Source: Allomyces arbusculus
Lineage: Eukaryota; Blastocladiomycota; Blastocladiomycetes; Blastocladiales; Blastocladiaceae
Assembly (NCBI GenBank): GCA_027604705.1
Contig: JADHYV010000004.1
Coordinates: 186,001 to 250,000 of the forward strand
Direction of reading: 5' to 3'
DNA: 64,000 nucleotides
The notes beneath the pieces were generated by a model that searched no databases, was not told where the DNA came from, and saw nothing but the letters and a program-made list of their open reading frames with translations. A program made the position numbers and the translations under genes. Numbering within the stretch: the first letter of the stretch is position 1; each line of letters starts with the position of its first letter. Positions 1 through 64,000 of the stretch are shown here, one piece after another.

Positions 1-447
1 ACCCGCAGCCGTTCATGGGCCGCGGACGGTCCAAGCGTGGGACCGGTTTCCAGTTTGGCCCGGATATCACCGAGGATTTCTTGTCGCGCAACGGGCTGGA
101 CTTGGTGATTCGGTCGCATGAGGTCAAGGAGGCCGGGTACGAGGTCGCGCACGGCGGCAAGTGTACGTTGACCGTTCAGTTTGGATGGTGTTGGGATCGG
201 GTGGTCGATGGAGACTTACCCCACGCTCACGCGCTTGGTTCGATGCTAGGTGTGACCATTTTCTCGGCACCAAACTACTGCGACGCCGTCGGTAACCTCG
301 GTGCCTACATTGTCATCACGCCCGACTTGAAGCTCAAGTACGAGCAGTTTTCGGCCGTGGTACGCTAATGCTTTCCTTCCTGTTTCACCCCTACGATTCA
401 CCTCGATTTTTCGGCAGCTCACACCGCGTCCTGCCCGTCCGATTTAG
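1..447 (+). CDS. PPT1: Serine/threonine protein phosphatase 5 (PPT1/PP5), C-terminal part
   Basis: This is the 3' end of a PP5-type phosphatase, a PPP-family enzyme that removes phosphate from Ser/Thr and in known members is tied to Hsp90. The gene starts before the window. Exon 1 (to 162) reads PQPFMGRGRSKRG, then FQFGPDITEDFL and IRSHEVKEAGYEVAHGGKC; exon 2 (from 250) reads VTIFSAPNYCD. The PQP-GRG-SKRG loop and the RSHE, GYE and SAPNYCD blocks are PP5 hallmarks. The 87-nt intron 163-249 restores the frame exactly. The end is uncertain: read straight on, the frame stops at 368; splicing 360-417 would add LTPRPARPI and stop at 447, closer to the usual AVPHPNV tail of PP5. The N-terminal TPR repeats lie outside the window. 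Confidence 0.9.
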
Positions 448-1281
448 CCACACCCGAACATTGGGCCCATGAAGTACTCACCATTGCGCGGGTTTTAAGG
501 AACAGGACCGGCATGATGCTGGTCGCCCGTGCGTCGGCGTGCGGCATGATAGCAATGAAGGATCGATTTTCATCAACGAAATCACGGTCAGCATTCGCAG
601 GTCAGAAACTACTGCGGCGGCTCGTTGGCAGCCCAGAATCCAGTGAACTCGGCCGGACTCTCGCATCCCAATCTCTGTCACTTGCATTATGACCAGCAGA
701 ACGAATGATGCACATACGTTTCGCGTTAACAACCAAAGCAGCAGCGAGCATTCTGAGCAACTTCAAGTATTTTCAACCAACAACTCACGGTGTGCTAATG
801 GATGTGTGAGAGCCCTCGATGTGCATGAAAGATGTGCAAGCTCACACTTCACCAACAATCAGCAACAGCAGGCTGGAATCCGGTGCATTCTTGGCAGATT
901 CAGAGCGTCCCGCGATCACACAGATGCTGGTGCTTGCGCTCACCCACTCGCAACTCACCTCGAGACTGAGAAACAAAGATGGCCGATTGCCACCACATGT
1001 TTGACCGCTTTTAGCCGTATTTACGCAAGCGCGAAGAGTATCCCTCAGCGTATTGTATAAATCGTGCTCTCAACAGTTTCATGCCCATCCATATTTGCGC
1101 ACGGTCCCGATCTCGTCGTCCACTGCTCATGATCACAATCCGGTTTGATTCACATCGCCAACACCACCCCGCGATTGATATGTATACATAACCACATCCC
1201 GCCCCGCCTCCTTCGTTCCTCCCCGCCACGGCCGACACATCTGCCTACTCGCCCGGTAAAATGCCCAACGTCGCGTCTCTT
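448..1281. other. Gene-poor spacer
   Basis: No gene is supported between the PP5 end and the first orphan gene. From about 1085 onward the sequence belongs to the tandem duplicated unit: the 3' flank of the orphan gene, including GTTTGATTCACATCGCC, recurs near 3100 and 4720. Confidence 0.5.
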
Positions 1282-2710
1282 TCAACCTGCAACTTGAGCT
1301 TGCCGAGCGTCAACATAAGCCTGCCAATCGTCAACTTGATCTTGCATGTGTTTGTCCACGCGGCGCTGGCACATCTCCGCCTGCACCCTGCACAGCTTGG
1401 CCAACGCGTAAACCAGCACGACGAGATCCGCCCAGTTCGTGTGCTCGAGCTGCAGGGCGTTCTTGTAGTGATCGGCCAAATCAATCATCGCTTCATCCGT
1501 GTCGCTGCCGAACCGCGCGGCGCCGTTGTCACTACCAATGCCAATCCCAACAAAATAAGGCGACAGTGGCGGGGTCAGGGGCACAACGGCATTGCACATC
1601 ACGTTTTGCGACAGAGGCAGTCCGAGCCTGACCGCCAGCGCAATCGCAATCGAGCGATTCGACATGCCCATCAAACGACAGTGAGAGACAAACGCAGAGT
1701 CGATGTTCGCTTTCCGGTCGATCGCGTCTGTCGAATCCCCCGGGAATTCGACAGCGCCCGTGTCGGCGTTGCACACCCGCCTGAGCTTCGAGTACATGGC
1801 AATGGCCTTAACCAGCGCGACCAGCACCACCTGCTTGAACGCCGGGTGAGAGGCGATGTTGAAGTGGTCTTCGGGCGTGCCGGACAGCTGTTCGTCGAGC
1901 AGCTCCGCGCATTCCAGCCAGAAAGTTTTGTCATACTCCTCGCGACGGATAATCATCTCTCGCGCGTCCACACGAAGGGGAATATCCTTGAGCGTGCACA
2001 CAGGAGGGAGAAAATACTCGTTCGTGTCCACAGGAAGGAGAAGGCGATCGGCCTTGAGCGCAAATCTCTCCATCGGATCGGCGGGACCGGACGGGACAGA
2101 CATGACAGACATGACGGCGGGCGGGAGGGCAGGTGGGTGATGTGACAAACCGGGCTAGATCCACGAAGTAACGAATCGAGGACAATGCATGAACGTTCGA
2201 AACGATTCTTGCTGTCCTGACGCGTTGTTTCGCTTCCTCTACTGCGTGAACCTGAGATATTTGGGCGTCAGGAAACTGTCTTCATCTTCATCCTTGTCTG
2301 CGAACGGCCAATCTTGACGCGCGTGGAGGGGGCGCTGTCCATGACCTGGGCAGGCGCGGGAGAGAACGTACTCTCGGAAAGAGAAAGTATTGAGAGAGAG
2401 AATATCTTGCTGAGAGAGAGAGAGAGAATGGAGAGCGTGAGGTTGGCGACCTTTTAAGTTCGATGTGGCCGACGGCGCTACACGTCCACGCAACGGGCAT
2501 CCTTGCGACCGGATTGAATGGCGACGAAAATGTCCAGATCGTGTCCAGGCTGTCCATGAGCAGCTGCAGCGCGATCTGGTGGTGGCGTCGTGTGACGCTG
2601 CGACTTGCAGGATGAGGAAGGGGGGCCCGAACGTTGTGCAACTATCGAGCAGTTTCCAAAGCAAGAGAGCATCAGATCATGAAACGTTCCAACTCAGCTG
2701 GGGCCTCGGC
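1085..2710. repeat. Tandem segmental duplicate, unit 1
   Basis: It spans the 3' flank, orphan gene copy 1 and its upstream region. The same order of diverged but alignable blocks is found in unit 3: the 3' flank at about 1131 and 4715, and a GTCCAGATCGTGTCC block near 2530 matching GTCCAGATTGTGTCC near 5950. A short GA-rich run lies at about 2390-2430. Unlike units 2 and 3 it is not followed by IMP1-like sequence. Edges are approximate. Confidence 0.7.
1282..2112 (-). CDS. Unrecognised tandem-family protein, copy 1 (276 aa)
   Basis: I do not recognise this protein. It is one open exon; the ATG at 2112 is chosen because its surroundings align with the start of copy 3 (5517), while the frame further upstream has no ATG. 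It is predicted to be soluble and helical, with no signal peptide or membrane segment. Blocks shared with copy 3 are HPAFKQ, MYSKL, a helix-turn-like stretch GMSNRSIAIALAVRLGLPL, the proline motif PLTPPLSP (PMTPPPSP in copy 3), a DLADHYKNAL helix, and a final ALAKLCRVQAEMCQRRV helix. Gene and both flanks are duplicated together, so this is a local segmental duplicate. A regulatory or scaffold role is possible but nothing in the sequence proves one. Confidence 0.7.
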   Translation of the reverse strand: MSVMSVPSGPADPMERFALKADRLLLPVDTNEYFLPPVCTLKDIPLRVDAREMIIRREEYDKTFWLECAELLDEQLSGTPEDHFNIASHPAFKQVVLVALVKAIAMYSKLRRVCNADTGAVEFPGDSTDAIDRKANIDSAFVSHCRLMGMSNRSIAIALAVRLGLPLSQNVMCNAVVPLTPPLSPYFVGIGIGSDNGAARFGSDTDEAMIDLADHYKNALQLEHTNWADLVVLVYALAKLCRVQAEMCQRRVDKHMQDQVDDWQAYVDARQAQVAG

Positions 2711-3249
2711 AGACCGTGAAAGAGGCGCGCTGTTCCAGAGGGATGACTGAATGCTGAACGCAACAGCTCTCGCCTCTGAGAGATAACTGCGTCGATGATG
2801 ATGAGCGTACATGGATGCCGCTGACCCGAACCAGGGACGACCTTGGCCTCGAAGGGTGGTTTGATCGTTTGAAGCATGCTGAGAGTTGACGCTTGAAAGC
2901 CACTACCTTCAGACTCCTTCGACAAAAAGGGCCAGAGAACTACGCTCCGGATTGCCAAAAAAAACTCAAAACGGTCGTGCATGCGCTGTTCCCCCAAGCC
3001 AAGCATTCACGGAGTTGCTGTGTGCTCTCTTTTCGTCTTTTGACGTGGTCATTCCATGCCTATCCATTCATGGGCGTACCCCGCAATTTCATCAATCCAG
3101 TTTGATTCACATCGCCAACACCGCTCCGCAATCGATATGGATACAAAAACCCATCCCGCCTCCTCCATCCCCACCCACCACGGGCGTCCATGCGAGACAG
3201 CCTACACGCCGCACGGCATGACCCACACACCGTTGACGGGCGACATGCC

Positions 3250-3700
3250 TCACATAACGTTGCCTTGAGGCTTCGCAGCGTCCACGCGCGCCTGGCACAG
3301 ATCCGCCTGCATCACGCACAACTCGGCCGATGCGCGCACCAGCGCGACGAGATCCACCAGTTCCGTGTCCAAGAACAGCAGGGCGTTGCTATAGCGCTCG
3401 GTCAATGCAATCAGCGCTTCATCTATGGCACTGCCGAACTGCACCACACCAACGCCGTTAGGAGCGTCCTCATGACCGAACGTCGGCGATGGCGGTGGGC
3501 TAACGGGCACAAAGGCGTCGCACGTCAGCGGCAGACGGCCTGAGCTTGCGTGTTCAAGTGGAGTATAGTGCCAGCATGGAAACTGGCGCCAGGCATGTTG
3601 AGCAGCAGAGTATCGAAGAACTGCACATAGTCGTTCCAGGCACCATGTTGTGCAGCTGGCCACGGATATCGGGCACGTGCACGGGCTCGAGAGGGCGAGT
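3250..3700 (-). pseudogene. Degraded copy 2 of the orphan tandem gene
   Basis: The open stretch 3250-3663 keeps the C-terminal half of the family: the motif PVSPPPSP, ALIALTERYSNALL, LVDLVALVRASAELCVMQADLC. The start region is missing: coding similarity runs to about 3700 (matching copy 3 around 5420-5480) and then jumps to promoter-like sequence. The middle helical region (HPAF to LALPL) has been lost by internal deletion near 3540-3600. No ATG equivalent to copies 1 and 3 remains, so I call a pseudogene; a short expressed protein from 3663 cannot be excluded. Confidence 0.65.
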
Positions 3701-4494
3701 GTCCTAGAGTCGTTCGCTCTCCTCTACCATGGTGCGAATGAGACGCGATTGGCTAGAGGCCATACGTATCATCGTTTCCGGCTGAGCGCGGCCGTTGACT
3801 TGCTGATCTCGTCGCTTTTGGAGGGAGCGCTGCCCATGACGCGGGAAAAAGAGCACATACTCGGTTTTGAAGAGGTTGAGGGAGAGTAGCTTGCGATGAG
3901 AGAGAGAATAAAGACCGAGGCCGATGACTTTGTCTGCCCGCTGTGGCCACACGCAGACCTGTTCACGCAAGCCGTGCTCATCCTCGCACTGGGAACGTCC
4001 AGATCGTGTACGTTGCAGCAGGTTTGGCTGCTCGCAACACGCTGAGCCCTTTGGCCAGAGTCTGATAATTAATACTCTTCACAATAAATGATTCCTGAGA
4101 CGCAACGTGTTGAAAAAAAATCTGCGGTGGTGGAACGGGTGTCTTTGCGTTCAAGAGCCGCAGCAGTCGCGTTGCCTCAGCATGCTCTGCGAAAAGTTGC
4201 CAGAGGGAGGAAGACAGTCTGGCAGACGCTGTATGCTAGTGCGCATCGATGACAGTCGAATAATGGCCGTCGCAGCTCGCTATTATTTGTTTGTACGTTA
4301 TTGCCGACAGTCGATGGCCGTGATGCGTGAGCAGAGTGGTCTGTAGACGATGGAGGACGTGTTTCCCTGACACTCGGGCACACTTTTGGGCAGCTTAACA
4401 GACACGGCTCATTGCTCACTGCTCACGGCTCTTCTCACTTTTGAACGACGACAGCGTTGATGGCAGAAAAAGTAGCCTGTTCTGAATATTTTTA

Positions 4495-4690
4495 GTAGCG
4501 TTGGTTGTCGGGACATACAATGGGCGGTCTGCTCGCAACTCGCTCAAACGGCCGTTAACCCCGTGTGGACAGCAGCGGTGTGTTCAGGCCTGCTCAAAAG
4601 CGTTCGGGATGCGTTTTAGGTCGAGCCGTATGTTGAAGTGCTCGCGCGAGGCCGCAAGCGGCGGGCTATTCGCGCAATTGTGGTCACCGT
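4495..4690 (-). pseudogene. Broken fragment of IMP1 (last exon plus part of exon 2)
   Basis: Read on the minus strand this resembles the intact gene at 6695-7050: CCTAAAACGCATCCCGAACG against the IMP1 last exon (codons for [11 protein letters not shown]), then GAGCAGGCC, then a jump to sequence matching GCGCGAGGCC and the exon-2 splice acceptor region CTATTCGCGCAA. An internal deletion removes the end of intron 2 and most of exon 2, and the frame is broken. It abuts the 3' flank of orphan copy 3, marking the junction between duplicated units. Confidence 0.65.
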
Positions 4691-4848
4691 AGTCCTCACC
4701 GCCCACGAATACAATTCGGTTTGATTCACATGGCCAACACCTCTTCGCGACCGATATGGAATACAAACCCACCCATCCTGCTTCCTCCCTCCCCACCCGC
4801 CACGGACATCCATGCGCAAAGTAATGCCTACACGAGCGGCCACATCCA

Positions 4849-5517
4849 CTACACAGCGTGGTTCACATGATTCTCTGCCGCCGCGGCGCGCTCCTGGCAT
4901 CGCTCAGCCTGAATCTCGCACAGCTTGGCCAACGCGGCCACCAGCGCGACGAAGTCCGTCGGGTCCGTGTGCCAGGGCAGCAGCGAGTTGATGTAGTGCT
5001 TGGCCAAATCGGCCACGAGCTCCTTTTCCGTGACGCAGCCGTTGCCCATGTTGACTGCATGGCGAGACGGCGACGGCGGCGGGGTCATGGGCATGATGGC
5101 GTCATTGTACGTCAGCGGCAGACTGAGCTCGACCGCAAGCGCACGCGCGATCTCGCATTTCGGCATGCCCAGCACGTGCCGCACAATGACGAACATGGCA
5201 CTGGCGTGCACCATGGGGTAGCTCAGCGTGGACAAAGAGGCCTTGCGCACAGCGTCGAGCGTCGAGTACATTCCAATGCCCATCGCCATCGTGCGCTGCG
5301 CCAACTGCTGGAAGGCCGGGTGCGGGGCCAGCACGAACATAGCGTTGTTCTCGTCGGACAGCAGTTCGCCGTAAAACCGCGCGTAATTGTCCCAAACCGC
5401 CTTGTTGTACAGCTGACCGCGGGCATCATACACGTGCGCGGGCTTGAGAGAGAGCAGAGACTCGAGCCTGTGCGTCCACACATTCATCGGCGCGGCGGGT
5501 ACAAACAGGGCAAACAT
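4849..5517 (-). CDS. Unrecognised tandem-family protein, copy 3 (222 aa)
   Basis: An intact paralogue of the protein at 1282-2112, with an ATG at 5517 and one open exon. It starts MFALFVPAAPMNVW and shares the blocks HPAFQQ, GMYSTL, LGMPKCEIARALAVELSLPL, PMTPPPSP, DLAKHYINSLL and ALAKLCEIQAERCQERA. It is about 55 residues shorter, mainly through a shorter N-terminal region and a shorter loop before the GMPK helix. The lack of in-frame stops and the preserved blocks suggest it is under selection. No known domain was recognised. Confidence 0.7.
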   Translation of the reverse strand: MFALFVPAAPMNVWTHRLESLLSLKPAHVYDARGQLYNKAVWDNYARFYGELLSDENNAMFVLAPHPAFQQLAQRTMAMGIGMYSTLDAVRKASLSTLSYPMVHASAMFVIVRHVLGMPKCEIARALAVELSLPLTYNDAIMPMTPPPSPSRHAVNMGNGCVTEKELVADLAKHYINSLLPWHTDPTDFVALVAALAKLCEIQAERCQERAAAAENHVNHAV

Positions 5518-6694
5518 GACGGTGGGCGGGGCGGGTGGGTGTGCGGGCGGGTGCGCGACGTGACAAACCAGGGCAAGATAAACGAATTGACGGACAAGGA
5601 CAAAGCGTGGACGTTGTTGTTACCAAGTCCTGTCAGTGTCCTGTCGCGTCGCTCACACTACTCTACCATTATGCGAATGAGACGTGATCGGGCGTCAGAA
5701 ACGGTCATCATCTTCATTTTCAGGAGAACACAGCTGTTACCACGCTGCACTCGCGTGTGGAGGGGACGCCATCCATGACGCGGGCTGGCGAGCGCGTACT
5801 CGATCTTGAAGAGGTCGAGAGAGAGAATCGTGCGATGTGCTGGAGAGAATGAAGCGCGTGGGCGACCTTTTGTATCCTCGGCGGCCAACCGCAGCGCTGC
5901 TCACCCAAGTCGCGGTCATCCTCGCACTGGGGTTGAATGGAGCGGAAAGTGTCCAGATTGTGTCCAAAGCTCCCTGGTGGTGTTGGCGTCGTGGGCTGCG
6001 GCGTGCAGGAAGGGGGCGGCCATTTGTGCAACCATCGGGCAGCTTCCTCAGGGGGCAACCGATTATCAAACTGCAGGTGCGAGACGTTTCGTTCCGCGGA
6101 TGTTCGGGAGGTTTGGAAAAGTTTTCACCAACCAAAAGTCCGGCGTCAATGTTTTGGGTAGGCCTCGTCGATGATTGAGTCAAGTCTGGGCCGGTGCTGG
6201 TCTCTTCGTTTCTCGCCTGTGCTCATGGCAGGAAGATAATGGGCGTGCATACTGATCCCGCCGACACGAACAAAGATGATATCGTTGGCACGACCGGGGG
6301 AAGAAAGTAGCTCTGTATTATGGGTTCAAGCGGATGTGTTCTGGCCCAGCGCGCTGAACCCATGGATCGGAAACTGATCCTTGATGCTCATCACAATCGT
6401 AGAATTCTGAGGCGAATGGTCTTATGGTATGTGTTGAACACGACCATCGAATCGTTGTCGTCGCAGTTCGCTGTTGAATATTTGTACTGATACTGGTCAC
6501 GATGCATGAGCCGAGGTTTGGTATCGCGATTGGAAAATGTGCACATCAGACGGTATGACAGGAGATCGGGCAGCGTGGCAGTGATGGCTCACGACACTCA
6601 CACATTTGAGCGACAACGTAAAGGGCGGATAGAATTGGCGGTTTTCTAGACACTATCAGTCACGTTGGTATGGTACAGGGGAGCCGGTCCCTCG
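5518..6694. other. Gene-poor spacer, duplicated upstream flank
   Basis: No gene supported. 5520-6110 is the upstream flank of orphan copy 3, alignable to 2230-2710 and 3700-4020. 6400-6690 aligns with 4230-4520. Short open frames here lie in duplicated non-coding sequence and are not conserved between the copies. Confidence 0.5.
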
Positions 6695-7393
6695 CTACTC
6701 GCTCGAATCGAGCGCTGTGGCCGTGGAAGCAGTGTGGATCGCTGCGGCGCGCTCAAGCTTGGCCTGCTCGAACCCGTTCAAAATGCGTTTCGGGTCGGGC
6801 CATATCTACGAACCAAGTGTCGTGTCAGCTTCCAATTCTTGAGATCAGCGCACACGCTTGTGTCAACGTGCCCTGGCAAGCACCTTGCCCTTGACGAGGG
6901 CGAGCGGGACCGGGCCATAGTTGCGCGAATCGGTCGAGTTGCTGAAATTATCGCCCGAGAGCCACACGTGGCCCCTTGGTACCTTGAGATACTCGCGCGA
7001 GGCCGCGTCATGCGATGGGTCGAGACAGATCACGTCGCCAGGCTATTCGCGCAAAACCATCGTCAGCCTGACCGCCACCATAACATCGCACGGAACGAGC
7101 AAGCGCGACCGCACCATGCCCGTAATCCGCTTGCACACGACACGATCCGGATTACTTAAGCTCGTAGCCACGACCACATCGCCGAGCTCGATGCGTCCGA
7201 GCCGCGGCGAAATCTTGTCGATCAGGACAAAGTCGCCGAGCATATTGAAGGTGGGCAGCATCGATGGGCCCATGCACATGGTCACCTCGGCGACATACGA
7301 GTTGAAGACGTGGATAAAGGCGCCGAGCTTGACAAAGAAGAGCGCATGGTGCGCGATTTGGTGCGCGCGCGGGAAGCGCGCGGCAAAGGACAT
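6695..7393 (-). CDS. IMP1: Mitochondrial inner membrane protease subunit 1 (182 aa)
   Basis: IMP1 is a type I signal-peptidase-like serine/lysine protease of the mitochondrial inner membrane that trims sorting signals facing the intermembrane space. Exons on the minus strand are 7393-7115, 7042-6884 and 6805-6695 (introns of 72 and 78 nt, both phase 0). A hydrophobic N-terminal segment (about residues 13-35) precedes the catalytic Ser44 in GPSMLPTF and the general base Lys88 in CKRITGMPGD. Exon 2 reads [12 protein letters not shown] then [12 protein letters not shown], which fits IMP1 better than IMP2. Exon 3 encodes [16 protein letters not shown]. The length matches the family. It is divergently transcribed from RPN7. 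Its 3' half was copied into the upstream tandem duplication. Confidence 0.9.
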
Positions 7394-7985
7394 GACGACG
7401 GGATCAGCACGGAGCCATGGAGCTCGACAGGTGCGACGATCTCGGGCGTGGTGCCGTGGCGAGGTAGATGTCGACGTTAAAGGTGACGGTGCTTGATCCA
7501 GGAACTGGCCGGGTTGGTGGAGCGGAAATCAAGCAGCAGGGCGCGATGGAGCCCAAGTAACGGCGTTCGTGCGCAATCAATGTGTTGCCGGTAGCCCGGC
7601 GGCGCGATTGCAGCAAGTAGCCGGTGCGTGCGTGTCGTCGGTGGTCGAGGTCGTTGATGTCGAAATACTCTGTTGAAGATGAGGCAAACTGTTTGCTCGC
7701 GCTCGCGCAGGTGCTTTCCCTGCTGTGAAATGCACCTGCCACGGTCATCGCACTCCACCAGTCCAGTTCGTCGACCGCGTCGCGTCGCTGATCACATCGA
7801 CATTTTGTTCGGATTGCTGCAAACCACGCTCAACCCGCCAACTTCGACCACGACGCGAATCCCGCCGAGGACTATCAGCAAGAGGACCAATCCCGTGCCG
7901 ACCACGATCCGGACCGGTTTCGAGCCGTTTGCAGCAACTGCAACCCACCAATTCCACCTCCGACCACCAATTTTCCGCGAGCACC
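7394..7985. promoter_or_regulatory. Divergent promoter region, IMP1 / RPN7
   Basis: About 590 nt between two divergent ATGs. No gene is supported. It should hold both promoters; I see no clear TATA box. Confidence 0.5.
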
Positions 7986-9509
7986 ATGACCATTGACAGC
8001 GGCATCCCACGAATCCCGGACCTCTACCTCGCGCAGAAAAAGTTTCTGCTGCAGGCCGGTCCCGCCGAGTCGCGTGCCGCCGTCCAGGCCGAGCTGCTCG
8101 CCGCGATTGAGCAGTACCGTGCGTGTTGATGATGGACGACGCGTTTTTCGAGTGCGCGCACGCGCACGCGCTCACGCCCCCGCCCTGTGACCATCTAGAC
8201 ATGGCGCCGTTTTATGTGCATTTGTGTGACGAGTGCCACGTGCCCGTCGACCAGGCGCTGCTGAGCAAGCTTGAGGCCGTCAACCAGGAGGAGCTCGCCG
8301 CGCTCGACGCCAAGCTCGCCGATGCCGAGAAGAACGCGGGAGAGACGGAGATTTCTGACGCGTTGATTGCCAAGGCCGAGTACCTGGCCAAGATTGGCGA
8401 GAAGGTGTGAAGATGCGCACGTTTCGACCCAGTGGATGTGCACTAACGATTCTCGCTGGCGACTAGGACAAGGCCATTTCCGCATACCGCGTCGCATTTG
8501 AAAAGGTGGTTGGCGCCGGCGCCAAGATTGACCTTGTCTTTGCCATGATCCGCATCGGCCTGTTCTTCAACGACCGCACGCTTATCTTGCAACAGCTCGA
8601 GAAGGCCAAGGCGTACGTATGCCCAGCCTCCCTCACACATTGGACATGTTGAATTCCTCTCATGACCCTGTCGTTTCCTGCCCAGCCTGATCGAGGAGGG
8701 TGGCGACTGGGACCGCCGCAACCGGTGCAAGGTTTACGAGGCCACGTTCTTGATGACGCAGCGCGACTTCAAGGGCGCCGCGAACCTGTTCCTCGAAACG
8801 CTCGCGACGTTCACGTCGACCGAGCTCATGGACCTGCAAGATTACGTCACCTACACGGTGATCATGGCCGCGATTGCCGTACCGCGGACGGAGATCAAGA
8901 AGAAGGTGCGTCGACACGGTGTTCGGTGTTCCACAACAGAAACAACCGCCTGATGGGTTCTAACGCATGTTCTTGCGCATCTAGGTCATTGAGTCGCCCG
9001 AGATTCTCGAGGTCGTGCACCAGGTGCCGCACTTGGAAGAGTACATGAAGGCGCTCTACGACTGCCGATACAATGCGTTCTTCCAGTCGCTCGGTACGTT
9101 CCCGCGCGCGATCACCTCCCCACCCACTCTCTCCACTTGCGACTGATCACCAGCCCCACCAATAGCGCACATGGAGCAACTTCTCAAGACCAACTTTTAC
9201 CTGCACGCGCACTACCGGTACTACGTGCGCGAAATGCGTATTCTCGGGTACGCGCAGCTGCTCGAGTCCTACCGGTCCCTGACGCTCGAGTACATGGCCA
9301 CGGCGTTTGGCGTCACGCAAGAGTTTATCGACCGCGACCTCTACCGGTTCATTGCGAACGGTCGGCTCAACTGCGTGATTGACAAGGTGCGCGGGATCGT
9401 CGAGACCAACCGGCCCGACACCAAGAACGCGCAGTACCAGGCCGTCATCAAGTCGGGCGACGTGCTGCTCAACCGCGTGCAGAAACTGAGTCGCGTTATC
9501 AACATTTGA
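7986..9509 (+). CDS. RPN7: 26S proteasome regulatory subunit Rpn7 (PSMD6), 385 aa
   Basis: Rpn7 is a PCI-domain scaffold subunit of the 19S proteasome lid. Six exons: 7986-8118, 8199-8404, 8467-8612, 8686-8905, 8985-9093, 9166-9509; every junction is GT-AG and the phases close. The start reads [20 protein letters not shown]. Helical TPR-like repeats follow ([47 protein letters not shown]). The PCI region includes [17 protein letters not shown] and the winged-helix end [15 protein letters not shown] and [18 protein letters not shown]. The tail KLSRVINI is like the human end. The length is close to the family norm (389 aa in human). Introns of 62-80 nt set the pattern for the window. Confidence 0.96.
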
Positions 9510-9713
9510 GCCGGGTGGCGAAGGTGCGGGTCAGAGGAGTGGGGGCCTGCGATGCACGGTGGTTGGTTGTTGGCAACCGGATTGTGAATACATCGTCGTG
9601 TGTGCGTTGCCGTCGTATGGGCATGCGCGGATGGGCCAGGACAAAAAAAAAAAAGGTTCTACACTAAGAAAATAAACAATGCGCTGACACAACGACGAAC
9701 ACTGGCCGCAGCT

Positions 9714-10561
9714 TTACCACAGGCCGTGGCCTTTGAGCCGCAAGTCTCCTGGGACCGGCGGCGAGTTGAGGAGGGGGAAGAAGGTCTGCTCCTTGACGGC
9801 TTCGGTGAGCGTGTCCACCGGGTTGTCCTCTAAACAGACGCAAATCGCAAATAGACGATATGAGCCGCCGAAGTCGTGCAGGAGCGATGGTTATTCAGAA
9901 TGGGCGTACTCTTGCGCTTTTCGTCGAGCAGTGCCGGGTCAAAGACGGGCTTCGGAATGTCGATGCCCGACCGCTTGGAAATGCGCCGGCGCACGAGCTG
10001 GCCCGTCATCTGGTCCTTTTCCTTCTCCCACCGCACGCGACACGGCATACTACAGTTTCGTGATGCGTGGTGAGGAGCCATTCGATCCGGAAATGTGATG
10101 GGTGCAGCGATCCGTACCCGTCCTTCGGGTCGATCAGTGCAACGTTCGACATGTGGATGCCCGTCTCCATCGGGAATAGGCCGCCCGAGGGCGTTTGCGG
10201 GGTCTTGGGCACGTGTTTCTTGACCTAGCATCGTGGACGGAAGCACGGGGTCAGCGGCCGGTCGTTTGGTATCGCGAGCAAAATCGAGCAGCGGTCTATT
10301 CGCGCTCGGCAGAGAAAAACCACCCACCGTCTTCAGGTCCTTGACGTAGACGAGCATCTTCTCACGGTCCATGTCGATGATCTTGCCCTTTTGGCCCTTG
10401 TCCTTGCCCGAAATAACAATGACCTCATCGCCCTTGTAGAGATTCCACTTGGCGGCGGGCACGCGGTCCTTGTACTGGACCTTGGGCAGTTTGGGCTGGA
10501 TCATGTTGATGCCCTTGATCTTGTTGACCGGCGGCGACACGAGCTTGTGGAACTTGGACAT
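9714..10561 (-). CDS. uL24m: Mitochondrial ribosomal protein uL24m (198 aa)
   Basis: A large-subunit mitoribosomal protein with a KOW motif. Exons on the minus strand: 10561-10328, 10224-10118, 10049-9910, 9829-9714. I chose the ATG at 10561 (MSKFHKLVSPP); the frame upstream has only a non-ATG start. The KOW stretch is KGDEVIVISGKDKGQKGKI (about residues 45-63), followed by LVYVKDLKT, then KKHVPKTPQTPSGGLFPMET and NVALIDPKDG, a typical uL24 arrangement, then RVRWEKEKDQ and a basic RRRISKRSGIDIPKP segment. It shares a divergent promoter with mL54, so two mitoribosomal genes may be co-regulated. Confidence 0.92.
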
Positions 10562-10982
10562 GGTGGGCAATGAAATCGGGGCTCAACGGGAACAAACAGG
10601 CATGCGCCGTCGAGTGCGGCAGGTTGCAGCGGGTGCGGTTCGTGCTGGCCTCGCGCAATTGGCGAGTCGCGGTCGAGCAGGACTGCAGCAAAACGAGTGC
10701 GGTTCGAGTTGGCCGTACGTCTCGTGGCCCCACGCTCTCTCGTTGATCACAGCACTGGTGTCTCTCACCCGTCTCGCACCCACTTCCACGAAGGCCGGCT
10801 TTCGATTCCCGCCTTGGCTACGGTCAGTTCCGGCGCGCAACCCACGCGATTCGACTGGTTCTCGTCGTTTGGAACTTGCTGCAACTCATTTGCGCCAGCT
10901 TGTCCACCTGATCGACTTTGGCTCCGAACCGTGGCCGCGGGAAATCCATCGACCGAACAACCGACCCAACCCCAGCCCGACC
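10562..10982. promoter_or_regulatory. Bidirectional promoter, uL24m / mL54
   Basis: About 420 nt between divergent start codons of two large-subunit mitoribosomal proteins. No gene lies inside. A shared regulatory site is likely but I cannot name one. Confidence 0.5.
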
Positions 10983-11370
10983 ATGCTCGCCCTGTCTGCA
11001 GCATTCCGCACGCTGCGCGCCAGCACCGTCGCACGGATCCCCCTGTGCGCACGCGCCTACAACGGGCGTACGTGCCACCCAATCCCGCCGCCATCCTCGA
11101 CCAATTTGTGCTCACCCCCGACGCCGCCAATGTTCCGTAGCGGCGACGCCGTCGATCATTCCCGAGGGCACGCCCATCAAGGGCATTAACTACATGCAGG
11201 GCGGCCAGGACCCTGTTGCGCTGCGCGACGAAGAGTACCCCGAGTGGCTGTGGACGGTGGGCCGTGCCCCGCAAAAGGAATTTGTCGGCGTTCAGCGCCG
11301 GTCTACCAAGTACCTCAAGTTCCGCCGTACTGAGGCCATTAAGCTCAAAAACTTCATGAAGGGCCGCTAA
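10983..11370 (+). CDS. mL54: Mitochondrial ribosomal protein mL54 (MRPL37/MRPL54), 104 aa
   Basis: Exons are 10983-11067 and 11141-11370 (73-nt intron, phase 1). Residues 1-28 (MLALSAAFRTLRASTVARIP) form a typical mitochondrial presequence with Arg and Ser and no acidic residues. The mature part has the family signature IPEGTPIKGINYMQGGQDP, then DEEYPEWLW, and a basic end KLKNFMKGR. EEYPEWLW is diagnostic of mL54. The length fits (105-138 aa in relatives). The gene faces STIMATE tail to tail with only about 180 nt between the stop codons. Confidence 0.93.
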
Positions 11371-11552
11371 GCCAGTGGAGTGTGGTGTGGGCGGTGTTTT
11401 GGGGGTTGTATTTAGTTTCGTATCGCAGCTTCGTTTGTGCTTGTTGTGGCTGCTGGCGTTTAAACGGATGGATTGGCGGGTGGAGAAACATCCACATCCT
11501 CTGCTCTGTCAGATTGCACAAATGGACATGTTTTTCGGTACCAAACCCGCGG

Positions 11553-12816
11553 TCACAGCAACGACAGCGACTCGCTCGGCCGATACTGCGCGCCCGCATC
11601 ATCACGCAACACCGCTGCATCCGCGCGTAACGGCGACGAGACCCCCGCACTTCCACTGCGCACCACGGGGCTCTGTGCGGGCGACGGCGGTAATGGCGGC
11701 AGCCCAATCCCCAACGTGTCTGACTCGGTGAACAACGACGTCGACCGCGACCCGAGCAGGGCCACATTCGATCCACCGCCTGACCCGCCACCACCCCCCG
11801 ATCCACGCCCGCTCTCAAGAGACGGTGTCGTATCGAGACTCACGTAGTTGCCATTCCGCCGCGCGCGCGACTTTTTGCTTGCGGCGCCGCGGCCGGCAAA
11901 CAGTGACGCGACGGTGGTCCGCGGCGAGGTTGGTGGTGACCGTGACGCGAGCGGGTCGATACTCGTCAGGAGCGACGCGTCCGAGAGCCCAGCATCGGTG
12001 AACAGCGAGTCCTCGGACGCGCGGCCGTCAAGGAAGAGGTCGTCGTCGTTCCCGTCGGCGGGGGCTGGGCCTCGGTGCTTGATGACGTGGTCGACGAGCC
12101 AGAATTGCACGACATTCATGATGAGTGGGAAGACGAGCATGACAAAGACCACCTCTACGGGGACCGATGCACGCCTTAGGTCAGTCTGGAGTGGGGATCC
12201 ATGATGGGAAGGGGGGGGGGGGGGGGATGGAATAACCGGTACCTGATCGCGTATCCGGGAACGGGGCGAGCGCAATCCGTCCAATCGTCTCGAGAAACGG
12301 CACCATCGCGATCGTGACGGCGACGCACACCTTCATCAGGAACAGGCACAGACTAAATAGCATTGTCTGCTTGACCCACGCCGTGAACCGCGGCGGGTCG
12401 CCGTAATACCCGGACTGCAAGTCGGCCGACGCGACACCGCACCAGCGCACGGCCGTATGCACGGCGCGCAGCCACAGGAACAGCACGTAGACGCCGACCG
12501 TCGTATCGATTCCGACATTGAGAAAATAGAAGACGCAAGGGTTCTGTGAGGGTGATTCTGGGTTGGCGCCGGCGACAAGCGAGACGAGCACGTTCAGCGC
12601 ATGCACCATCGACGCGCCAAACGCTTGCTTGGACGCGTCGCAGAGCCAGACATTCATGGCGCGCCGCGGGTGCTCACGGTGCCGCTTGATGAGGAGCGAG
12701 GCCAGCGCCGTCGAGCCCATTAACAGTTGCACGCCAATCGCGAAATCGTCGAGCAGCTCGCATTGTGGCGCGTCGGGCTCGCCGCTGCTCGGGTCCCGCG
12801 CAAAGAGACGGTCCAT
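11553..12816 (-). CDS. STIMATE / YPL162C-family multi-pass membrane protein (391 aa)
   Basis: A relative of human STIMATE (TMEM110), an ER protein that regulates store-operated calcium entry near ER-plasma membrane contacts, and of a yeast vacuolar membrane protein. Exons on the minus strand: 12816-12243 and 12154-11553 (88-nt intron, phase 1). About five hydrophobic segments are visible, including LDDFAIGVQLLMGSTALASL, HAL-to-LVSLVAG, and VEVVFVMLVFPLIMNVVQFW. The family blocks VWLCDASKQAFGASMVHALN, DTTVGVYVLFLWLRAVH, GYYGDPPRFTAWVKQ and FWLVDHVIKHRG match the human protein well. The last 150 residues are a Ser/Gly-rich cytosolic tail with an RRNG basic patch and a GGGGGSGGG run. It is divergent from SF3B5. 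Confidence 0.88.
12211..12226 (+). repeat. Poly-G run (16 G) inside the STIMATE intron
   Basis: A homopolymer of 16 G on the plus strand (C-rich on the coding strand) inside the single STIMATE intron, so it does not alter the protein. Its length is likely to vary and may be sequenced imprecisely. Confidence 0.9.
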
Positions 12817-13192
12817 GGTGGCCGCGGAATTGGTGGTAATGTCGTCGGAGAGCGGCAGGATCAGTTGATCAGCGGAAGTTGATGGCTTGCGTGCGTGTCC
12901 GCTGGCAGGGCCAGGTGCGTGTTGGCAGCCTTGACGGTAAAGATGAGCGTGGGGCGAGGCGGGTACACGGCGTGCGGAGCGAAAGTGCCGTCGCGGCTGT
13001 TGCTGGAGGTGCTGGAGGTGCTGAACCTTGGAAGACGCGGCGGGGTCGATTGTCGTCGAGTACGTGGTTGTGTCGCGGCGGTGTGCGGCGGATAGGTCCG
13101 CGGCAGCATCGACCGACTGGTGGTTTTTTGCCCGACCGACAAATCGGCACCGCCACGCCGTTCGACCAACGCCTCTGCAACGATCGTCGACC
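12817..13192. promoter_or_regulatory. Divergent promoter region, STIMATE / SF3B5
   Basis: About 375 nt between divergent start codons. Long open frames cross it in several phases, which I attribute to high GC. No separate gene is supported. Confidence 0.45.
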
Positions 13193-13717
13193 ATGGTACA
13201 TTCCACGCGCCCCCGCAACGTGCGCGCGGCGCGACTTGCGGCAATGCCGTCGTGCCGCCGTCTTCGCGCCAGTAGCTGACCCATTCTGCTGTGACCAGGA
13301 CCGTTTCACGCTCAACAGCCAGCTCGAGCACCGTATGTTCCGTCGTTGTGTCCGCATCGTCGAACCGCAACTGACTCCCATTGATACGGTGTAGTGCAAT
13401 CCAAGCACGTCGGCACCGGCCACGCCGACACGACGCGCTAGTACGTATCGCCGTGTTGCTTCTCCACCCAATTGCTGCGCAACTGACGATGATTCCCTGG
13501 TAGTGAATGGCTCGTCAACCAGCACCGCGACACGCTCGCGGCCATGGTCGGGCACACGCACCTGACGGCCTTTACGGCGCTCGCCGAGCACGAATCCATG
13601 GCACGCGTGCGGTACAATCTCAAGTCCAAGATGATTGCGCCGTGTCACCGACAGGGCCCAACGCCCGTCGCGCCCGTCGACGGCGACGACACGGCGGTTA
13701 TGGACACGTCGCTGTAA
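13193..13717 (+). CDS. SF3B5: Splicing factor 3B subunit 5 (SF3b10), 98 aa
   Basis: SF3B5 is the small subunit of SF3b in the U2 snRNP, which helps recognise the intron branch point. It is cut into four tiny exons: 13193-13195 (only ATG), 13299-13332, 13395-13440 and 13504-13717. The spliced product reads M-DRFTLNSQLEHLQSKHVGTGHA, then DTTRYEWLVNQHRDTLAAMV, HESMARVRYNLKSKMIAPC and an acidic tail ending DTSL. The QLEHLQSKYIGTGHADTTKWEW block of human SF3B5 is matched almost residue by residue, with no frame break over three introns. The ATG-only first exon is the weakest point: it relies on ATG|GTACATT and the acceptor CTGTGACCAG. The stop of RAC1 lies about 110 nt downstream on the other strand. 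Confidence 0.9.
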
Positions 13718-13826
13718 ATACATATGGAAGCGGCACGCGAATCACAAAAAAAAAAAATCCGTTTTTGGTTGGTTGGGCCATGGCACGTTTCTGTTGAACC
13801 TATCCTCCCCCTTCATTTTCCCTCGT

Positions 13827-15158
<1,332 letters not shown>

Positions 15159-17250
15159 TCATGGATCCTTTGCAGGATCGCGAGTCGCGTCGCACTGGTC
15201 GAGGTCGGCCAACCCGTTGGCATGAGCTGCCCGGCACGAATCCTCGCAAGCATCCACGACACGCGCACGCGGCATCGGCTGCGGCGCGCGTTCGCCCGGC
15301 CGTGCCCTCGCGTACCGGACCACTTTCTCCCTCGGCATTCCTCTTGTCGCTTTAGCCACGACCGCGCCCTCACTCTCCACCCTCTGGCACGGCGCAAACT
15401 CGATCCCGCCCGGCGTCGTGATCTCTCTACTCAACAGCGCGTGCGCGACCGACCCGGGCTCCCCACACGGCCCCGCCGCCGCACCCTGCCGCGCTATGGA
15501 CCGCTTCGCATGCGCGCGCATCACGTCCCATACGACCTGGTTCGGCGCGTCTGTCTTGATCGCGTTCGGGTGTGCGTGCGTGCGCGACGCGCGGAACCCG
15601 GCATTCGTCATCGCGCTTTCGAGGTCGCGCAGCGGCACACTGGGCGCACGCACGGCGCCGGTGAGTGCGCGCTGCGTGTAGTAGAGTGGCGCGTCAGCGA
15701 GTTCCTGCGCGGTCACGGCAACCAGGCCGGCGATACGCGGGGCCGTGCGCGAGGTGGTCGTGCTCGCGAGCGTGCCGAGTTGGGTCAGGAAACGTGGATC
15801 GTGCAGCGCGCCGGACCACATGGGCCCGCCAAGATGGTATCCGCGCCCGCACTCGGGGCAGGTGGACCCGACGGTCGCAGTCACGGTCGCGGGCGACTGG
15901 CCCGGTCTCGACGAGGGTGGTGCGAGCGGTAGTGTTTCGAGACTGCGGCACCCGGTGCACTGGTAGACGAGCATCATTTTGCTGGCAGCTTCGCGCGCGG
16001 CCCTCGGAACGGGGTTCACTTGCACAAAAACGCGGACGTAGAAATCGAGAAAAACCGAGAGGAGTGGGACGATCGCGCGGCCATGCCGCGCGGCGGCGCC
16101 GTGCAGTGCCCCAAGCACGAGCCGGATGGCAAGTTCGTGGCTCGCGTCGCTCTTGAGCGGGACGCCGCCGTACCGCGCATAGCACTGGTCGGCGTACCGC
16201 GCGCCCGCGAGGACCTGAGTGTCGGTGCAGGTCACACACAGCAGGCCGCCGGGGGAAACGGATTGGATGGCCGCGTCCATATACGGCGCGGCCGTTCCAT
16301 AGGGGTCGAGATCAATCACGTCGAATGCGTTTGGCGACTGGTACATGAGCTGTCTGCAAAGGCCATGCGTCAATCAACAGGACAAAAAATGGGTGGAGAA
16401 GAGAGGGGATAACGCGCACTTTGCGTCGCCGTGGTGCGCGCGGAACTGCGTCGCGTCGAGCCCGTTGCGTGCTGCATTTCCCTCCATGATCTGCACCGCG
16501 TTGGTGTCCACGTCGTTGCACACCACCTGCCCGACGTGCGCAATCTCCTTGACGTATCGAATTGACCGCAAGCCGGACGCGCCAAACGCTTCGAGGACAC
16601 GCGGACGGAGCGGCTCTTGCGCCATTGATTCAGGTCCAGTGGGTTTGCCTTGGCCAGCGCCGTCTGAATCGTCCGTACAAAGACGGCTCGTCAGCTTCAT
16701 AGCAGAGTAATCCCACACATTCGCCGACGGTAACCGCACCGATTCCCCTCGTTTCGTCCACCATCTCGCGCCACGCCGATATGGCGAGTATCGACAGGTC
16801 ACGATTGAATTCTTGCGCCGGATTGAAGAACACTTGGTTGCGCTCGGGCACAACGACGGTGGCCGCGCCCTCGGTAATCGTCCTGGTCGCGCTCGCCTTG
16901 TTCGCTTTCCTATCATGATCGGCACGGCGCGCAGCAGGCAGAGTTTTGATCGTCCTGGGGTCATCTCCGTCAGCCACAGCAAGCAGATGGCTGCAGTCGC
17001 TCTCGTCAATGCTCGCTGATGGTCCTTGCGTTCCTTGTCCGGAAATGGGCTCATGTCCTCGAACCCCATGGGCGCGAATTGGCAGATCGACGTGTCGGCA
17101 GACGTTGGGGCCGTTGGATTGGCATCGGGTGCTAATTACAGACTTGGTGACGAGCCGCCGATCTCGCCAACGAGCGTGCGCAATGAGGGCGGCCCGACGT
17201 CGCCACAATCCATTGGCGAGGATTGTGCATCGAGTGGTTGATGGAATCAT
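15159..17250 (-). CDS. TRM1: tRNA (guanine26-N2)-dimethyltransferase Trm1 (about 649 aa)
   Basis: Trm1 uses S-adenosylmethionine to make m2,2G at position 26 of tRNAs in the nucleus and mitochondria. Exons on the minus strand: 17250-16740, 16663-16420, 16353-15159 (introns of 76 and 66 nt with CTGAC/TTGAC branch-like sites). Family blocks in order: ITEGAATVVVP, VFFNPAQEFNRDLSILAI, LEAFGASGLRSIRYVKE (SAM site), the catalytic FDVIDLDPYGTAAPYMDAA, GLLCVTCTDTQVLAG, SHELAIRLVLG, CPECGRGYHLGGPMWSG with zinc-like cysteines, APLYYTQ and NAIKTDAPNQVVWDVMR. The first ATG in frame, 17250, gives MIPSTTRCTILANGLWRRRA, an Arg-rich, acid-free start that fits a mitochondrial presequence. The segment between this start and the first conserved block (about 115 residues) is not conserved, so an extra intron or another start is possible. 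Confidence 0.92.
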
Positions 17251-17498
17251 CAAGTGGGGGATCACCGTTCGTGGTCTTGTCTTGATGCTTTGACAGAACC
17301 TGAGGTCCTCACCAGCACTTCCGTCTTTCTCCGCAGTTCTCCTTTACCAGGGAGAGCCTCATAATTTTTTTTTTCGAGCTGCGACGAGCAGAACCACAAC
17401 GACCACAAAACGAGAGACTGAACCATTGTTGTGTGCAAAAACGGTCATGGAACAAACCAAACCGTGCATCTCCAGCACCAAACCGCGACCAACCTAAC

Positions 17499-19890
17499 TT
17501 AGACCTTGAGCTTCCCCGGCCCGTACCGCGCCGCCTGCTCGCGCTCCACGACATACTCGAGCGGCACGAGTTTCGGCAACTGCACGAGCTCGATCCCGCG
17601 CTTATTCACGAGCACGGCCGTGCCCGCGACCGCAATCGAGGCGGCGAGGACCAAGACGCGGAACTGCGTGTAGGTCTCGCGCACAAACAGGAGCGCCATG
17701 GCCATGAGCACCGCGGCCGTTAAGAACACGGCGACGAGAGCTTTTTGCGCGTCCGACCACGCGGCCAACACTCCCTTCTCCTGCGTCAATGCGCGCGTTG
17801 CGGCCACATACGGTCCATTGGCGATCGTCGCGTTGCCCAAGAACAAGTCGTACGCGTCCTGCCGGGTCCCATCGAGGAAATTGTTCTTGACGTACCGCAC
17901 GACCGAATTGTACCCGTCCTGCAGGAGCCCGGCGTTCGTGCGCGTGCCCGTGCGGGTGTAGTCGGTCTTGAGCGCGCCCGTACCGGAATAGAGCACCGAG
18001 ACCACGTCGGCGTTATCAGCCCACATGTTCTTGAATGTCTTTTCGAATTCTGAACTCGGGTCGACGGTCTCGCCAGAGCGCAGGACGCCGAGATCGACAA
18101 GTTGTTCCACGAGCACGTGCTTGGCGAGCACCGATTGCACGACGTTGGTCCGGTCGAGACAGTCAATGCAATTCGTGCGCACGACGCCGCGCTGCACGTG
18201 CTGGATCTTGGTGCCCTGCGGGCTCGTCGTCGCTGCAAAGTACTTCTGGTGGTCCACGTCCGGCCGGATTTGGTCGACGAGCAGCGAGATGCGGTCGTAG
18301 CGCATCTTTTTGCACTCTTCGTGGAAGTCAAAATGAATGTACCTAAGACGACAAAGCGGGTGGCGTCAGCAAAAATATGGCTCCATGTCGAGTCGGAGGG
18401 CAAGGAAATGAGGTACCGACTTGAGGTTTGGGTGGTTGAACAAATTCACTTGCCGCTGAAACTCTTCGCCGAGCGGCAGCTCGTACCCCTTCTTGTTGAT
18501 GAGGTTGACCATGACCTGGCTGTCACCGTAGGTATCAAACTGTTCGTTGACGTGGCGAGCAAAAACGGCCTCCTACACATTATTCAACATAGCATGTTAG
18601 CGCCCCACTCTACCTCTCCCTTTTCAAACAAAAAAAAAAAATCCGTACCGACGTGGGCTTGTGCACGAGCTCGAGAATCGGCACGTACTTGGCGTTCACT
18701 TTTTGCCGCCAAAACAGCGGGATACTGCCGCGAATCTGCACGTAGCTGCGCACGTGCGTCGCGCGCTCTGTCGGTACGTGGTACGTGACGACTTGCTCGG
18801 TCTCGCAGAAATTGGCGACGTGGCCCTGCGCGTCGATCCCGCGCGAGTGGTACCGCGTGCCGACGCGGTGCACACGCTTGCGCGTGATGAGCGCGTACTG
18901 CACGGCGCGGTGGTGAATGACGGCGGGGGTGATCTTGACGTCTAGGGTGGCAGGAATGCGGGTGAGAGAGTGGGGGGTCACGGTTTTGGAAAACGGGAGG
19001 TGGGACGGACAGCCGCAAATGACGGGCAGGACAAAGGCGTGCGCTCGCGAGTCCTGCTGTGTCAGGCTGATGAGCTTCGACTGCAAGTGGTGGTTCCAAA
19101 AGTAGCGCGTGTTGGCCTACAGAGCGGAAATTATGTCCGGGGGTCAGCGCTTCCGCAATGACGCGAACACCATGCACAGCCGACACACGCACCAGCTGCC
19201 ACAACGGCTTGGCGCTCTCGGCGGCATCGCGCGACAAGTTGGTCTGCATCGTGTTGGTCAAGTCCCATGACGGGCTGTAGTACATGTGGCCCAAGTTGCA
19301 CATGCGGTCGAGCAGCGCAACGTAGGCGTCCTCGTCGATGCGCTGTGCGGGCGACAGGTGCGCAAAACTCTTGGCGACCGGGTAGAGCGCCGTGCGCGTA
19401 ATAGCAAAGACATCGTGCGAATGGTCCGGGATCAGCGCGCCGACCCGGCGCTTGCCCGTGATCACGACAAGGTAGTCGCCCGAGTGCAGCGTGACGAGCC
19501 CGAGAATGCCGTCGATATCGACGGTGGTCTGGAATTGCGTTGCGGGCAGCGCTACGCGTGGGCGGTGCCGATATCATGGTCAGCTGGACGTGCGTGAGTG
19601 TGCGGCTTGGAACGTGAAGCGGGCACGCGTACTCGGCACGAATTCTAGGGTGCCCGTGTCGCGTTGGATCACGAGGCGGTCATTGGCCGCGGCCTGGGAT
19701 GCCGGCTCGAGCGGCTCGAACGCGTAGACATCAGGCGCAATGTAGCTGCCGGGCAAGAATGGGTCCGCGTTAGCCGCAGGCCGCAGAGAATCCGAGGCAA
19801 GTTGTGCATGCTCGGCCAGGTGGAGGAGGCCGGTCGGGGAGGCGGCTGGTCGGCGACGCACAGGCGGAGCTTGGGGTGGGCGTTCATCAT
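17499..19890 (-). CDS. SAC1: Phosphoinositide phosphatase Sac1 (654 aa)
   Basis: Sac1 dephosphorylates PI4P in the ER/Golgi and is anchored by two C-terminal membrane helices. Exons on the minus strand: 19890-19862, 19745-19633, 19551-19193, 19116-18649, 18572-18421, 18342-17499. It begins MMNAHPKLRLYIAPDVYAFE; then TVDIDGILGLVTLHSGDYLV, MYYSPSWDLTNTMQ, RYFWNHHLQSKL, YHSRGIDAQGHVANFCETEQ, RGSIPLFWRQ, NLINKKGYELPLGEEFQRQV, IHFDFHEECKKMRYDRIS. The catalytic CX5R signature is RTNCIDCLDRTN, followed by GTGALKTDYTRTGTRTNAG. Two membrane helices lie about 90 and 60 residues from the end. One donor (GTCGGT at 18420) is non-consensus but needed for frame. The intron ending at 18573 has a run of 11-13 T near its start. 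The protein is longer than human SAC1 (587 aa), mostly by loops. Confidence 0.94.
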
Positions 19891-20378
19891 CGTTGAAGTG
19901 GGCCGGGTCGGGCGGGCGTCGAAAGGTCCAAGATGGTCGTGGCAAGCGGGTCCTGCAGGGGGTGCAGCACGATTGCGGCGAGCGTGCTGTCGAGCAGGGC
20001 TTCAAGGGGACAGCGACGCGGTCGCGCTGGTGGCCAACGGGTCGGCAGTGCTGGCCGAGGGAGGTCGGCCAAAACCGAAGAAGCTGACGCTGAAGCAAGA
20101 AGGGGCAAGGTGCGCCGGACTCGATCACGCCAGTCCACGTCACACGCAGCGGGCTGAATGCGCCGCTGGCTGTCGCTGGCCGACCACAACTTATGAATCA
20201 CCGAAAAAGGGACAGAAGATCAAGCGAGTGCTCTGTAACGAATGAATTCGATTATCTAGCCAATGCTCCATGCGCGCCCGGCCCGCCCCCGGTCCCCCCC
20301 CCCCCCCCCGACCAGCAAGGGCGGTGATTCGTCGAAGCCCAAGCCAGGTCCCAATCAACCGCCCTTGATCCGCTCAAC
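19891..20378. other. SAC1 upstream region and 3' flank of gene A
   Basis: About 490 nt holding the SAC1 promoter. It includes a run of 16 C at 20294-20309. No gene is supported. Confidence 0.5.
20294..20309 (+). repeat. Poly-C run (16 C)
   Basis: A homopolymer of 16 C just beyond the 3' end of gene A. Its length is likely unstable. Confidence 0.9.
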
Positions 20379-21470
20379 CTACTCGTCCACCCACGCGTCG
20401 TCGCCGTCATCGCCATCGGCCTCGTCCGAGAACGAGAACTCTACGCCTTCATACGCGTCGTCCCACCCGTCGTCGTCGCCAAACGCGCCCACCGAGACCG
20501 AGAAGCCCTCGTCGTACGCATCGTCTGACAGCTCATAGCTGTAGCCCGAGTCGGCCACTGAGTGCAGGTTCGCGTACATACTGTGGCGACGCCCTGACAA
20601 GCGAGCAAAAAAATGCCTCAATCAGACTCGGATCGGACGTGGCCGCACCACAGAGGAAAACAAATCAACGTACACGACTCCTGCTCGGCCGCCCTCTGAT
20701 TGGCCACCCTTTTCTCGTACCGCGCCAAAGCAGCCATGTACGGAGCGGCGCGCAGCACTTCCATCTGCTCCTTCAGCGACATGGTGGACGGCTTGCCTCC
20801 CTGACTAGCCGCAGCTGACCCGGCCATCGCTGTCCCACTCGCTACGGAGTTGAACGGAACGTGCGTGAGCCATCCAATCAATTCCAGTCAGTGCAATCGG
20901 CGAAATGTCCACTTACTCGGGACCTGCGCGGGGGTCGCGGTGTGGTGGTGGTGATGGTGGTGGTGGTGGTTATGGCCGTGCGTGCCGCGACCTTGCCCCA
21001 GACGGCGATGGCGGTGGCGACGGCGACGCGCCGCCGACGAGGCGCGGCGCCCATGATGCTGCCGGTGCGGACGGCCGCGGTACCGGCGGCCGTGACGGTG
21101 ACGCGCATGGTGCTGCCGACGCGCCTTGGGCGATGACGAGCTGACCAGCGAGCTGTCAGACGTGGCAGGTGCTCCCAGGACTGAAGGAGCGTCCTCTGTC
21201 GCGACTATCGCAACGCGTAGCGTCAGGTGTGACCGCTGCACGCACGTCACGAGTTGAGCGTGAGAGAGTTGGATCACACGTACAGCGCCGAATGTTCTGC
21301 TTCCTAATTGGGCGCACGGTCTCTGGGGATGTCGAAGCGAGGGGCTGGCCGATATCGTCTTTACCATCGTAGCCTTCCACGTCAAACGAGAACGTCGCGT
21401 CAACCGGCACCACTGCCATGGCGAGCGCGGCCGTGGCCGCAGCGAGGAGCAGCGTGTTGGAAAACTTCAT
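20379..21470 (-). CDS. Cluster protein A: secreted, His/Arg-rich middle and acidic Tyr-Asp tail (285 aa)
   Basis: Function unknown. Exons on the minus strand: 21470-21284, 21204-20917, 20841-20674, 20593-20379; all three introns (79, 75, 80 nt) are phase 1. Residues 1-25 (MKFSNTLLLAAATAALAMAV ending VDA) are a signal peptide. Exon 2 (about residues 63-158) is packed with basic residues: ARRQHHARHRHGRRYRGRPH, ARRRRHRHRRLGQGRG and HNHHHHHHHHH, nine consecutive His. Exon 3 is helical (SLKEQMEVLRAAPYMAALAR). Exon 4 is the acidic tail: VADSGYSYELSDDAYDEGFS, then WDDAYEGVEFSFSDEADGDD, ending AWVDE. It is closest to C and D in exon plan. The His run suggests binding of metals or acidic partners; the charge split suggests self-association. 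Both are inference. Confidence 0.8.
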
Positions 21471-21633
21471 GGTGTGGGCACGGCGCGTGCAGTTAGGTCG
21501 AGTCAATTTGATACTTGACGATTGTATCGTGCGTAAAGCCCGAGACGCGTCGAAAGCGTGGGGAGAATAGTCGACACGGTCGGTGGCTGCCAGGAGCGGG
21601 ACAAGACACCAGAGACGACGGCGGGGGCGCCGA

Positions 21634-21640
21634 TGTTATA
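21634..21640 (-). promoter_or_regulatory. TATA-like box of gene A
   Basis: TATAACA on the minus strand, about 165 nt before the ATG at 21470, within GCGCTATAACA. The same CGCTATAA context precedes gene C. Confidence 0.5.
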
Positions 21641-22852
21641 GCGCGTCCGAGGGAATGGTGGCGACGCCATGATGGCAGGCGCGCCAACGACGAGGAAGCC
21701 AGCGTCTTTGTGGACTGCGATGCGCCAAACACGATCGGGGAGGCCATGGTGGGAGGACGGAAGGCGTGCGCTGCGGCCGGACGGAAGGCGTGCGTTGCGG
21801 CTGAACGGCGCGGCGGGTCATGAGAAACAACGGCGAGGAAGCGGTCGCAGGCACGGCCACATCAAGTCGCATCGGGCCAGTCGCTTGTCAAAGAGACACT
21901 ACCGCCCACATGACGCGGGGGGGACAGTGAGCTGTGGGAATTGATCTCTCATCTGGGCGCCGGGGCACGCAGCAGACGTGAGAATGGTTGACGGGGAGGT
22001 GGAGACAGGCGCCAATCTGTCGCCCATCGAGGAGCCGGTCGACTGGGCGGCAAGGAATCGCGGGCAGGCGGCTCGATCGTGCGGGATCGTGGGGAAAGGA
22101 GAGACGCGGTCACGTGCTCATCTACGCTTTGGGCTCTCGTCGTCGCTCACGACAAGGTCGACGACGACAGCATCAAAGGCGCTGCACGAGCAGCAGCAGC
22201 AACTTTTCTCGCACATCCGGCATGCGCACACGCGGTGCAGGAACGACCACGGCACGGCCTTGCGGCCGTCGGCTCCACGAAGCAACCACCGCTCGTCGGC
22301 CGAGACAAGGCCTTACAAGCGGTCTCAAGCTGCTGTGAATGAAGTATCAGCCATGGGCCGACGACACGACCATCCACGCTCAGAAAAATCTTTGAGCTGA
22401 CTGTTGATGGCAAGAATTCTGGGCTGGCCGCGAGGGGGAAGAGCTGCGTGCGGTCCCTGTGTTTTCTCGGCTCAACGATCCGGCCAGCCTACCACCCCCA
22501 AAGGGGCGGGGTCGACACGCAACGACACGAACAAGGCTGTCTACATCGACTTCAATTTCCCAAGCCCATGGTGTTGTCTGTACCGGTGACCCATGTGCAC
22601 GGTTGCGCCGTGCGCGCGTTCACGGCGTGGTCAGGCGGTACACTATCGTTTCCGTGCCTCGCAATAGCCCAAGTCGGTTCGTGCTTTCCCGCATCGCCTC
22701 GCGCGAACTGGCACGCGCACCACCAAACACCCAACAACCTCGTTTCCCACCACGCCGGCCGTCTCCTGACGGCACGCCACGGCGAACGACGGCCCTGCCT
22801 TGCGCGCCCCACTCGGCCGACCCATCAGGCTCGGCCGCGCCGTTCGCACCCT

Positions 22853-22859
22853 ACATATA
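22853..22859 (+). promoter_or_regulatory. TATA-like box of gene B
   Basis: ACATATA about 135-140 nt before the ATG at 22992, a spacing like that of the other cluster genes. Confidence 0.45.
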
Positions 22860-22991
22860 CCACGCACCACCCGCCGCCATGGCGTTTCCAAGTCAATACA
22901 CGACCTGCTCGTTCCTCGGCTCGCCGCTGGCCATCGAGCACGCGCGACCGCGGAACCAAGAATTCGTCACCTCGACCTCACTCCACCAACA

Positions 22992-24599
22992 ATGAAGCTC
23001 CAGGCGCTCTTCGTTATCGCGGCCGCGGCTACGTTCGTCGCCGCCAACCCGAGCCCGATCTCGCCGGCGTTTGCCACGTCCGAGGACGCGCTCATCGAAG
23101 ACGTGGGCGCGTCGGTCCTGGCTGCGCCCGCACCGATCGTGCACGCGCCACATATGACGGTCGCGGCTGCGCTCAAGAAGCCGGCCAAGCCGGCCAAGCA
23201 CCGCCGTACGGCCAAGAAGCCACTCACGCGCGAGCAGAAACGGAAGCGGCAGGCCAAGAAGCGCGCGCACCGTGCACGGCTCGCGGCGGCCGGCAAGTAC
23301 GCGTCGGGTCGCGTCACCATGGGCGACAGGCCAATTCGCACGCGCTCGACGATGGGGGCCAAGCTGCCGCGGGTGCATGGCAAGCCCAGTGGTATGGCAC
23401 GCAAGCACAGGAAGGTGCGCAACCCGAACGCGGCACGCAAGCCCATAGTGCCGCTCGCGACGCGGCTGCAGAGCAAGATCAACTCGTTGCCCGACGGGTC
23501 TCCGCTGCGCACTAAGTACGAGCGCCGGCTCGCATGGTTGACTAAACCCAAGAAACCCAAGACCACAGCGCGTACGTACTGTCATGATGGATTCGTGTGC
23601 AGTGGGGTGATCGAGCTGTCTTTTTCTCGTTTCGGACGAGAGCTGACGTGAGACCCTCCTTATATTCTGCATCTATCAGTCATGTCGACCGCTGTGGGGC
23701 CGCTCATGACGCACCTGTACCGTGGGGACCTCACGCCGTTCTCCGAGCCCGATAGCGGTGGCGTCGTGAGCTACGAGAAGGACGGGTCCGTGAGTTTCAA
23801 GCGCTACGAGGTGGCCTTAGGCCGCGGCATCAAGCACAAGTTCGGGTTCCAGACGCGCTCGCCGCTGGCCATGCCGGCCGGGGCCCAAGCCGTGAAGATT
23901 CGGGCGCAGGTCGCGACTAAGGCCGTAAAACCGTCAACCGACGTGGCCAACCGTGCGGTTCTCGCGTGCAAGAGGGGTAACACGGCCCTCTCCATCTTTC
24001 ACGGTACCAAGCGGCTCTTCACCATGCCGTTCCCCAAGGAGTACTATGGCGGCGATCCGCTCAAGGACCTGGAAGTGATTGTGCCCGTGGCGGACCTGTC
24101 GCCCAAGCCGGCGCCCGTCATGGTGCTCGATGAACATGACCACATGTCGTCGCCCTCCGAAGTGTGCGAAGACATCTCGACGCTGACGGTGCGCAATCTG
24201 GAGTTCCAGCCACTCGACTCAATGCCTGCACCGCCACCGGGCGCCAAGACGACGGGTACGAAGCGGCCGGGCGCCAAGTTTGCGGTGGCCGACTCGGGCT
24301 ACCACTACGAGTCATTTGACGACGATTACGACGAAGGTTTCTCAGTTTCCGAGGACGCGTACGACGGCGACGACGCGTGGGACGACGCATACAACGGCGA
24401 GAGCTACTCGATCGCCAACGAGGCCGGTACGGTCGACAACGACGACGACGAGCCAGAGGACGCCTACTACGGCGGCGACTTCTCGCTGTCCGAGGACGCG
24501 GCCTACGACGGCGACGACATGTGGGAGGATTCGTACGATGGCGAGGGGTACTCTGTTGAGGACGAGGCCGGTTCCGCCGACGACGATGACGAGGACTAG
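22992..24599 (+). CDS. Cluster protein B: secreted, basic segment, two-Cys domain, acidic tail (499 aa)
   Basis: Function unknown. Exons 22992-23571 and 23680-24599 (108-nt intron, phase 1). Signal peptide MKLQALFVIAAAATFVAA (1-18), as in F. Residues about 60-193 are strongly basic (HRRTAKKPLTREQKRKRQAK). Exon 2 starts LMSTAVG and carries the shared domain (about 210-375): KHKFGFQTRSPLAMPAG, a first Cys in ACKRGNTALSIFHGTK, a second in VCEDISTLTVRNLEFQPL; alternating hydrophobic strands suggest a beta-sandwich. The tail (about 397-499) has repeats such as ADSGYHYESFDDDYDEGFS, DAYDGDDAWDDAYNG and AAYDGDDMWEDSYDGEGYS, ending DDDDED. It is the only cluster member on the plus strand. An AATAAA lies at 24689. 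Extracellular matrix, adhesion or storage roles are possible. Confidence 0.85.
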
Positions 24600-25478
24600 G
24601 GTGCGAAGCGGCGTTGTGTTTGATCTTGTCGGGCGGGTATGGCATTGCCAGCATAATTTCGCTCGATGTGTTGGTCCGCGTTGATGTGAATAAAGTGTGA
24701 GTGAGCAAGTTGACTCTTTTCTTTTGTGGTCATGTTTGCCTGTTTTTTGTTTTTGCCTGATGCCTGCGAGGACATGAGGACACTCCCCTGCCTCCTTCAT
24801 CAATGAACGTCCGAGCAGGGCCAGCTCCATCGCGCCACATTTGTTATGAACGTGAGAAAATAATATCCGGAATGCCATGCTTGACATTCTCCACCGTTTG
24901 TTAGGTTGCGGGAGGGCGTGGATTATAGGTAGATGGGCAGCGCCCTCACTGGACACTCACGCCAAGCGAAGCGCAACTTGAGCCCTGTAACCGATCCACC
25001 TTGCCTTGACGGTGGAGAACCGGTATTCTGATTCGATACATTGGTCAATTCCGCCCATCAATCTCTTTTCACTGCTGGTCAAGTCCGTGAGCAGATCGTG
25101 CTGGAAATATTGCCACTCACGCGATGCGCGTCACAAGACGGCCACGATCGCAGGTCTCTATCAAAATGATGTTCGGCCGGCATTACGAGCGAGGTGTGCA
25201 GCGCGCGTGCCAAATCCACGCTCGGCCGGATGGGAAGGGTGTGCCAGGCAATTTGCGCGGTGGATACCAGGGCTTTTCCTCACTCTTCACTCTGTCGGAT
25301 ACGGTGGCCGCAAATATGCACGTAAATATAGAATCTGGCTTCATGTTCGAACAGCGAGCCACTATGTTTGCGCGCCAGGTGCGTACTTTGACCTCGATCA
25401 GCGTGACTAGCTCAAGAAAACCAACCACGCGGCCTCACCTGTGCCTATTCGGAGGTCCATGCCAAAGGGCCCACCGAC
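24600..25478. other. Convergent 3' region between genes B and C
   Basis: About 880 nt between the stops of genes B and C. It is less GC-rich than its surroundings. Open frames here have no similarity to the cluster proteins and no supporting motif, so I report no gene. Confidence 0.5.
24689..24694 (+). terminator. Polyadenylation signal of gene B
   Basis: AATAAA about 90 nt after the stop codon of gene B, followed by a T-rich stretch (TTTTCTTTTGTGG). Position and context fit a cleavage signal. Confidence 0.6.
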
Positions 25479-26703
25479 CTACTCCTCCCACGTTTCCTCC
25501 CACGCGTCGTCGTCGTCGCCAAACGCCGCGTCTTCAGAGATCGAAAACCCCTCATCGTACTCGTCGTCGAACGACTCGTAGTTGTAACCCGAGTCGGAGA
25601 GCGAGTGCTTGGCCGAGTTCTTGATGGCGCTCACTAGCAAGCAGACAGAACAGGTAATCGTCAGATCTGGATCGCAAGAAGATGAACACGAGCAACTTCG
25701 CATCAACAGAATCACGTACTCCGGTTCCGCCGGGCCTTGATCTGCTCGAACCGCGCGAGATCGGACACGTACTGGTTGGAGTGCACGCGGCGCACTGGCT
25801 CCATCGACCGGTAGTAGTTGGACTGTGGCGATATGTCCTCGAGACTCGCAGCCGTGGCCGACCTGGTGGTAGGCGGCGTCGCGCTCGCTACGTAAAGAGG
25901 ACAGGTGGCATGAGTGTCATCGAGCCACCAATAGCGCAGTCGACAAAAGGTTCACGTACTCGGGACCTGCGCGGGAGTCGAGGTCGTCGGCTTGCCGTGG
26001 GCGTGTTGGTGGCGACGGCGGTGGGGGTGGCCGCGACGATGACCACGACTGTGGCGGTGGCCGTGCGCGTGACCCTGGCTCGGACCGTGGCCGTGCGCGT
26101 GACCTTGGCCGGTACGGGAATGGCGGTGGCGACGGCGGCGCGCCGCTGATGAGTTGCGGCGCCCGTGGTGCCGGCGTGGACGACGGTGGCCACGACGCGT
26201 GTGACGATGCGGGTGCGCTATAGGGGACGCGGTCGTCGGGGTGCCGACGTTGGTGGGAGGTGTACCGACAGCCGAGGGTGCGTCGTCGGTCGCGACTGTC
26301 GCAGCGTCGTGTCAGAGGTGCTTGCCGTGGACTCGTACGCGTCGGCGAGTCGACACGGAGGCGAGAGTTTACGTACACATTTGCACATCCCAAGATTTGC
26401 CGAGAGGCAACCCGCCAAGGATTGCACTGGTCGTGCTGGCCGGCGCCAACGTGACACCACGGACTATTGGAGAGGACGGTCCGCCAGGTCAGCATGCGCG
26501 CGCAAGGTCGCCATGTCGAGACAGTTTGTTGCCATGGCAAGGCAGCGAGCCCGGGCACAATCGTGAACTGAGCGAGACAGTCAACGCATACGATGCGATC
26601 CACGCCCGCCAGACCGCGAGAGCGACTGGGCGTCGGCCGGCACGGCCACCATGGCGAGCGCCACTGTGACGGTGGCGAGCAGCAGCGTGTTGGAGAACTT
26701 CAT
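25479..26703 (-). CDS. Cluster protein C: secreted, His-Gly/Arg-rich middle and acidic tail (about 285 aa)
   Basis: Function unknown. Exons on the minus strand: 26703 to about 26592, 26463-26377, 26295-25960, 25887-25720, 25633-25479. All junctions are phase 1 and internal exons are 87, 336 and 168 nt (multiples of 3). The exon-1 donor is the least certain point (26592 or 26604). Signal peptide MKFSNTLLLATVTVALAMVA ending VPADA. Exon 3 has HPHRHTRRGHRRPRRHHGRR, HAHGHGPSQGHAHGHRHSRG and HRRGHPHRRRHQHAHGK: dozens of His in His-Gly, His-Arg and His-Ala-His steps. Exon 4 is YRSMEPVRRVHSNQYVSDLA and a short helix. The tail is SDSGYNYESFDDEYDEGFS then AAFGDDDDAWEETWEE. The promoter is paralogous to that of A. 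The His-rich segment resembles metal-binding HGH repeats by composition only. Confidence 0.78.
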
Positions 26704-26849
26704 TGCGATGAAATGGCGGCGCGTGCAGTAAAGTCGTGTTGTTCTCGCAGTTGGAGCACGAGGCGTGTCGGAACGGCAGCGGGAGAATGGTCACTGCTGC
26801 GGGACCAGGAGCAGGTGGAGGACACCAGCGACTGCGGCGGGAATGCTTC

Positions 26850-26856
26850 ATTTATA
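26850..26856 (-). promoter_or_regulatory. TATA box of gene C
   Basis: TATAAAT on the minus strand about 147 nt before the ATG at 26703, within CGCGCTATAAATGAAGC. Confidence 0.6.
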
Positions 26857-27029
26857 GCGCGCGCAAGCGGGAACATTGTCGTCGTGAGGGCCGGTTCGCG
26901 CGTTGGCACGCCAACGAGGGGCCGGCCAGCGCGTGTTGGTACGCCGAGACTGGGGGCCGGAGCTGGCCATGGTGGGAGCGTGGGCGGCGCGGTTGGCGGC
27001 TGAACAGCGTGGCGGGTGGGAAGCAGCGG

Positions 27030-27074
27030 CAGGGAGACGGTGCGCAGGGAGACGGTGCGCAGGGAGACGGCGCG
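27030..27074 (+). repeat. Short tandem repeat, about 3 x 15 nt
   Basis: Three copies of CAGGGAGACGGTGCG (the last slightly changed) about 330 nt upstream of gene C. They could be promoter elements or a simple minisatellite. Confidence 0.75.
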
Positions 27075-27630
27075 GGCGCGATTGCTGCAGGCACGATGGG
27101 GTGGTGCGAGGTGGTGGTGGTGGTCGGCTCTCAAAGGTGGAGAGCTGCTGGCACATGTCGGGCGACGCGGTCACGCCAGAACCGATGGCCCTGGCACTTT
27201 GCATCCACATCACTCGATCATTCCTCCATGGCCGACCTTGACAAACCGCCACGCCGCTGCTGCCAGTGGCTGAAAGCAACCGGCGTGGCCAAGACGCACG
27301 CAGCCCCTCGTCTCACGCTTCGGTCGCGCACCGGGGTCGCGCCGTGCAAACGAGCTGAGCGGACCTCGCGCACCTGACAGCCGTCCCTGAAATAGTCGGC
27401 TCGGCGACAACGTCGCGACAAGACCAAATCGACATAAACAAACTGATCATTCCTGATCTTTCATTGTAATAAGCCCCCCGCGGCACGCTCGACCAGCGAA
27501 CGGTGCGGGAAGCGGGCAGTCATCAACTAAACACTATGCATTGGAAATGCGAGACAGGGGCGGCGCACAACCGCGCCCCATGTGGAGGATGCGCCCGAGC
27601 CGAGTGCACGCGGCGCGCGGGACGGACACC

Positions 27631-28957
27631 CTAATATTCGTATTCGGCCGCGTCCTCGAGCTCCTCGTCGAACCCTTCCTCGAGCGAGAAGCCCTCGCCA
27701 TCGTACGTGTCGTCCCACGCGTCCTCAAACGCTTCGTCGGCAATCGAGTACCCCTCGCCCGAGTCGTACGGGTCGTCCCACGCGTCTTCGAATGCCGCGT
27801 CCTCGGACAACGAATAACCCTCGTCGTACTCGTCGTCAAACGGCTCGTAGTCGTAGCCCGAGTCGGAGACCGACAGCAAGCGCCCGTACGTCACTGGAAA
27901 GCAACCAGAACAGACAGGCATCAGGCCCAGGTCGCAAAGGCAGGACAGAACGGCCGTGATAACGTACGCATCTCATACCGCTTCTTGGCTTCAAGCTTGG
28001 CCTGTTCCCTCGCCGCCTGTTCGCGCATCTGCTGGCGCATAGCCGCCTTCCACTCGCGAATCCCACCCGGCGCGCCTCCGAGACTGGCCGCCGCCGTCCC
28101 AGTCGCCGTCCCGCCCGCTATAAACGTAAAATCACCGTCCACATCAGTTCTCGCAAGCGGCGCCGAAAGTCCACCGTTAACACGGCCAAAGGGGAACAGA
28201 TACGGACTCGGAGCCGGCGTCGTGGGAACCGCAGTCGTCGGCTTGCGCTGACGGCGACCACGCGCGCGGCGCTGGCCCGGACGACGGTGACGGCGACCGT
28301 GCTTGCGCTGCTGGCCGGCCGGACGGCGGCGGCGGCGGCGACGGTGCTGTCCCGGCGAGCTGCTGCGACGCACGCGGTTCCGCCGGCGCGGACGGCGGCG
28401 ACGGTGGCCGCTGCGCCGCGGACGCGTCGTGGGCGACGACGGGCCCGGCGTGCCGGCGGTATTGGTGGGCGGGCCCACTGCCGAGGGCGCGTCGCCCGTC
28501 GCGACTGCAGACGATAACGCGTCGTGTAAGTTTTTGCCGCGGTCGCGCGTTGCCAAGTCGAGCGCAAGGGGAGAGACCGAGCACGTACACCGCCGCGGAG
28601 CGTATTCCTTGATCGGCCACCCACCAGCGCCCGTATTCTTGACGACTGGGATGTTCTTGACGGCCATGGACTGAGGCTGCTTCAAATACGCGTACTTTTC
28701 CTCGAGCCCTAAAATTGACCACATCCGGACAGAGAGTGAGGCAAACGTCGCGTCAGTCCGCGAATACGGCAACCAGTTGGGCAAGATACGACCGCGTGCC
28801 CGCGGGCAACGAGCGGCGCACGGCGCACGACGAGAGAAATCGACGAACAGGGAGGCAGCCGGATGTTTGCCCACGAAAATGCGTCTGCGGCCGGCGCCGC
28901 GACCATGGCGAGCGACGCGGTCGCCGTCACGAGGAGGAGCGTGTTGGAAAATTTCAT
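27631..28957 (-). CDS. Cluster protein D: secreted, Arg-rich middle and acidic tail (about 320 aa)
   Basis: Function unknown. Exons on the minus strand: 28957 to about 28822 (donor uncertain), 28708-28589, 28504-28208, 28117-27968, 27893-27631; internal exons are 120, 297 and 150 nt and all phases are 1. Signal peptide MKFSNTLLLVTATASLAMVA, then AADA. Exon 2 reads LEEKYAYLKQPQSMAVKN and WPIKEYAPRR. Exon 3 is Arg-rich with few His: SGHRRRRPRRRNRVRR, QHRRRRRRRPAGQQRKHGRR, GQRRARGRRQRK. Exon 4 is a charged helix (REWKAAMRQQMREQAAREQA). The tail: SDSGYDYEPFDDEYDEGYS, AAFEDAWDDPYDSGEGYS, EDAWDDTYDGEGFS, ending AEYEY. The intron 28118-28207 is exactly 90 nt and open in frame, so it could be retained. 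Confidence 0.78.
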
Positions 28958-29635
28958 CGTGTTGGAGCGCGGCGCGAGCGGCTCGTATCGGATTGGGTTG
29001 GCACTGGCTGGGGGAAAGGAAACACAAGGCGCGTCGGATCAGGGGCGGACAGGTCAGCACGGTTGTGCTTGGCCAGGAACTGCGGGGAGGAGGAGCGCGG
29101 CGATGGCGGGAGCGCTGGATTTATAGTGCGGAAACGACTCGGGGCGGCGGGGGCAGCGTGGCATGGTCGTGGCCGGTGCTTGGTGCGCCTGTGGGCCGAA
29201 GAAGATCAGTCCTGTGTCAAGGTTGGATGACATTTTGCGCTGGCGTCTGGCCGAGCTGCTGAGCAGAGAGCGTGGGACGCGAAAGCAGCGCGGAGGCCGG
29301 TGGGAAGGGCAAAGACGGGAGATGATGCTGAATTATTGGGCATTGCGCTTGCTATCGTGCGAGAAACGAATGAATCGCCTGTGAACTGGATATCTGTTGA
29401 GCGAGAGCAACCACGAGCAAACGACGGCTGGAGACGGAGCGTGCAGGGCTGCCGTCGCGACCGATGAACGGCGACGCTGAAGCAACGGAAAATCGGAATT
29501 GTCCGCCAAGTGACCGGGAATGCTCGGCCAGGGAACAGTGGCCGGCCAGATGGATGTATTCAAAAATCACATTGATAAAACATCTCAAGACGATCCGTCC
29601 GCAATTGCGCGGGCGGGAAAGAATCCGCTCGTCCC
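28958..29635. promoter_or_regulatory. Gene D upstream region and gene E 3' flank
   Basis: About 680 nt with no supported gene. Beyond the TATA box of gene D I see no clear element. Confidence 0.45.
29119..29125 (-). promoter_or_regulatory. TATA box of gene D
   Basis: TATAAAT on the minus strand about 162 nt before the ATG at 28957. Confidence 0.6.
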
Positions 29636-31056
29636 TTAGTACTCGTCGTCGGCCGCGTCCTCATCGTACGCATCCTCGACCGAGAAATCACCGCCATAGT
29701 ACTCGTCATCGGCCGCCGCGTCCTCGTCATACGAGTCTTCGACCGAGAAATCGCCGTCGTAGCTGTCCTCCCACATGTCGTCGCCGTCGTAGGCCGCGTC
29801 CTCCGAGACCGAGAAGCCCTCGTCATAGTTGTCCTCCCACATGTCGTCGCCCTCGTACGCCGCGTCCTCGGAAACCGAGAAGTCGCCATCGTAGTTGTCC
29901 TCCCACATGTCATCGTACGACTCGTCCCACGAGTCGTCAAACGACGCGTAGTCGTAGCCCGACTCGGACACCGAGAACTTGGCCTTGGCACCGGCGGCAG
30001 CCGTCTTGGGCTTGCGCACGGGCAGCGTGTCGTGGAACTGCACCTTGAACCCCTTGATCTGCAGGATCGAGTGGTCCATGCACTTGGACGCTGACGCGTG
30101 GTCGTGCGCGGCCTGCAGCGTGATCGGCGCCGACGTGTGCGACAGCTTGGAGACGGGCACGCGCAGACGCAGCGTCTCGTACTTGCTGCTGCCGTGCGAC
30201 CCCTTGGGGAACCGCAGCCCGCCGAGGGGCTTGCCGCCGTGGAAGACGGTGATGGCCGTGTCAGACTTGCGGCACACCGGCGCCGAGCTCGGGCGCGCCA
30301 AGGTCTTGCCGGTCTGTTTCTTGAGGCTGCGCTGCACGGGCTTCTTGGCCTGCGCCTTGATCTTGGCCAGGAACGTCACGTACTTGGTCCCGGCAGGGAT
30401 CGCGAGCGGCTTGGCCGTCTGGAAGCCGTACTTGTGGATCACGCCGTGACCAGCCGTGAGGCCCTTGCGCACGAGACGGACCGACCCGTCGGCGCCGTGC
30501 TGGATCGCGGCGGGGAAGGGCGGGTCGACAAACGGTACGAGACCAGCAGGCGAGCTGCGGTTCTTGGAGACCGTGTGCGCGCCGGGCGCCGCGGCGGTCG
30601 AATAACCTAAAGGGACATGCATCAAGTAAGCAATCTGCGTCCGTGATACGCGCTCACATTAAGTATTGAAGAGCACGCGCCCCAAGGCATCCTCTCCTCG
30701 TAGTTCTGGCGCGGCTGCATGCGCTTGAGCTTGTTCTCGAGAACACGGCGCTGCCAGTGGTTGCGCGGCAGCTTGTTGATCTTGTCCTGCATTTCTTTGA
30801 TCTGACGCTTCTTGCGCCGCGCCATGGCCTTCTTGCCCTCCGTGCCGAGCCAGCTGGTGATTTTCTTGCCCGAGTCGGGGCCCTTGAGCGTGTTGGCCAC
30901 CGAATTGTACTGTTGCTTGAGGTCCTTGGCCTTGGTCGCCCACGTGTTGGTCGGGCGATTACCGCTCGCGTCCAGTTGTTGCGCATCGGCCGTCGTCACC
31001 GCCACGGCGAGCGCGGCCGTGGCCGTAGCGAGGAGCAGCGTGGTCGAGTACTTCAT
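29636..31056 (-). CDS. Cluster protein E: hybrid type, basic segment, two-Cys domain, long acidic tail
   Basis: Function unknown. Exon 1 begins at 31056 with a signal peptide MKYSTTLLLATATAALAVAV (A/C/D type), then a Lys/Arg-rich helical region (KKAMARRKKRQIKEMQDKIN, HWQRRVLENKLKRMQPRQN). Exon 2 (about 30609-29636) has the shared domain: VPFVDPPFPAAIQ, IHKYGFQTAKPLAIPAGTKY, a first Cys in VCRKSDTAITVFHGGKPLGG, a second in KCMDHSILQIKGFKVQF, then a tail of about 110 residues with SESGYDYASFDD, repeated DDMWEDNYDGDFSVSEDAAY-like units and an end DEDAADDEY. The junction is unsettled: the donor homologous to F and B (GGCGC|GTGCTC near 30678) is not in the phase that the exon-2 acceptor at about 30609 needs. 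An alternative is the GTGAGC donor near 30660 with an acceptor further into exon 2. The gene may also be slightly damaged. Confidence 0.72.
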
Positions 31057-31639
31057 GGTTGACGAGAAGTGCGCGGCGGAGGAGGCGTTGGCGTTGGGCG
31101 CGAGAAAGAAAGGAGATGCGACGTGAAGCAAGAGCCGACAAGCAGATGGCGCTTTTATAGCCTTGCCCGACCGCCGTGGTGCTGATTCGCAGAGGGACAA
31201 AGGAGGGTCGAGGGTGAAGGAAATCAGGAGCGTGAGCGTGGGATCGCCGCGCTGAGCGGCTTGGGACTGCATCCAGCATCGCACCATGCCAATCGTAGCT
31301 CCTTTCGCCTCTTTTATGTGTATTTTTGCAGAGCTCGTGGATGAGGACCGGGGCGCGCGACGCTGAAAAGCCAAGGTATCTCGGCTGTGGCAGCTATTCA
31401 AGACGCGGTCACGTGTCCTGTGCATCTCTGGTCTCTGGCGACGTCAGACGATGAGCTTCTTCGATGTGACTGTCCAGACTGATTGTATTTCGGCAAGTGA
31501 TAAAAAGGAGAACTACTCAGCGACCCGGTCGCATAATAACAAAACCTGGTCATTTGGCCACCGGCCAGCAACCATCGGCGCAGGTCGAGGAACCACACGT
31601 CGCAATCCTGGCACGTTGCACGCTCGACGCGCGGGCGAC
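31057..31639. promoter_or_regulatory. Gene E upstream region and gene F 3' flank
   Basis: About 580 nt with no supported gene besides the TATA box of gene E. Confidence 0.45.
31152..31159 (-). promoter_or_regulatory. TATA box of gene E
   Basis: TATAAAAG on the minus strand about 97 nt before the ATG at 31056, the closest match to the TATA consensus in the cluster. Confidence 0.65.
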
Positions 31640-33126
31640 CTAATAGTAGTCGTCGACGGCGTCCTCGTCGTACGAGTCCTCAACCGAGAAATCGCCGTCG
31701 TACATGTCCTCCCACATGTCGTCGCCCTCGTACGCCGCGTCCTCGGAAACCGAGAAATCGCCTCCGTAGTACTCGTCGTCGGCCGCCCCGTCCTCATCGT
31801 ACGCGTCCTCGACCGAGAAATCACCGCCATAGTACTCGTCATCGGCCGCCGCGTCCTCGTCGTACGAATCCTCGACAGCGAAATCGCCGCCGTAGTATGA
31901 GTCGTCCCACGAATCTTCAAACGCGTCCGAATAGTCGTAGCCCGAGTCGGAGACCGAAAACTGGCCGCCCGACGGGACCGAATCGTGGAACTGCACCTTG
32001 AGGTCGCGAACCGACAGGCTCGACCGTTCCTGGCATTTGTACGGGTTCGTATGGTCGTGCGCGGCTTGCACCGTAATCGGCGCCGGCGTGGGCGAGAGCT
32101 TGGAGACGGGCACCGTCACCTGAATCGGATCCCACCGGCTGGGATTGCCATAGTAGGCGCGCGGGAACTTGAGCCCGCCGAGGGGCCGGCCGCCGTGGAA
32201 GACCGTCAATTCCGAGTTGCCCTTCTCGCACATGCCGGGCGAGGTGGGGTTGAACCACGCGTTCGCCTTGCCCAAAATCGTCACGTACTTGGTCCCCGCT
32301 GGCACGCCCAACGGCTTGGCCGTCTGGAACCCGTACCGGTGGACGACTCCGCGGCCGGGCGCAATGTCGTGCCGCGTCAGCATAATAGACCCGTCCTTGT
32401 TCTTGTCGACCGTGTTCGCGAAGGGCGGGTCGACAAACGGACGCAGCGACGAGGCCGCACTAAACGCGCCGGGCGCCTCGGACATCGACATGACTATCGA
32501 ATCAGGTGGAGAAGCACGCCCGCGTCAGTTCACAGCCGGATCGCGCATGCAATCGTGGTCAACGTCTGCGTACGCGCCGTGGTTTTGGGCTTGTTCAGCC
32601 GCGCGAGCCTCCGCTCGAGCATCATGCGCTGCCGCGACCCGACAGGCAATGAGTCGATCTTGGTCTGCAGCCGTGTCGCGAGCGGCACCGTAGACTTGCC
32701 CGTGCTGGTCGGCTTGTGCGTGCCCGTGGGCCAGCGGGACCCCTTGGGCCAGCGCGTCATGCCACCGGGCTTCCCGTGAACCCGCGGCCGCTGGACACCC
32801 GGCGGGATGATTGGATTGAACGGCTTGTTTTTGCGGTTCTTGGCCTGCTCGGCACGCATCGCGCGCATCCACGCCGCCTGCTTCACCCGCTCCTCGGGCG
32901 TGGCCCACCGCCGCTTGATCGCTGGCTGCTGCCGCCGGCGGCGCTTGTTCTTCTTGTTGGGCGTCTTGACCGCACCCGTGATCGTCATGTGCGGAGCCGA
33001 CGCGCCCATGGTCGACGCGCCAACGTCTGCCGTCAGTGCGTCCTCGGTCGACGAGTAGTCGGGCATTGGGTCGGCGGCGACGAACGTGGCCGCGGCCGCG
33101 AGAACGAACAGCGCTTGGATTTTCAT
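31640..33126 (-). CDS. Cluster protein F: secreted, basic segment, two-Cys domain, acidic tail (468 aa)
   Basis: Function unknown. Exons on the minus strand 33126-32574 and 32493-31640 (80-nt intron, phase 1, same place as in B). Signal peptide MKIQALFVLAAAATFVAA (1-18). Residues about 50-184 are basic: NKKNKRRRRQQPAIKRRW, MRAMRAEQAKNRKNKPF, PRVHGKPGGM (also in B), TVPLATRLQTKIDSLP (also in B). The shared domain (about 200-355) reads RPFVDPPFANTV, VVHRYGFQTAKPLGVPAGTK, MCEKGNSELTVFHGGRPLGG, APITVQAAHDHTNPYKCQER, LSVRDLKVQFHDSVP; the two Cys could pair. The tail (about 362-468) repeats DEYYGGDFSVEDAYDED and has EGDDMWEDMYDGDFS, ending DAVDDYY. B and F are the closest pair over exon 1. Confidence 0.85.
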
Positions 33127-34030
33127 GGTGGTCGTGGCGTGCGAGATCGGATCGAGGTCGTGACGGACGCGCGTGCTCGACGGCCAGCGGCGAGCAGACG
33201 AGGGTCGTGGAGGTCGGTCGATTGGCGGCCTGGGGAAGCGGCAGTGGCGGGCGTTGCGCAGTATTTGTAGGCACGAGCGATAATGGGGTCGTGCGGGTGG
33301 ACAGGCACGCGCGGTGCGCTGGACCGCCCGCGGACTGTGGGAGGCCGCTTGGGAGCTGGTTGCAAGATGGTGCACCGAAGTGCGAGACGTGACACTGGTG
33401 CGAGGCACGGCCACGACCGGCAGTGCGTTCACCCTGCACGCGGGCTCGCAGCCCATGCCGTGGGAAGTGGAGAACCCTGGGAACGGCCCAGAACGGCGGC
33501 GCCCACGTCGCCCGCACCTCAGGCGCACCGCCACCGTGACGGTGCAGTGCGGCCAATCCGCCGCTGTGCGAGAGTCAGCCTCGGGTGCCGTTTGCGGTTG
33601 GCCGTCGGCGTCCCCACCGGGCAGGGTCGAGAGCTGCGTCCCAGCGGCGTCATCTGATCGTCAAGGCAAGGACTTGATCTGGGAGTGCTGATTGTTGGCC
33701 AGTCGCGGACCGGCAGTTTTAGGTCGCCTCTCGCTGTCGGGCACGACAAGAAGTGCCGTGAATCGTGATTGGTCGCGAGCAACGAGCAGTCTGGACCGAC
33801 TGTCGGCCTTGCGGCCGCTCATGGTCAGATGTGCGGACGGTGCGCATTCGCGATTGCGGCGAGTGCAAGCGACAGCGACGTTGGTGGGATGATGGATGCG
33901 TGGCTGCCGGCCAAAAACACAATCTTGCTGCGACGAGGGTGGACAAAGAGCGCGATACTATTCACTTCAACGACTAGGGACACCAAAAAAACGGCAAAAT
34001 CAAACCCACTCCACGGCCGGAACCGACACT
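33127..34030. other. Gene F upstream region and mS29 3' flank
   Basis: About 900 nt. No gene is supported; open frames here lack motifs and recognisable similarity. Confidence 0.5.
33262..33268 (-). promoter_or_regulatory. TATA-like box of gene F
   Basis: CTACAAATAC on the minus strand (ACAAATA core) about 140 nt before the ATG at 33126; the weakest TATA match in the cluster. Confidence 0.35.
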
Positions 34031-35319
34031 CTAGAAGGCTCGCGGGTTCAATGCGTACTTGAGGAACTTGGCCGGGTTCCCGCCGCTCAGCAACAGCAGG
34101 CGGTCGACCTGCACGGGCGCGTTGATGACCTTCGTCTCGAGGTACATGTCGTGCACCATTTGCGCCTCGCCCTTGGAGTACGGCGGCAGTTGAACAATGT
34201 TGACCGTCGACAGCGATTGCAGCTTGCGGTCGCTGAACCGCGTGTCGGTTTTGCACGTCGCGCCGACGACCGTGGCCTTGGTCTGGTGGGGCGAATACGG
34301 GGAGCGGTGAGAACGTGCATTGCGCGAATCCGTCAAGCGCAAAAGAGGATGAAGGATACCCACCTTGTTCTCAAAGAAGGGGTAGAAGGCCTTGCACAGC
34401 GCAAAGTGAGATGCGTGCAGCGGCACCGACTTTTGGTTGAAGTAAGCCGACTTGGCGAACAAGGCGTTGACGTGGTCGATTGCGACGAGCACGTTCTCGC
34501 TGGAAACCGATAAGCAAAGGTCGTCAGTTCGGGGGGCCTGGATCATAAGCACGCGAAGAAAACTTGATACGAACTGCTTGCCGAGCTCCTCAAGCACGGC
34601 CTCGGACACGTCGGTGCTCATATCGTTGGACTTGGCGCCGAGGGAAATGAGGGCAGCGAGGGGCGAGTTGGCGTCGACCTGCTGCTGGCCAAACGAATAC
34701 TTGGCCGAGGTCACGAGCTGGTGATGCGGCCCGAAAGAGATCAGTCATCTGTCCTTGAGCGACATCGATTGCAATGACGGCTCAAAACGGCAAAGACGCA
34801 CGTCTTTCGTCGACTTCTTGTTAGCAGCGAGCAGGTTCTGCAGGAACAGCGACGAGGCCGTTGGCAGCTGCCACTTGCCGTTCTCGGCGCGGCCGTACGG
34901 GTAGCGACCATCAACCCATTCGCCCGCTGAGATAATGACCAATCGCACGCGGGGCTGGTCAGTTGTGGCCGGTCCGCTCCAAAGCGCGATGATGGCGTGA
35001 TCGCACCGTTCGTAACGTGCACGACGACCGAATCCGGGTTCTCGTTGGTGTAACTCGCGACCGCCTGCTCGAGCGCACATGTCTTGCCGGCGCCCGATGG
35101 GCCGTCTATCCGATTTGGCCGTTGTTGATCAGAGTGCCGTGGCAACGGGTCGCTCGTTTCGGGTCAACTTGCAAACCCACCAAAAACAAGGGCCTTCTTG
35201 CTCGTCTTTTGGGCGGCGAGCGCCGAGGTAACGGCCGCGCGGATCAAAAGGCCGCCGCGTGCACTCGGCGATTCGAGAAACTGCGATGCAAAACCGCCGG
35301 CAACCTTGAGGGCGGACAT
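34031..35319 (-). CDS. mS29: Mitochondrial ribosomal protein mS29 (DAP3/RSM23), about 297 aa
   Basis: A small-subunit mitoribosomal protein with a P-loop NTPase fold. Exons on the minus strand: 35319-35181, 35105-35007, 34926-34802, 34717-34571, 34495-34364, 34282-34031; phases close. The start MSALKVAGGFASQFLESPSA is presequence-like. Then ALVFDGPSGAGKTCALEQA (Walker A), SVVVHVTNAGEWVDGRYPYG, LPTASSLFLQNLLAANKKS, VLVAIDHVNALFAKSAYFN (Walker B-like), KATVVGATCKTDTRFSDRK, IVQLPPYSKGEAQMV and LLLLSGGNPAKFLKYALNP. These match DAP3/RSM23 order. The exon-5 acceptor (34496) is weak. The protein is shorter than usual (about 350-400 aa), mainly before the P-loop, so an upstream exon may be missing from my model. 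Divergent from RPN13. Confidence 0.82.
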
Positions 35320-35715
35320 GGCGGACGCAGACGGGGTCCAATGGGTCGGCGCGGCGCTGATGCCTCGAGTGCAGCTGGTAAGAGGCCCGGTTGTCGGGGC
35401 AAATTGGTCCAAAATCGATGCAGCAGCAACGGCTTTGTTCAAGTCGGAGCAAAGCAAGCGAACTGATCAGCGCAAGGCAAACAGTGCACGTGAGTTTCAA
35501 GTGAGATTCGCGTGACGGTCCTCATCACCGCGTCGCGTCCAACCAAGCCACCTGCATCGACCTTCCACCACGACGACAGCAGCGACGCGATCCTGTCTGC
35601 GACGACGACGTGATCACCAAGTTACCAGGACCGCATTGACAGCCCGCTGCAAGATCTCGCGCCTGACCTCGCCTCGTTCAGCCCACGCACGACCACCAGC
35701 ACGACCATCGACACC
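35320..35715. promoter_or_regulatory. Divergent region, mS29 / RPN13
   Basis: About 400 nt between divergent starts. The minus-strand frame stays open to about 35457 without an ATG, so part may be an upstream mS29 exon or 5' UTR. Confidence 0.4.
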
Positions 35716-37232
35716 ATGGCCGACGTTTTCCAGATGCTCGCGTCGGGCCGTCCCGGCCGAGGCGCCGCTCAGAAGAAGGCTCTCGTCGAGTTCCGCGCCG
35801 GTAAGTCGATTTCGCGGTTGTTGACACGCTAGAGCCCGCTCCAGACGCGGTCAGGAGGTGCCGGAACAAGAGACCATGATCAAGAATACTCACAGCGCAC
35901 TTGGCCACGCCCATGACGGTGGATAATAGGCAAGATGGTGCGCGACGGCCGTATGGTCAAGCCCGACACGCGTAAGGGGTGCGTTTGGTTCGCTTGATCG
36001 AGCAGTTGGTTGCGGAGACCAGATCACCCACACTGCCCCGTCCCCTCCTTTAGCACCATCTCCCTCGACGTCGGCGACGACACGCTGCTGCATTTCTACT
36101 GGAAGGGTAACTGCCACTCTCATCCACTCATTGACGCTGCCGTCATGCCATGCTGCTCATCGCTCCCCCTCCGATCCTCCTCCAGACCGCGGCACGAACC
36201 GCGTCGAGCTCGACCTGATCATTTTCCCCGAAGAGGCCGAGTTTATTAAGGTCGAGCAGTCGAACGACCGCGTCTTCATGCTCGCCTTTAAGTCGTCGTC
36301 GCAAAAGCACTTTTTCTGGATGCAGGAGCCCAAGGCCGACAAGGACGCAGAACTTGTCGAGAACGTGAACCTCGCCATCAACGACCCGGCCGCGGCCATG
36401 GCCAAGCTCCGGTCGCCCACGTCCCCCGGCGCCCGGCCCATGGCGCTCACGCCCGACCAGGCGCAGATGATGCGCGCGCTGCAAAACTTTGGGTGCGGAT
36501 GTTGCGGTTGATTCAGACCGTATTTGGGAACAGTGACTGACGCATCCTACTTTGTTGCGTCTAGCACGGGCGTGCCGAACCGTCAACCCCCGGCGGCGGC
36601 AGCGGCTCCCGCTCCAGCTCCTGCCACGGCCGCGTCGCCCACGTCGACGGCCGCCGCTGCGGCCCCCGCGACTCCCGCGGGCGCGTCGAGCGACGAAATG
36701 GCGCGCATTCGCAGTATCCTGGCCGGTATTCAGGTGCCGCAGGGTGAGCCCGGTACGCACTTCACTAGCGCACTTTTTCACTTACGAGGAACTGGAGAAT
36801 TGACGTGTCCTGTGCCCTAGACGTGGACCTGTCGGCGGTCCTGACCATCGATAACGTGCGCCCCGTCCTGGCCAACCAGACCGCGCGCGAAGCGCTCTTC
36901 CCGCACCTGCCCGAAGGTTCCGCGCCGACCACGACTGAGCTCGAGGACACGGTCCGGTCGCCGCCGTTCCGTCAGGCGCTGCAGACGCTCACCTACGCGC
37001 TGCGTAACGGGCAGCTCAGTACGATTTTGACGTCGATGGGTATGTGGGTTTACCGAGTCGTGTGGCAAGTGGAGGGGACTCAGAACTGATACGCGAACGC
37101 CCTTGTGCAGGTCTGGATCCGTCGTCGGCGGGCGACGCGCAGGGGGTTGACGCGTTCCTCAAGGCCGTGGTCGCGCTCGTCGAGAAGGAGAAGCAGGGGG
37201 AGAACCAGGACGACAGCATGGACACGTCGTAA
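35716..37232 (+). CDS. RPN13: Proteasome ubiquitin receptor Rpn13 (ADRM1), 337 aa
   Basis: Rpn13 sits on the 19S particle, binds ubiquitin through its Pru domain and recruits the deubiquitinase Uch37 through its C-terminal DEUBAD. Seven exons: 35716-35800, 35930-35978, 36054-36106, 36186-36492, 36565-36743, 36821-37039, 37111-37232; all phases close. Pru domain (about 20-125): ALVEFRAGKMVRDGRMVKPD, TRKGTISLDVGDDTLLHFYW, RVELDLIIFPEEAEFIKVEQ, KHFFWMQEPKADKDAELVEN. FFWMQEPK is a hallmark. An Ala/Pro-rich linker follows. DEUBAD (about 225-337): SAVLTIDNVRPVLANQTARE, LFPHLPEG, FRQALQTLTYALRNGQLSTI, then GVDAFLKAVVALVEKEKQ, ending SMDTS. A full-length DEUBAD means the Uch37-binding half is kept, unlike in budding yeast. 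Confidence 0.95.
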
Positions 37233-37565
37233 GTTTTGGAAGGCGCGCATGCCGCGGGATGGGGCGAGGGTCGGTCGTGCGCGAGAAGGGCGGATGAGCG
37301 AGAACCCTCGGCCGCGGGTGAAGAGATGGAAGGGAAAAATATGATTGAATGATTTGGTGACGCTCTTGACCTTGAAGCCGAACGGGAGTGGCCTGCGAGA
37401 TCAACCGTAGCACGGACAACGATCCAAGTCGAGGGACAACGAAAGAATGAAATGGTCAATCGCGTCATAAATAAGGCTGTTGTTGGCTGTGGAGATAAAT
37501 AATCCAAACGGCACAAAAGAGGGCAAAAGAGGGCAAAAGAGAGAAAGCCAGAGAACACATCACAA

Positions 37566-40500
37566 TCAATCATTGGATGCTCGCCACAGCATCAAATTCT
37601 GGTCCTTGCACATGCCTGCCGACAAGACCAGCACTGACCCGTCGCTCGCCTGGCTTGCCGACGCGATACACGTCACGTTGCCGCCCGGATGCCCACGGAC
37701 CGGTTTTGCGAGCACGGGCGACGTATTCCCACCGGCGGCGGCAGTGACGAAGTCCCAGACGTAGACGAGCTCGTACTCGCCAAACACGACCTTGGTCGGG
37801 TTGCTCGTCGCGGACGGGACCAGGAACGCGGCCGACGTGACTTTGGCGCCCTGCGCGGGGACAGAGACGATCGGTTTCCAGGCACTCGTGTCCCAGACCA
37901 CGACCACGTCTTCTGACGCCGTCAGCAAGTAGGACCCGCCACGTGCCCAGTCGATTGCGTGGATGTTGCGCCCATGCGGTGTCGAGAGAGCACGCACAGC
38001 GTCGGCAGGTGGCGATGCGCCCGCGATACTTGAAGCGCCGTTCGACGTCGACGCGTCGGGCACATCAATCACGTAAAGCGTCGAGTTGAGCCCGACGGCA
38101 ACAACACGGTCAGACGCACCGATCCCACCGCGCGGCGCGGAACGTGCACGTGCACGCAACGGGTTGGTCGCATAATTGTGTCCGTGCTGCGCGAGCTTAA
38201 ACTGCTGAACGAGCGTGCCGCCCGCGGCCAAATCAAACACGCGAAACTCGCCGTCGCCGTCAATCGCGCACAGGTGGTGGCGCCCGATCCGGTCAACGGC
38301 CGTAACGACACTGCCGACAGGAATCGTTTGGACGCGAACGTAGGCTGCTTCACCATCGAGCACGGCGCGCGCGGCCGCCGAGTCGCCCAATTCGCCCATC
38401 GATTCCTCGGCAATCATTTCGCCCGTTGCATTTCGCCGCGCTTGCCAGACCTTGATGGCGCTGTCGTACCCTGCTGTGAGCAGAAGATCGCCGGCGAACC
38501 GCACACACGACAAATGTGCCGTGTGCTCGTCGAGCACTTGGCACCGTACGCGCGTGTGTGTATTCCACAGCGTCACGCGCTTATCGGGTGGCCCGGACCC
38601 GGCCGCAGCGAGCGAGCCGGACCAGTGCACGTCGCACGTCGACAGCTTGTTAGGGTGGCCCACGAGCGGCCCAATCGTTGCGAGCACCGGGTCGAGCATT
38701 GCTTGACTCCCTGCACCGCCGGGTCCACCGTGCACGCCCGGCGACACGGTTCCGCTCCCCATCATGGCATCGGTGTCAAACATGTTGCTAGGGTCGAGAA
38801 ATCCATTCAATTCGGCCTCGAGGTCCGGGTTCGTGTCGAGCGTCGCGCCGACGCCGGCACTTTGCGTCAGTGCGAGAATCTGCTGCTCGAGGTCAAACGG
38901 CTGCTGCTGAGACGACTGCGGCGGCGGCTGTTGGTTGGTCTGCGACGCGGGCGGGAGCTGGAACGGGTGCGACAGCGCGGCTTGTGCTTGTGCTTGCTGT
39001 TGTGCAACGAGCTGCTGCTGCTGCTGCTGCAGTTGCTGTTGTTGTTGCTGCTGCTGGAGCTGGAATTGCTGCATCTGCTGCATGTGCTGCATGTGCAACT
39101 GCTGCTGTTGTTGTTGTTGTTGTTGTTGCTGCTGCTGCTGCTGTTGTTGTTGTTGCTGTTGCACTTGCTGCTGCAATTGCTGCTGCGTCGGTGGTTGCTG
39201 CTGCTGCTGCTGCACGAGTTGCTGCGGGATGCCCACGGGCGACCCGAGCTGCACCGGGTGCGGCGTCGGGCTGTTCAGTGTCCCGAGTAACTGCAAATCG
39301 TTGGCCGAGAGCTGCGCCGACGCGAGCGCGGGCGTGCCAGAGCCCGGCGTGCCGGCGGCGGAATGCTGGAGCAGATGCTGCTGCTGCAACTGCGGCGATC
39401 GCATCGCGGCCGCCGCCGCAGCCGCCGCGGCTTGTTGCTGCTGAGCTTGCTGTTGCTGCTGCTGCAGAGCTTGCTGTTGGAGGAGCATCTGCTGGTGCTG
39501 CTGTTGCTGCTGCTGCTGTTGTTGCTGTTGCTGCTGTTGCTGGTGGAGACGAGCGAGTGCGGCTTGGTGTTGCTGCTGTGCGGCCGGGCCAAGCATGCCA
39601 GCTTGCGGGTGCATCGCCTGCTGCGCCGCGAGCTGCGCCTGCTGCACGAGCATCTGCTGCTGCTGCTGGTGCAACTGCGCCATTTGCAGCTGCTGGTGCT
39701 GAAGTTGCGGCGTTGGCGGTGCGTCTTGCTGCTGCTGCTGCTGCTGTTGGGCGGCCGCAGCCGCGGCCATCTGCTGCTGCTGTTGCTGCTGCTGTTGCTG
39801 TTGCTGCTGCTGGAGCAACAACGCCGCATTTGCGCCCGAGACGACCTGCTGCTGCAAATGCAACTGCGCCTGCGCGAGGGTCGGCGAGGGCGACATCGTG
39901 TGCGCGACCGACGACGACTCGGTCCGCGGCCGTTTCGCGCGTTTCCCACCGTTCCCTGCACCGTTGGCCGCGTCGGCCGGACTCGGCGTCGACCCCTTGC
40001 CCATGGGCGCGGGCGACCCGTTCGCCGTCGGTTGACCCTGCGGCTGCTGCTGCAGCAACTGCTGCTGCTGCTGCTGCTGCTGCTGCTTGGCGCGCTGCGC
40101 CATCATGAACTGGTGCGCGGCGGGGCCCTTGAGTCCGGGCGGCGGCATCCCCGCGGTCGATCCGGCGGATCCCGGCGGGATCCCAACGAGCCGCTGTTGC
40201 GCGAGTTGCGGCGATGGCGAGGGGTGGCCTTGCGGCGGCATGGGCTGAGGCGGCTGCTGCTGTTGCAGTTGTTGTTGCTGGAGCTGCTGCTGCTGCATCA
40301 TGAGCGCCTGCTGCTGCGGCATGGTCATGCCCGGCGACTGCCCCGGCACTTGCTGCTGCTGCCCCTGCGGCGGCAGCGGCCCGACCGGCATCCCCACCGG
40401 CCGGCGTCCACCTTGCACCTGCTGCTGCCGACGCAGCATCGACAACTTGCTGTTCATGACCGTGAAGAGCATCCCGCGCTCGGCCTCGGACAATGCCTTC

Positions 40501-42194
40501 GGGTCCCGGTTCCCGAGCCCAAGTTCGCGCATCGCCGTCGTGAGCAAATGATGCTGCAGCTCGTGCGTGAGCTGTACGTCCTCGCCACCGCCGGCACCAC
40601 CGGCGGCGGCGCCATTCGTGATCCCTGAACCCGTTGCCCCCGCAGACGGTACACCGGGCGGCGCCGGCTGCGGCTGCGGGGTCTGCGACGGCCGCAGCGC
40701 GCCTTGCGCGAGGTGCGGCGTCATGGGCCGTGCGTTCGGGTCTGAGGGATTCGGCGGTTGCGGCGTCGGTGCACCGACACCCCCGGCGACCGCGGCGGCC
40801 GCGGCGGCCGCCTGCTGCTGCAATTGCTGCTGCTGCTGCTGGAACTGCGCGAGCTGCACCATGTGCAGTTGCTGCTGCTGCGGGACGGGGGACGTAAGCG
40901 CCGACCCGGGCGGTGCCGGCTGCGGTGGCGGTTGCGGTTGCTGCTGTTGCGGCGGGACGGCGGCGGGGTTTATGCCCATCGGCGGGGCCATTGGCGGGCG
41001 CATCCCGGAGGGCACCATGCCTTGCGGTTGCGGCGGCTGGGGCTGTGGCTGGCCGGGCTGCACTTGTTGTTGCTGCTGGAGCTGCAATTGCTGCTGCTGC
41101 TGCTGTTGCTGCGCGGCCAGGAGCCGCTGGTACTGCATCTGCTGCTGCGCGCGCACGTCGATCGCGTCCACGACGCCGTTCGGTCCCGGCGGCATCATCG
41201 CACGCGGTTGCGGCTGCGGTTGCGGCTGTTGCGCGTTCGGCGGGCCGCCAATCACTTGGAACCCGGGCTGCGGCTGCGGCGGTTGCGGCTGCTGTTGCGG
41301 CGGTTGCTGCTGCTGGAGCTGCTGCTGTTGCGCGAGCATCTGCTGGTGCTGTTGTGCCCACAAGTGCAGCGGCACGCCCGGCGGCGGTGGCGGTAAACCT
41401 GGGACGGTGGAGCCGAGCGGTGCGTCGCCCGTCGAGAACGTCACGCCTTGCGGGCCCATGGTCGCGCCGGTCGGTCCGGCCGGATTCGGAGGGCCAGGTT
41501 GCGGAGGTTGCGACTGCGGCTGCTGCGGTGGTTGCGGTTGTTGGAGCTGCGCTTGTTGCTGCTGCTGGAGCTGTTGCTGCTGTTGTTGAAGCTGCTGCTG
41601 GAGCTGGAGCTGCTGCTGCTGCTGCTGTTGCTGTTGTTGCTGTTGCGCGGCGGCCGTCGCGAGCCGCGCTTCCTTGTCGCGCTGCTGGAGGAGGTTCTGG
41701 TTCTACACGTTTGGGTATGCGCAAGCGTGGGTCCGCACCAGGTCAGCCGTGCGTCCGTGAACGTGCACTCCATCCACGGACGTACCTCGACGAAAATCAG
41801 CGCCTCGCGCGACCCGCCCGACGTGGTCCGCGCCTTGAACATATCCCAGAACACGCTCCACCACTCGTAGAGGAAACCGCCGTCGGGCGTGTCGATCGGG
41901 ATTGCGAGTGGCGGCAAGTCGGCCAAGTCGGCGATCGGCGCTAGTGCGGCGGCTACGTCGCCGCTGCCGCCCGCAGACTGGTCCCCGGCAAGCACCTCAT
42001 TGTAGAAGGCGAGCGCCGACGCCGAGTAGTTGCGCTTGCGGCAGTAGTCAAAGATGTAGAGGTTGAGCCTGGTGCGGTGCATCGCGAGCATCACGGGAAA
42101 CACACGGGCGTCAGCGAGTGCAGACGGGCTAAGAGAAGCGGGCGGGCGGGCGAGCAAGCGAGCGAGCGAGGACGTACATGCGATCGCCGTCCAT
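37566..42194 (-). CDS. LEUNIG-like corepressor: LUFS/LisH domain, Q-rich region, WD40 repeats (1478 aa)
   Basis: LEUNIG/Groucho/Tup1-type corepressors bind transcription factors through adaptors and silence genes. Exons on the minus strand: 42194-42178 (17 nt, MDGDRM), 42068-41786, 41702-37566. Residues 6-97 form a LUFS domain: MLNLYIFDYCRKRNYSASAL, AFYNEVL, IDTPDGGFLYEWWSVFWDMF, as in LEUNIG, Flo8 and SSDP. Then about 900 residues of Gln-rich, low-complexity sequence with Gln runs of up to about 20. The last 370 residues are WD40 repeats: STCDVHWSGSLAAAGSGPPD, VTLWNTHTRVRCQVLDEHTA, LLTAGYDSAIKVWQ, IHAIDWARGGSYLLTASEDV, VVWDTSAW, LVYVWDF, QNLMLWRAS. Domain order and wording (SEDxVxVW; DEHTAHLSCVRF) follow plant LEUNIG closely. 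The 4137-nt last exon is open throughout. Confidence 0.88.
38900..41660 (-). repeat. CAG/CAA-rich low-complexity region encoding polyglutamine tracts
   Basis: On the minus strand this is a mixture of CAG and CAA codons interrupted by Pro, Leu, Met, His and Ala. The longest pure Gln runs lie around 39100-39150. Mixed codons reduce slippage, yet lengths probably vary between strains. Other frames of the same repeat give spurious poly-Ala, poly-Leu and poly-Cys open frames. Confidence 0.9.
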
Positions 42195-43940
42195 GGTCGC
42201 GGCACGTCACGGTCGAGAGCGAGAGCGGGAGCGGGCGGCACGTGGAAGGAAGAGGGCGCGGGGAGCACGAGCGGCACGCAAGGGTCGTGACCGTGCCGGA
42301 CCATGCGGTCGGCCGCGGCACGAGGGCTGTGCGGGCCTAGGTACGATCGTGGACCAGCGGCAAGTCAGGACCACCTTGCGCGTGCGGCATCGCCGCGTCG
42401 GCGATGTGCTCATCATCGTGACCGGCAGCTGCTGTGAATTGGCCGCCACTCTTGACGGCAAGAGCAGGGCGACAGCTGGTGGACAAGGCCATACCTGCAG
42501 TCGGGCGGCACGCGATGCAAGCAGAGCGGCGCGCGAGATGGGCCGGCCGGGCGCGCGGGCTGCGGTAACGGAGCTCGTGCGTGCGGGGGCGGCGTCAAGA
42601 GCGGGTCGGTGCTCTGCTGGGCCAGCGGTTCGTGCGGCACAGCGCCGTGGCCGTTTGACCGTTGGCAATGTCACCACACGGGCCACGCGTCAAGGAGAAC
42701 GGGCCGCAATCCGATGGAGAGGGCACAGGAGCGCGGCGCGCGCTGCCGAACGTGGTCGAGGGTCGCGGAGTTGCTCGTGGTACTTTTCGCGGGCAGTGTT
42801 GGCACGCCGGGCGGGCCGATCCAGAACGGGCGCGAGAAGCGCGCGGGTCGCGGCGCACGCAGCTGGGGGTCGATGGCTCGTGGCGGTGGCGTGGATGGCC
42901 GGGTTGCAGCTGCGGGTGTCGTATCGGTGTCGCTGCAGCTGGCGTGAGTTGGCGGTGGTGATGGTGGTGGAGTGGTCGGCGCCAACGGACGCGCGGCGAG
43001 GACCACCAGCAACGGCAGCAGCAGCAGTGCCAGCTGGCGGAAGCCGTTGGCCGGGCGAAAGCGAAAGCGCTCCGCCCTGCAGCGCCTCGCCCCGTGCACT
43101 CGCGTGACCGAGTACACAACCGCTCCACCGCACACCTCCGCCGCGTCCTCGACCACGGACACCTCTGCAACGTCGCGTTCGGCATGCACCCTTGCCGACA
43201 CGCCCATTGCTGAGTTATGCCCGCACCCCAACTCGTTGCAACAACCCGCGCGCGCGCTCAAGTCCCGATGACCGAGAAGTATAGTAATCATATGCTGCGA
43301 CCGGCACCCCGCTCTGCGCACCCGACGGCCGCCATCATCACGTCGCACGCATCCCGCGCTTCCGCTCGACGCGCTTCGCCCATCGAAAGCTGCTCGCGGG
43401 TGGCGCACCGGCTTCTGGACGCGTTATGCACTGTGGTGCGCGGCGACCGGGCGCGCTGGAGTGGGGAGTCATGCCGGCCGCGGCGCCATCCGTTGCCTTT
43501 GCAAAAGAGCAAGGAACCGTGACTGAAGACAAGGCGAAGCGGATGGGCCACTCTGCGCGCGCGCGATCCAATGCTGACGTTGCTACGTTTATGCTCAAGC
43601 TGGTTTCGAAGCAAGCACTCTGGTGACCGAGATGACAGTTTACCGTTTGGTGAGGCCCTGGAGCGATGAGAAGAACGAATCAAGGAGGGAACTTGTGCTG
43701 CAACCATTTCTCCCATTGCTGGATTTATGTGCTGTCTTGAACGGTCTCGGGTTGTCCATGGCCGAAGGGAAAGTCGGCCGTCGAAGCGGGAGGCTTCACG
43801 CAAACGAAATTCCATTCAGGATTGCGCGAAAAGAGAAAAACAAACGAAACTGGAACCAAAAACGTCATAATGACACCACGCCCCGCTTCCCATCATCCCT
43901 CGTTCCACCCGTGACCAACCACGCCAGCGACCCCGCAGGC
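42195..43940. other. Long non-coding region upstream of the LEUNIG-like gene
   Basis: About 1.75 kb between the LEUNIG-like ATG and the PAB2 stop. Several GC-rich open frames overlap on both strands without ATG-context, motifs or splice support. It probably holds a large promoter or 5' UTR, fitting for a regulatory gene. I see no gene. Confidence 0.45.
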
Positions 43941-45057
43941 TTAGTAGTACGGATGCTGCCGCCCGCGCCCACGGAACCCACCGCGTGCACCACCACCACC
44001 CGGCGCTCCACCGTACGGCGCGCCTGCCATCGGCGGGTACCCCGGCATCCCCGGCGGCGGGGCATGGTGCATCATGTGCGGTGCCGCGCCCGGCGGGGGC
44101 ATATGCCCTTGTGGCGGCGGGTACATGCCGTGCCCGTGCCCGGGCGGCGGCGGGTACATGCCGTGGCCATGCGGTGCACCGTGCGGGCCTTGCGGCGGGG
44201 GCGCGTGCGTGACGGCACCACTGGCGGCGTCAGGCGCGCCCTCCACCTTGGGCGCGTCAGGCTTGTCGCTCGGCGGAGCACCGGGCGCCGGTGGGGCGCC
44301 GCCAGCGGGCGGGTGCGCGCCGTGCGGAGGGGGCGGCGGGTACCCGTAGTGGTGCGGCGGCGGCGGGTACGGGTACGGCGCCGCGTAGGGGTAGGGCGCC
44401 GGGTACGGGTACGGCGGCGGGTAAGGGTAGGGCGGGTAACCGCCGTGGTGCATATAACCGCCCCCACCGCGCCCGCCGCGGCCACGACCACGACCGCGGC
44501 CACGTGCAGCGAGTCCCGGCACGTTGGTGCGCTTGGGCGTAACCTTGATCGCGCGACCGTTAATAACCGACTCGTTGAGTGCCATGGCGGCCGCGACGGC
44601 GGTGGTCTCGGCGAATTCAATGTAGGCGAACCCCTTGGGCTGGCCGGTCGCCTTGTTGCACATGATCGTGACGCGGTTGATCACGCCGCACCCTTGGAAG
44701 TGCGATTGCAGCTGCTCGGGCGTCACGGCGTAGTCGACGTTTCCGACGTAGACGGAACGACGGTCGGACTCTTCCTTGTCGGTGTCGCCCGCGCCGGGGG
44801 TCCCGCCCACGCTCGATGTGGGGGTCAGATTCATTTCGCGCTCAGCCTCGGCTTGCATCTCGCGCAGCTTGTTGGTCTCTTCTTCAGCCTCGAGCACCTT
44901 GCGCTTCATCGCCTCGATGTCGAGGTCCTAGAGCAGCGCGAATTTGCGGTGGTCAGACGTGGGTTCGTTGGAGAAGCCGACCGCGACGCCGAAATCGAGG
45001 CGGAAAAGAACGTACGCCGTCGAAATCGGGCAGGTCAAAGTTGTCGTAGTCGGACAT
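43941..45057 (-). CDS. PAB2: Nuclear poly(A)-binding protein Pab2 (PABPN1), 342 aa
   Basis: Pab2/PABPN1 binds poly(A) tails in the nucleus and acts in polyadenylation and RNA decay. Exons on the minus strand: 45057-45016 and 44927-43941 (88-nt intron, phase 0). It starts [14 protein letters not shown]; a coiled coil ([36 protein letters not shown]) is followed by the RRM (about 75-150): [20 protein letters not shown] (RNP2), [28 protein letters not shown] (RNP1), [18 protein letters not shown]. These match PABPN1 closely. The C-terminus is unusually long: [15 protein letters not shown], then a [20 protein letters not shown]-type region and His/Gly/Pro repeats, ending GRGRQHPYY. Arg methylation and phase separation are likely by family analogy. 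Divergent from TRS33. Confidence 0.93.
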
Positions 45058-45853
45058 GATGATGATCACGCTCACGAGAAGAGTGACCTAACCGGGGCTG
45101 GCGAGGTCGACAGCGTTCATGGCGCGGTTTAGCATCTTGATTCTTGAGCTTCCAGGCCTGCACCAATTGAGAGTAAGTCATCACATACCGCTTGCACGAG
45201 AGAAGAGGTTGCTGCTCCAAGGGAGTCTTTTTCTGGCCAAATGACGCTGGAACAACATTTTTTTTAGCGAACATTCATTTTTTGCCCAGTCATTCGTTTT
45301 CTTTCTTTCTTCTTCTTTTCAAAATTTTTTGCGGGCGTGGTCCGCGGCCAATCCATTCAAACCGCAAAAAAGGGGGGCCAAACTGGGCGAAACGAGGACG
45401 GGGCGAAGTCGACGACGTACTCGGTCCAAGGCGAGCTTGAGGTGACGGCGGCGGGCAGCGAGCGAATGCGACCGTTTGCGTGAAGTGGTCGGCGGGTCGG
45501 AGCGAGCGGTGGATGGTCCAGGTCCGGGTCCAACGGAGGAGTGCACCGAGGCGACAACGACGACACTGTCGCACCTGCCAGCGGTTGCTCTTGAGCGTGG
45601 TGTGTAATGCGATGGGTCTGGCGTGGCTGTGACGCACCAAACCCTGGACAGGTTATGTGCATCCTTGCGCGTGAGACGCTGCGAGACGCCCCTCCTCGTC
45701 GCGGCCATCTTGGTCGCCATTGCCTCGGCGCCCGTTCATCAACGTGCAGTCACCGTCACGAGCGTGGACTGACCTGGCGCACAGTACCTGGCACGCGCGC
45801 GCGCAAGTTTTCCCGAGCCCAGCATCCAACGATCGAGCCTATTCTCAACCGTC
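45058..45853. promoter_or_regulatory. Divergent region, PAB2 / TRS33
   Basis: About 800 nt. It includes an AT-rich, T-rich stretch at 45255-45330 (runs of T and CTTTCTTTCTTCTTC) that could be a nucleosome-poor promoter core. No gene is supported. Confidence 0.45.
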
Positions 45854-46678
45854 ATGTCCAGCGCGCTCCCAACCTACTCAACAACAAGTGTGTCTGGCGG
45901 CAGCATCAACGCGCCCGCATCCTCCGTCTCGGCCGTGGGAGCCACGTCCTTTGCATCCGGCCCGCTGCTCGTTGCCGAGCCCGCGCTGTTTGGCCTGCTC
46001 ATGGAAATGGGCCCGGCGCTGGAAGCGGCAATGACGGGCGGCGACCGCGAAGCCGTGTTTTTCAAAATGGAAATGCTCGGGTATAACGTTGGCCAGCGGC
46101 TTGTCGAGCGGTACGTGCGCCCTTGAGGTCACGATCGCATTGCTCGCGCGGTGAGCGCGGGCTGAATGGATCTGGTACGCGAGTGTAGACTCGCCAAGGA
46201 CCACGCGCGGTTCACCGACACGCTCGACGTGGTCAAGTTCATCTGCAAGGAGTTTTGGACGGCCGTGTTCCGCAAGCAGGTCGACAATCTCAAGACCAAC
46301 CATCGCGTGCGCTTCCTCCTTGGCCAGTGCTCACGCAACGATAGACCCGGGTTCTAACGCGCTCTGTGGCTGCTGGCAGGGCGTCTACGTGCTGCAAGAC
46401 AACAACTTTCGCTGGTTCATGAACGCAAGTGGTGCCACAACCTTGCAGGATGCAACGCAAGCCATGACGCCGGTACGATATCCCCGGTTCTCTTCGACCC
46501 TGTCACAATCGGCCCTGACTTGATTCCTCTCGTCGATGCACGCGCATAGTTCCTCTGGTACCCGTGCGGTCTGATCCGCGGCGCCCTCGCGGGCCTCGGG
46601 TACGCGACGGTCGTCATGGCCGAGTCGGTTGGGATCCCGCAATGCACGTTCCAAATCAAAATCGCCACGGGGCGGTAG
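45854..46678 (+). CDS. TRS33: TRAPP complex subunit Trs33 (TRAPPC6), 198 aa
   Basis: Trs33 is a Bet3-family core subunit of the TRAPP complexes, the exchange factors for Ypt1/Rab1 and Rab11-type GTPases on ER-Golgi membranes. Exons 45854-46110, 46189-46306, 46380-46472, 46550-46678. After an N-terminal extension of about 40 residues (MSSALPTYSTTSVSGG) come LVAEPALFGLLMEMGPALEA, KMEMLGYNVGQRLVERYR, DTLDVVKFICKEFWTAVFRK, QVDNLKTNHRGVYVLQDNNF, then FLWYPCGLIRGALAGLGYAT and CTFQIKIATGR. FICKxFWTxVFxKQxDNLxTNH and the CGLIRG loop are diagnostic of TRAPPC6. The core length fits (158-174 aa). Confidence 0.95.
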
Positions 46679-46756
46679 GCTTGCGTTTGACGCCTGATCC
46701 AACGCCAACGCTGTAAATATATCTAGACGAGCATTCGCCACTGCCGCTTCGGCCGC

Positions 46757-48362
46757 CTACCACCAAAAGCTCACGCTCATTGAAAACGACAGGCTGTGGA
46801 CAAAGTGCCACCACCAAGGCTGCAGGATGGGATCAGCTCAGTCAGTCGCGCGCCCTCCAACTAGAACACCAAACCCAATGGAAGCGTACCGGCAAGTACA
46901 TCAAATCACCCGGCCCCAAAACACACTCGACCCCCTTCGTCTCACGCAATCCCGGATCCGCCTCCACGTCCCACCCGTGCAACACATCGACGGCGCTTGA
47001 GTTACCCATAATCCCATCGAGCGGGTGAAGCCGCGCCGCATCCTCGGGCGGGAACAGCACAAACCGCTTGTACCCAACGACTTGCGCGTACAAGTTGCGA
47101 GTCGCGCCGTCGTGGTGCATCGGGCTCACGGTACCCGCGGGCCCAAACCATGCATGGAGGCGGACGTTGGGCGCCCCGCCATCGTCGTCGTGACTGGGGA
47201 ACATGTATACTTGGTCGGGGACGAAGAGGTCGGTGCGAAGCGCGGGGAGTTGCCGGAACAGATCGTGTTGCGCGAGGTACATGGTGCCGCCCGGTTCGTT
47301 GTCGCCATCGTCGTCCTCCTCACCCTCATCTTCGCCGTTGCTGCTGTCGCGGTCACTCTCGTCGCTTGTTGTCCCGTCTTGTCCGCGACTCGGCTCCACC
47401 GCACGCGTCGCCACACACTCCCGCAAAAACTCGTGCATCGGCACGAGCCGCTGCGACCAGACCGCGTCGAGGTACGACTTGCCAACCTCGACCGGCACAA
47501 GTCGGTGCCCGAACCGCGTATTCAAGTTGGTCACAGTCCACGCCGACATGGCTGGCCAGTGCGCGACGCCGCCGCGGATCACAAACGGCGTGTTCGCCAT
47601 TTCCGTGAATGCCGTCCATGGCACAGCGTCTGGGTCTGGGAACGAGTGGATCGGCGGGAACCGCGGCACGGAGTCTAGCAATGGCGCGAATTGGTTGGGT
47701 CCGTCCTGGTCCAGGACGGCAGGGATGGCGGGCGGTGGGGGTAAGATCGTGTGGATCGTCGAGAGGAGGGCGTGGGTCCGGTCGGCGAGGACGGGAAGGC
47801 CCGTGACAATGAGGGACTCGTCGAGGATACGCAGGGCCTGGATCAGGTATAGATTCTCGTCCTCGTCTTCGCCGATAACGTTGCCCGGGGTCAGCGCATC
47901 GGTTGCGACCAAGACCATGGTGACGGCACGGCACGTCGATGTAGCCTGGTGGAGAACACGGACAGCGCGCGTCACTTCATGGTACGGGACCGAGCGTATT
48001 GCGAGCGCCGCCAGGTCAACGAGTTCTTGGGCATCGGCGTCGAGCACTGACCAGTCCACAGCTGGGCCAGTTGGCTCTGCAGATGCTGTGTCGTCGGCGG
48101 CAATGAGTCGCCGTTTCTTGGCCGTACGCCGAACATCGCTCAGTTCATCGGTACTGGCTTCTTCGATCGTGCCGTGCGATTCTTGTCGAAGTCGGTTCTC
48201 GCTTTGTTTGATGATAGACCTGACTGCGTGGAGAGTGTCGTTCCAAATGGCGAGGGCGAGCGGCCCACGGCTGGCAACAGCGGCATCGACTTCTTGCACT
48301 TGCGACAAGTCGACGAGGAGCTGGACGAGATCACGGCGAACTGGGCAGCGGTGGCTCGACAT
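46757..48362 (-). CDS. JmjC-domain protein, JMJD5/KDM8-like (511 aa)
   Basis: A putative 2-oxoglutarate/Fe(II) dioxygenase; JMJD5 relatives act as protein hydroxylases or proteases and have been linked to histones. Exons on the minus strand: 48362-46890 and 46819-46757. The start is the first ATG in frame (MSSHRCPVRRDLVQLLVDLS). The N-terminal half is helical. The JmjC domain includes MANTPFVIRGGVAHWPAMSA, YLAQHDLFRQLPALRTDL, LHAWFGPAGTVSPMHHDGAT (iron ligands in the HxD pair), NLYAQVVGYKRFVLFPPEDA, ECVLGPGDLMYLP. The small last exon gives PWWWHFVHSLSFSMSVSFWW, supplying the second iron His; without it the frame runs into an intron and lacks the ligand. An acidic insertion (SSNGEDEGEEDDDGDNEPGG) interrupts the domain. 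The family is clear, the substrate unknown. Confidence 0.9.
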
Positions 48363-48703
48363 GGTTTGGACTTTGATCGTGAACGGATTGTTGCGAGTGC
48401 GGGACACTTTACAATCCAAACCTGGCACGTCTCCCGCTCGTGGAAAATCTCGCTCACGTTCGCGCCGCGTTCGCGCTCAAGATCAACTGTGCGAGCACGC
48501 TGTGCGCACCGCGAATTTGTGCACAACTTGACTTGACAAGCACCGCAGCCGCCCAACTTGCTGCAATCCGCGGCCGCTTCTCTCGAGATCTTCGCGCCGT
48601 CGTTTCCCGTGCCAGCGCTCCTTCACGTTCCCGTCGACAAGGCAAAGCTTGGACCGGCTTGTGACCTCCGATCAAACCAGTCTTCAATTCAATTCGCGCC
48701 ACA
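48363..48703. promoter_or_regulatory. Divergent promoter region, JMJD5-like / ropporin-like
   Basis: About 340 nt between divergent starts. No gene or clear element is supported. Confidence 0.45.
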
Positions 48704-49563
48704 ATGGTCCCACCGGTTGCCAGTGACGCGCCCACGCCCGCACCCGCACCGGGTAACGACGGCCCCATCTACAGCCGCGAGCAAATTGTGATCCCGCCCG
48801 AGTTCCCGACCATTTTGAAAAACTACTCCAAATTTATCATCAAGAACCAGCCGGCTGACATTGTCGCGGCGAGCGTCGAGTACTTTTCCAAGTTGCACAA
48901 GCACCAGCAGCTCGGGCGCAAAGTGCACACCAACGGCGTCGCGCGCGAGCAGCTTGAGACGCTCTATTCGATGGTGGGTGTGCTCCCCTCATGGCGCTCG
49001 TCACCGAGAGCCACTAGTTAATTTTGTCCCCTCAACTAGTTCAACTTGCGCGGCAGCTCCAACGTGCCCAAGGACACGCTCATCAAGGTTGCCGTTGACG
49101 CTCTGATCCCGCCGACGACGGTAGACGAATTGCTCAAGTCCGTGATGTTCCCGCTCCCGCCATCTCTCTCCACCCTGCTGCTCACCGTCTCCGCGATTTC
49201 TAGGGTCGGGTCATGGGACGGTCTCGACTCGGTCAACTGGATCGAGTTCTGGGCTCTGTGTTGTGCTGTCGCCGCCGGCGTATGTTATTGCTGGCTGATT
49301 ATCCAGTTGGACGCGACCGACTGACGATTTCCCTGCTTACCGACCAGACGATCCAAGCGACGGCGTTGCTCGCCGTCGATATTCTCACCAACAACGGCCA
49401 AGTCCCGAGCGACATCTTGGTCAAGCTCGTGCGGTACCTGGCCAAGGTGGACGGCGCGATTGATAACGACAAGCTCGCGCTTTGCACGAACGTCCTCGAG
49501 GGCGACGGGTCGTGGACGCTTGAGTCTAAGGCCGTCGACGCGATTAAAAAGTACCTCGTGTGA
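48704..49563 (+). CDS. ROPN1L: Ropporin-like radial-spoke protein (ROPN1L / RSP11), 219 aa
   Basis: Ropporin/RSP11 proteins carry a PKA-RII-type docking domain and sit in flagellar radial spokes, where they bind AKAP-like helices. Exons 48704-48973, 49040-49137, 49204-49279, 49348-49563. The RIIa domain (about 24-66) reads REQIVIPPEFPTILKNYSKF, IIKNQPADIVAASVEYFSKL. After GSSNVPKDTLIKVAVDALIP comes VNWIEFWALCCAVAAG, then ATALLAVDILTNNGQVPSDI and YLAKVDGAIDNDKLALCTNV, the counterparts of human ROPN1. The length fits (212-230 aa). The second intron uses the donor GTCCGT, chosen because it closes the frame to DELLKVGSWDG. The gene is the best evidence here for a motile, flagellated stage. Confidence 0.9.
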
Positions 49564-49813
49564 TTCGAGGTCGAAGGGAAGGGAGAGGACTGGCGACTTG
49601 GAGGGTGGGTGAACTGCATCGTTTCCATCAGGTCATGGGGGCGACAGCGCGCGCAAGGGTCTGGGTCAAAATAGAGAACTTGTTGATTTTCTTGCCCGAC
49701 ACGCTCATTTTCTTTTCGTTGTTGGGGTCAAATCTTTCAACCCGACCTTTCCGTCAACCACCTCATCATCACTGCAACTCCTCGCAATCCGCTGCAACAA
49801 CTTAGGATCCAAC

Positions 49814-50955
49814 ATGCCATCCGATCGGGTAGGCCGCGTCGGTTTGTCGTCGAAATTTCCGGTGATCAGTGCAGTTCACGTAGTCGAGCGAGTGAACGGA
49901 TGAGCTCGACTCGACACGACGCGGAATGCAGCTGATATACCGGGCACCAGGAACCTTACATGTCATTTCATGGCTGATCCACGTCCACTTACCTAGAGCC
50001 GCCTGCTCAAAAAGTACTTCAACGCCGACGTCCCCGACGACCCCACCCCACCTGTACCCGACTTCGCGAGCTCCGCCGACCTCGTTGACGACCTTCCGAC
50101 CGACTCCGCGCCCGTTTTCTCAACCTTCTCCACCCGGTCGCGCCGGTCCACGTGCGACCTACCGCCCGCGCTCCCCCCACGCCCTATCTCCCCTGGCAGC
50201 ATCGTGAGCAGTCTTGGCACCCTCCCACCGCCACCCTACTCCACGACCCGCCCCCCGACCTTGCCGCCACGTACGCGGCCGCGGTCGCCCATCAACCCGC
50301 TGTTCGATCCGACCATGTCCGTCCGCGCGCCCGACGCGCCACCGCCATTGTCGACGTTACCGCGCATGACGAGCCGCGCGTCGACGCCGTCACCGTTCCG
50401 GTCGCGCGTGAGCACGGCCGCCCGGGATGACGACGTGGACGAGCGCGCGCCGCTGCTCGGGTCGTCGGCGCGCGGGAACAATGAGCTCGAGCTGCCGGAT
50501 GACGACGAATGCGGGCTCACGGACGAGCATCGTGCCAAGACGCGTGCGATCTGGGCGAACTTGAACAGCGTCGCGGATGCCGTGCATGTCCGGATTGGCC
50601 AGATGTTGGCGCGTGGCGAGGATTTACGCACGTTGCAGGCGCAGTCGGGTTCGTGCCGTCAAGACGCTCTGGCCTTGCGAATTTCACTCACTTGCAATCG
50701 CGTCGGCTCGTAGATTTGTTGACGCAGCATACGGCTGCGTTTCGCGTACGTTCCATTTGGCACGCTCTCCACCCGATCGTCGCACCGAACTCACGATGTG
50801 CTCTGTAGCGGCAAACGCGCGGCTATAATGCGGGCCTCCGCGACCATTTTATGCAACGGCGCATCTTGCTTTCGGTGGTTGTCGCAATCGCCTCTTTTGC
50901 GACTCTGTGCTGGTTCTTCATGCTCCCGCGGATCTACGGGCGAGCCGTACTGTAG
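49814..50955 (+). CDS. Tail-anchored SNARE-like protein with a long disordered N-terminus (281 aa)
   Basis: Probably a membrane-fusion protein of the R-SNARE (brevin) type. Exons 49814-49828, 49997-50648, 50714-50745, 50809-50955; the 15-nt first exon (MPSDR) is uncertain. Residues about 10-175 are Pro/Ser/Thr-rich and disordered. The SNARE-like helix reads AKTRAIWANLNSVADAVHVR, IGQMLARGEDLRTLQAQSDL, LTQHTAAFRRQTRGYNAGLR, like VAMP, with the ARGEDLxxL block equal to ERGExLxxL. A membrane anchor RRILLSVVVAIASFATLCWF ends the protein, followed by MLPRIYGRAVL. In this register the zero-layer residue is His rather than Arg. It has no longin domain. Assignment to a particular SNARE is not possible from sequence alone. 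Confidence 0.7.
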
Positions 50956-51194
50956 AAGGAACTCGAGTTGGACACCGTGTGGATGGTGTGGAATACTGAT
51001 TCTGGCCATGATTGCGATGGAGCGCGACAGAAACGAGCGTCGGGAACACATGAATGATCAAAACCAAGATCGATTTGACAAAAACACTGCGATCGCGAGC
51101 GCACAAGGTATGAGTGAACACGCGCTCGACCAAGCTGGCCCTCTCGGACGGACCCACTCTTCTCCAAATTCATCCACCCCACACTTCGACTCCA

Positions 51195-53001
51195 TTACAG
51201 CTTACCCGGTTTCTTGCCCTCCCACGACGAAATGCGCCGACGTGTGGACGATGCCGTCTTGGTCATTTCTGTGAGCCGGACGTCGGTCTCGGCGCGGTGC
51301 TCGATGGGAACATAATCGCGCCTCGCCTCGCCGCAGTAAATCTGGCGCGGCCGCCAAATCTTGGCGTTCGGTTCGTCCATGGCCTCGGACCAGTGCGCGA
51401 GCCATCCGGCGACACGCGGGATCGCAAAGAGCACCGGGAAATAGTCGAGCGGGAACCCCATAGCCTTGTAGATCAGGCCCGAGTAGAAGTCCACGTTCGG
51501 GTAGAGCTTGCGCGAGGTAAAGTAATCGTCGGTCAGCGCGACTTGCTCGAGGGCTTGTGCAACCTCGATCAATGGTTCGGTGCCGACGACTTCGAAGACG
51601 TCGTAGGCGAGTTTGCGGATGATGGTCGCGCGTGGGTCGTAGGACGTGTAGATGCGGTGTCCGAACCCCATGAGCTTCTTTTCGCGCCGCTTGACGGACT
51701 CGATAAACGCAGGGATCTTCTCAACGGTGCCGATCGATTCGAGCATGCGCACGACGGCTTCGTTGGCGCCTCCGTGCAGTGGGCCGTAGAGGGCGGCGGC
51801 GGCACCGGCCACGGCGCTGTACGGGTCGACAAGTGACGAGCCAATGTGGCGCATGGCTGCTGTCGAACACTAGAGCAAAGAACGCGCAGTGTTGGTCAGA
51901 GCATGTACGCGCGAAACGGACCCACGTGCAAGGGGGGAGAGCGAACCGTACGTTAAGCTCGTGGTCGGCGTGCAAGATGAAGAGCACGTCGAGCGCGCGC
52001 GCCAGGACCGGATGCGGGCGGAATCCGGGCTCCGACAGGTGATCCATCATGTAGAGGAAGTTTTCGGTGTACGAAAGACCTTGCTGGGGTGGGTTGGCCG
52101 GGCGACCGATGCGGTGGCGGTAGGCCATGGCGGCAATCGTCGTGACCTTGCCGAGAATGCGGAAAATCTGCTTGTTGCGCAGCTTCTTGTCCTTGGTGTA
52201 AATGTCGGACCCGGAGAGGGCCGGGTTGCCCGATGGGTCAAACGTCGACGCGGCCGCCATGGTCGCGATGAACATGCCCATCTGCAATGAGACCGAAGAA
52301 CGGGATGAGCCGGTGCATCCAAGTAAAGCGCTGGCCCACGAGGCGACGCAGAGCAGAGATACGGTGCGAAACGTACCGGGTGCGCATCGTACTGGAATGA
52401 CTGCTCGAGCTCGGCCAGCTTGACATGCACGTACCTAAAATGGTCGGATTTCATCAGATTTCCGCTCATTCGGGATTTAAAAAACAAAGAGATGTGGATC
52501 GAGCACGTACGTATGGTGCATGACCTCGTACTCAAAGTCGTCAAACTGGTTCTTAGACGGCAGCTCGCCGTAGATCAGCAGGTAGGCGACCTCGAGAAAC
52601 GTCGACTTTTCCGACAACTGCTCGATCGGGTACCCGCGGTACCGCAGAATCCCCTTGGCGCCGTCAATCTCGGTGATCTTGGACCGCGCGACGGCCGTGT
52701 TCACAAACCCGGCATCAAACAAGCGCAGGCCCTCCCCTGTCGTGTCTTGTACTTGCCGGAAATCCGTGGCCTTGACGGTGCCGTCGGTGATAGGGATTGT
52801 GTAGACCTTGTTGGTGCGGTTGTCCAGCACCGTGAGCGTGTCGCGCGCGCTCTCGTTCGTCGGCAGCACGACAAACGACGCGTGCGTCGCGCCGTTCTGG
52901 CCCTTGGATACGCCGTTGGGCGCCGGGATCGGGCACGAAGCGCCCGTGGCCGGGTCCGTGACGACGAGATCGCGCGGCTTGTGTTGCGGTTGCTGGACCA
53001 T
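51195..53001 (-). CDS. Citrate synthase, type II (glyoxysomal/peroxisomal-like), 517 aa
   Basis: Condenses oxaloacetate and acetyl-CoA to citrate. Exons on the minus strand: 53001-52511, 52434-52377, 52281-51952, 51869-51195. The N-terminal beta domain ([20 protein letters not shown]) and [20 protein letters not shown] mark the type II form, found in bacteria and in plant glyoxysomes, not the classical mitochondrial enzyme. Catalytic residues are visible: His in [10 protein letters not shown], His in [20 protein letters not shown], Asp in [10 protein letters not shown]; the substrate His lies in [15 protein letters not shown]. The first 80 residues are not an obvious presequence. The C-terminus reads EGKKPGKL, close to but not the canonical SKL peroxisome signal; a donor-like GGTAAG overlaps it, so a further exon is possible. 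Confidence 0.9.
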
Positions 53002-54105
53002 GGTGATTGGGGTGCTGCTGTTGCAGGCGCTGGTTGCGCGGGTCGCTCGCTGGTGACGTGCTGCGCGGGACTGGCCAGAGTGGTCGCGCTCGCGCTCGGG
53101 GAGCAGGGACCGGGCCGTGCACCGTATTTATGTGCGGGGGTGGCGGCTGGCGACCGGCACAACCGGCTCTCTTCGTGGTCGTCGTTTGGGGTTCGTTTGG
53201 AGTTCGAGTCGGCTCGGCACGGATCGCTGCCCTCGCTCGACACGATCACGTGTGGCTGATGCCAGCACTGCTATTCCGTCTGATTTTCGTCACATCATGG
53301 GGGCATCAGGAAGAAATTCGACACCCAACCGGTGCGCACCGACGCGGTCCTGAAGTAGTGCAGGGTGAGCACGGAATCCTGGTCGCCTCAGACGAGACGC
53401 GTTTTTGGTCGCACCACACCGTTCCGGCTCATCAAGGCTCAGGCCGGAATGTCGGTGCATCCAGGCAGGACGCGAGCAAAAAACCGGGCGCGTGCAAAAC
53501 AATATTGACCCAGATAGCAATGAACCGGTGGAGAAGTGTGACTCGATCTGGAAGCGATTGCTGGTAGTCGATGGGGTGGCGATGGCCACGAGCTGGCAAG
53601 CGTGCAGTTTCTGACAGAAGGCTCAGGCTGAGTTCTGATTGGTCACCACGACACCGAGCAGTACGGCCACTGCGACGCAAGAGCGCCGCACGGCAATACT
53701 ATCTCCAACGCTCTCAATACTCTCCACCCGCGTAATTTTGCCCGGAGATGACCTCTCGTAATCCAGCTGGTCGCCTTGTCCGGCCTGGCCTGCCCAGCTT
53801 GCGCCGGCCGTGCTCGTGGGGATCAATTAGTCGTTGAGCGATGCACGTCCGTTCGACGAGACATGCGCGTGTCGTGGTGGAGGTTGGGGACCGAGCGGAG
53901 ACAAACTGGTGAAGAACGCAGGACGACTTAGGCCGGATCGAGGTCAATAGCGCGTGTATTTCTTCAACTTTCGCTTGGCGGCCACCCACCGCCCGCCACC
54001 GAAACCGCAAACGTTTCCCCTGTCCTTCGTCTTCGCCCATCGACCCCTCTCCGCTCGACGCCCAAAGGGAAGCAGCATCAGCGGATCACGCCACGAGCGG
54101 GCAGC
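53002..54105. other. Citrate synthase upstream region and GDI1 3' flank
   Basis: About 1.1 kb with no supported gene. Short open frames have no motif. Confidence 0.45.
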
Positions 54106-55906
54106 TTACTGCTGCTCAGCCTGCGCCTGGAGCTCCTCCCACGTCTTGAGCTGCAAGTCCTTGCCCGTGACGCGCTTGTAGAGCGAAAACACGTCGTCGC
54201 AGACCGTTTCAAAGTGCGACGTGGCGTCGTACGACTTGGAGACGAACACGTTATCGGCGGTCCCGTCGGCGACGGGCACTTCAACATCGACAATCGAGAC
54301 AAACTTGTCGACAACGTGGCCGAGCAGCTGGTAGGCCGGCGCCAACTCCAACTCGGGCGTCGACGTCTCCACCTGCGTCGAGACAATCGCGACGTAGTAC
54401 CCGGCCGCACAGACCTTGTGTGCCGACGAGACCACGGCAATGTAGATATCCGACTTGCGGTGCACCTGGTTCTGCGGAATAATGATCTGCACCGAGTCCG
54501 AGTCGTCGGTGTTCGGGATCGGGTGCGTGAGCAAGCAAATCGACCGAATCACTTTAGCCACTTTGGTGACCTTGTCGGGCACGTAGGACGGGTCGCAAAT
54601 CACGACGGGCGCAAACGCCGGCTCGCCCTCCGAGACAATGCCCGTGACTTTGCCCGACTCGTCGTAGGTGACCTGGTCGATCTTCTTGTTGAGCATGTAG
54701 GTGCCACCGAAAAGCGCCGATCGCCGCGCAAACGCCTGCGGCAGCTCGCCGAGCCCGTAGAGCGGGTAGATGTAGGGCGACTTGCCGTACCGCAGCATCG
54801 ACAGCGTGTAGAGCACGATACGCTCGTGCGTGTCCTTGGCAGGCTTGCTAATGTAGCTGTCGTCCAAGTGCAGCGCCATGGCGTGGCCAATGAAATCCTG
54901 CGTGCCGGACTCGAGCCCGAAATGCTTGTAGACGTCGGCCATGGTCACTTTGGTCACATCAAGTCCCTGCCACGTGGCCGGGTCCTGCTGGTCGTAGTTT
55001 TGCACCCACTGTTCATTCAGGAGCTAATGGTCAGCTCTCACCATCGGCTGCAGGGTGCGCGGATCGCCGCTGAGAAACGCACCTCAAAGAACTTCTTGGC
55101 GCGGCGCTTCTCAAACAGGCCCATGAGCGGCGACTTGACGGCCTCGACCTCGTTCGACGGCACCTTGGAGATCTTGCCGTCGCGGTAGACGTAAGAGCCC
55201 GCAATCTGCTTGAACTCGAGGTAGTTGGTCACCTCAAGATGCGTGAGCTACAGGAAAAACGTCGCGCGGTGAGTGAGGATCGCGGGACAAGAGAACCACG
55301 GGGTGCCATTCTGGCGCTGTTCTCGAAGAACTCGACACAAGCAGTGCCACCCGTCATGACGATACGTGGAGAATGCGTACCATGCGCACAAACGCGCCAT
55401 TCGCCATCATGAACTTTGGGATCAGATCAATCGCGTAGTCGCGGTCGCGGCCGAATGCCTCGGGCGCGGCGGCGCCGTCGCGGAACTTGCGGTACATCTG
55501 TCCCAAGGAAAACGCGAGGTGAGCGGGGCGATCACGTCAAACAAGCAATCACTGCCCCGTACCTGCGTCAGGTTGAGCGACGCGCACTCGCCACCGTAGT
55601 AGTCGTTGCGGTCCATGTGCAACACGCGCTTGCCCTCGACCGAGAGCAGGCCCGAGAGAATGCACTCGGTCAGACCGGTGCCGAGCACAATCACGTCGTA
55701 GTTCTCATTCTAAAGCGTCGTGGCGCCGGCGCGTGCATCAGGTCAGTGTCGCTGGTCGCGTCGTCGACTTGCCCAGTGTAGCTGGGCGTGGCGCTCGAAC
55801 GCGTGAGCTCCGACGCGGAGCTCCGCTTGCTCCTTGAGCAGTTGAAAAGTCGGTGCACGCTCCGGTCCGGTCCATGCGACGGGCGGGGGTTGCTGGTACA
55901 CACCAT
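54106..55906 (-). CDS. GDI1: Rab GDP-dissociation inhibitor (449 aa)
   Basis: GDI extracts GDP-bound prenylated Rab GTPases from membranes. Exons on the minus strand: 55906-55904 (only ATG), 55709-55563, 55497-55381, 55247-55083, 55023-54106. It reads [19 protein letters not shown] (dinucleotide-type fold), [141 protein letters not shown]. The spliced length equals the usual 447-451 aa. The first exon is a lone ATG before GTGTGTACC with a 194-nt intron; the coding start is otherwise unsupported. All other junctions are phase 0. Confidence 0.94.
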
Positions 55907-56290
55907 GGTGGCGGATTTGGGTTAAGTTGGTGTCGAGCAGCGGCCGAGAGAGAGGAGCGAAGGCGAGCAGCATTGGAAGTTGGGGGTGGCAGTTGGCGTT
56001 CGGTGCGCGACGTGGCCAAACGCAGAGACGCGCTGGTGCCTGGAATTGCGATTCTCGACGCGAAATTCAAGGCGAAAGCGCCGACTTGGCGGAAAGCAGA
56101 TGCGAAAACCAGCGAGAACACGGCCCAAAAATGCGCCCAAAGCCTCCGTTCACATCGCCACTTTGCAAAGAAAACAACGCCCTCACGCGGGTCCACGTCA
56201 GAGTCCACATTGGAGTCTGCCTGACTTCATCGCGCCTTGTCATCTCTCCCTGTCCACCAATATCCGACAAAAATATCAGCACGGCCTGCA
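55907..56290. promoter_or_regulatory. Divergent promoter region, GDI1 / WW-FF splicing factor
   Basis: About 385 nt between divergent starts, with no gene and no clear element. Confidence 0.45.
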
Positions 56291-58486
56291 ATGTCCTCGG
56301 CTGGCACCGCATCTCTACCGCGCAAGCCAGTCACCGCACCCGCCAGCGCGCCACGCCATGGATCGGCTGCGACCGCGCCGCCCGCGCAGGCACCGGCACC
56401 TGTAGCGACGAACCCCGCACCACCAGCGAACCCGATCATTCAAGTCCCCGACCACGGATGGACCGTGCACGTTGCGCCCACGGGCCACCTCTACGCGTTC
56501 AACCACCGGACCAAGAAATGCACTTGGCGGTTACCGCTCGTGAAGCCCGAGGCGCCATTTGTTCCGCTGCCGCCGCCCGTCTACAAGTACCGACTGCGCG
56601 TGGTGCCCACGGAAAAGGCCGTGTCCAAGTACGTGTCGATGCTCTCCACCGATTTGTTTTTGCCATGGGCTGATTAGGTGTGGGGTGTCGGTTTAGGAAA
56701 CGGCTCGGCAGCACTCCCGTCTACGTCGTGTACACGGACGCCGGCAACCAGTTCTACTACAACAAGAAGACGAAGCGGTCGACGTGGCGGTTGACGCCGG
56801 ACTTGGTCCCGCTGCTCGAGCAGGTCGAGAAGGCGACCAAGGAGAAGGCCGAGATGAAGGAGGCCAAGGATGAGGTTGAAGGCGATGGAGCCGACGCAAA
56901 ATCAGACCAGGACGCGGTGGGCAAGGACGAGGAGGACAGTGACGAACGGCCGGCCAAGCGCGCTAAGATCGACGCGGCGCTTGTGGTGGAGTCCAAGCCG
57001 GAGCCGGAGCCCGTGCAGGACGAGCCCATGTACGTTCATTCTCGCTGCTTTGATCCTGATTGATTCGACGTGCCGACTGACCAGCCCCCGTTTCCTCACG
57101 TTCCAGGGACGAGGACATGGCCTGGCAACTGCAACAACTCGAAGCCATGGCCGACCTCGACCAAGATGACCCTTCCGCCCCCGACCCCCAGCCCTTCATC
57201 GACGACGACGACGACGAGGACGACGAAGACATCATCCACGAACCGACTCTCGCCGAGAAATCCGACCTCTTCTACGCGCACCTCCTCGATACGCAACCTT
57301 CCCCCTTCGCCCCATGGGACTCGATCGCCTCGGCGTTACCAGACCTGGACCTCGACGAAGCCACCAAAAAAGACCTCTTCGAAAAATACTGCGAGCAGCG
57401 TGCCGCCGAGCTGCGCGCGGCGAAACAACGCCCAACGAACGACCCGCGCGCCGACTTTATTGCATTGGTGCACGCGAACCGCAAGCTGTTCTGGTCCGTT
57501 TTCTCTTCGGTCACCAGTCGATTCGCGCACGTGGCCACTGGTTCACCTCATTTGCTCCGACTTCCAGGGAAGAATTCAAGCGCAAGCACCGGCGCGACCC
57601 ACGCTTCGCCAACTACGGCGCGAACGACAAGGAACGCGAAAAACTGTGGCGCGAGGCCAAAAAATCCAAGTCCACCCCGACCCCCCCCTCCTCCAGCACC
57701 GCAGACCGCGCCGCACGCACGCAAGCCGCGCTGCAAGCCCGCGCCGCGGCCGCGGCCGCCGACCACGCTTCGCTGCGGCGCGAGACCGCCACGTCCCGCA
57801 TGCGCGCGCAGCGCGAAACCGCGCAGGCGGTTCTCGCCACGCTGCTTGCCGAACACGTGCGCGATCTGTCGGTCACGACACCCGAGGCGGTGGTGGGATT
57901 GATTGCGAGCGATCCGCGGTTCGTGGCCGCGGGCGTCCGCGCGCATATCTCGCCGGCGGACTTGGCAATTGCAGTGCGGGAGCATGTGGGCACGGTGGCG
58001 GACCGCGCAATGGTCGCGTTCGCGGGGTGTGTGCGCGACGTTCCGCTCGGGACGCGGTGGGCCGACGCGCGCGCGGCGGTTCTGGGGACGGAGGTCGGGC
58101 GCGCGGCAAGGGCGGCGTGTGCGGTGAGGGAGGGTGGGGACGAGGTCAGGGCGGACGCAGCGTTGGCTTTGGCGTATGCGGGCCTGATGCGGAGTAGGGT
58201 GGACGGGGGGAAGCGCGCGGTCGCGGAGATGGTCAAGGGGTCTCCGGCGGTCGCAAGGTGGATGGCCATGTTTGTGCCCGAGGATGGCGACGGGGAGGTG
58301 GATGACGAGGCGATGGAAGAGTTGGCGGCGGTGGTCAGGGACGATCCGCGGTGGGTCGCGATGGAAGGGGTGCCCGAGGAGCGGGCCGAGGCGGTGCGCG
58401 CGATGGTGCGACAGGTCGTGCGGAGTGCTCGAGGAGTCGGTGGAGCGACGACGGGGCTCGCGGGGTTGGGCAGCGTCGGTGAGTGA
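56291..58486 (+). CDS. WW/FF-domain pre-mRNA splicing factor (TCERG1/Urn1-like), 658 aa
   Basis: Proteins with WW and FF domains (TCERG1/CA150, Urn1, Prp40) couple transcription and splicing by binding Pro-rich splicing factors and phospho-CTD. Exons 56291-56628, 56697-57029, 57107-57493, 57568-58486; phases close. WW1 (about 55-85): HGWTVHVAPTGHLYAFNHRT, KKCTWRLPL. WW2 (about 115-150): STPVYVVYTDAGNQFYYNKK, TKRSTWRL. An acidic linker with PAKRAKID, a likely nuclear signal, follows. FF-type region (about 240-380): EKSDLFYAHLLDTQPSPFAP, FEKYCEQRAAELRAA, EEFKRKHRRDPRFANYGAND, KEREKLWREAKKS. A second half-FF (LLAEHVRDLSVTTPEAVVGL, IASDPRFVAAGVRAH) is diverged. Two donors are non-obvious: GTACGT at 56629 was preferred over GTACCG at 56589, and 57494 uses GTCCGT. 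Confidence 0.85.
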
Positions 58487-59186
58487 GCCAATGTGATTTT
58501 GATTCTGATGTGCCATTCGTAATCGGTCGAAAAATTGTTTTCGTCTGGGTTGAGCTTCGCGCGTACACGATTGGCACAAACCAGTGAAATGCATTGGACG
58601 AGAATGGTACACATTTTTTTGGGTCGTCGGGCACAGAAAAATCTTGCAGAGGTAGAGTACAATGTTGGCGACGGCAAGCGCATGGCCGCGACGTGCGCAT
58701 GCGCGGGGCAGGGCATGACGACGCTGTTCGAGGACACGAATCGGAAACCAATACACGATAAAAAGGCAGCACAAACACAGGTGGAGAAGCGACAGCCAAC
58801 AGCAACAACCACAAATGAACTGGGGTAAAGTAAAACATTGCGGTCAACAACAATACAGGAGCAGGGAGAATGGCCGTCCCAAGGAACGGTCGAGAAAACT
58901 CCACGAACAAAAGCGGCGAAGCTCGGCTCGTGGGGAGAGAGGACGAAGAACAGAACAGAAAAAGGGATCGGCGCCATCTATCGACTGGCATGGTGGTGAA
59001 CAAAGAAGAACGGGGCGCGCGCAGCTGGGGAGAAACCCACGCAAGGGTTTCGTGTCGTATCTTGGTGGCCCGGGCGTTGGTGTTTGTTTGCCCGGGCAAA
59101 CTAGGCCACGCGCTCTTGGGTAAAGAGGAAGGAGAGCAAAGCAAGAGGAACCACGAAAAAGCAAAAACACGAGCCGGATCAACCCC
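58487..59186. other. Convergent 3' region between the splicing factor and CCCH genes
   Basis: About 700 nt, clearly richer in A and T than the rest of the window, as expected for 3' UTRs and intergenic sequence. No gene is supported. Confidence 0.5.
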
Positions 59187-61562
59187 TTACACGGTCACGA
59201 TCGGCGCCGACGGCGAGAACGCGGGCGCGTGCACGTTAAACGACCCGCGGCGCGATGGGGGCGTCGACCCCGGCGCAGGCACGTTCACGGGCGCGGCCAC
59301 GGCCGCGATAGGACCAGCCATGACGACGGGCGACGACGGGACCGACCCGTACGGCGACCCGGCCACGCCGTTCGTCGCGACACGCAGGTTCTGGCGACTC
59401 GGACGCCGACCCATTTGCTGCGGCGGGATAGCGCCACTGAGGCTACTCGACGACGACTCGCGGCGCAGGTGCTGGTTGGAACGCATGCGGCGCGGCCCAC
59501 CGGGCGACTGCGGCGCGACGCCTGGGGACATGGGCCCGGGCGCGAATCCGGTCTCGGGCCGCGGCGGGAGAACCATGGTCATGGACCGGCGCTTGTTGAG
59601 GAGCGGGTGGGCCATGGGCGCGCCCACAACGGCAACGGGCACACCGGCCGCCGTGGCAACGGGCGCGACGAGGGGACCCGACGCGGCCATGGCACTAGCA
59701 ATGCTCGACGTCGACGACATGCGGCGCAGACCGCCCGACGACTGGGGCGTGTTGGGCCCGATCCCGAGCGACTTGGCGTAGGGCGGGTAGATGCCAATCG
59801 AGGCGAGGTACTGGGCCTCGTGCTCGTGGTAGAAGAAGCAGCGCGTGCCGTAGACACAGCCGGACGGGAACTTTTCCCTGTTCTCTTCGTTCCTGGTTGT
59901 TTAGCAAAGGTGGAGAGGGTGAGTTGAAGGTCGAGAGCAATCAAGACGCGAAAAGAACTAAGGTAGCGGCAAATCACGTACTTGCACTTCTCAAGCGGGT
60001 GCCAGTAGGTGCAGAGCGTCGAGTACTTGCAGTTTGGCCAGTAGGCGCAGCGAATCTTCTTGGGCTTGTCGGCATCGTCGACCGGCTTGTCGTCGCCCGC
60101 GACCGACTCGGGCGGGGACGGCGGCAGACGCGTCGGCGTAAACTCCTTGGCGGCAAGGTTGAGGTTGGACGAGCGGCGCACCAACGGCGGGCGCGCACTT
60201 GCGGGCGACGAGGTATCGGGCGCGGGAGCGGCGGTGGTCGCGGGCGTAGCGGCAGGAGTCGGGATCGGAGCGGGGGCAGCGGCAGTCGCGGTGACTGGTG
60301 CTGGGACAGGAGCGGGCGCGGCAACCGGAGGAGCAGCAGGCGGCGCCGGAACCACCTTCTCTGGGACCTTGACCGCCGACGGCGGCGGCGTGGGCAGGGG
60401 ACGCGTCGGGGCCGGGGGCGTAGCACGCGTCACAGGCTTGACGGCAGGCACATCCTCGTTATCGTCCGAGAGCGACGCGGCCGACATGTTTTCCTGCGAG
60501 ACGGGCGAGGCCGACCGCGAGAGATGGTGCGCGGGCACGACGCACTCGTACTCGGCATGCTGCGACTTGGCGTGGTGGTGCGCCTCCTCGACAATGGGCG
60601 GCAGGCCGACTGAGGCCGAGTTGGTGCGCACAGGGCTGGCCACGGCGACAGACGGTGCTGGCGGCAGCGTGATCGGGTCGACAGCGTCGAGACTCAGGCC
60701 ACGGGAGGGGCGGTCTGATGCGGTGGGGGAGGGCGAAGCGGGTGGCAAGTCGGGGATTGGCGAGGTGGCGCGCTCCGTGGTGGCGCGCGGCACCGGTGCA
60801 ATGGGCACGGTCGCGGCGGCGGGCGGACCTGGAGGAACAGTGCACGGTAATGGCAGGCCGAGGAACAATGTAAGCAATGGGGCGGCAAAGTGGTGGTGGT
60901 GGTGGTGGTGGTGGTGGTGGTGGTGGTGGTGGTGGTGGTCGGCGATGGCGACGGATGTCCGGTTGACCGATGCATGCGGTCGTGCACGATGGCGCGCGTC
61001 CGCAGTGCACAACGCGTGCCCGTCCGGCTCGGCAATCACGGTCGCATGGTGGCGATGGCGTTGCGGCCGTGCTCGCGCCCCACACGGCCGAGACTATCGC
61101 CATGGCCATCCACAAGGGAGAGGGGAGGGCGTACCCGAGGGTCCGTTGCGGCTGTTGCCGTCCTGGCCGGGGTGGTCGTCGGTGGCCACGACCACCTGGT
61201 CAAGCTCCACGTTGGCGGCGCCCGTGCCTGTGGAGCAGCGGAGAATCACAAGTGAGCATTGCGAACCAACGACAAGAACGCAATTATCAGGACAGGCACT
61301 ACGAACCGTCGTCGGCCTCGCCCGAGTCGCCGAGTTTGACTATTGAGAAACGACGAGCGCGGGGAGCAGAACGTCAGCTCATGGACCGTGGATGAACCGC
61401 GCGCGACCTGATGGTTGGCAGGGCCATCGCGGGGCATGCGCAGCTGCTGGCGTGGCTCGTTGATCCTACGCGACAGGGCGTGCACGTACCCGACAGGCGG
61501 CGGCCAACGTAGACAGACGCGGCGCCGGCCGACGCTGCCAGGCCGAGGTAGATGTAGCTCAT
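59187..61562 (-). CDS. CCCH zinc-finger protein with a hydrophobic N-terminus (583 aa)
   Basis: Probably an RNA-binding protein. Exons on the minus strand: 61562-61490, 61339-61307, 61227-61135, 60828-59982, 59892-59187; all five fit in phase. The first finger is KKIRCAYWPNCKYSTLCTYW then HPLEKC (CX5CX5CX3H, similar to Nab2/ZC3H14 fingers); the second follows after the last intron: KFPSGCVYGTRCFFYHEHEA. A disordered Pro/Ala/Thr-rich region precedes them and a Ser-rich tail (RRESSSSSLSGAIPPQQMGR) follows. Exon 1 encodes MSYIYLGLAASAGAASVYVG, a likely membrane anchor or signal, which is unusual. Exons 1-3 are inferred from splice phase and codon quality, not homology; if they belong to another gene, the first ATG in exon 4 (60487) would start a shorter protein. 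Intron 3 is 306 nt and holds a GTG microsatellite. Confidence 0.68.
60890..60939 (+). repeat. (TGG)n microsatellite
   Basis: About 16 perfect TGG/GTG units. In my model it lies in intron 3 of the CCCH gene. Read on the minus strand it would give 16 His in one frame, but no ATG lies upstream in that frame. Confidence 0.95.
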
Positions 61563-62377
61563 GAGCGGTGGCGGCGACGGTGGCGGGGTGTGGGTGCGGG
61601 TGGCAGTGTGCAAGGCGACCGGCGCGACGCGTGCGATCACAGCAGTCGAGCGAGCGCGGATGGCTGGGTGGAGAGAGGTTGCAGCGGGATTGGAATGCCG
61701 TTGCCGCGTGCAAGGCGGACAAGGACAGGCAGGTCGTGTGCGAGCGAGAGATTGCGGGGAGAGAAGCGTTGCGCGTGCAGGTCGTCGGCCTCGAGGCGTT
61801 GATGGTGGGTGGTTGATGCTGGCCGGCGGAGCGAAGGACTTTGCCGTGGAGACCTGCTGGCGCCTGGCGGTGAGTGATGGCGACCTTGGTCGCTGTTCGC
61901 GTCAGGAGGGTCCGGGGGGCGCTGCGGCGCAGCCTTGAGCACGTGCTCCCTGGCCCTCGGTTCATGCGCGCTGGTTTGAGGAGGCGCGCGCCCCCGCTTG
62001 AAACTCCGTGGCTTGCCAGCATGGCTTGCCGATCGAGAAGGGGCGCACGTGCATCGCAGCAGATCTGGCACCCGGCGCCTCACCGCACGCGCGCGCGCCG
62101 GCGACCTCGGCGACCTGCTTGCGCCGCTGATCTCGCTTGCGCCGCTGAGCAGCGAGCTGTCGCCGCCACCACCACCACCCACGGCGCACGCGCCGTTGTT
62201 CGGCCGCACGGACGCAGCATCCAACGTGCACCCGCTCGCAACGGCAGCACCGGTTTGCAGCAGCACCGGACCCGCGCGAGATGCTCTCCGTCCGTAGCCC
62301 CCGCCCGCCTGCGCCGTCTGTCGCTCGCCAAGGCGCGAAACGCCCACCTGCCCGACGCGCTGCCCACCGTGTCCACG
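61563..62377. promoter_or_regulatory. Divergent region, CCCH gene / metalloprotease-like gene
   Basis: About 815 nt. Both strands are open over long distances because of the GC content. The plus-strand frame is continuous with the protease gene but has no signal-peptide-like start before 62378. No gene is supported. Confidence 0.45.
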
Positions 62378-63898
62378 ATGCGCAAACCACCACCTTTGTC
62401 GACCGCCCTCGGCGCCCTCGCGCTGCTCGCCGCTCTCATCACGCTGACGACGGCTGCACCGACATCGCATCACGCTCGCCATCATGACACGTACCTGTCG
62501 AAACGCGCCACTGCCGCACCGCTCGTCACATCGAGCCCCGTCGTCGAGCGCGGCCTCTATCTGTCAACTGTCTCGGCCTCGCAGTTCAGCTTCTCGTTCC
62601 AGTGCGAGCGCGACTCGGCCTTTTGCCAGCAGGCCGAGCGCACGCTCGATGCGGTCGGCCGCCGCCTCTCGACCGTGCTCGACTTGGCCGTACCTGTCAG
62701 CGTGAATCTGTCGCTGTTTCTACCGTGCGGCGAGACCAAGCTCGACACGTCCTCGTCGTGCTCGGTCATGAACACGCTCGGGTTCGCCACGCCCGCGCGT
62801 TCCTTCCCGCTCTACTTTCCCGCCTCGGACGCGCGCGTCGACTACCCGCAGGCACTGTTGCGCCAGTTGCAAGCGCAGCAGGGACTCGACTTGGCGGGCA
62901 TCGACCTCGCGCCGTTCGACATCATTGCGCGGTTCAACAGCCTGTTCAATTGGTACTTTCCGGCCTCCAGCAGCAACAGTACCAGTCCCACCGCGATCGC
63001 GCCGACGCAGTTCGACATGGAGTTGATCCTGCAGCACGAGCTTCTGCACGGGCTCGGATTCGGGTCGCTCAACCTGGCCCCCGACCCGGTTTCGAACCTC
63101 ATGTTCCCCGTCCCAATCGTCGACGCGTCGCAGACGCAGTTTCTCGGTTGGCGCCCGTCGTCAGCCTTTGAAATGCACTTGTCGCGCGTCAACACGGACG
63201 CGCTCGTCGCCACGTTCCCGCCGCCCAACGACACGTCGATCCCGCCGCTGCTCGACCCGCTGACGGCGTCCGTGACGGCACTCAACGCGTCGCTCGCGCG
63301 GACCATGACGACGCCCGCGAACCTGTCGGCCGTGGAATCGGTCCTCGCGCAGGCGCCGACCGTCGACTACGCGGCCCTCATGTACACGCTGGCGACGACC
63401 AACGACACGCTCGTTGCCGCGGCCCCCGAGTCGTCGACGGCGCTGTACGTCGAGACCGGGATCGTACCCTATGCGTCCGGGTCGTCGCTCGGGCACGTGG
63501 CCATGCGGTACCACAACACGCCCGAGTTCCTGATGGTCTATGCGTTGCGACCAAACACGACGCTCGCCGCGCAAATTTCGGCGACGGGCGCACCACCCAC
63601 GGGCATTGGACCGCGCACCATGGATTTGCTGAAGTCGCTGGGGTACCGGATCCGGAAAGACGCGCCGGGGAACGAGCACGCGGATATTCCGACGCCGCAG
63701 GTCGTGCAGCAAGGGGTGGTCGCGATCAATTTGCCATCGGCGTCCCTGTCCGAGAATAATCCGGCGCCCACGTTTCCGGCCAAGGCGGGGACGGCCAAGT
63801 CGTCGGGAGTGGGACGATGGGAGGGGGGAGGACGGACCGGGTGGCCCGTGGTGGCCGCGGTTGTGGTTGCTATAGCCGCAGAGTTTATGGCGTTGTAG
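62378..63898 (+). CDS. Secreted, probably GPI-anchored metalloprotease-like protein (506 aa)
   Basis: A cell-surface protein with a zinc-protease-like motif. One exon. The ATG at 62378 begins a clear signal peptide (MRKPPPLSTALGALALLAAL, ending TAA), followed by a possible Kex2 site after LSKR. The zinc motif is QHELLHGLGFGSL (HExxHxxG); the usual third ligand (His or Asp) is Ser here, so catalysis is uncertain. Cys pairs occur in FQCERDSAFCQQ and PCGETKLDTSSSCSV. Many NxS/T sites (NLS, NST, NDT, NAS, NTT) predict N-glycosylation. The end, WPVVAAVVVAIAAEFMAL, is hydrophobic with a small-residue, Ser/Gly-rich stretch before it, like a GPI signal. The protein family was not recognised. Confidence 0.8.
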   Translation: MRKPPPLSTALGALALLAALITLTTAAPTSHHARHHDTYLSKRATAAPLVTSSPVVERGLYLSTVSASQFSFSFQCERDSAFCQQAERTLDAVGRRLSTVLDLAVPVSVNLSLFLPCGETKLDTSSSCSVMNTLGFATPARSFPLYFPASDARVDYPQALLRQLQAQQGLDLAGIDLAPFDIIARFNSLFNWYFPASSSNSTSPTAIAPTQFDMELILQHELLHGLGFGSLNLAPDPVSNLMFPVPIVDASQTQFLGWRPSSAFEMHLSRVNTDALVATFPPPNDTSIPPLLDPLTASVTALNASLARTMTTPANLSAVESVLAQAPTVDYAALMYTLATTNDTLVAAAPESSTALYVETGIVPYASGSSLGHVAMRYHNTPEFLMVYALRPNTTLAAQISATGAPPTGIGPRTMDLLKSLGYRIRKDAPGNEHADIPTPQVVQQGVVAINLPSASLSENNPAPTFPAKAGTAKSSGVGRWEGGGRTGWPVVAAVVVAIAAEFMAL

Positions 63899-64000
63899 GT
63901 CTCGTTTCTTGGCTTGCTGTTGGGTTGGCTCTCCCCTGCGTTTTTTGTTGCTTAGAACGCGCGGCCGTGTCCTTCTCCCGCGCGCACGCTCATCGTATCG
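63899..64000 (+). other. 3' flank of the protease-like gene
   Basis: About 100 nt of downstream sequence with a T-rich stretch (TTTTTTGTTG); no gene. Confidence 0.4.

What the first reader, a model, noticed from the sequence alone, without database searches (positions are those of the whole stretch)
20379..33126. Six-gene cluster of secreted proteins built from basic and acidic modules
Sequence shows six paralogues (A at 21470, B at 22992, C at 26703, D at 28957, E at 31056, F at 33126), each with a signal peptide, a strongly basic middle and an acidic Tyr/Asp/Ser tail. I know no described family with this plan. Oppositely charged blocks in one secreted chain suggest complex coacervation, matrix or adhesive formation, or granule storage, perhaps at zoospore encystment. 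The role is inference.
Basis: partly seen in the sequence, partly recalled or inferred. Interest (0 to 1): 0.88.

Follow-up and report, generated by a model that had tools for sequence, protein, structure and literature searches.

The report
Six secreted charge-block proteins, unknown family
Six neighbouring related genes appear to encode secreted proteins that join a positively charged stretch to a negatively charged, tyrosine-rich tail, a layout suited to making a self-sticking coat or glue, but neither their function nor their host organism is established.

Summary
Six intron-bearing paralogues (A-F) span 20379-33126; only B is on the + strand. Each has a signal-peptide-like start, a basic block, and an Asp/Glu/Tyr/Ser tail with no Lys or Arg in 503 residues across the six. 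A, C and D carry Arg/His-rich blocks (D mostly Arg). B, E and F carry Lys/Arg-rich blocks plus a beta-sandwich domain (AlphaFold2 pLDDT 83). Tails are related in DNA across both subfamilies; dN<dS in 19 of 19 paralogue comparisons. Charge segregation exceeds all 2000 shuffles for each protein. TATA lies upstream of 5 of 6 genes, 0 of 8 neighbours.

No match passed a Pfam cut-off, and scans of bacterial/archaeal and viral contigs confirmed none. Eukaryotic proteomes could not be searched, so "no described family" is unproven.

Best explanation, inferred: near-neutral diblock chains that condense by basic-acidic pairing into a wall, coat or adhesive. Charge matching between block and tail was not significant (88 of 720 permutations). 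Zoospore and encystment were not testable. Gene E lacks a splice donor in phase with its homologous acceptor.

The parts
20379..21470 (-). Gene A: exons 21284-21470, 20917-21204, 20674-20841, 20379-20593; 285 aa
22992..24599 (+). Gene B: exons 22992-23571, 23680-24599; 499 aa
25479..26703 (-). Gene C: exons 26592-26703, 26377-26463, 25960-26295, 25720-25887, 25479-25633; 285 aa
27631..28957 (-). Gene D: exons 28768-28957, 28589-28708, 28208-28504, 27968-28117, 27631-27893; 339 aa; intron 28118-28207 has a weak donor and is open if retained
29636..31056 (-). Gene E: exons 30658-31056 and 29636-30562 in the model used (441 aa); splice junction uncertain, the acceptor homologous to B/F would start exon 2 at 30606
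31640..33126 (-). Gene F: exons 32574-33126, 31640-32493; 468 aa
20379..20561 (-). Acidic tail of A (60 aa, charge -22, with stop)
   Evidence: coordinates derived from tail length
24282..24599 (+). Acidic tail of B (105 aa, charge -42)
25479..25604 (-). Acidic tail of C (41 aa, charge -17)
27631..27873 (-). Acidic tail of D (80 aa, charge -33)
29636..29974 (-). Acidic tail of E (112 aa, charge -47); contains 63/66-nt tandem repeats
31640..31957 (-). Acidic tail of F (105 aa, charge -42); contains 63-nt tandem repeats
31958..32446 (-). Beta-sandwich domain of F
   Evidence: AlphaFold2 (pLDDT 83.3, pTM 0.80, 3 sequences)
29975..30541 (-). Beta-sandwich domain of E (homologous to F)
   Evidence: alignments
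23748..24281 (+). Beta-sandwich domain of B (homologous to F)
   Evidence: alignments
20917..21204 (-). Arg/His-rich block of A (19 R, 20 H, 1 K in 95 aa)
25960..26295 (-). Arg/His-rich block of C (22 R, 21 H, 1 K in 112 aa)
28208..28504 (-). Arg-rich block of D (31 R, 4 H, 2 K in 98 aa)
30997..31059 (-). Signal-peptide region of E, 88.9% identical in DNA to the start of A (21411-21473): mosaic junction
21637..21640 (-). TATA, 170 nt before ATG of A; the others lie at -136 (B), -153 (C), -168 (D), -103 (E); F has only TACAAATA at -143
22103..22114 (+). GACGCGGTCACG, one of three exact copies in the window (also 27164 and 31402), 633, 461 and 346 nt before A, C and E; not tested for function

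Best explanation
A locally amplified family of secreted structural proteins. Each chain is a charge diblock: basic block first, then a disordered Asp/Glu/Tyr/Ser tail, with mature net charge -8 to +12. Shown: gene family, conserved signal-like start, charge segregation, selection on protein sequence, folded beta domain in B/E/F, predicted disorder of the tail (modelled for F). Inferred: tails of one molecule pair with basic blocks of others, so the proteins condense in the secretory pathway and set outside the cell as a wall, coat or adhesive; the beta domain may anchor them to glycan; Tyr residues may allow later cross-linking; TATA promoters suggest regulated expression.
For: SCD -7.8 to -40.5, 0 of 2000 shuffles as low in each of six. 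0 K/R in 503 tail residues, 203 D/E, 94 Y/F/W. Tail dN/dS 0.19-0.42 in six comparisons (ratios by hand). Tail pLDDT 33-55 and no secondary structure; domain pLDDT about 57-89 in the same model. TATA in 5 of 6 versus 0 of 8 neighbours. 12 of the 31 PDB chains with E<=0.001 are carbohydrate-binding modules or Fbs2 lectin-type domains (my count). Charge blocks drove condensation of Ki-67 repeats in PMC9106583 (passages).
Against: No localisation, expression or biophysics. Block and tail charges are not significantly matched: 88 of 720 tail permutations do as well, r -0.69; C and D are +12. The SCD values include the folded domain in B/E/F. Domain TM-scores to PDB chains with E<=0.001 are all below 0.5, and 8 of those 31 are Eph-receptor domains. 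Dibasic sites (8-21 per protein) could be cut by a Kex2-type protease, which would separate block from tail.
Confidence: 0.42

Rival explanations
1. Precursors of cationic antimicrobial or signalling peptides: the acidic tail is a pro-piece that neutralises the basic block inside the cell, and dibasic cleavage frees Arg/His- or Lys-rich peptides outside, as recalled for histatin-like peptides and eosinophil pro-major basic protein.
For: Dibasic sites 8-21 per protein, the last one upstream of the tail in 6 of 6. His/Arg-rich blocks in A and C. Near-neutral whole chains in A, B, E and F (-2, -2, -6, -8).
Against: Tails are long, repeat-bearing and share a conserved motif, more than simple neutralisation needs. 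B/E/F hold a folded domain. Charge matching is not significant. No repeat-peptide layout was shown.
Confidence: 0.2
2. Wall or matrix proteins held by glycan binding and ion binding rather than by self-association: the acidic tail binds Ca2+ or a polycation such as chitosan, the basic or His-rich block binds polyanions or metal.
For: Beta-sandwich with carbohydrate-binding modules among its best fold matches. His-rich blocks in A and C (20 and 21 His).
Against: A, C and D have no such domain; fold matches are weak (TM below 0.5); no binding residues were identified.
Confidence: 0.22
3. Fast-evolving secreted effectors or host-interaction proteins of a parasite, with module swapping creating variants.
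For: Clustered, rearranged, mosaic family (E), short linear repeats in tails.
Against: dN<dS in 19 of 19 comparisons; lifestyle of the organism unknown; no effector motif was searched for.
Confidence: 0.1
4. Artefact: GC-rich low-complexity DNA open by chance and joined by wishful splicing.
For: Basic blocks are open in several frames; E has an uncertain junction; no transcripts.
Against: Cross-paralogue homology with dN<dS, matching splice acceptors in A, C and D, folded domain predicted with pLDDT 83.
Confidence: 0.06

Closest known systems
Sandcastle-worm cement proteins (Pc1-Pc5, Pc3A/Pc3B)
   Same: Secreted, strongly charged, Tyr and Ser; complex coacervation of opposite charges in granules; one Pc3 form is called polyampholyte or zwitterionic (PMC11277488, passages; the review names Pc3A and Pc3B inconsistently).
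   Different: Mostly separate polybasic and polyacidic chains; no sequence comparison was made here.
Giardia cyst wall proteins CWP1-3
   Same: Secreted wall proteins that form condensed cores in secretory vesicles; CWP2 has a 121-residue basic C-terminal extension (PMC2851657, passages).
   Different: Basic, not acidic, extension; different organism; not compared by sequence.
Ki-67 repeat domains (charge blockiness)
   Same: Charge blocks drive phase separation (PMC9106583, passages).
   Different: Intracellular, created by phosphorylation.
KEX2-processed repeat proteins (KEPs)
   Same: Signal peptide and internal repeats; dibasic sites present.
   Different: No dibasic site lies between the tail repeats, which the definition needs (PMC6339444, passages).
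CBM4/CBM22/CBM28/CBM8 carbohydrate-binding modules
   Same: Beta-sandwich fold class.
   Different: TM-scores below 0.5, 8-14% identity among those rows, no Pfam match.
Diatom tyrosine-rich wall protein AC3362
   Same: Secreted, Tyr-rich, aquatic surface protein (PMC4220933, passages).
   Different: Lys/Tyr-rich domains rather than an acidic tail.

Membership tests
KEX2-processed repeat proteins | Signal peptide | tested here: inconclusive
   Hydrophobic start KD19 1.64-2.02; no predictor available
KEX2-processed repeat proteins | KEX2 (KR/RR/KK) sites between internal repeats | tested here: not met
   Tail repeats contain 0 K/R in 503 residues. Repeats inside the basic blocks were not analysed for this.
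Carbohydrate-binding module (CBM4/22-like) | Match to a curated CBM profile | tested here: not met
   No Pfam match above cut-off in six proteins at E<=10
Carbohydrate-binding module (CBM4/22-like) | Same beta-sandwich fold | tested here: inconclusive
   E 1.3e-4 to 9.7e-4 for 31 chains but TM-scores below 0.5
Carbohydrate-binding module (CBM4/22-like) | Binds a glycan | not testable with these tools
   needs binding assay
Coacervating adhesive or wall proteins | Strong segregation of opposite charges | tested here: met
   SCD lower than 2000 of 2000 shuffles in each of six
Coacervating adhesive or wall proteins | Phase separation and extracellular deposition | not testable with these tools
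   needs purified protein and localisation
Acid pro-piece / cationic peptide precursors | Acidic and basic parts of matching charge | tested here: inconclusive
   r -0.69, 88 of 720 permutations as good
Acid pro-piece / cationic peptide precursors | Cleavage between the two parts | not testable with these tools
   Dibasic sites exist upstream of the tail in 6 of 6; cleavage unknown

The most novel reading that the evidence does not exclude
A previously undescribed family of self-complementary, single-chain charge-diblock secretory proteins, built by shuffling signal, basic, beta-domain and acidic-tail modules within one cluster, that condense into a cell coat or adhesive without needing separate polycation and polyanion partners.
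Probability: 0.3. Interest if true: 0.75.

Novelty: new variant of a known kind. Interest (0 to 1): 0.58.

Why it matters
Underwater glues and cell coats by coacervation are mostly known from mixtures of oppositely charged chains in animals. A eukaryotic microbe that encodes both charges in one chain, in six swappable versions, would offer a simple genetic system for testing how charge-block order and tail length set condensation and adhesion.

Tried and rejected
Sought a known family: Pfam for all six, no match above cut-off; the best sub-threshold hits were E to TryThrA_C (E 0.01, 15.8 bits against a cut-off of 22.8) and to Exonuc_VII_L (0.049), on the Lys-rich helix-prone stretch, which I treat as composition. 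NCBIfam on four stretches (exon 2 of F, E, B; whole A), none at E<=1. PHROGs on three, best E 0.13. PDB sequences with the F domain, best E 0.94 osmotin, and with the B/E/F profile, none at E<=10; A, C and D were not searched against PDB. Viral contigs with the domain (42 stretches, none confirmed) and with A/C/D (174, none); genome contigs with the domain (73, none).

Viral origin of the domain considered: 126 BFVD matches at E<=0.001, the top ones phage tail or receptor-binding proteins with TM up to 0.53. Rejected as a common fold, since sequences do not match and the genes are spliced.

Exact charge matching of block and tail rejected as a claim (88 of 720). Phase-1 introns as a sign of exon shuffling not claimed: by eye Rpn13 in the same window also has a phase-1 first intron, so it may be general. 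Organism: marker genes gave no decision. Third-position excess is absent in one of 13 comparisons, the B/E domain (83, 68, 81; signal pairs not counted).

Full report
What is there. The window is eukaryotic: spliced genes, with neighbours matching Sac1-homology (18587-19573), Rpn13 (35930-36508), STIMATE and LisH/WD40 families, and Ras, Trm1, DAP3, citrate synthase and GDI. No tRNA and no Rfam family was found. Between the Sac1-like gene and DAP3 lie six related genes. Reading both strands and assembling exons gave A, C, D, E and F on the minus strand and B on the plus strand. Apart from an antisense ORF over B exon 1 (22970-23581), the ORFs kept by a GC3 filter in this stretch belong to the family.

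Gene models. Thirteen introns in A, B, C, D and F are GT-AG and phase 1. They were placed by eye and by agreement among paralogues, so this is not independent proof. In A, C and D the exon for the basic block starts at the same TCGCGAC site. D has one weak donor. E has no donor in phase with the acceptor that matches B and F; the model used is an open phase-0 alternative. No transcripts were available.

Architecture. A, C and D: signal, variable N-terminal part, FATxDAPS motif, Arg/His-rich block (Arg-rich in D), linker, tail. B and F: a different signal, Lys/Arg-rich block, beta domain, tail. E: A/C/D-type signal on a B/F-type body. Its first 63 nt region is 88.9% identical to A, with dS 0.28 against 0.61-1.1 for the other five signal pairs, on only 24-25 codons. 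B and F are inverted duplicates (68.9% over 370 nt). The family therefore looks amplified and recombined in place.

Tail. 503 residues in all, 203 Asp/Glu, 94 Tyr/Phe/Trp, 59 Ser, no Lys or Arg. A short motif, aromatic-Ser-hydrophobic then acidic, recurs in each tail (1 to 4 copies by the pattern used); 63/66-nt tandem repeats are detected in E and F only. Tails are homologous in DNA between subfamilies. dN is below dS in 19 of 19 comparisons of tails, domains, first exons, pre-tail parts and signals; tail ratios are 0.19-0.42, domain ratios 0.52-0.82 (by hand). Alternative sense frames of the tails are partly open too, as expected of GC-rich repeats, so openness alone proves nothing; the substitution pattern does.

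Charge. Pre-tail charges are +20, +40, +29, +45, +41, +34 and tails -22, -42, -17, -33, -47, -42 for A-F. Whole mature chains are -2, -2, +12, +12, -6, -8. SCD is far below shuffled sequences in each of six (0 of 2000), while nine other ORF stretches give z -2.7 to +1.3. A finer claim, that tail length is tuned to block charge, failed (88 of 720).

Structure. The B/E/F domain folds as a beta-sandwich with only three sequences (pLDDT 83.3, pTM 0.80). In a model of domain plus tail of F, the tail has pLDDT 33-55 and no secondary structure. Among 31 PDB chains at E<=0.001 I count 12 carbohydrate-binding or lectin-type entries, 8 Eph-receptor domains and 11 others, all with TM below 0.5. BFVD gives mainly phage tail proteins among the named top rows. 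This supports a fold class, not a function. The second aligner was not available.

Promoters. Exact TATA occurs 103-170 nt before ATG in 5 of 6 genes (F has TACAAATA), and within 250 nt of 0 of 8 neighbouring starts that I could place; with TAYAWW it is 6 of 6 against 1 of 8. By hand, 5 of 5 TATA genes falling in the six of fourteen has probability 6/2002. The pattern was chosen after looking, and the neighbour starts are unproven. GACGCGGTCACG occurs three times exactly, upstream of A, C and E; with two mismatches it occurs 42 times against 21.8 expected, so it may be a general motif.

What it is not known to be. No match passed a Pfam cut-off, and other searches listed under Tried and rejected were negative. 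Ten literature searches listed nothing that I recognised as this family from titles and abstract starts; only passages of five papers were read. Subscription papers and eukaryotic proteomes were out of reach. The statement that it is undescribed is therefore open.

Mechanism. Most likely, in my judgement, a secreted self-associating coat, wall or adhesive component, with the acidic tail of one chain pairing with basic blocks of others. The analogy with sandcastle-worm cement (PMC11277488), Giardia cyst wall condensation (PMC2851657) and charge-block condensation of Ki-67 (PMC9106583) is of behaviour, not of descent. The main rival is a precursor whose acidic tail neutralises cationic peptides; the dibasic sites allow it. 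The acidic pro-piece of eosinophil major basic protein and histatins are recalled; one search did not return a paper with the phrase 'acidic propiece' among the eight listed.

Organism. The citrate synthase resembles entries 8qzp and 9x0i, the latter named peroxisomal citrate synthase 3; GDI scores 354.9 bits to 3cph and 352.9 to 1gnd; Rac-like GTPase is closest to RAC1 entries. Species of these entries were not shown by the calls.

Noticed in passing
window 61874-63895 (+): ORF with a signal-like segment and an HELLHGLGFGS stretch resembling a zinc metalloprotease site (by eye); no Pfam match at E<=0.001.
   Followed up: partly
window 1285-2154 (-) and 4852-5619 (-): Two ORFs that look paralogous by eye (shared HPAF...MYS and PPxSP stretches); no Pfam match at E<=0.001.
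   Followed up: partly
window 51198-53127 (-): Citrate synthase whose best PDB match by name is a peroxisomal type; possibly informative on lineage.
   Followed up: partly
window 37569-42364 (-): Long Gln-rich protein with LisH in one ORF and WD40 in the next, LEUNIG-like by recall.
   Followed up: no
window 22103, 27164, 31402 (+): Three exact copies of GACGCGGTCACG, upstream of A, C and E.
   Followed up: partly
window 60890-60939: Perfect (GTG)16.7 microsatellite.
   Followed up: no
window 29636-31056: Gene E lacks a donor in phase with its homologous acceptor.
   Followed up: partly
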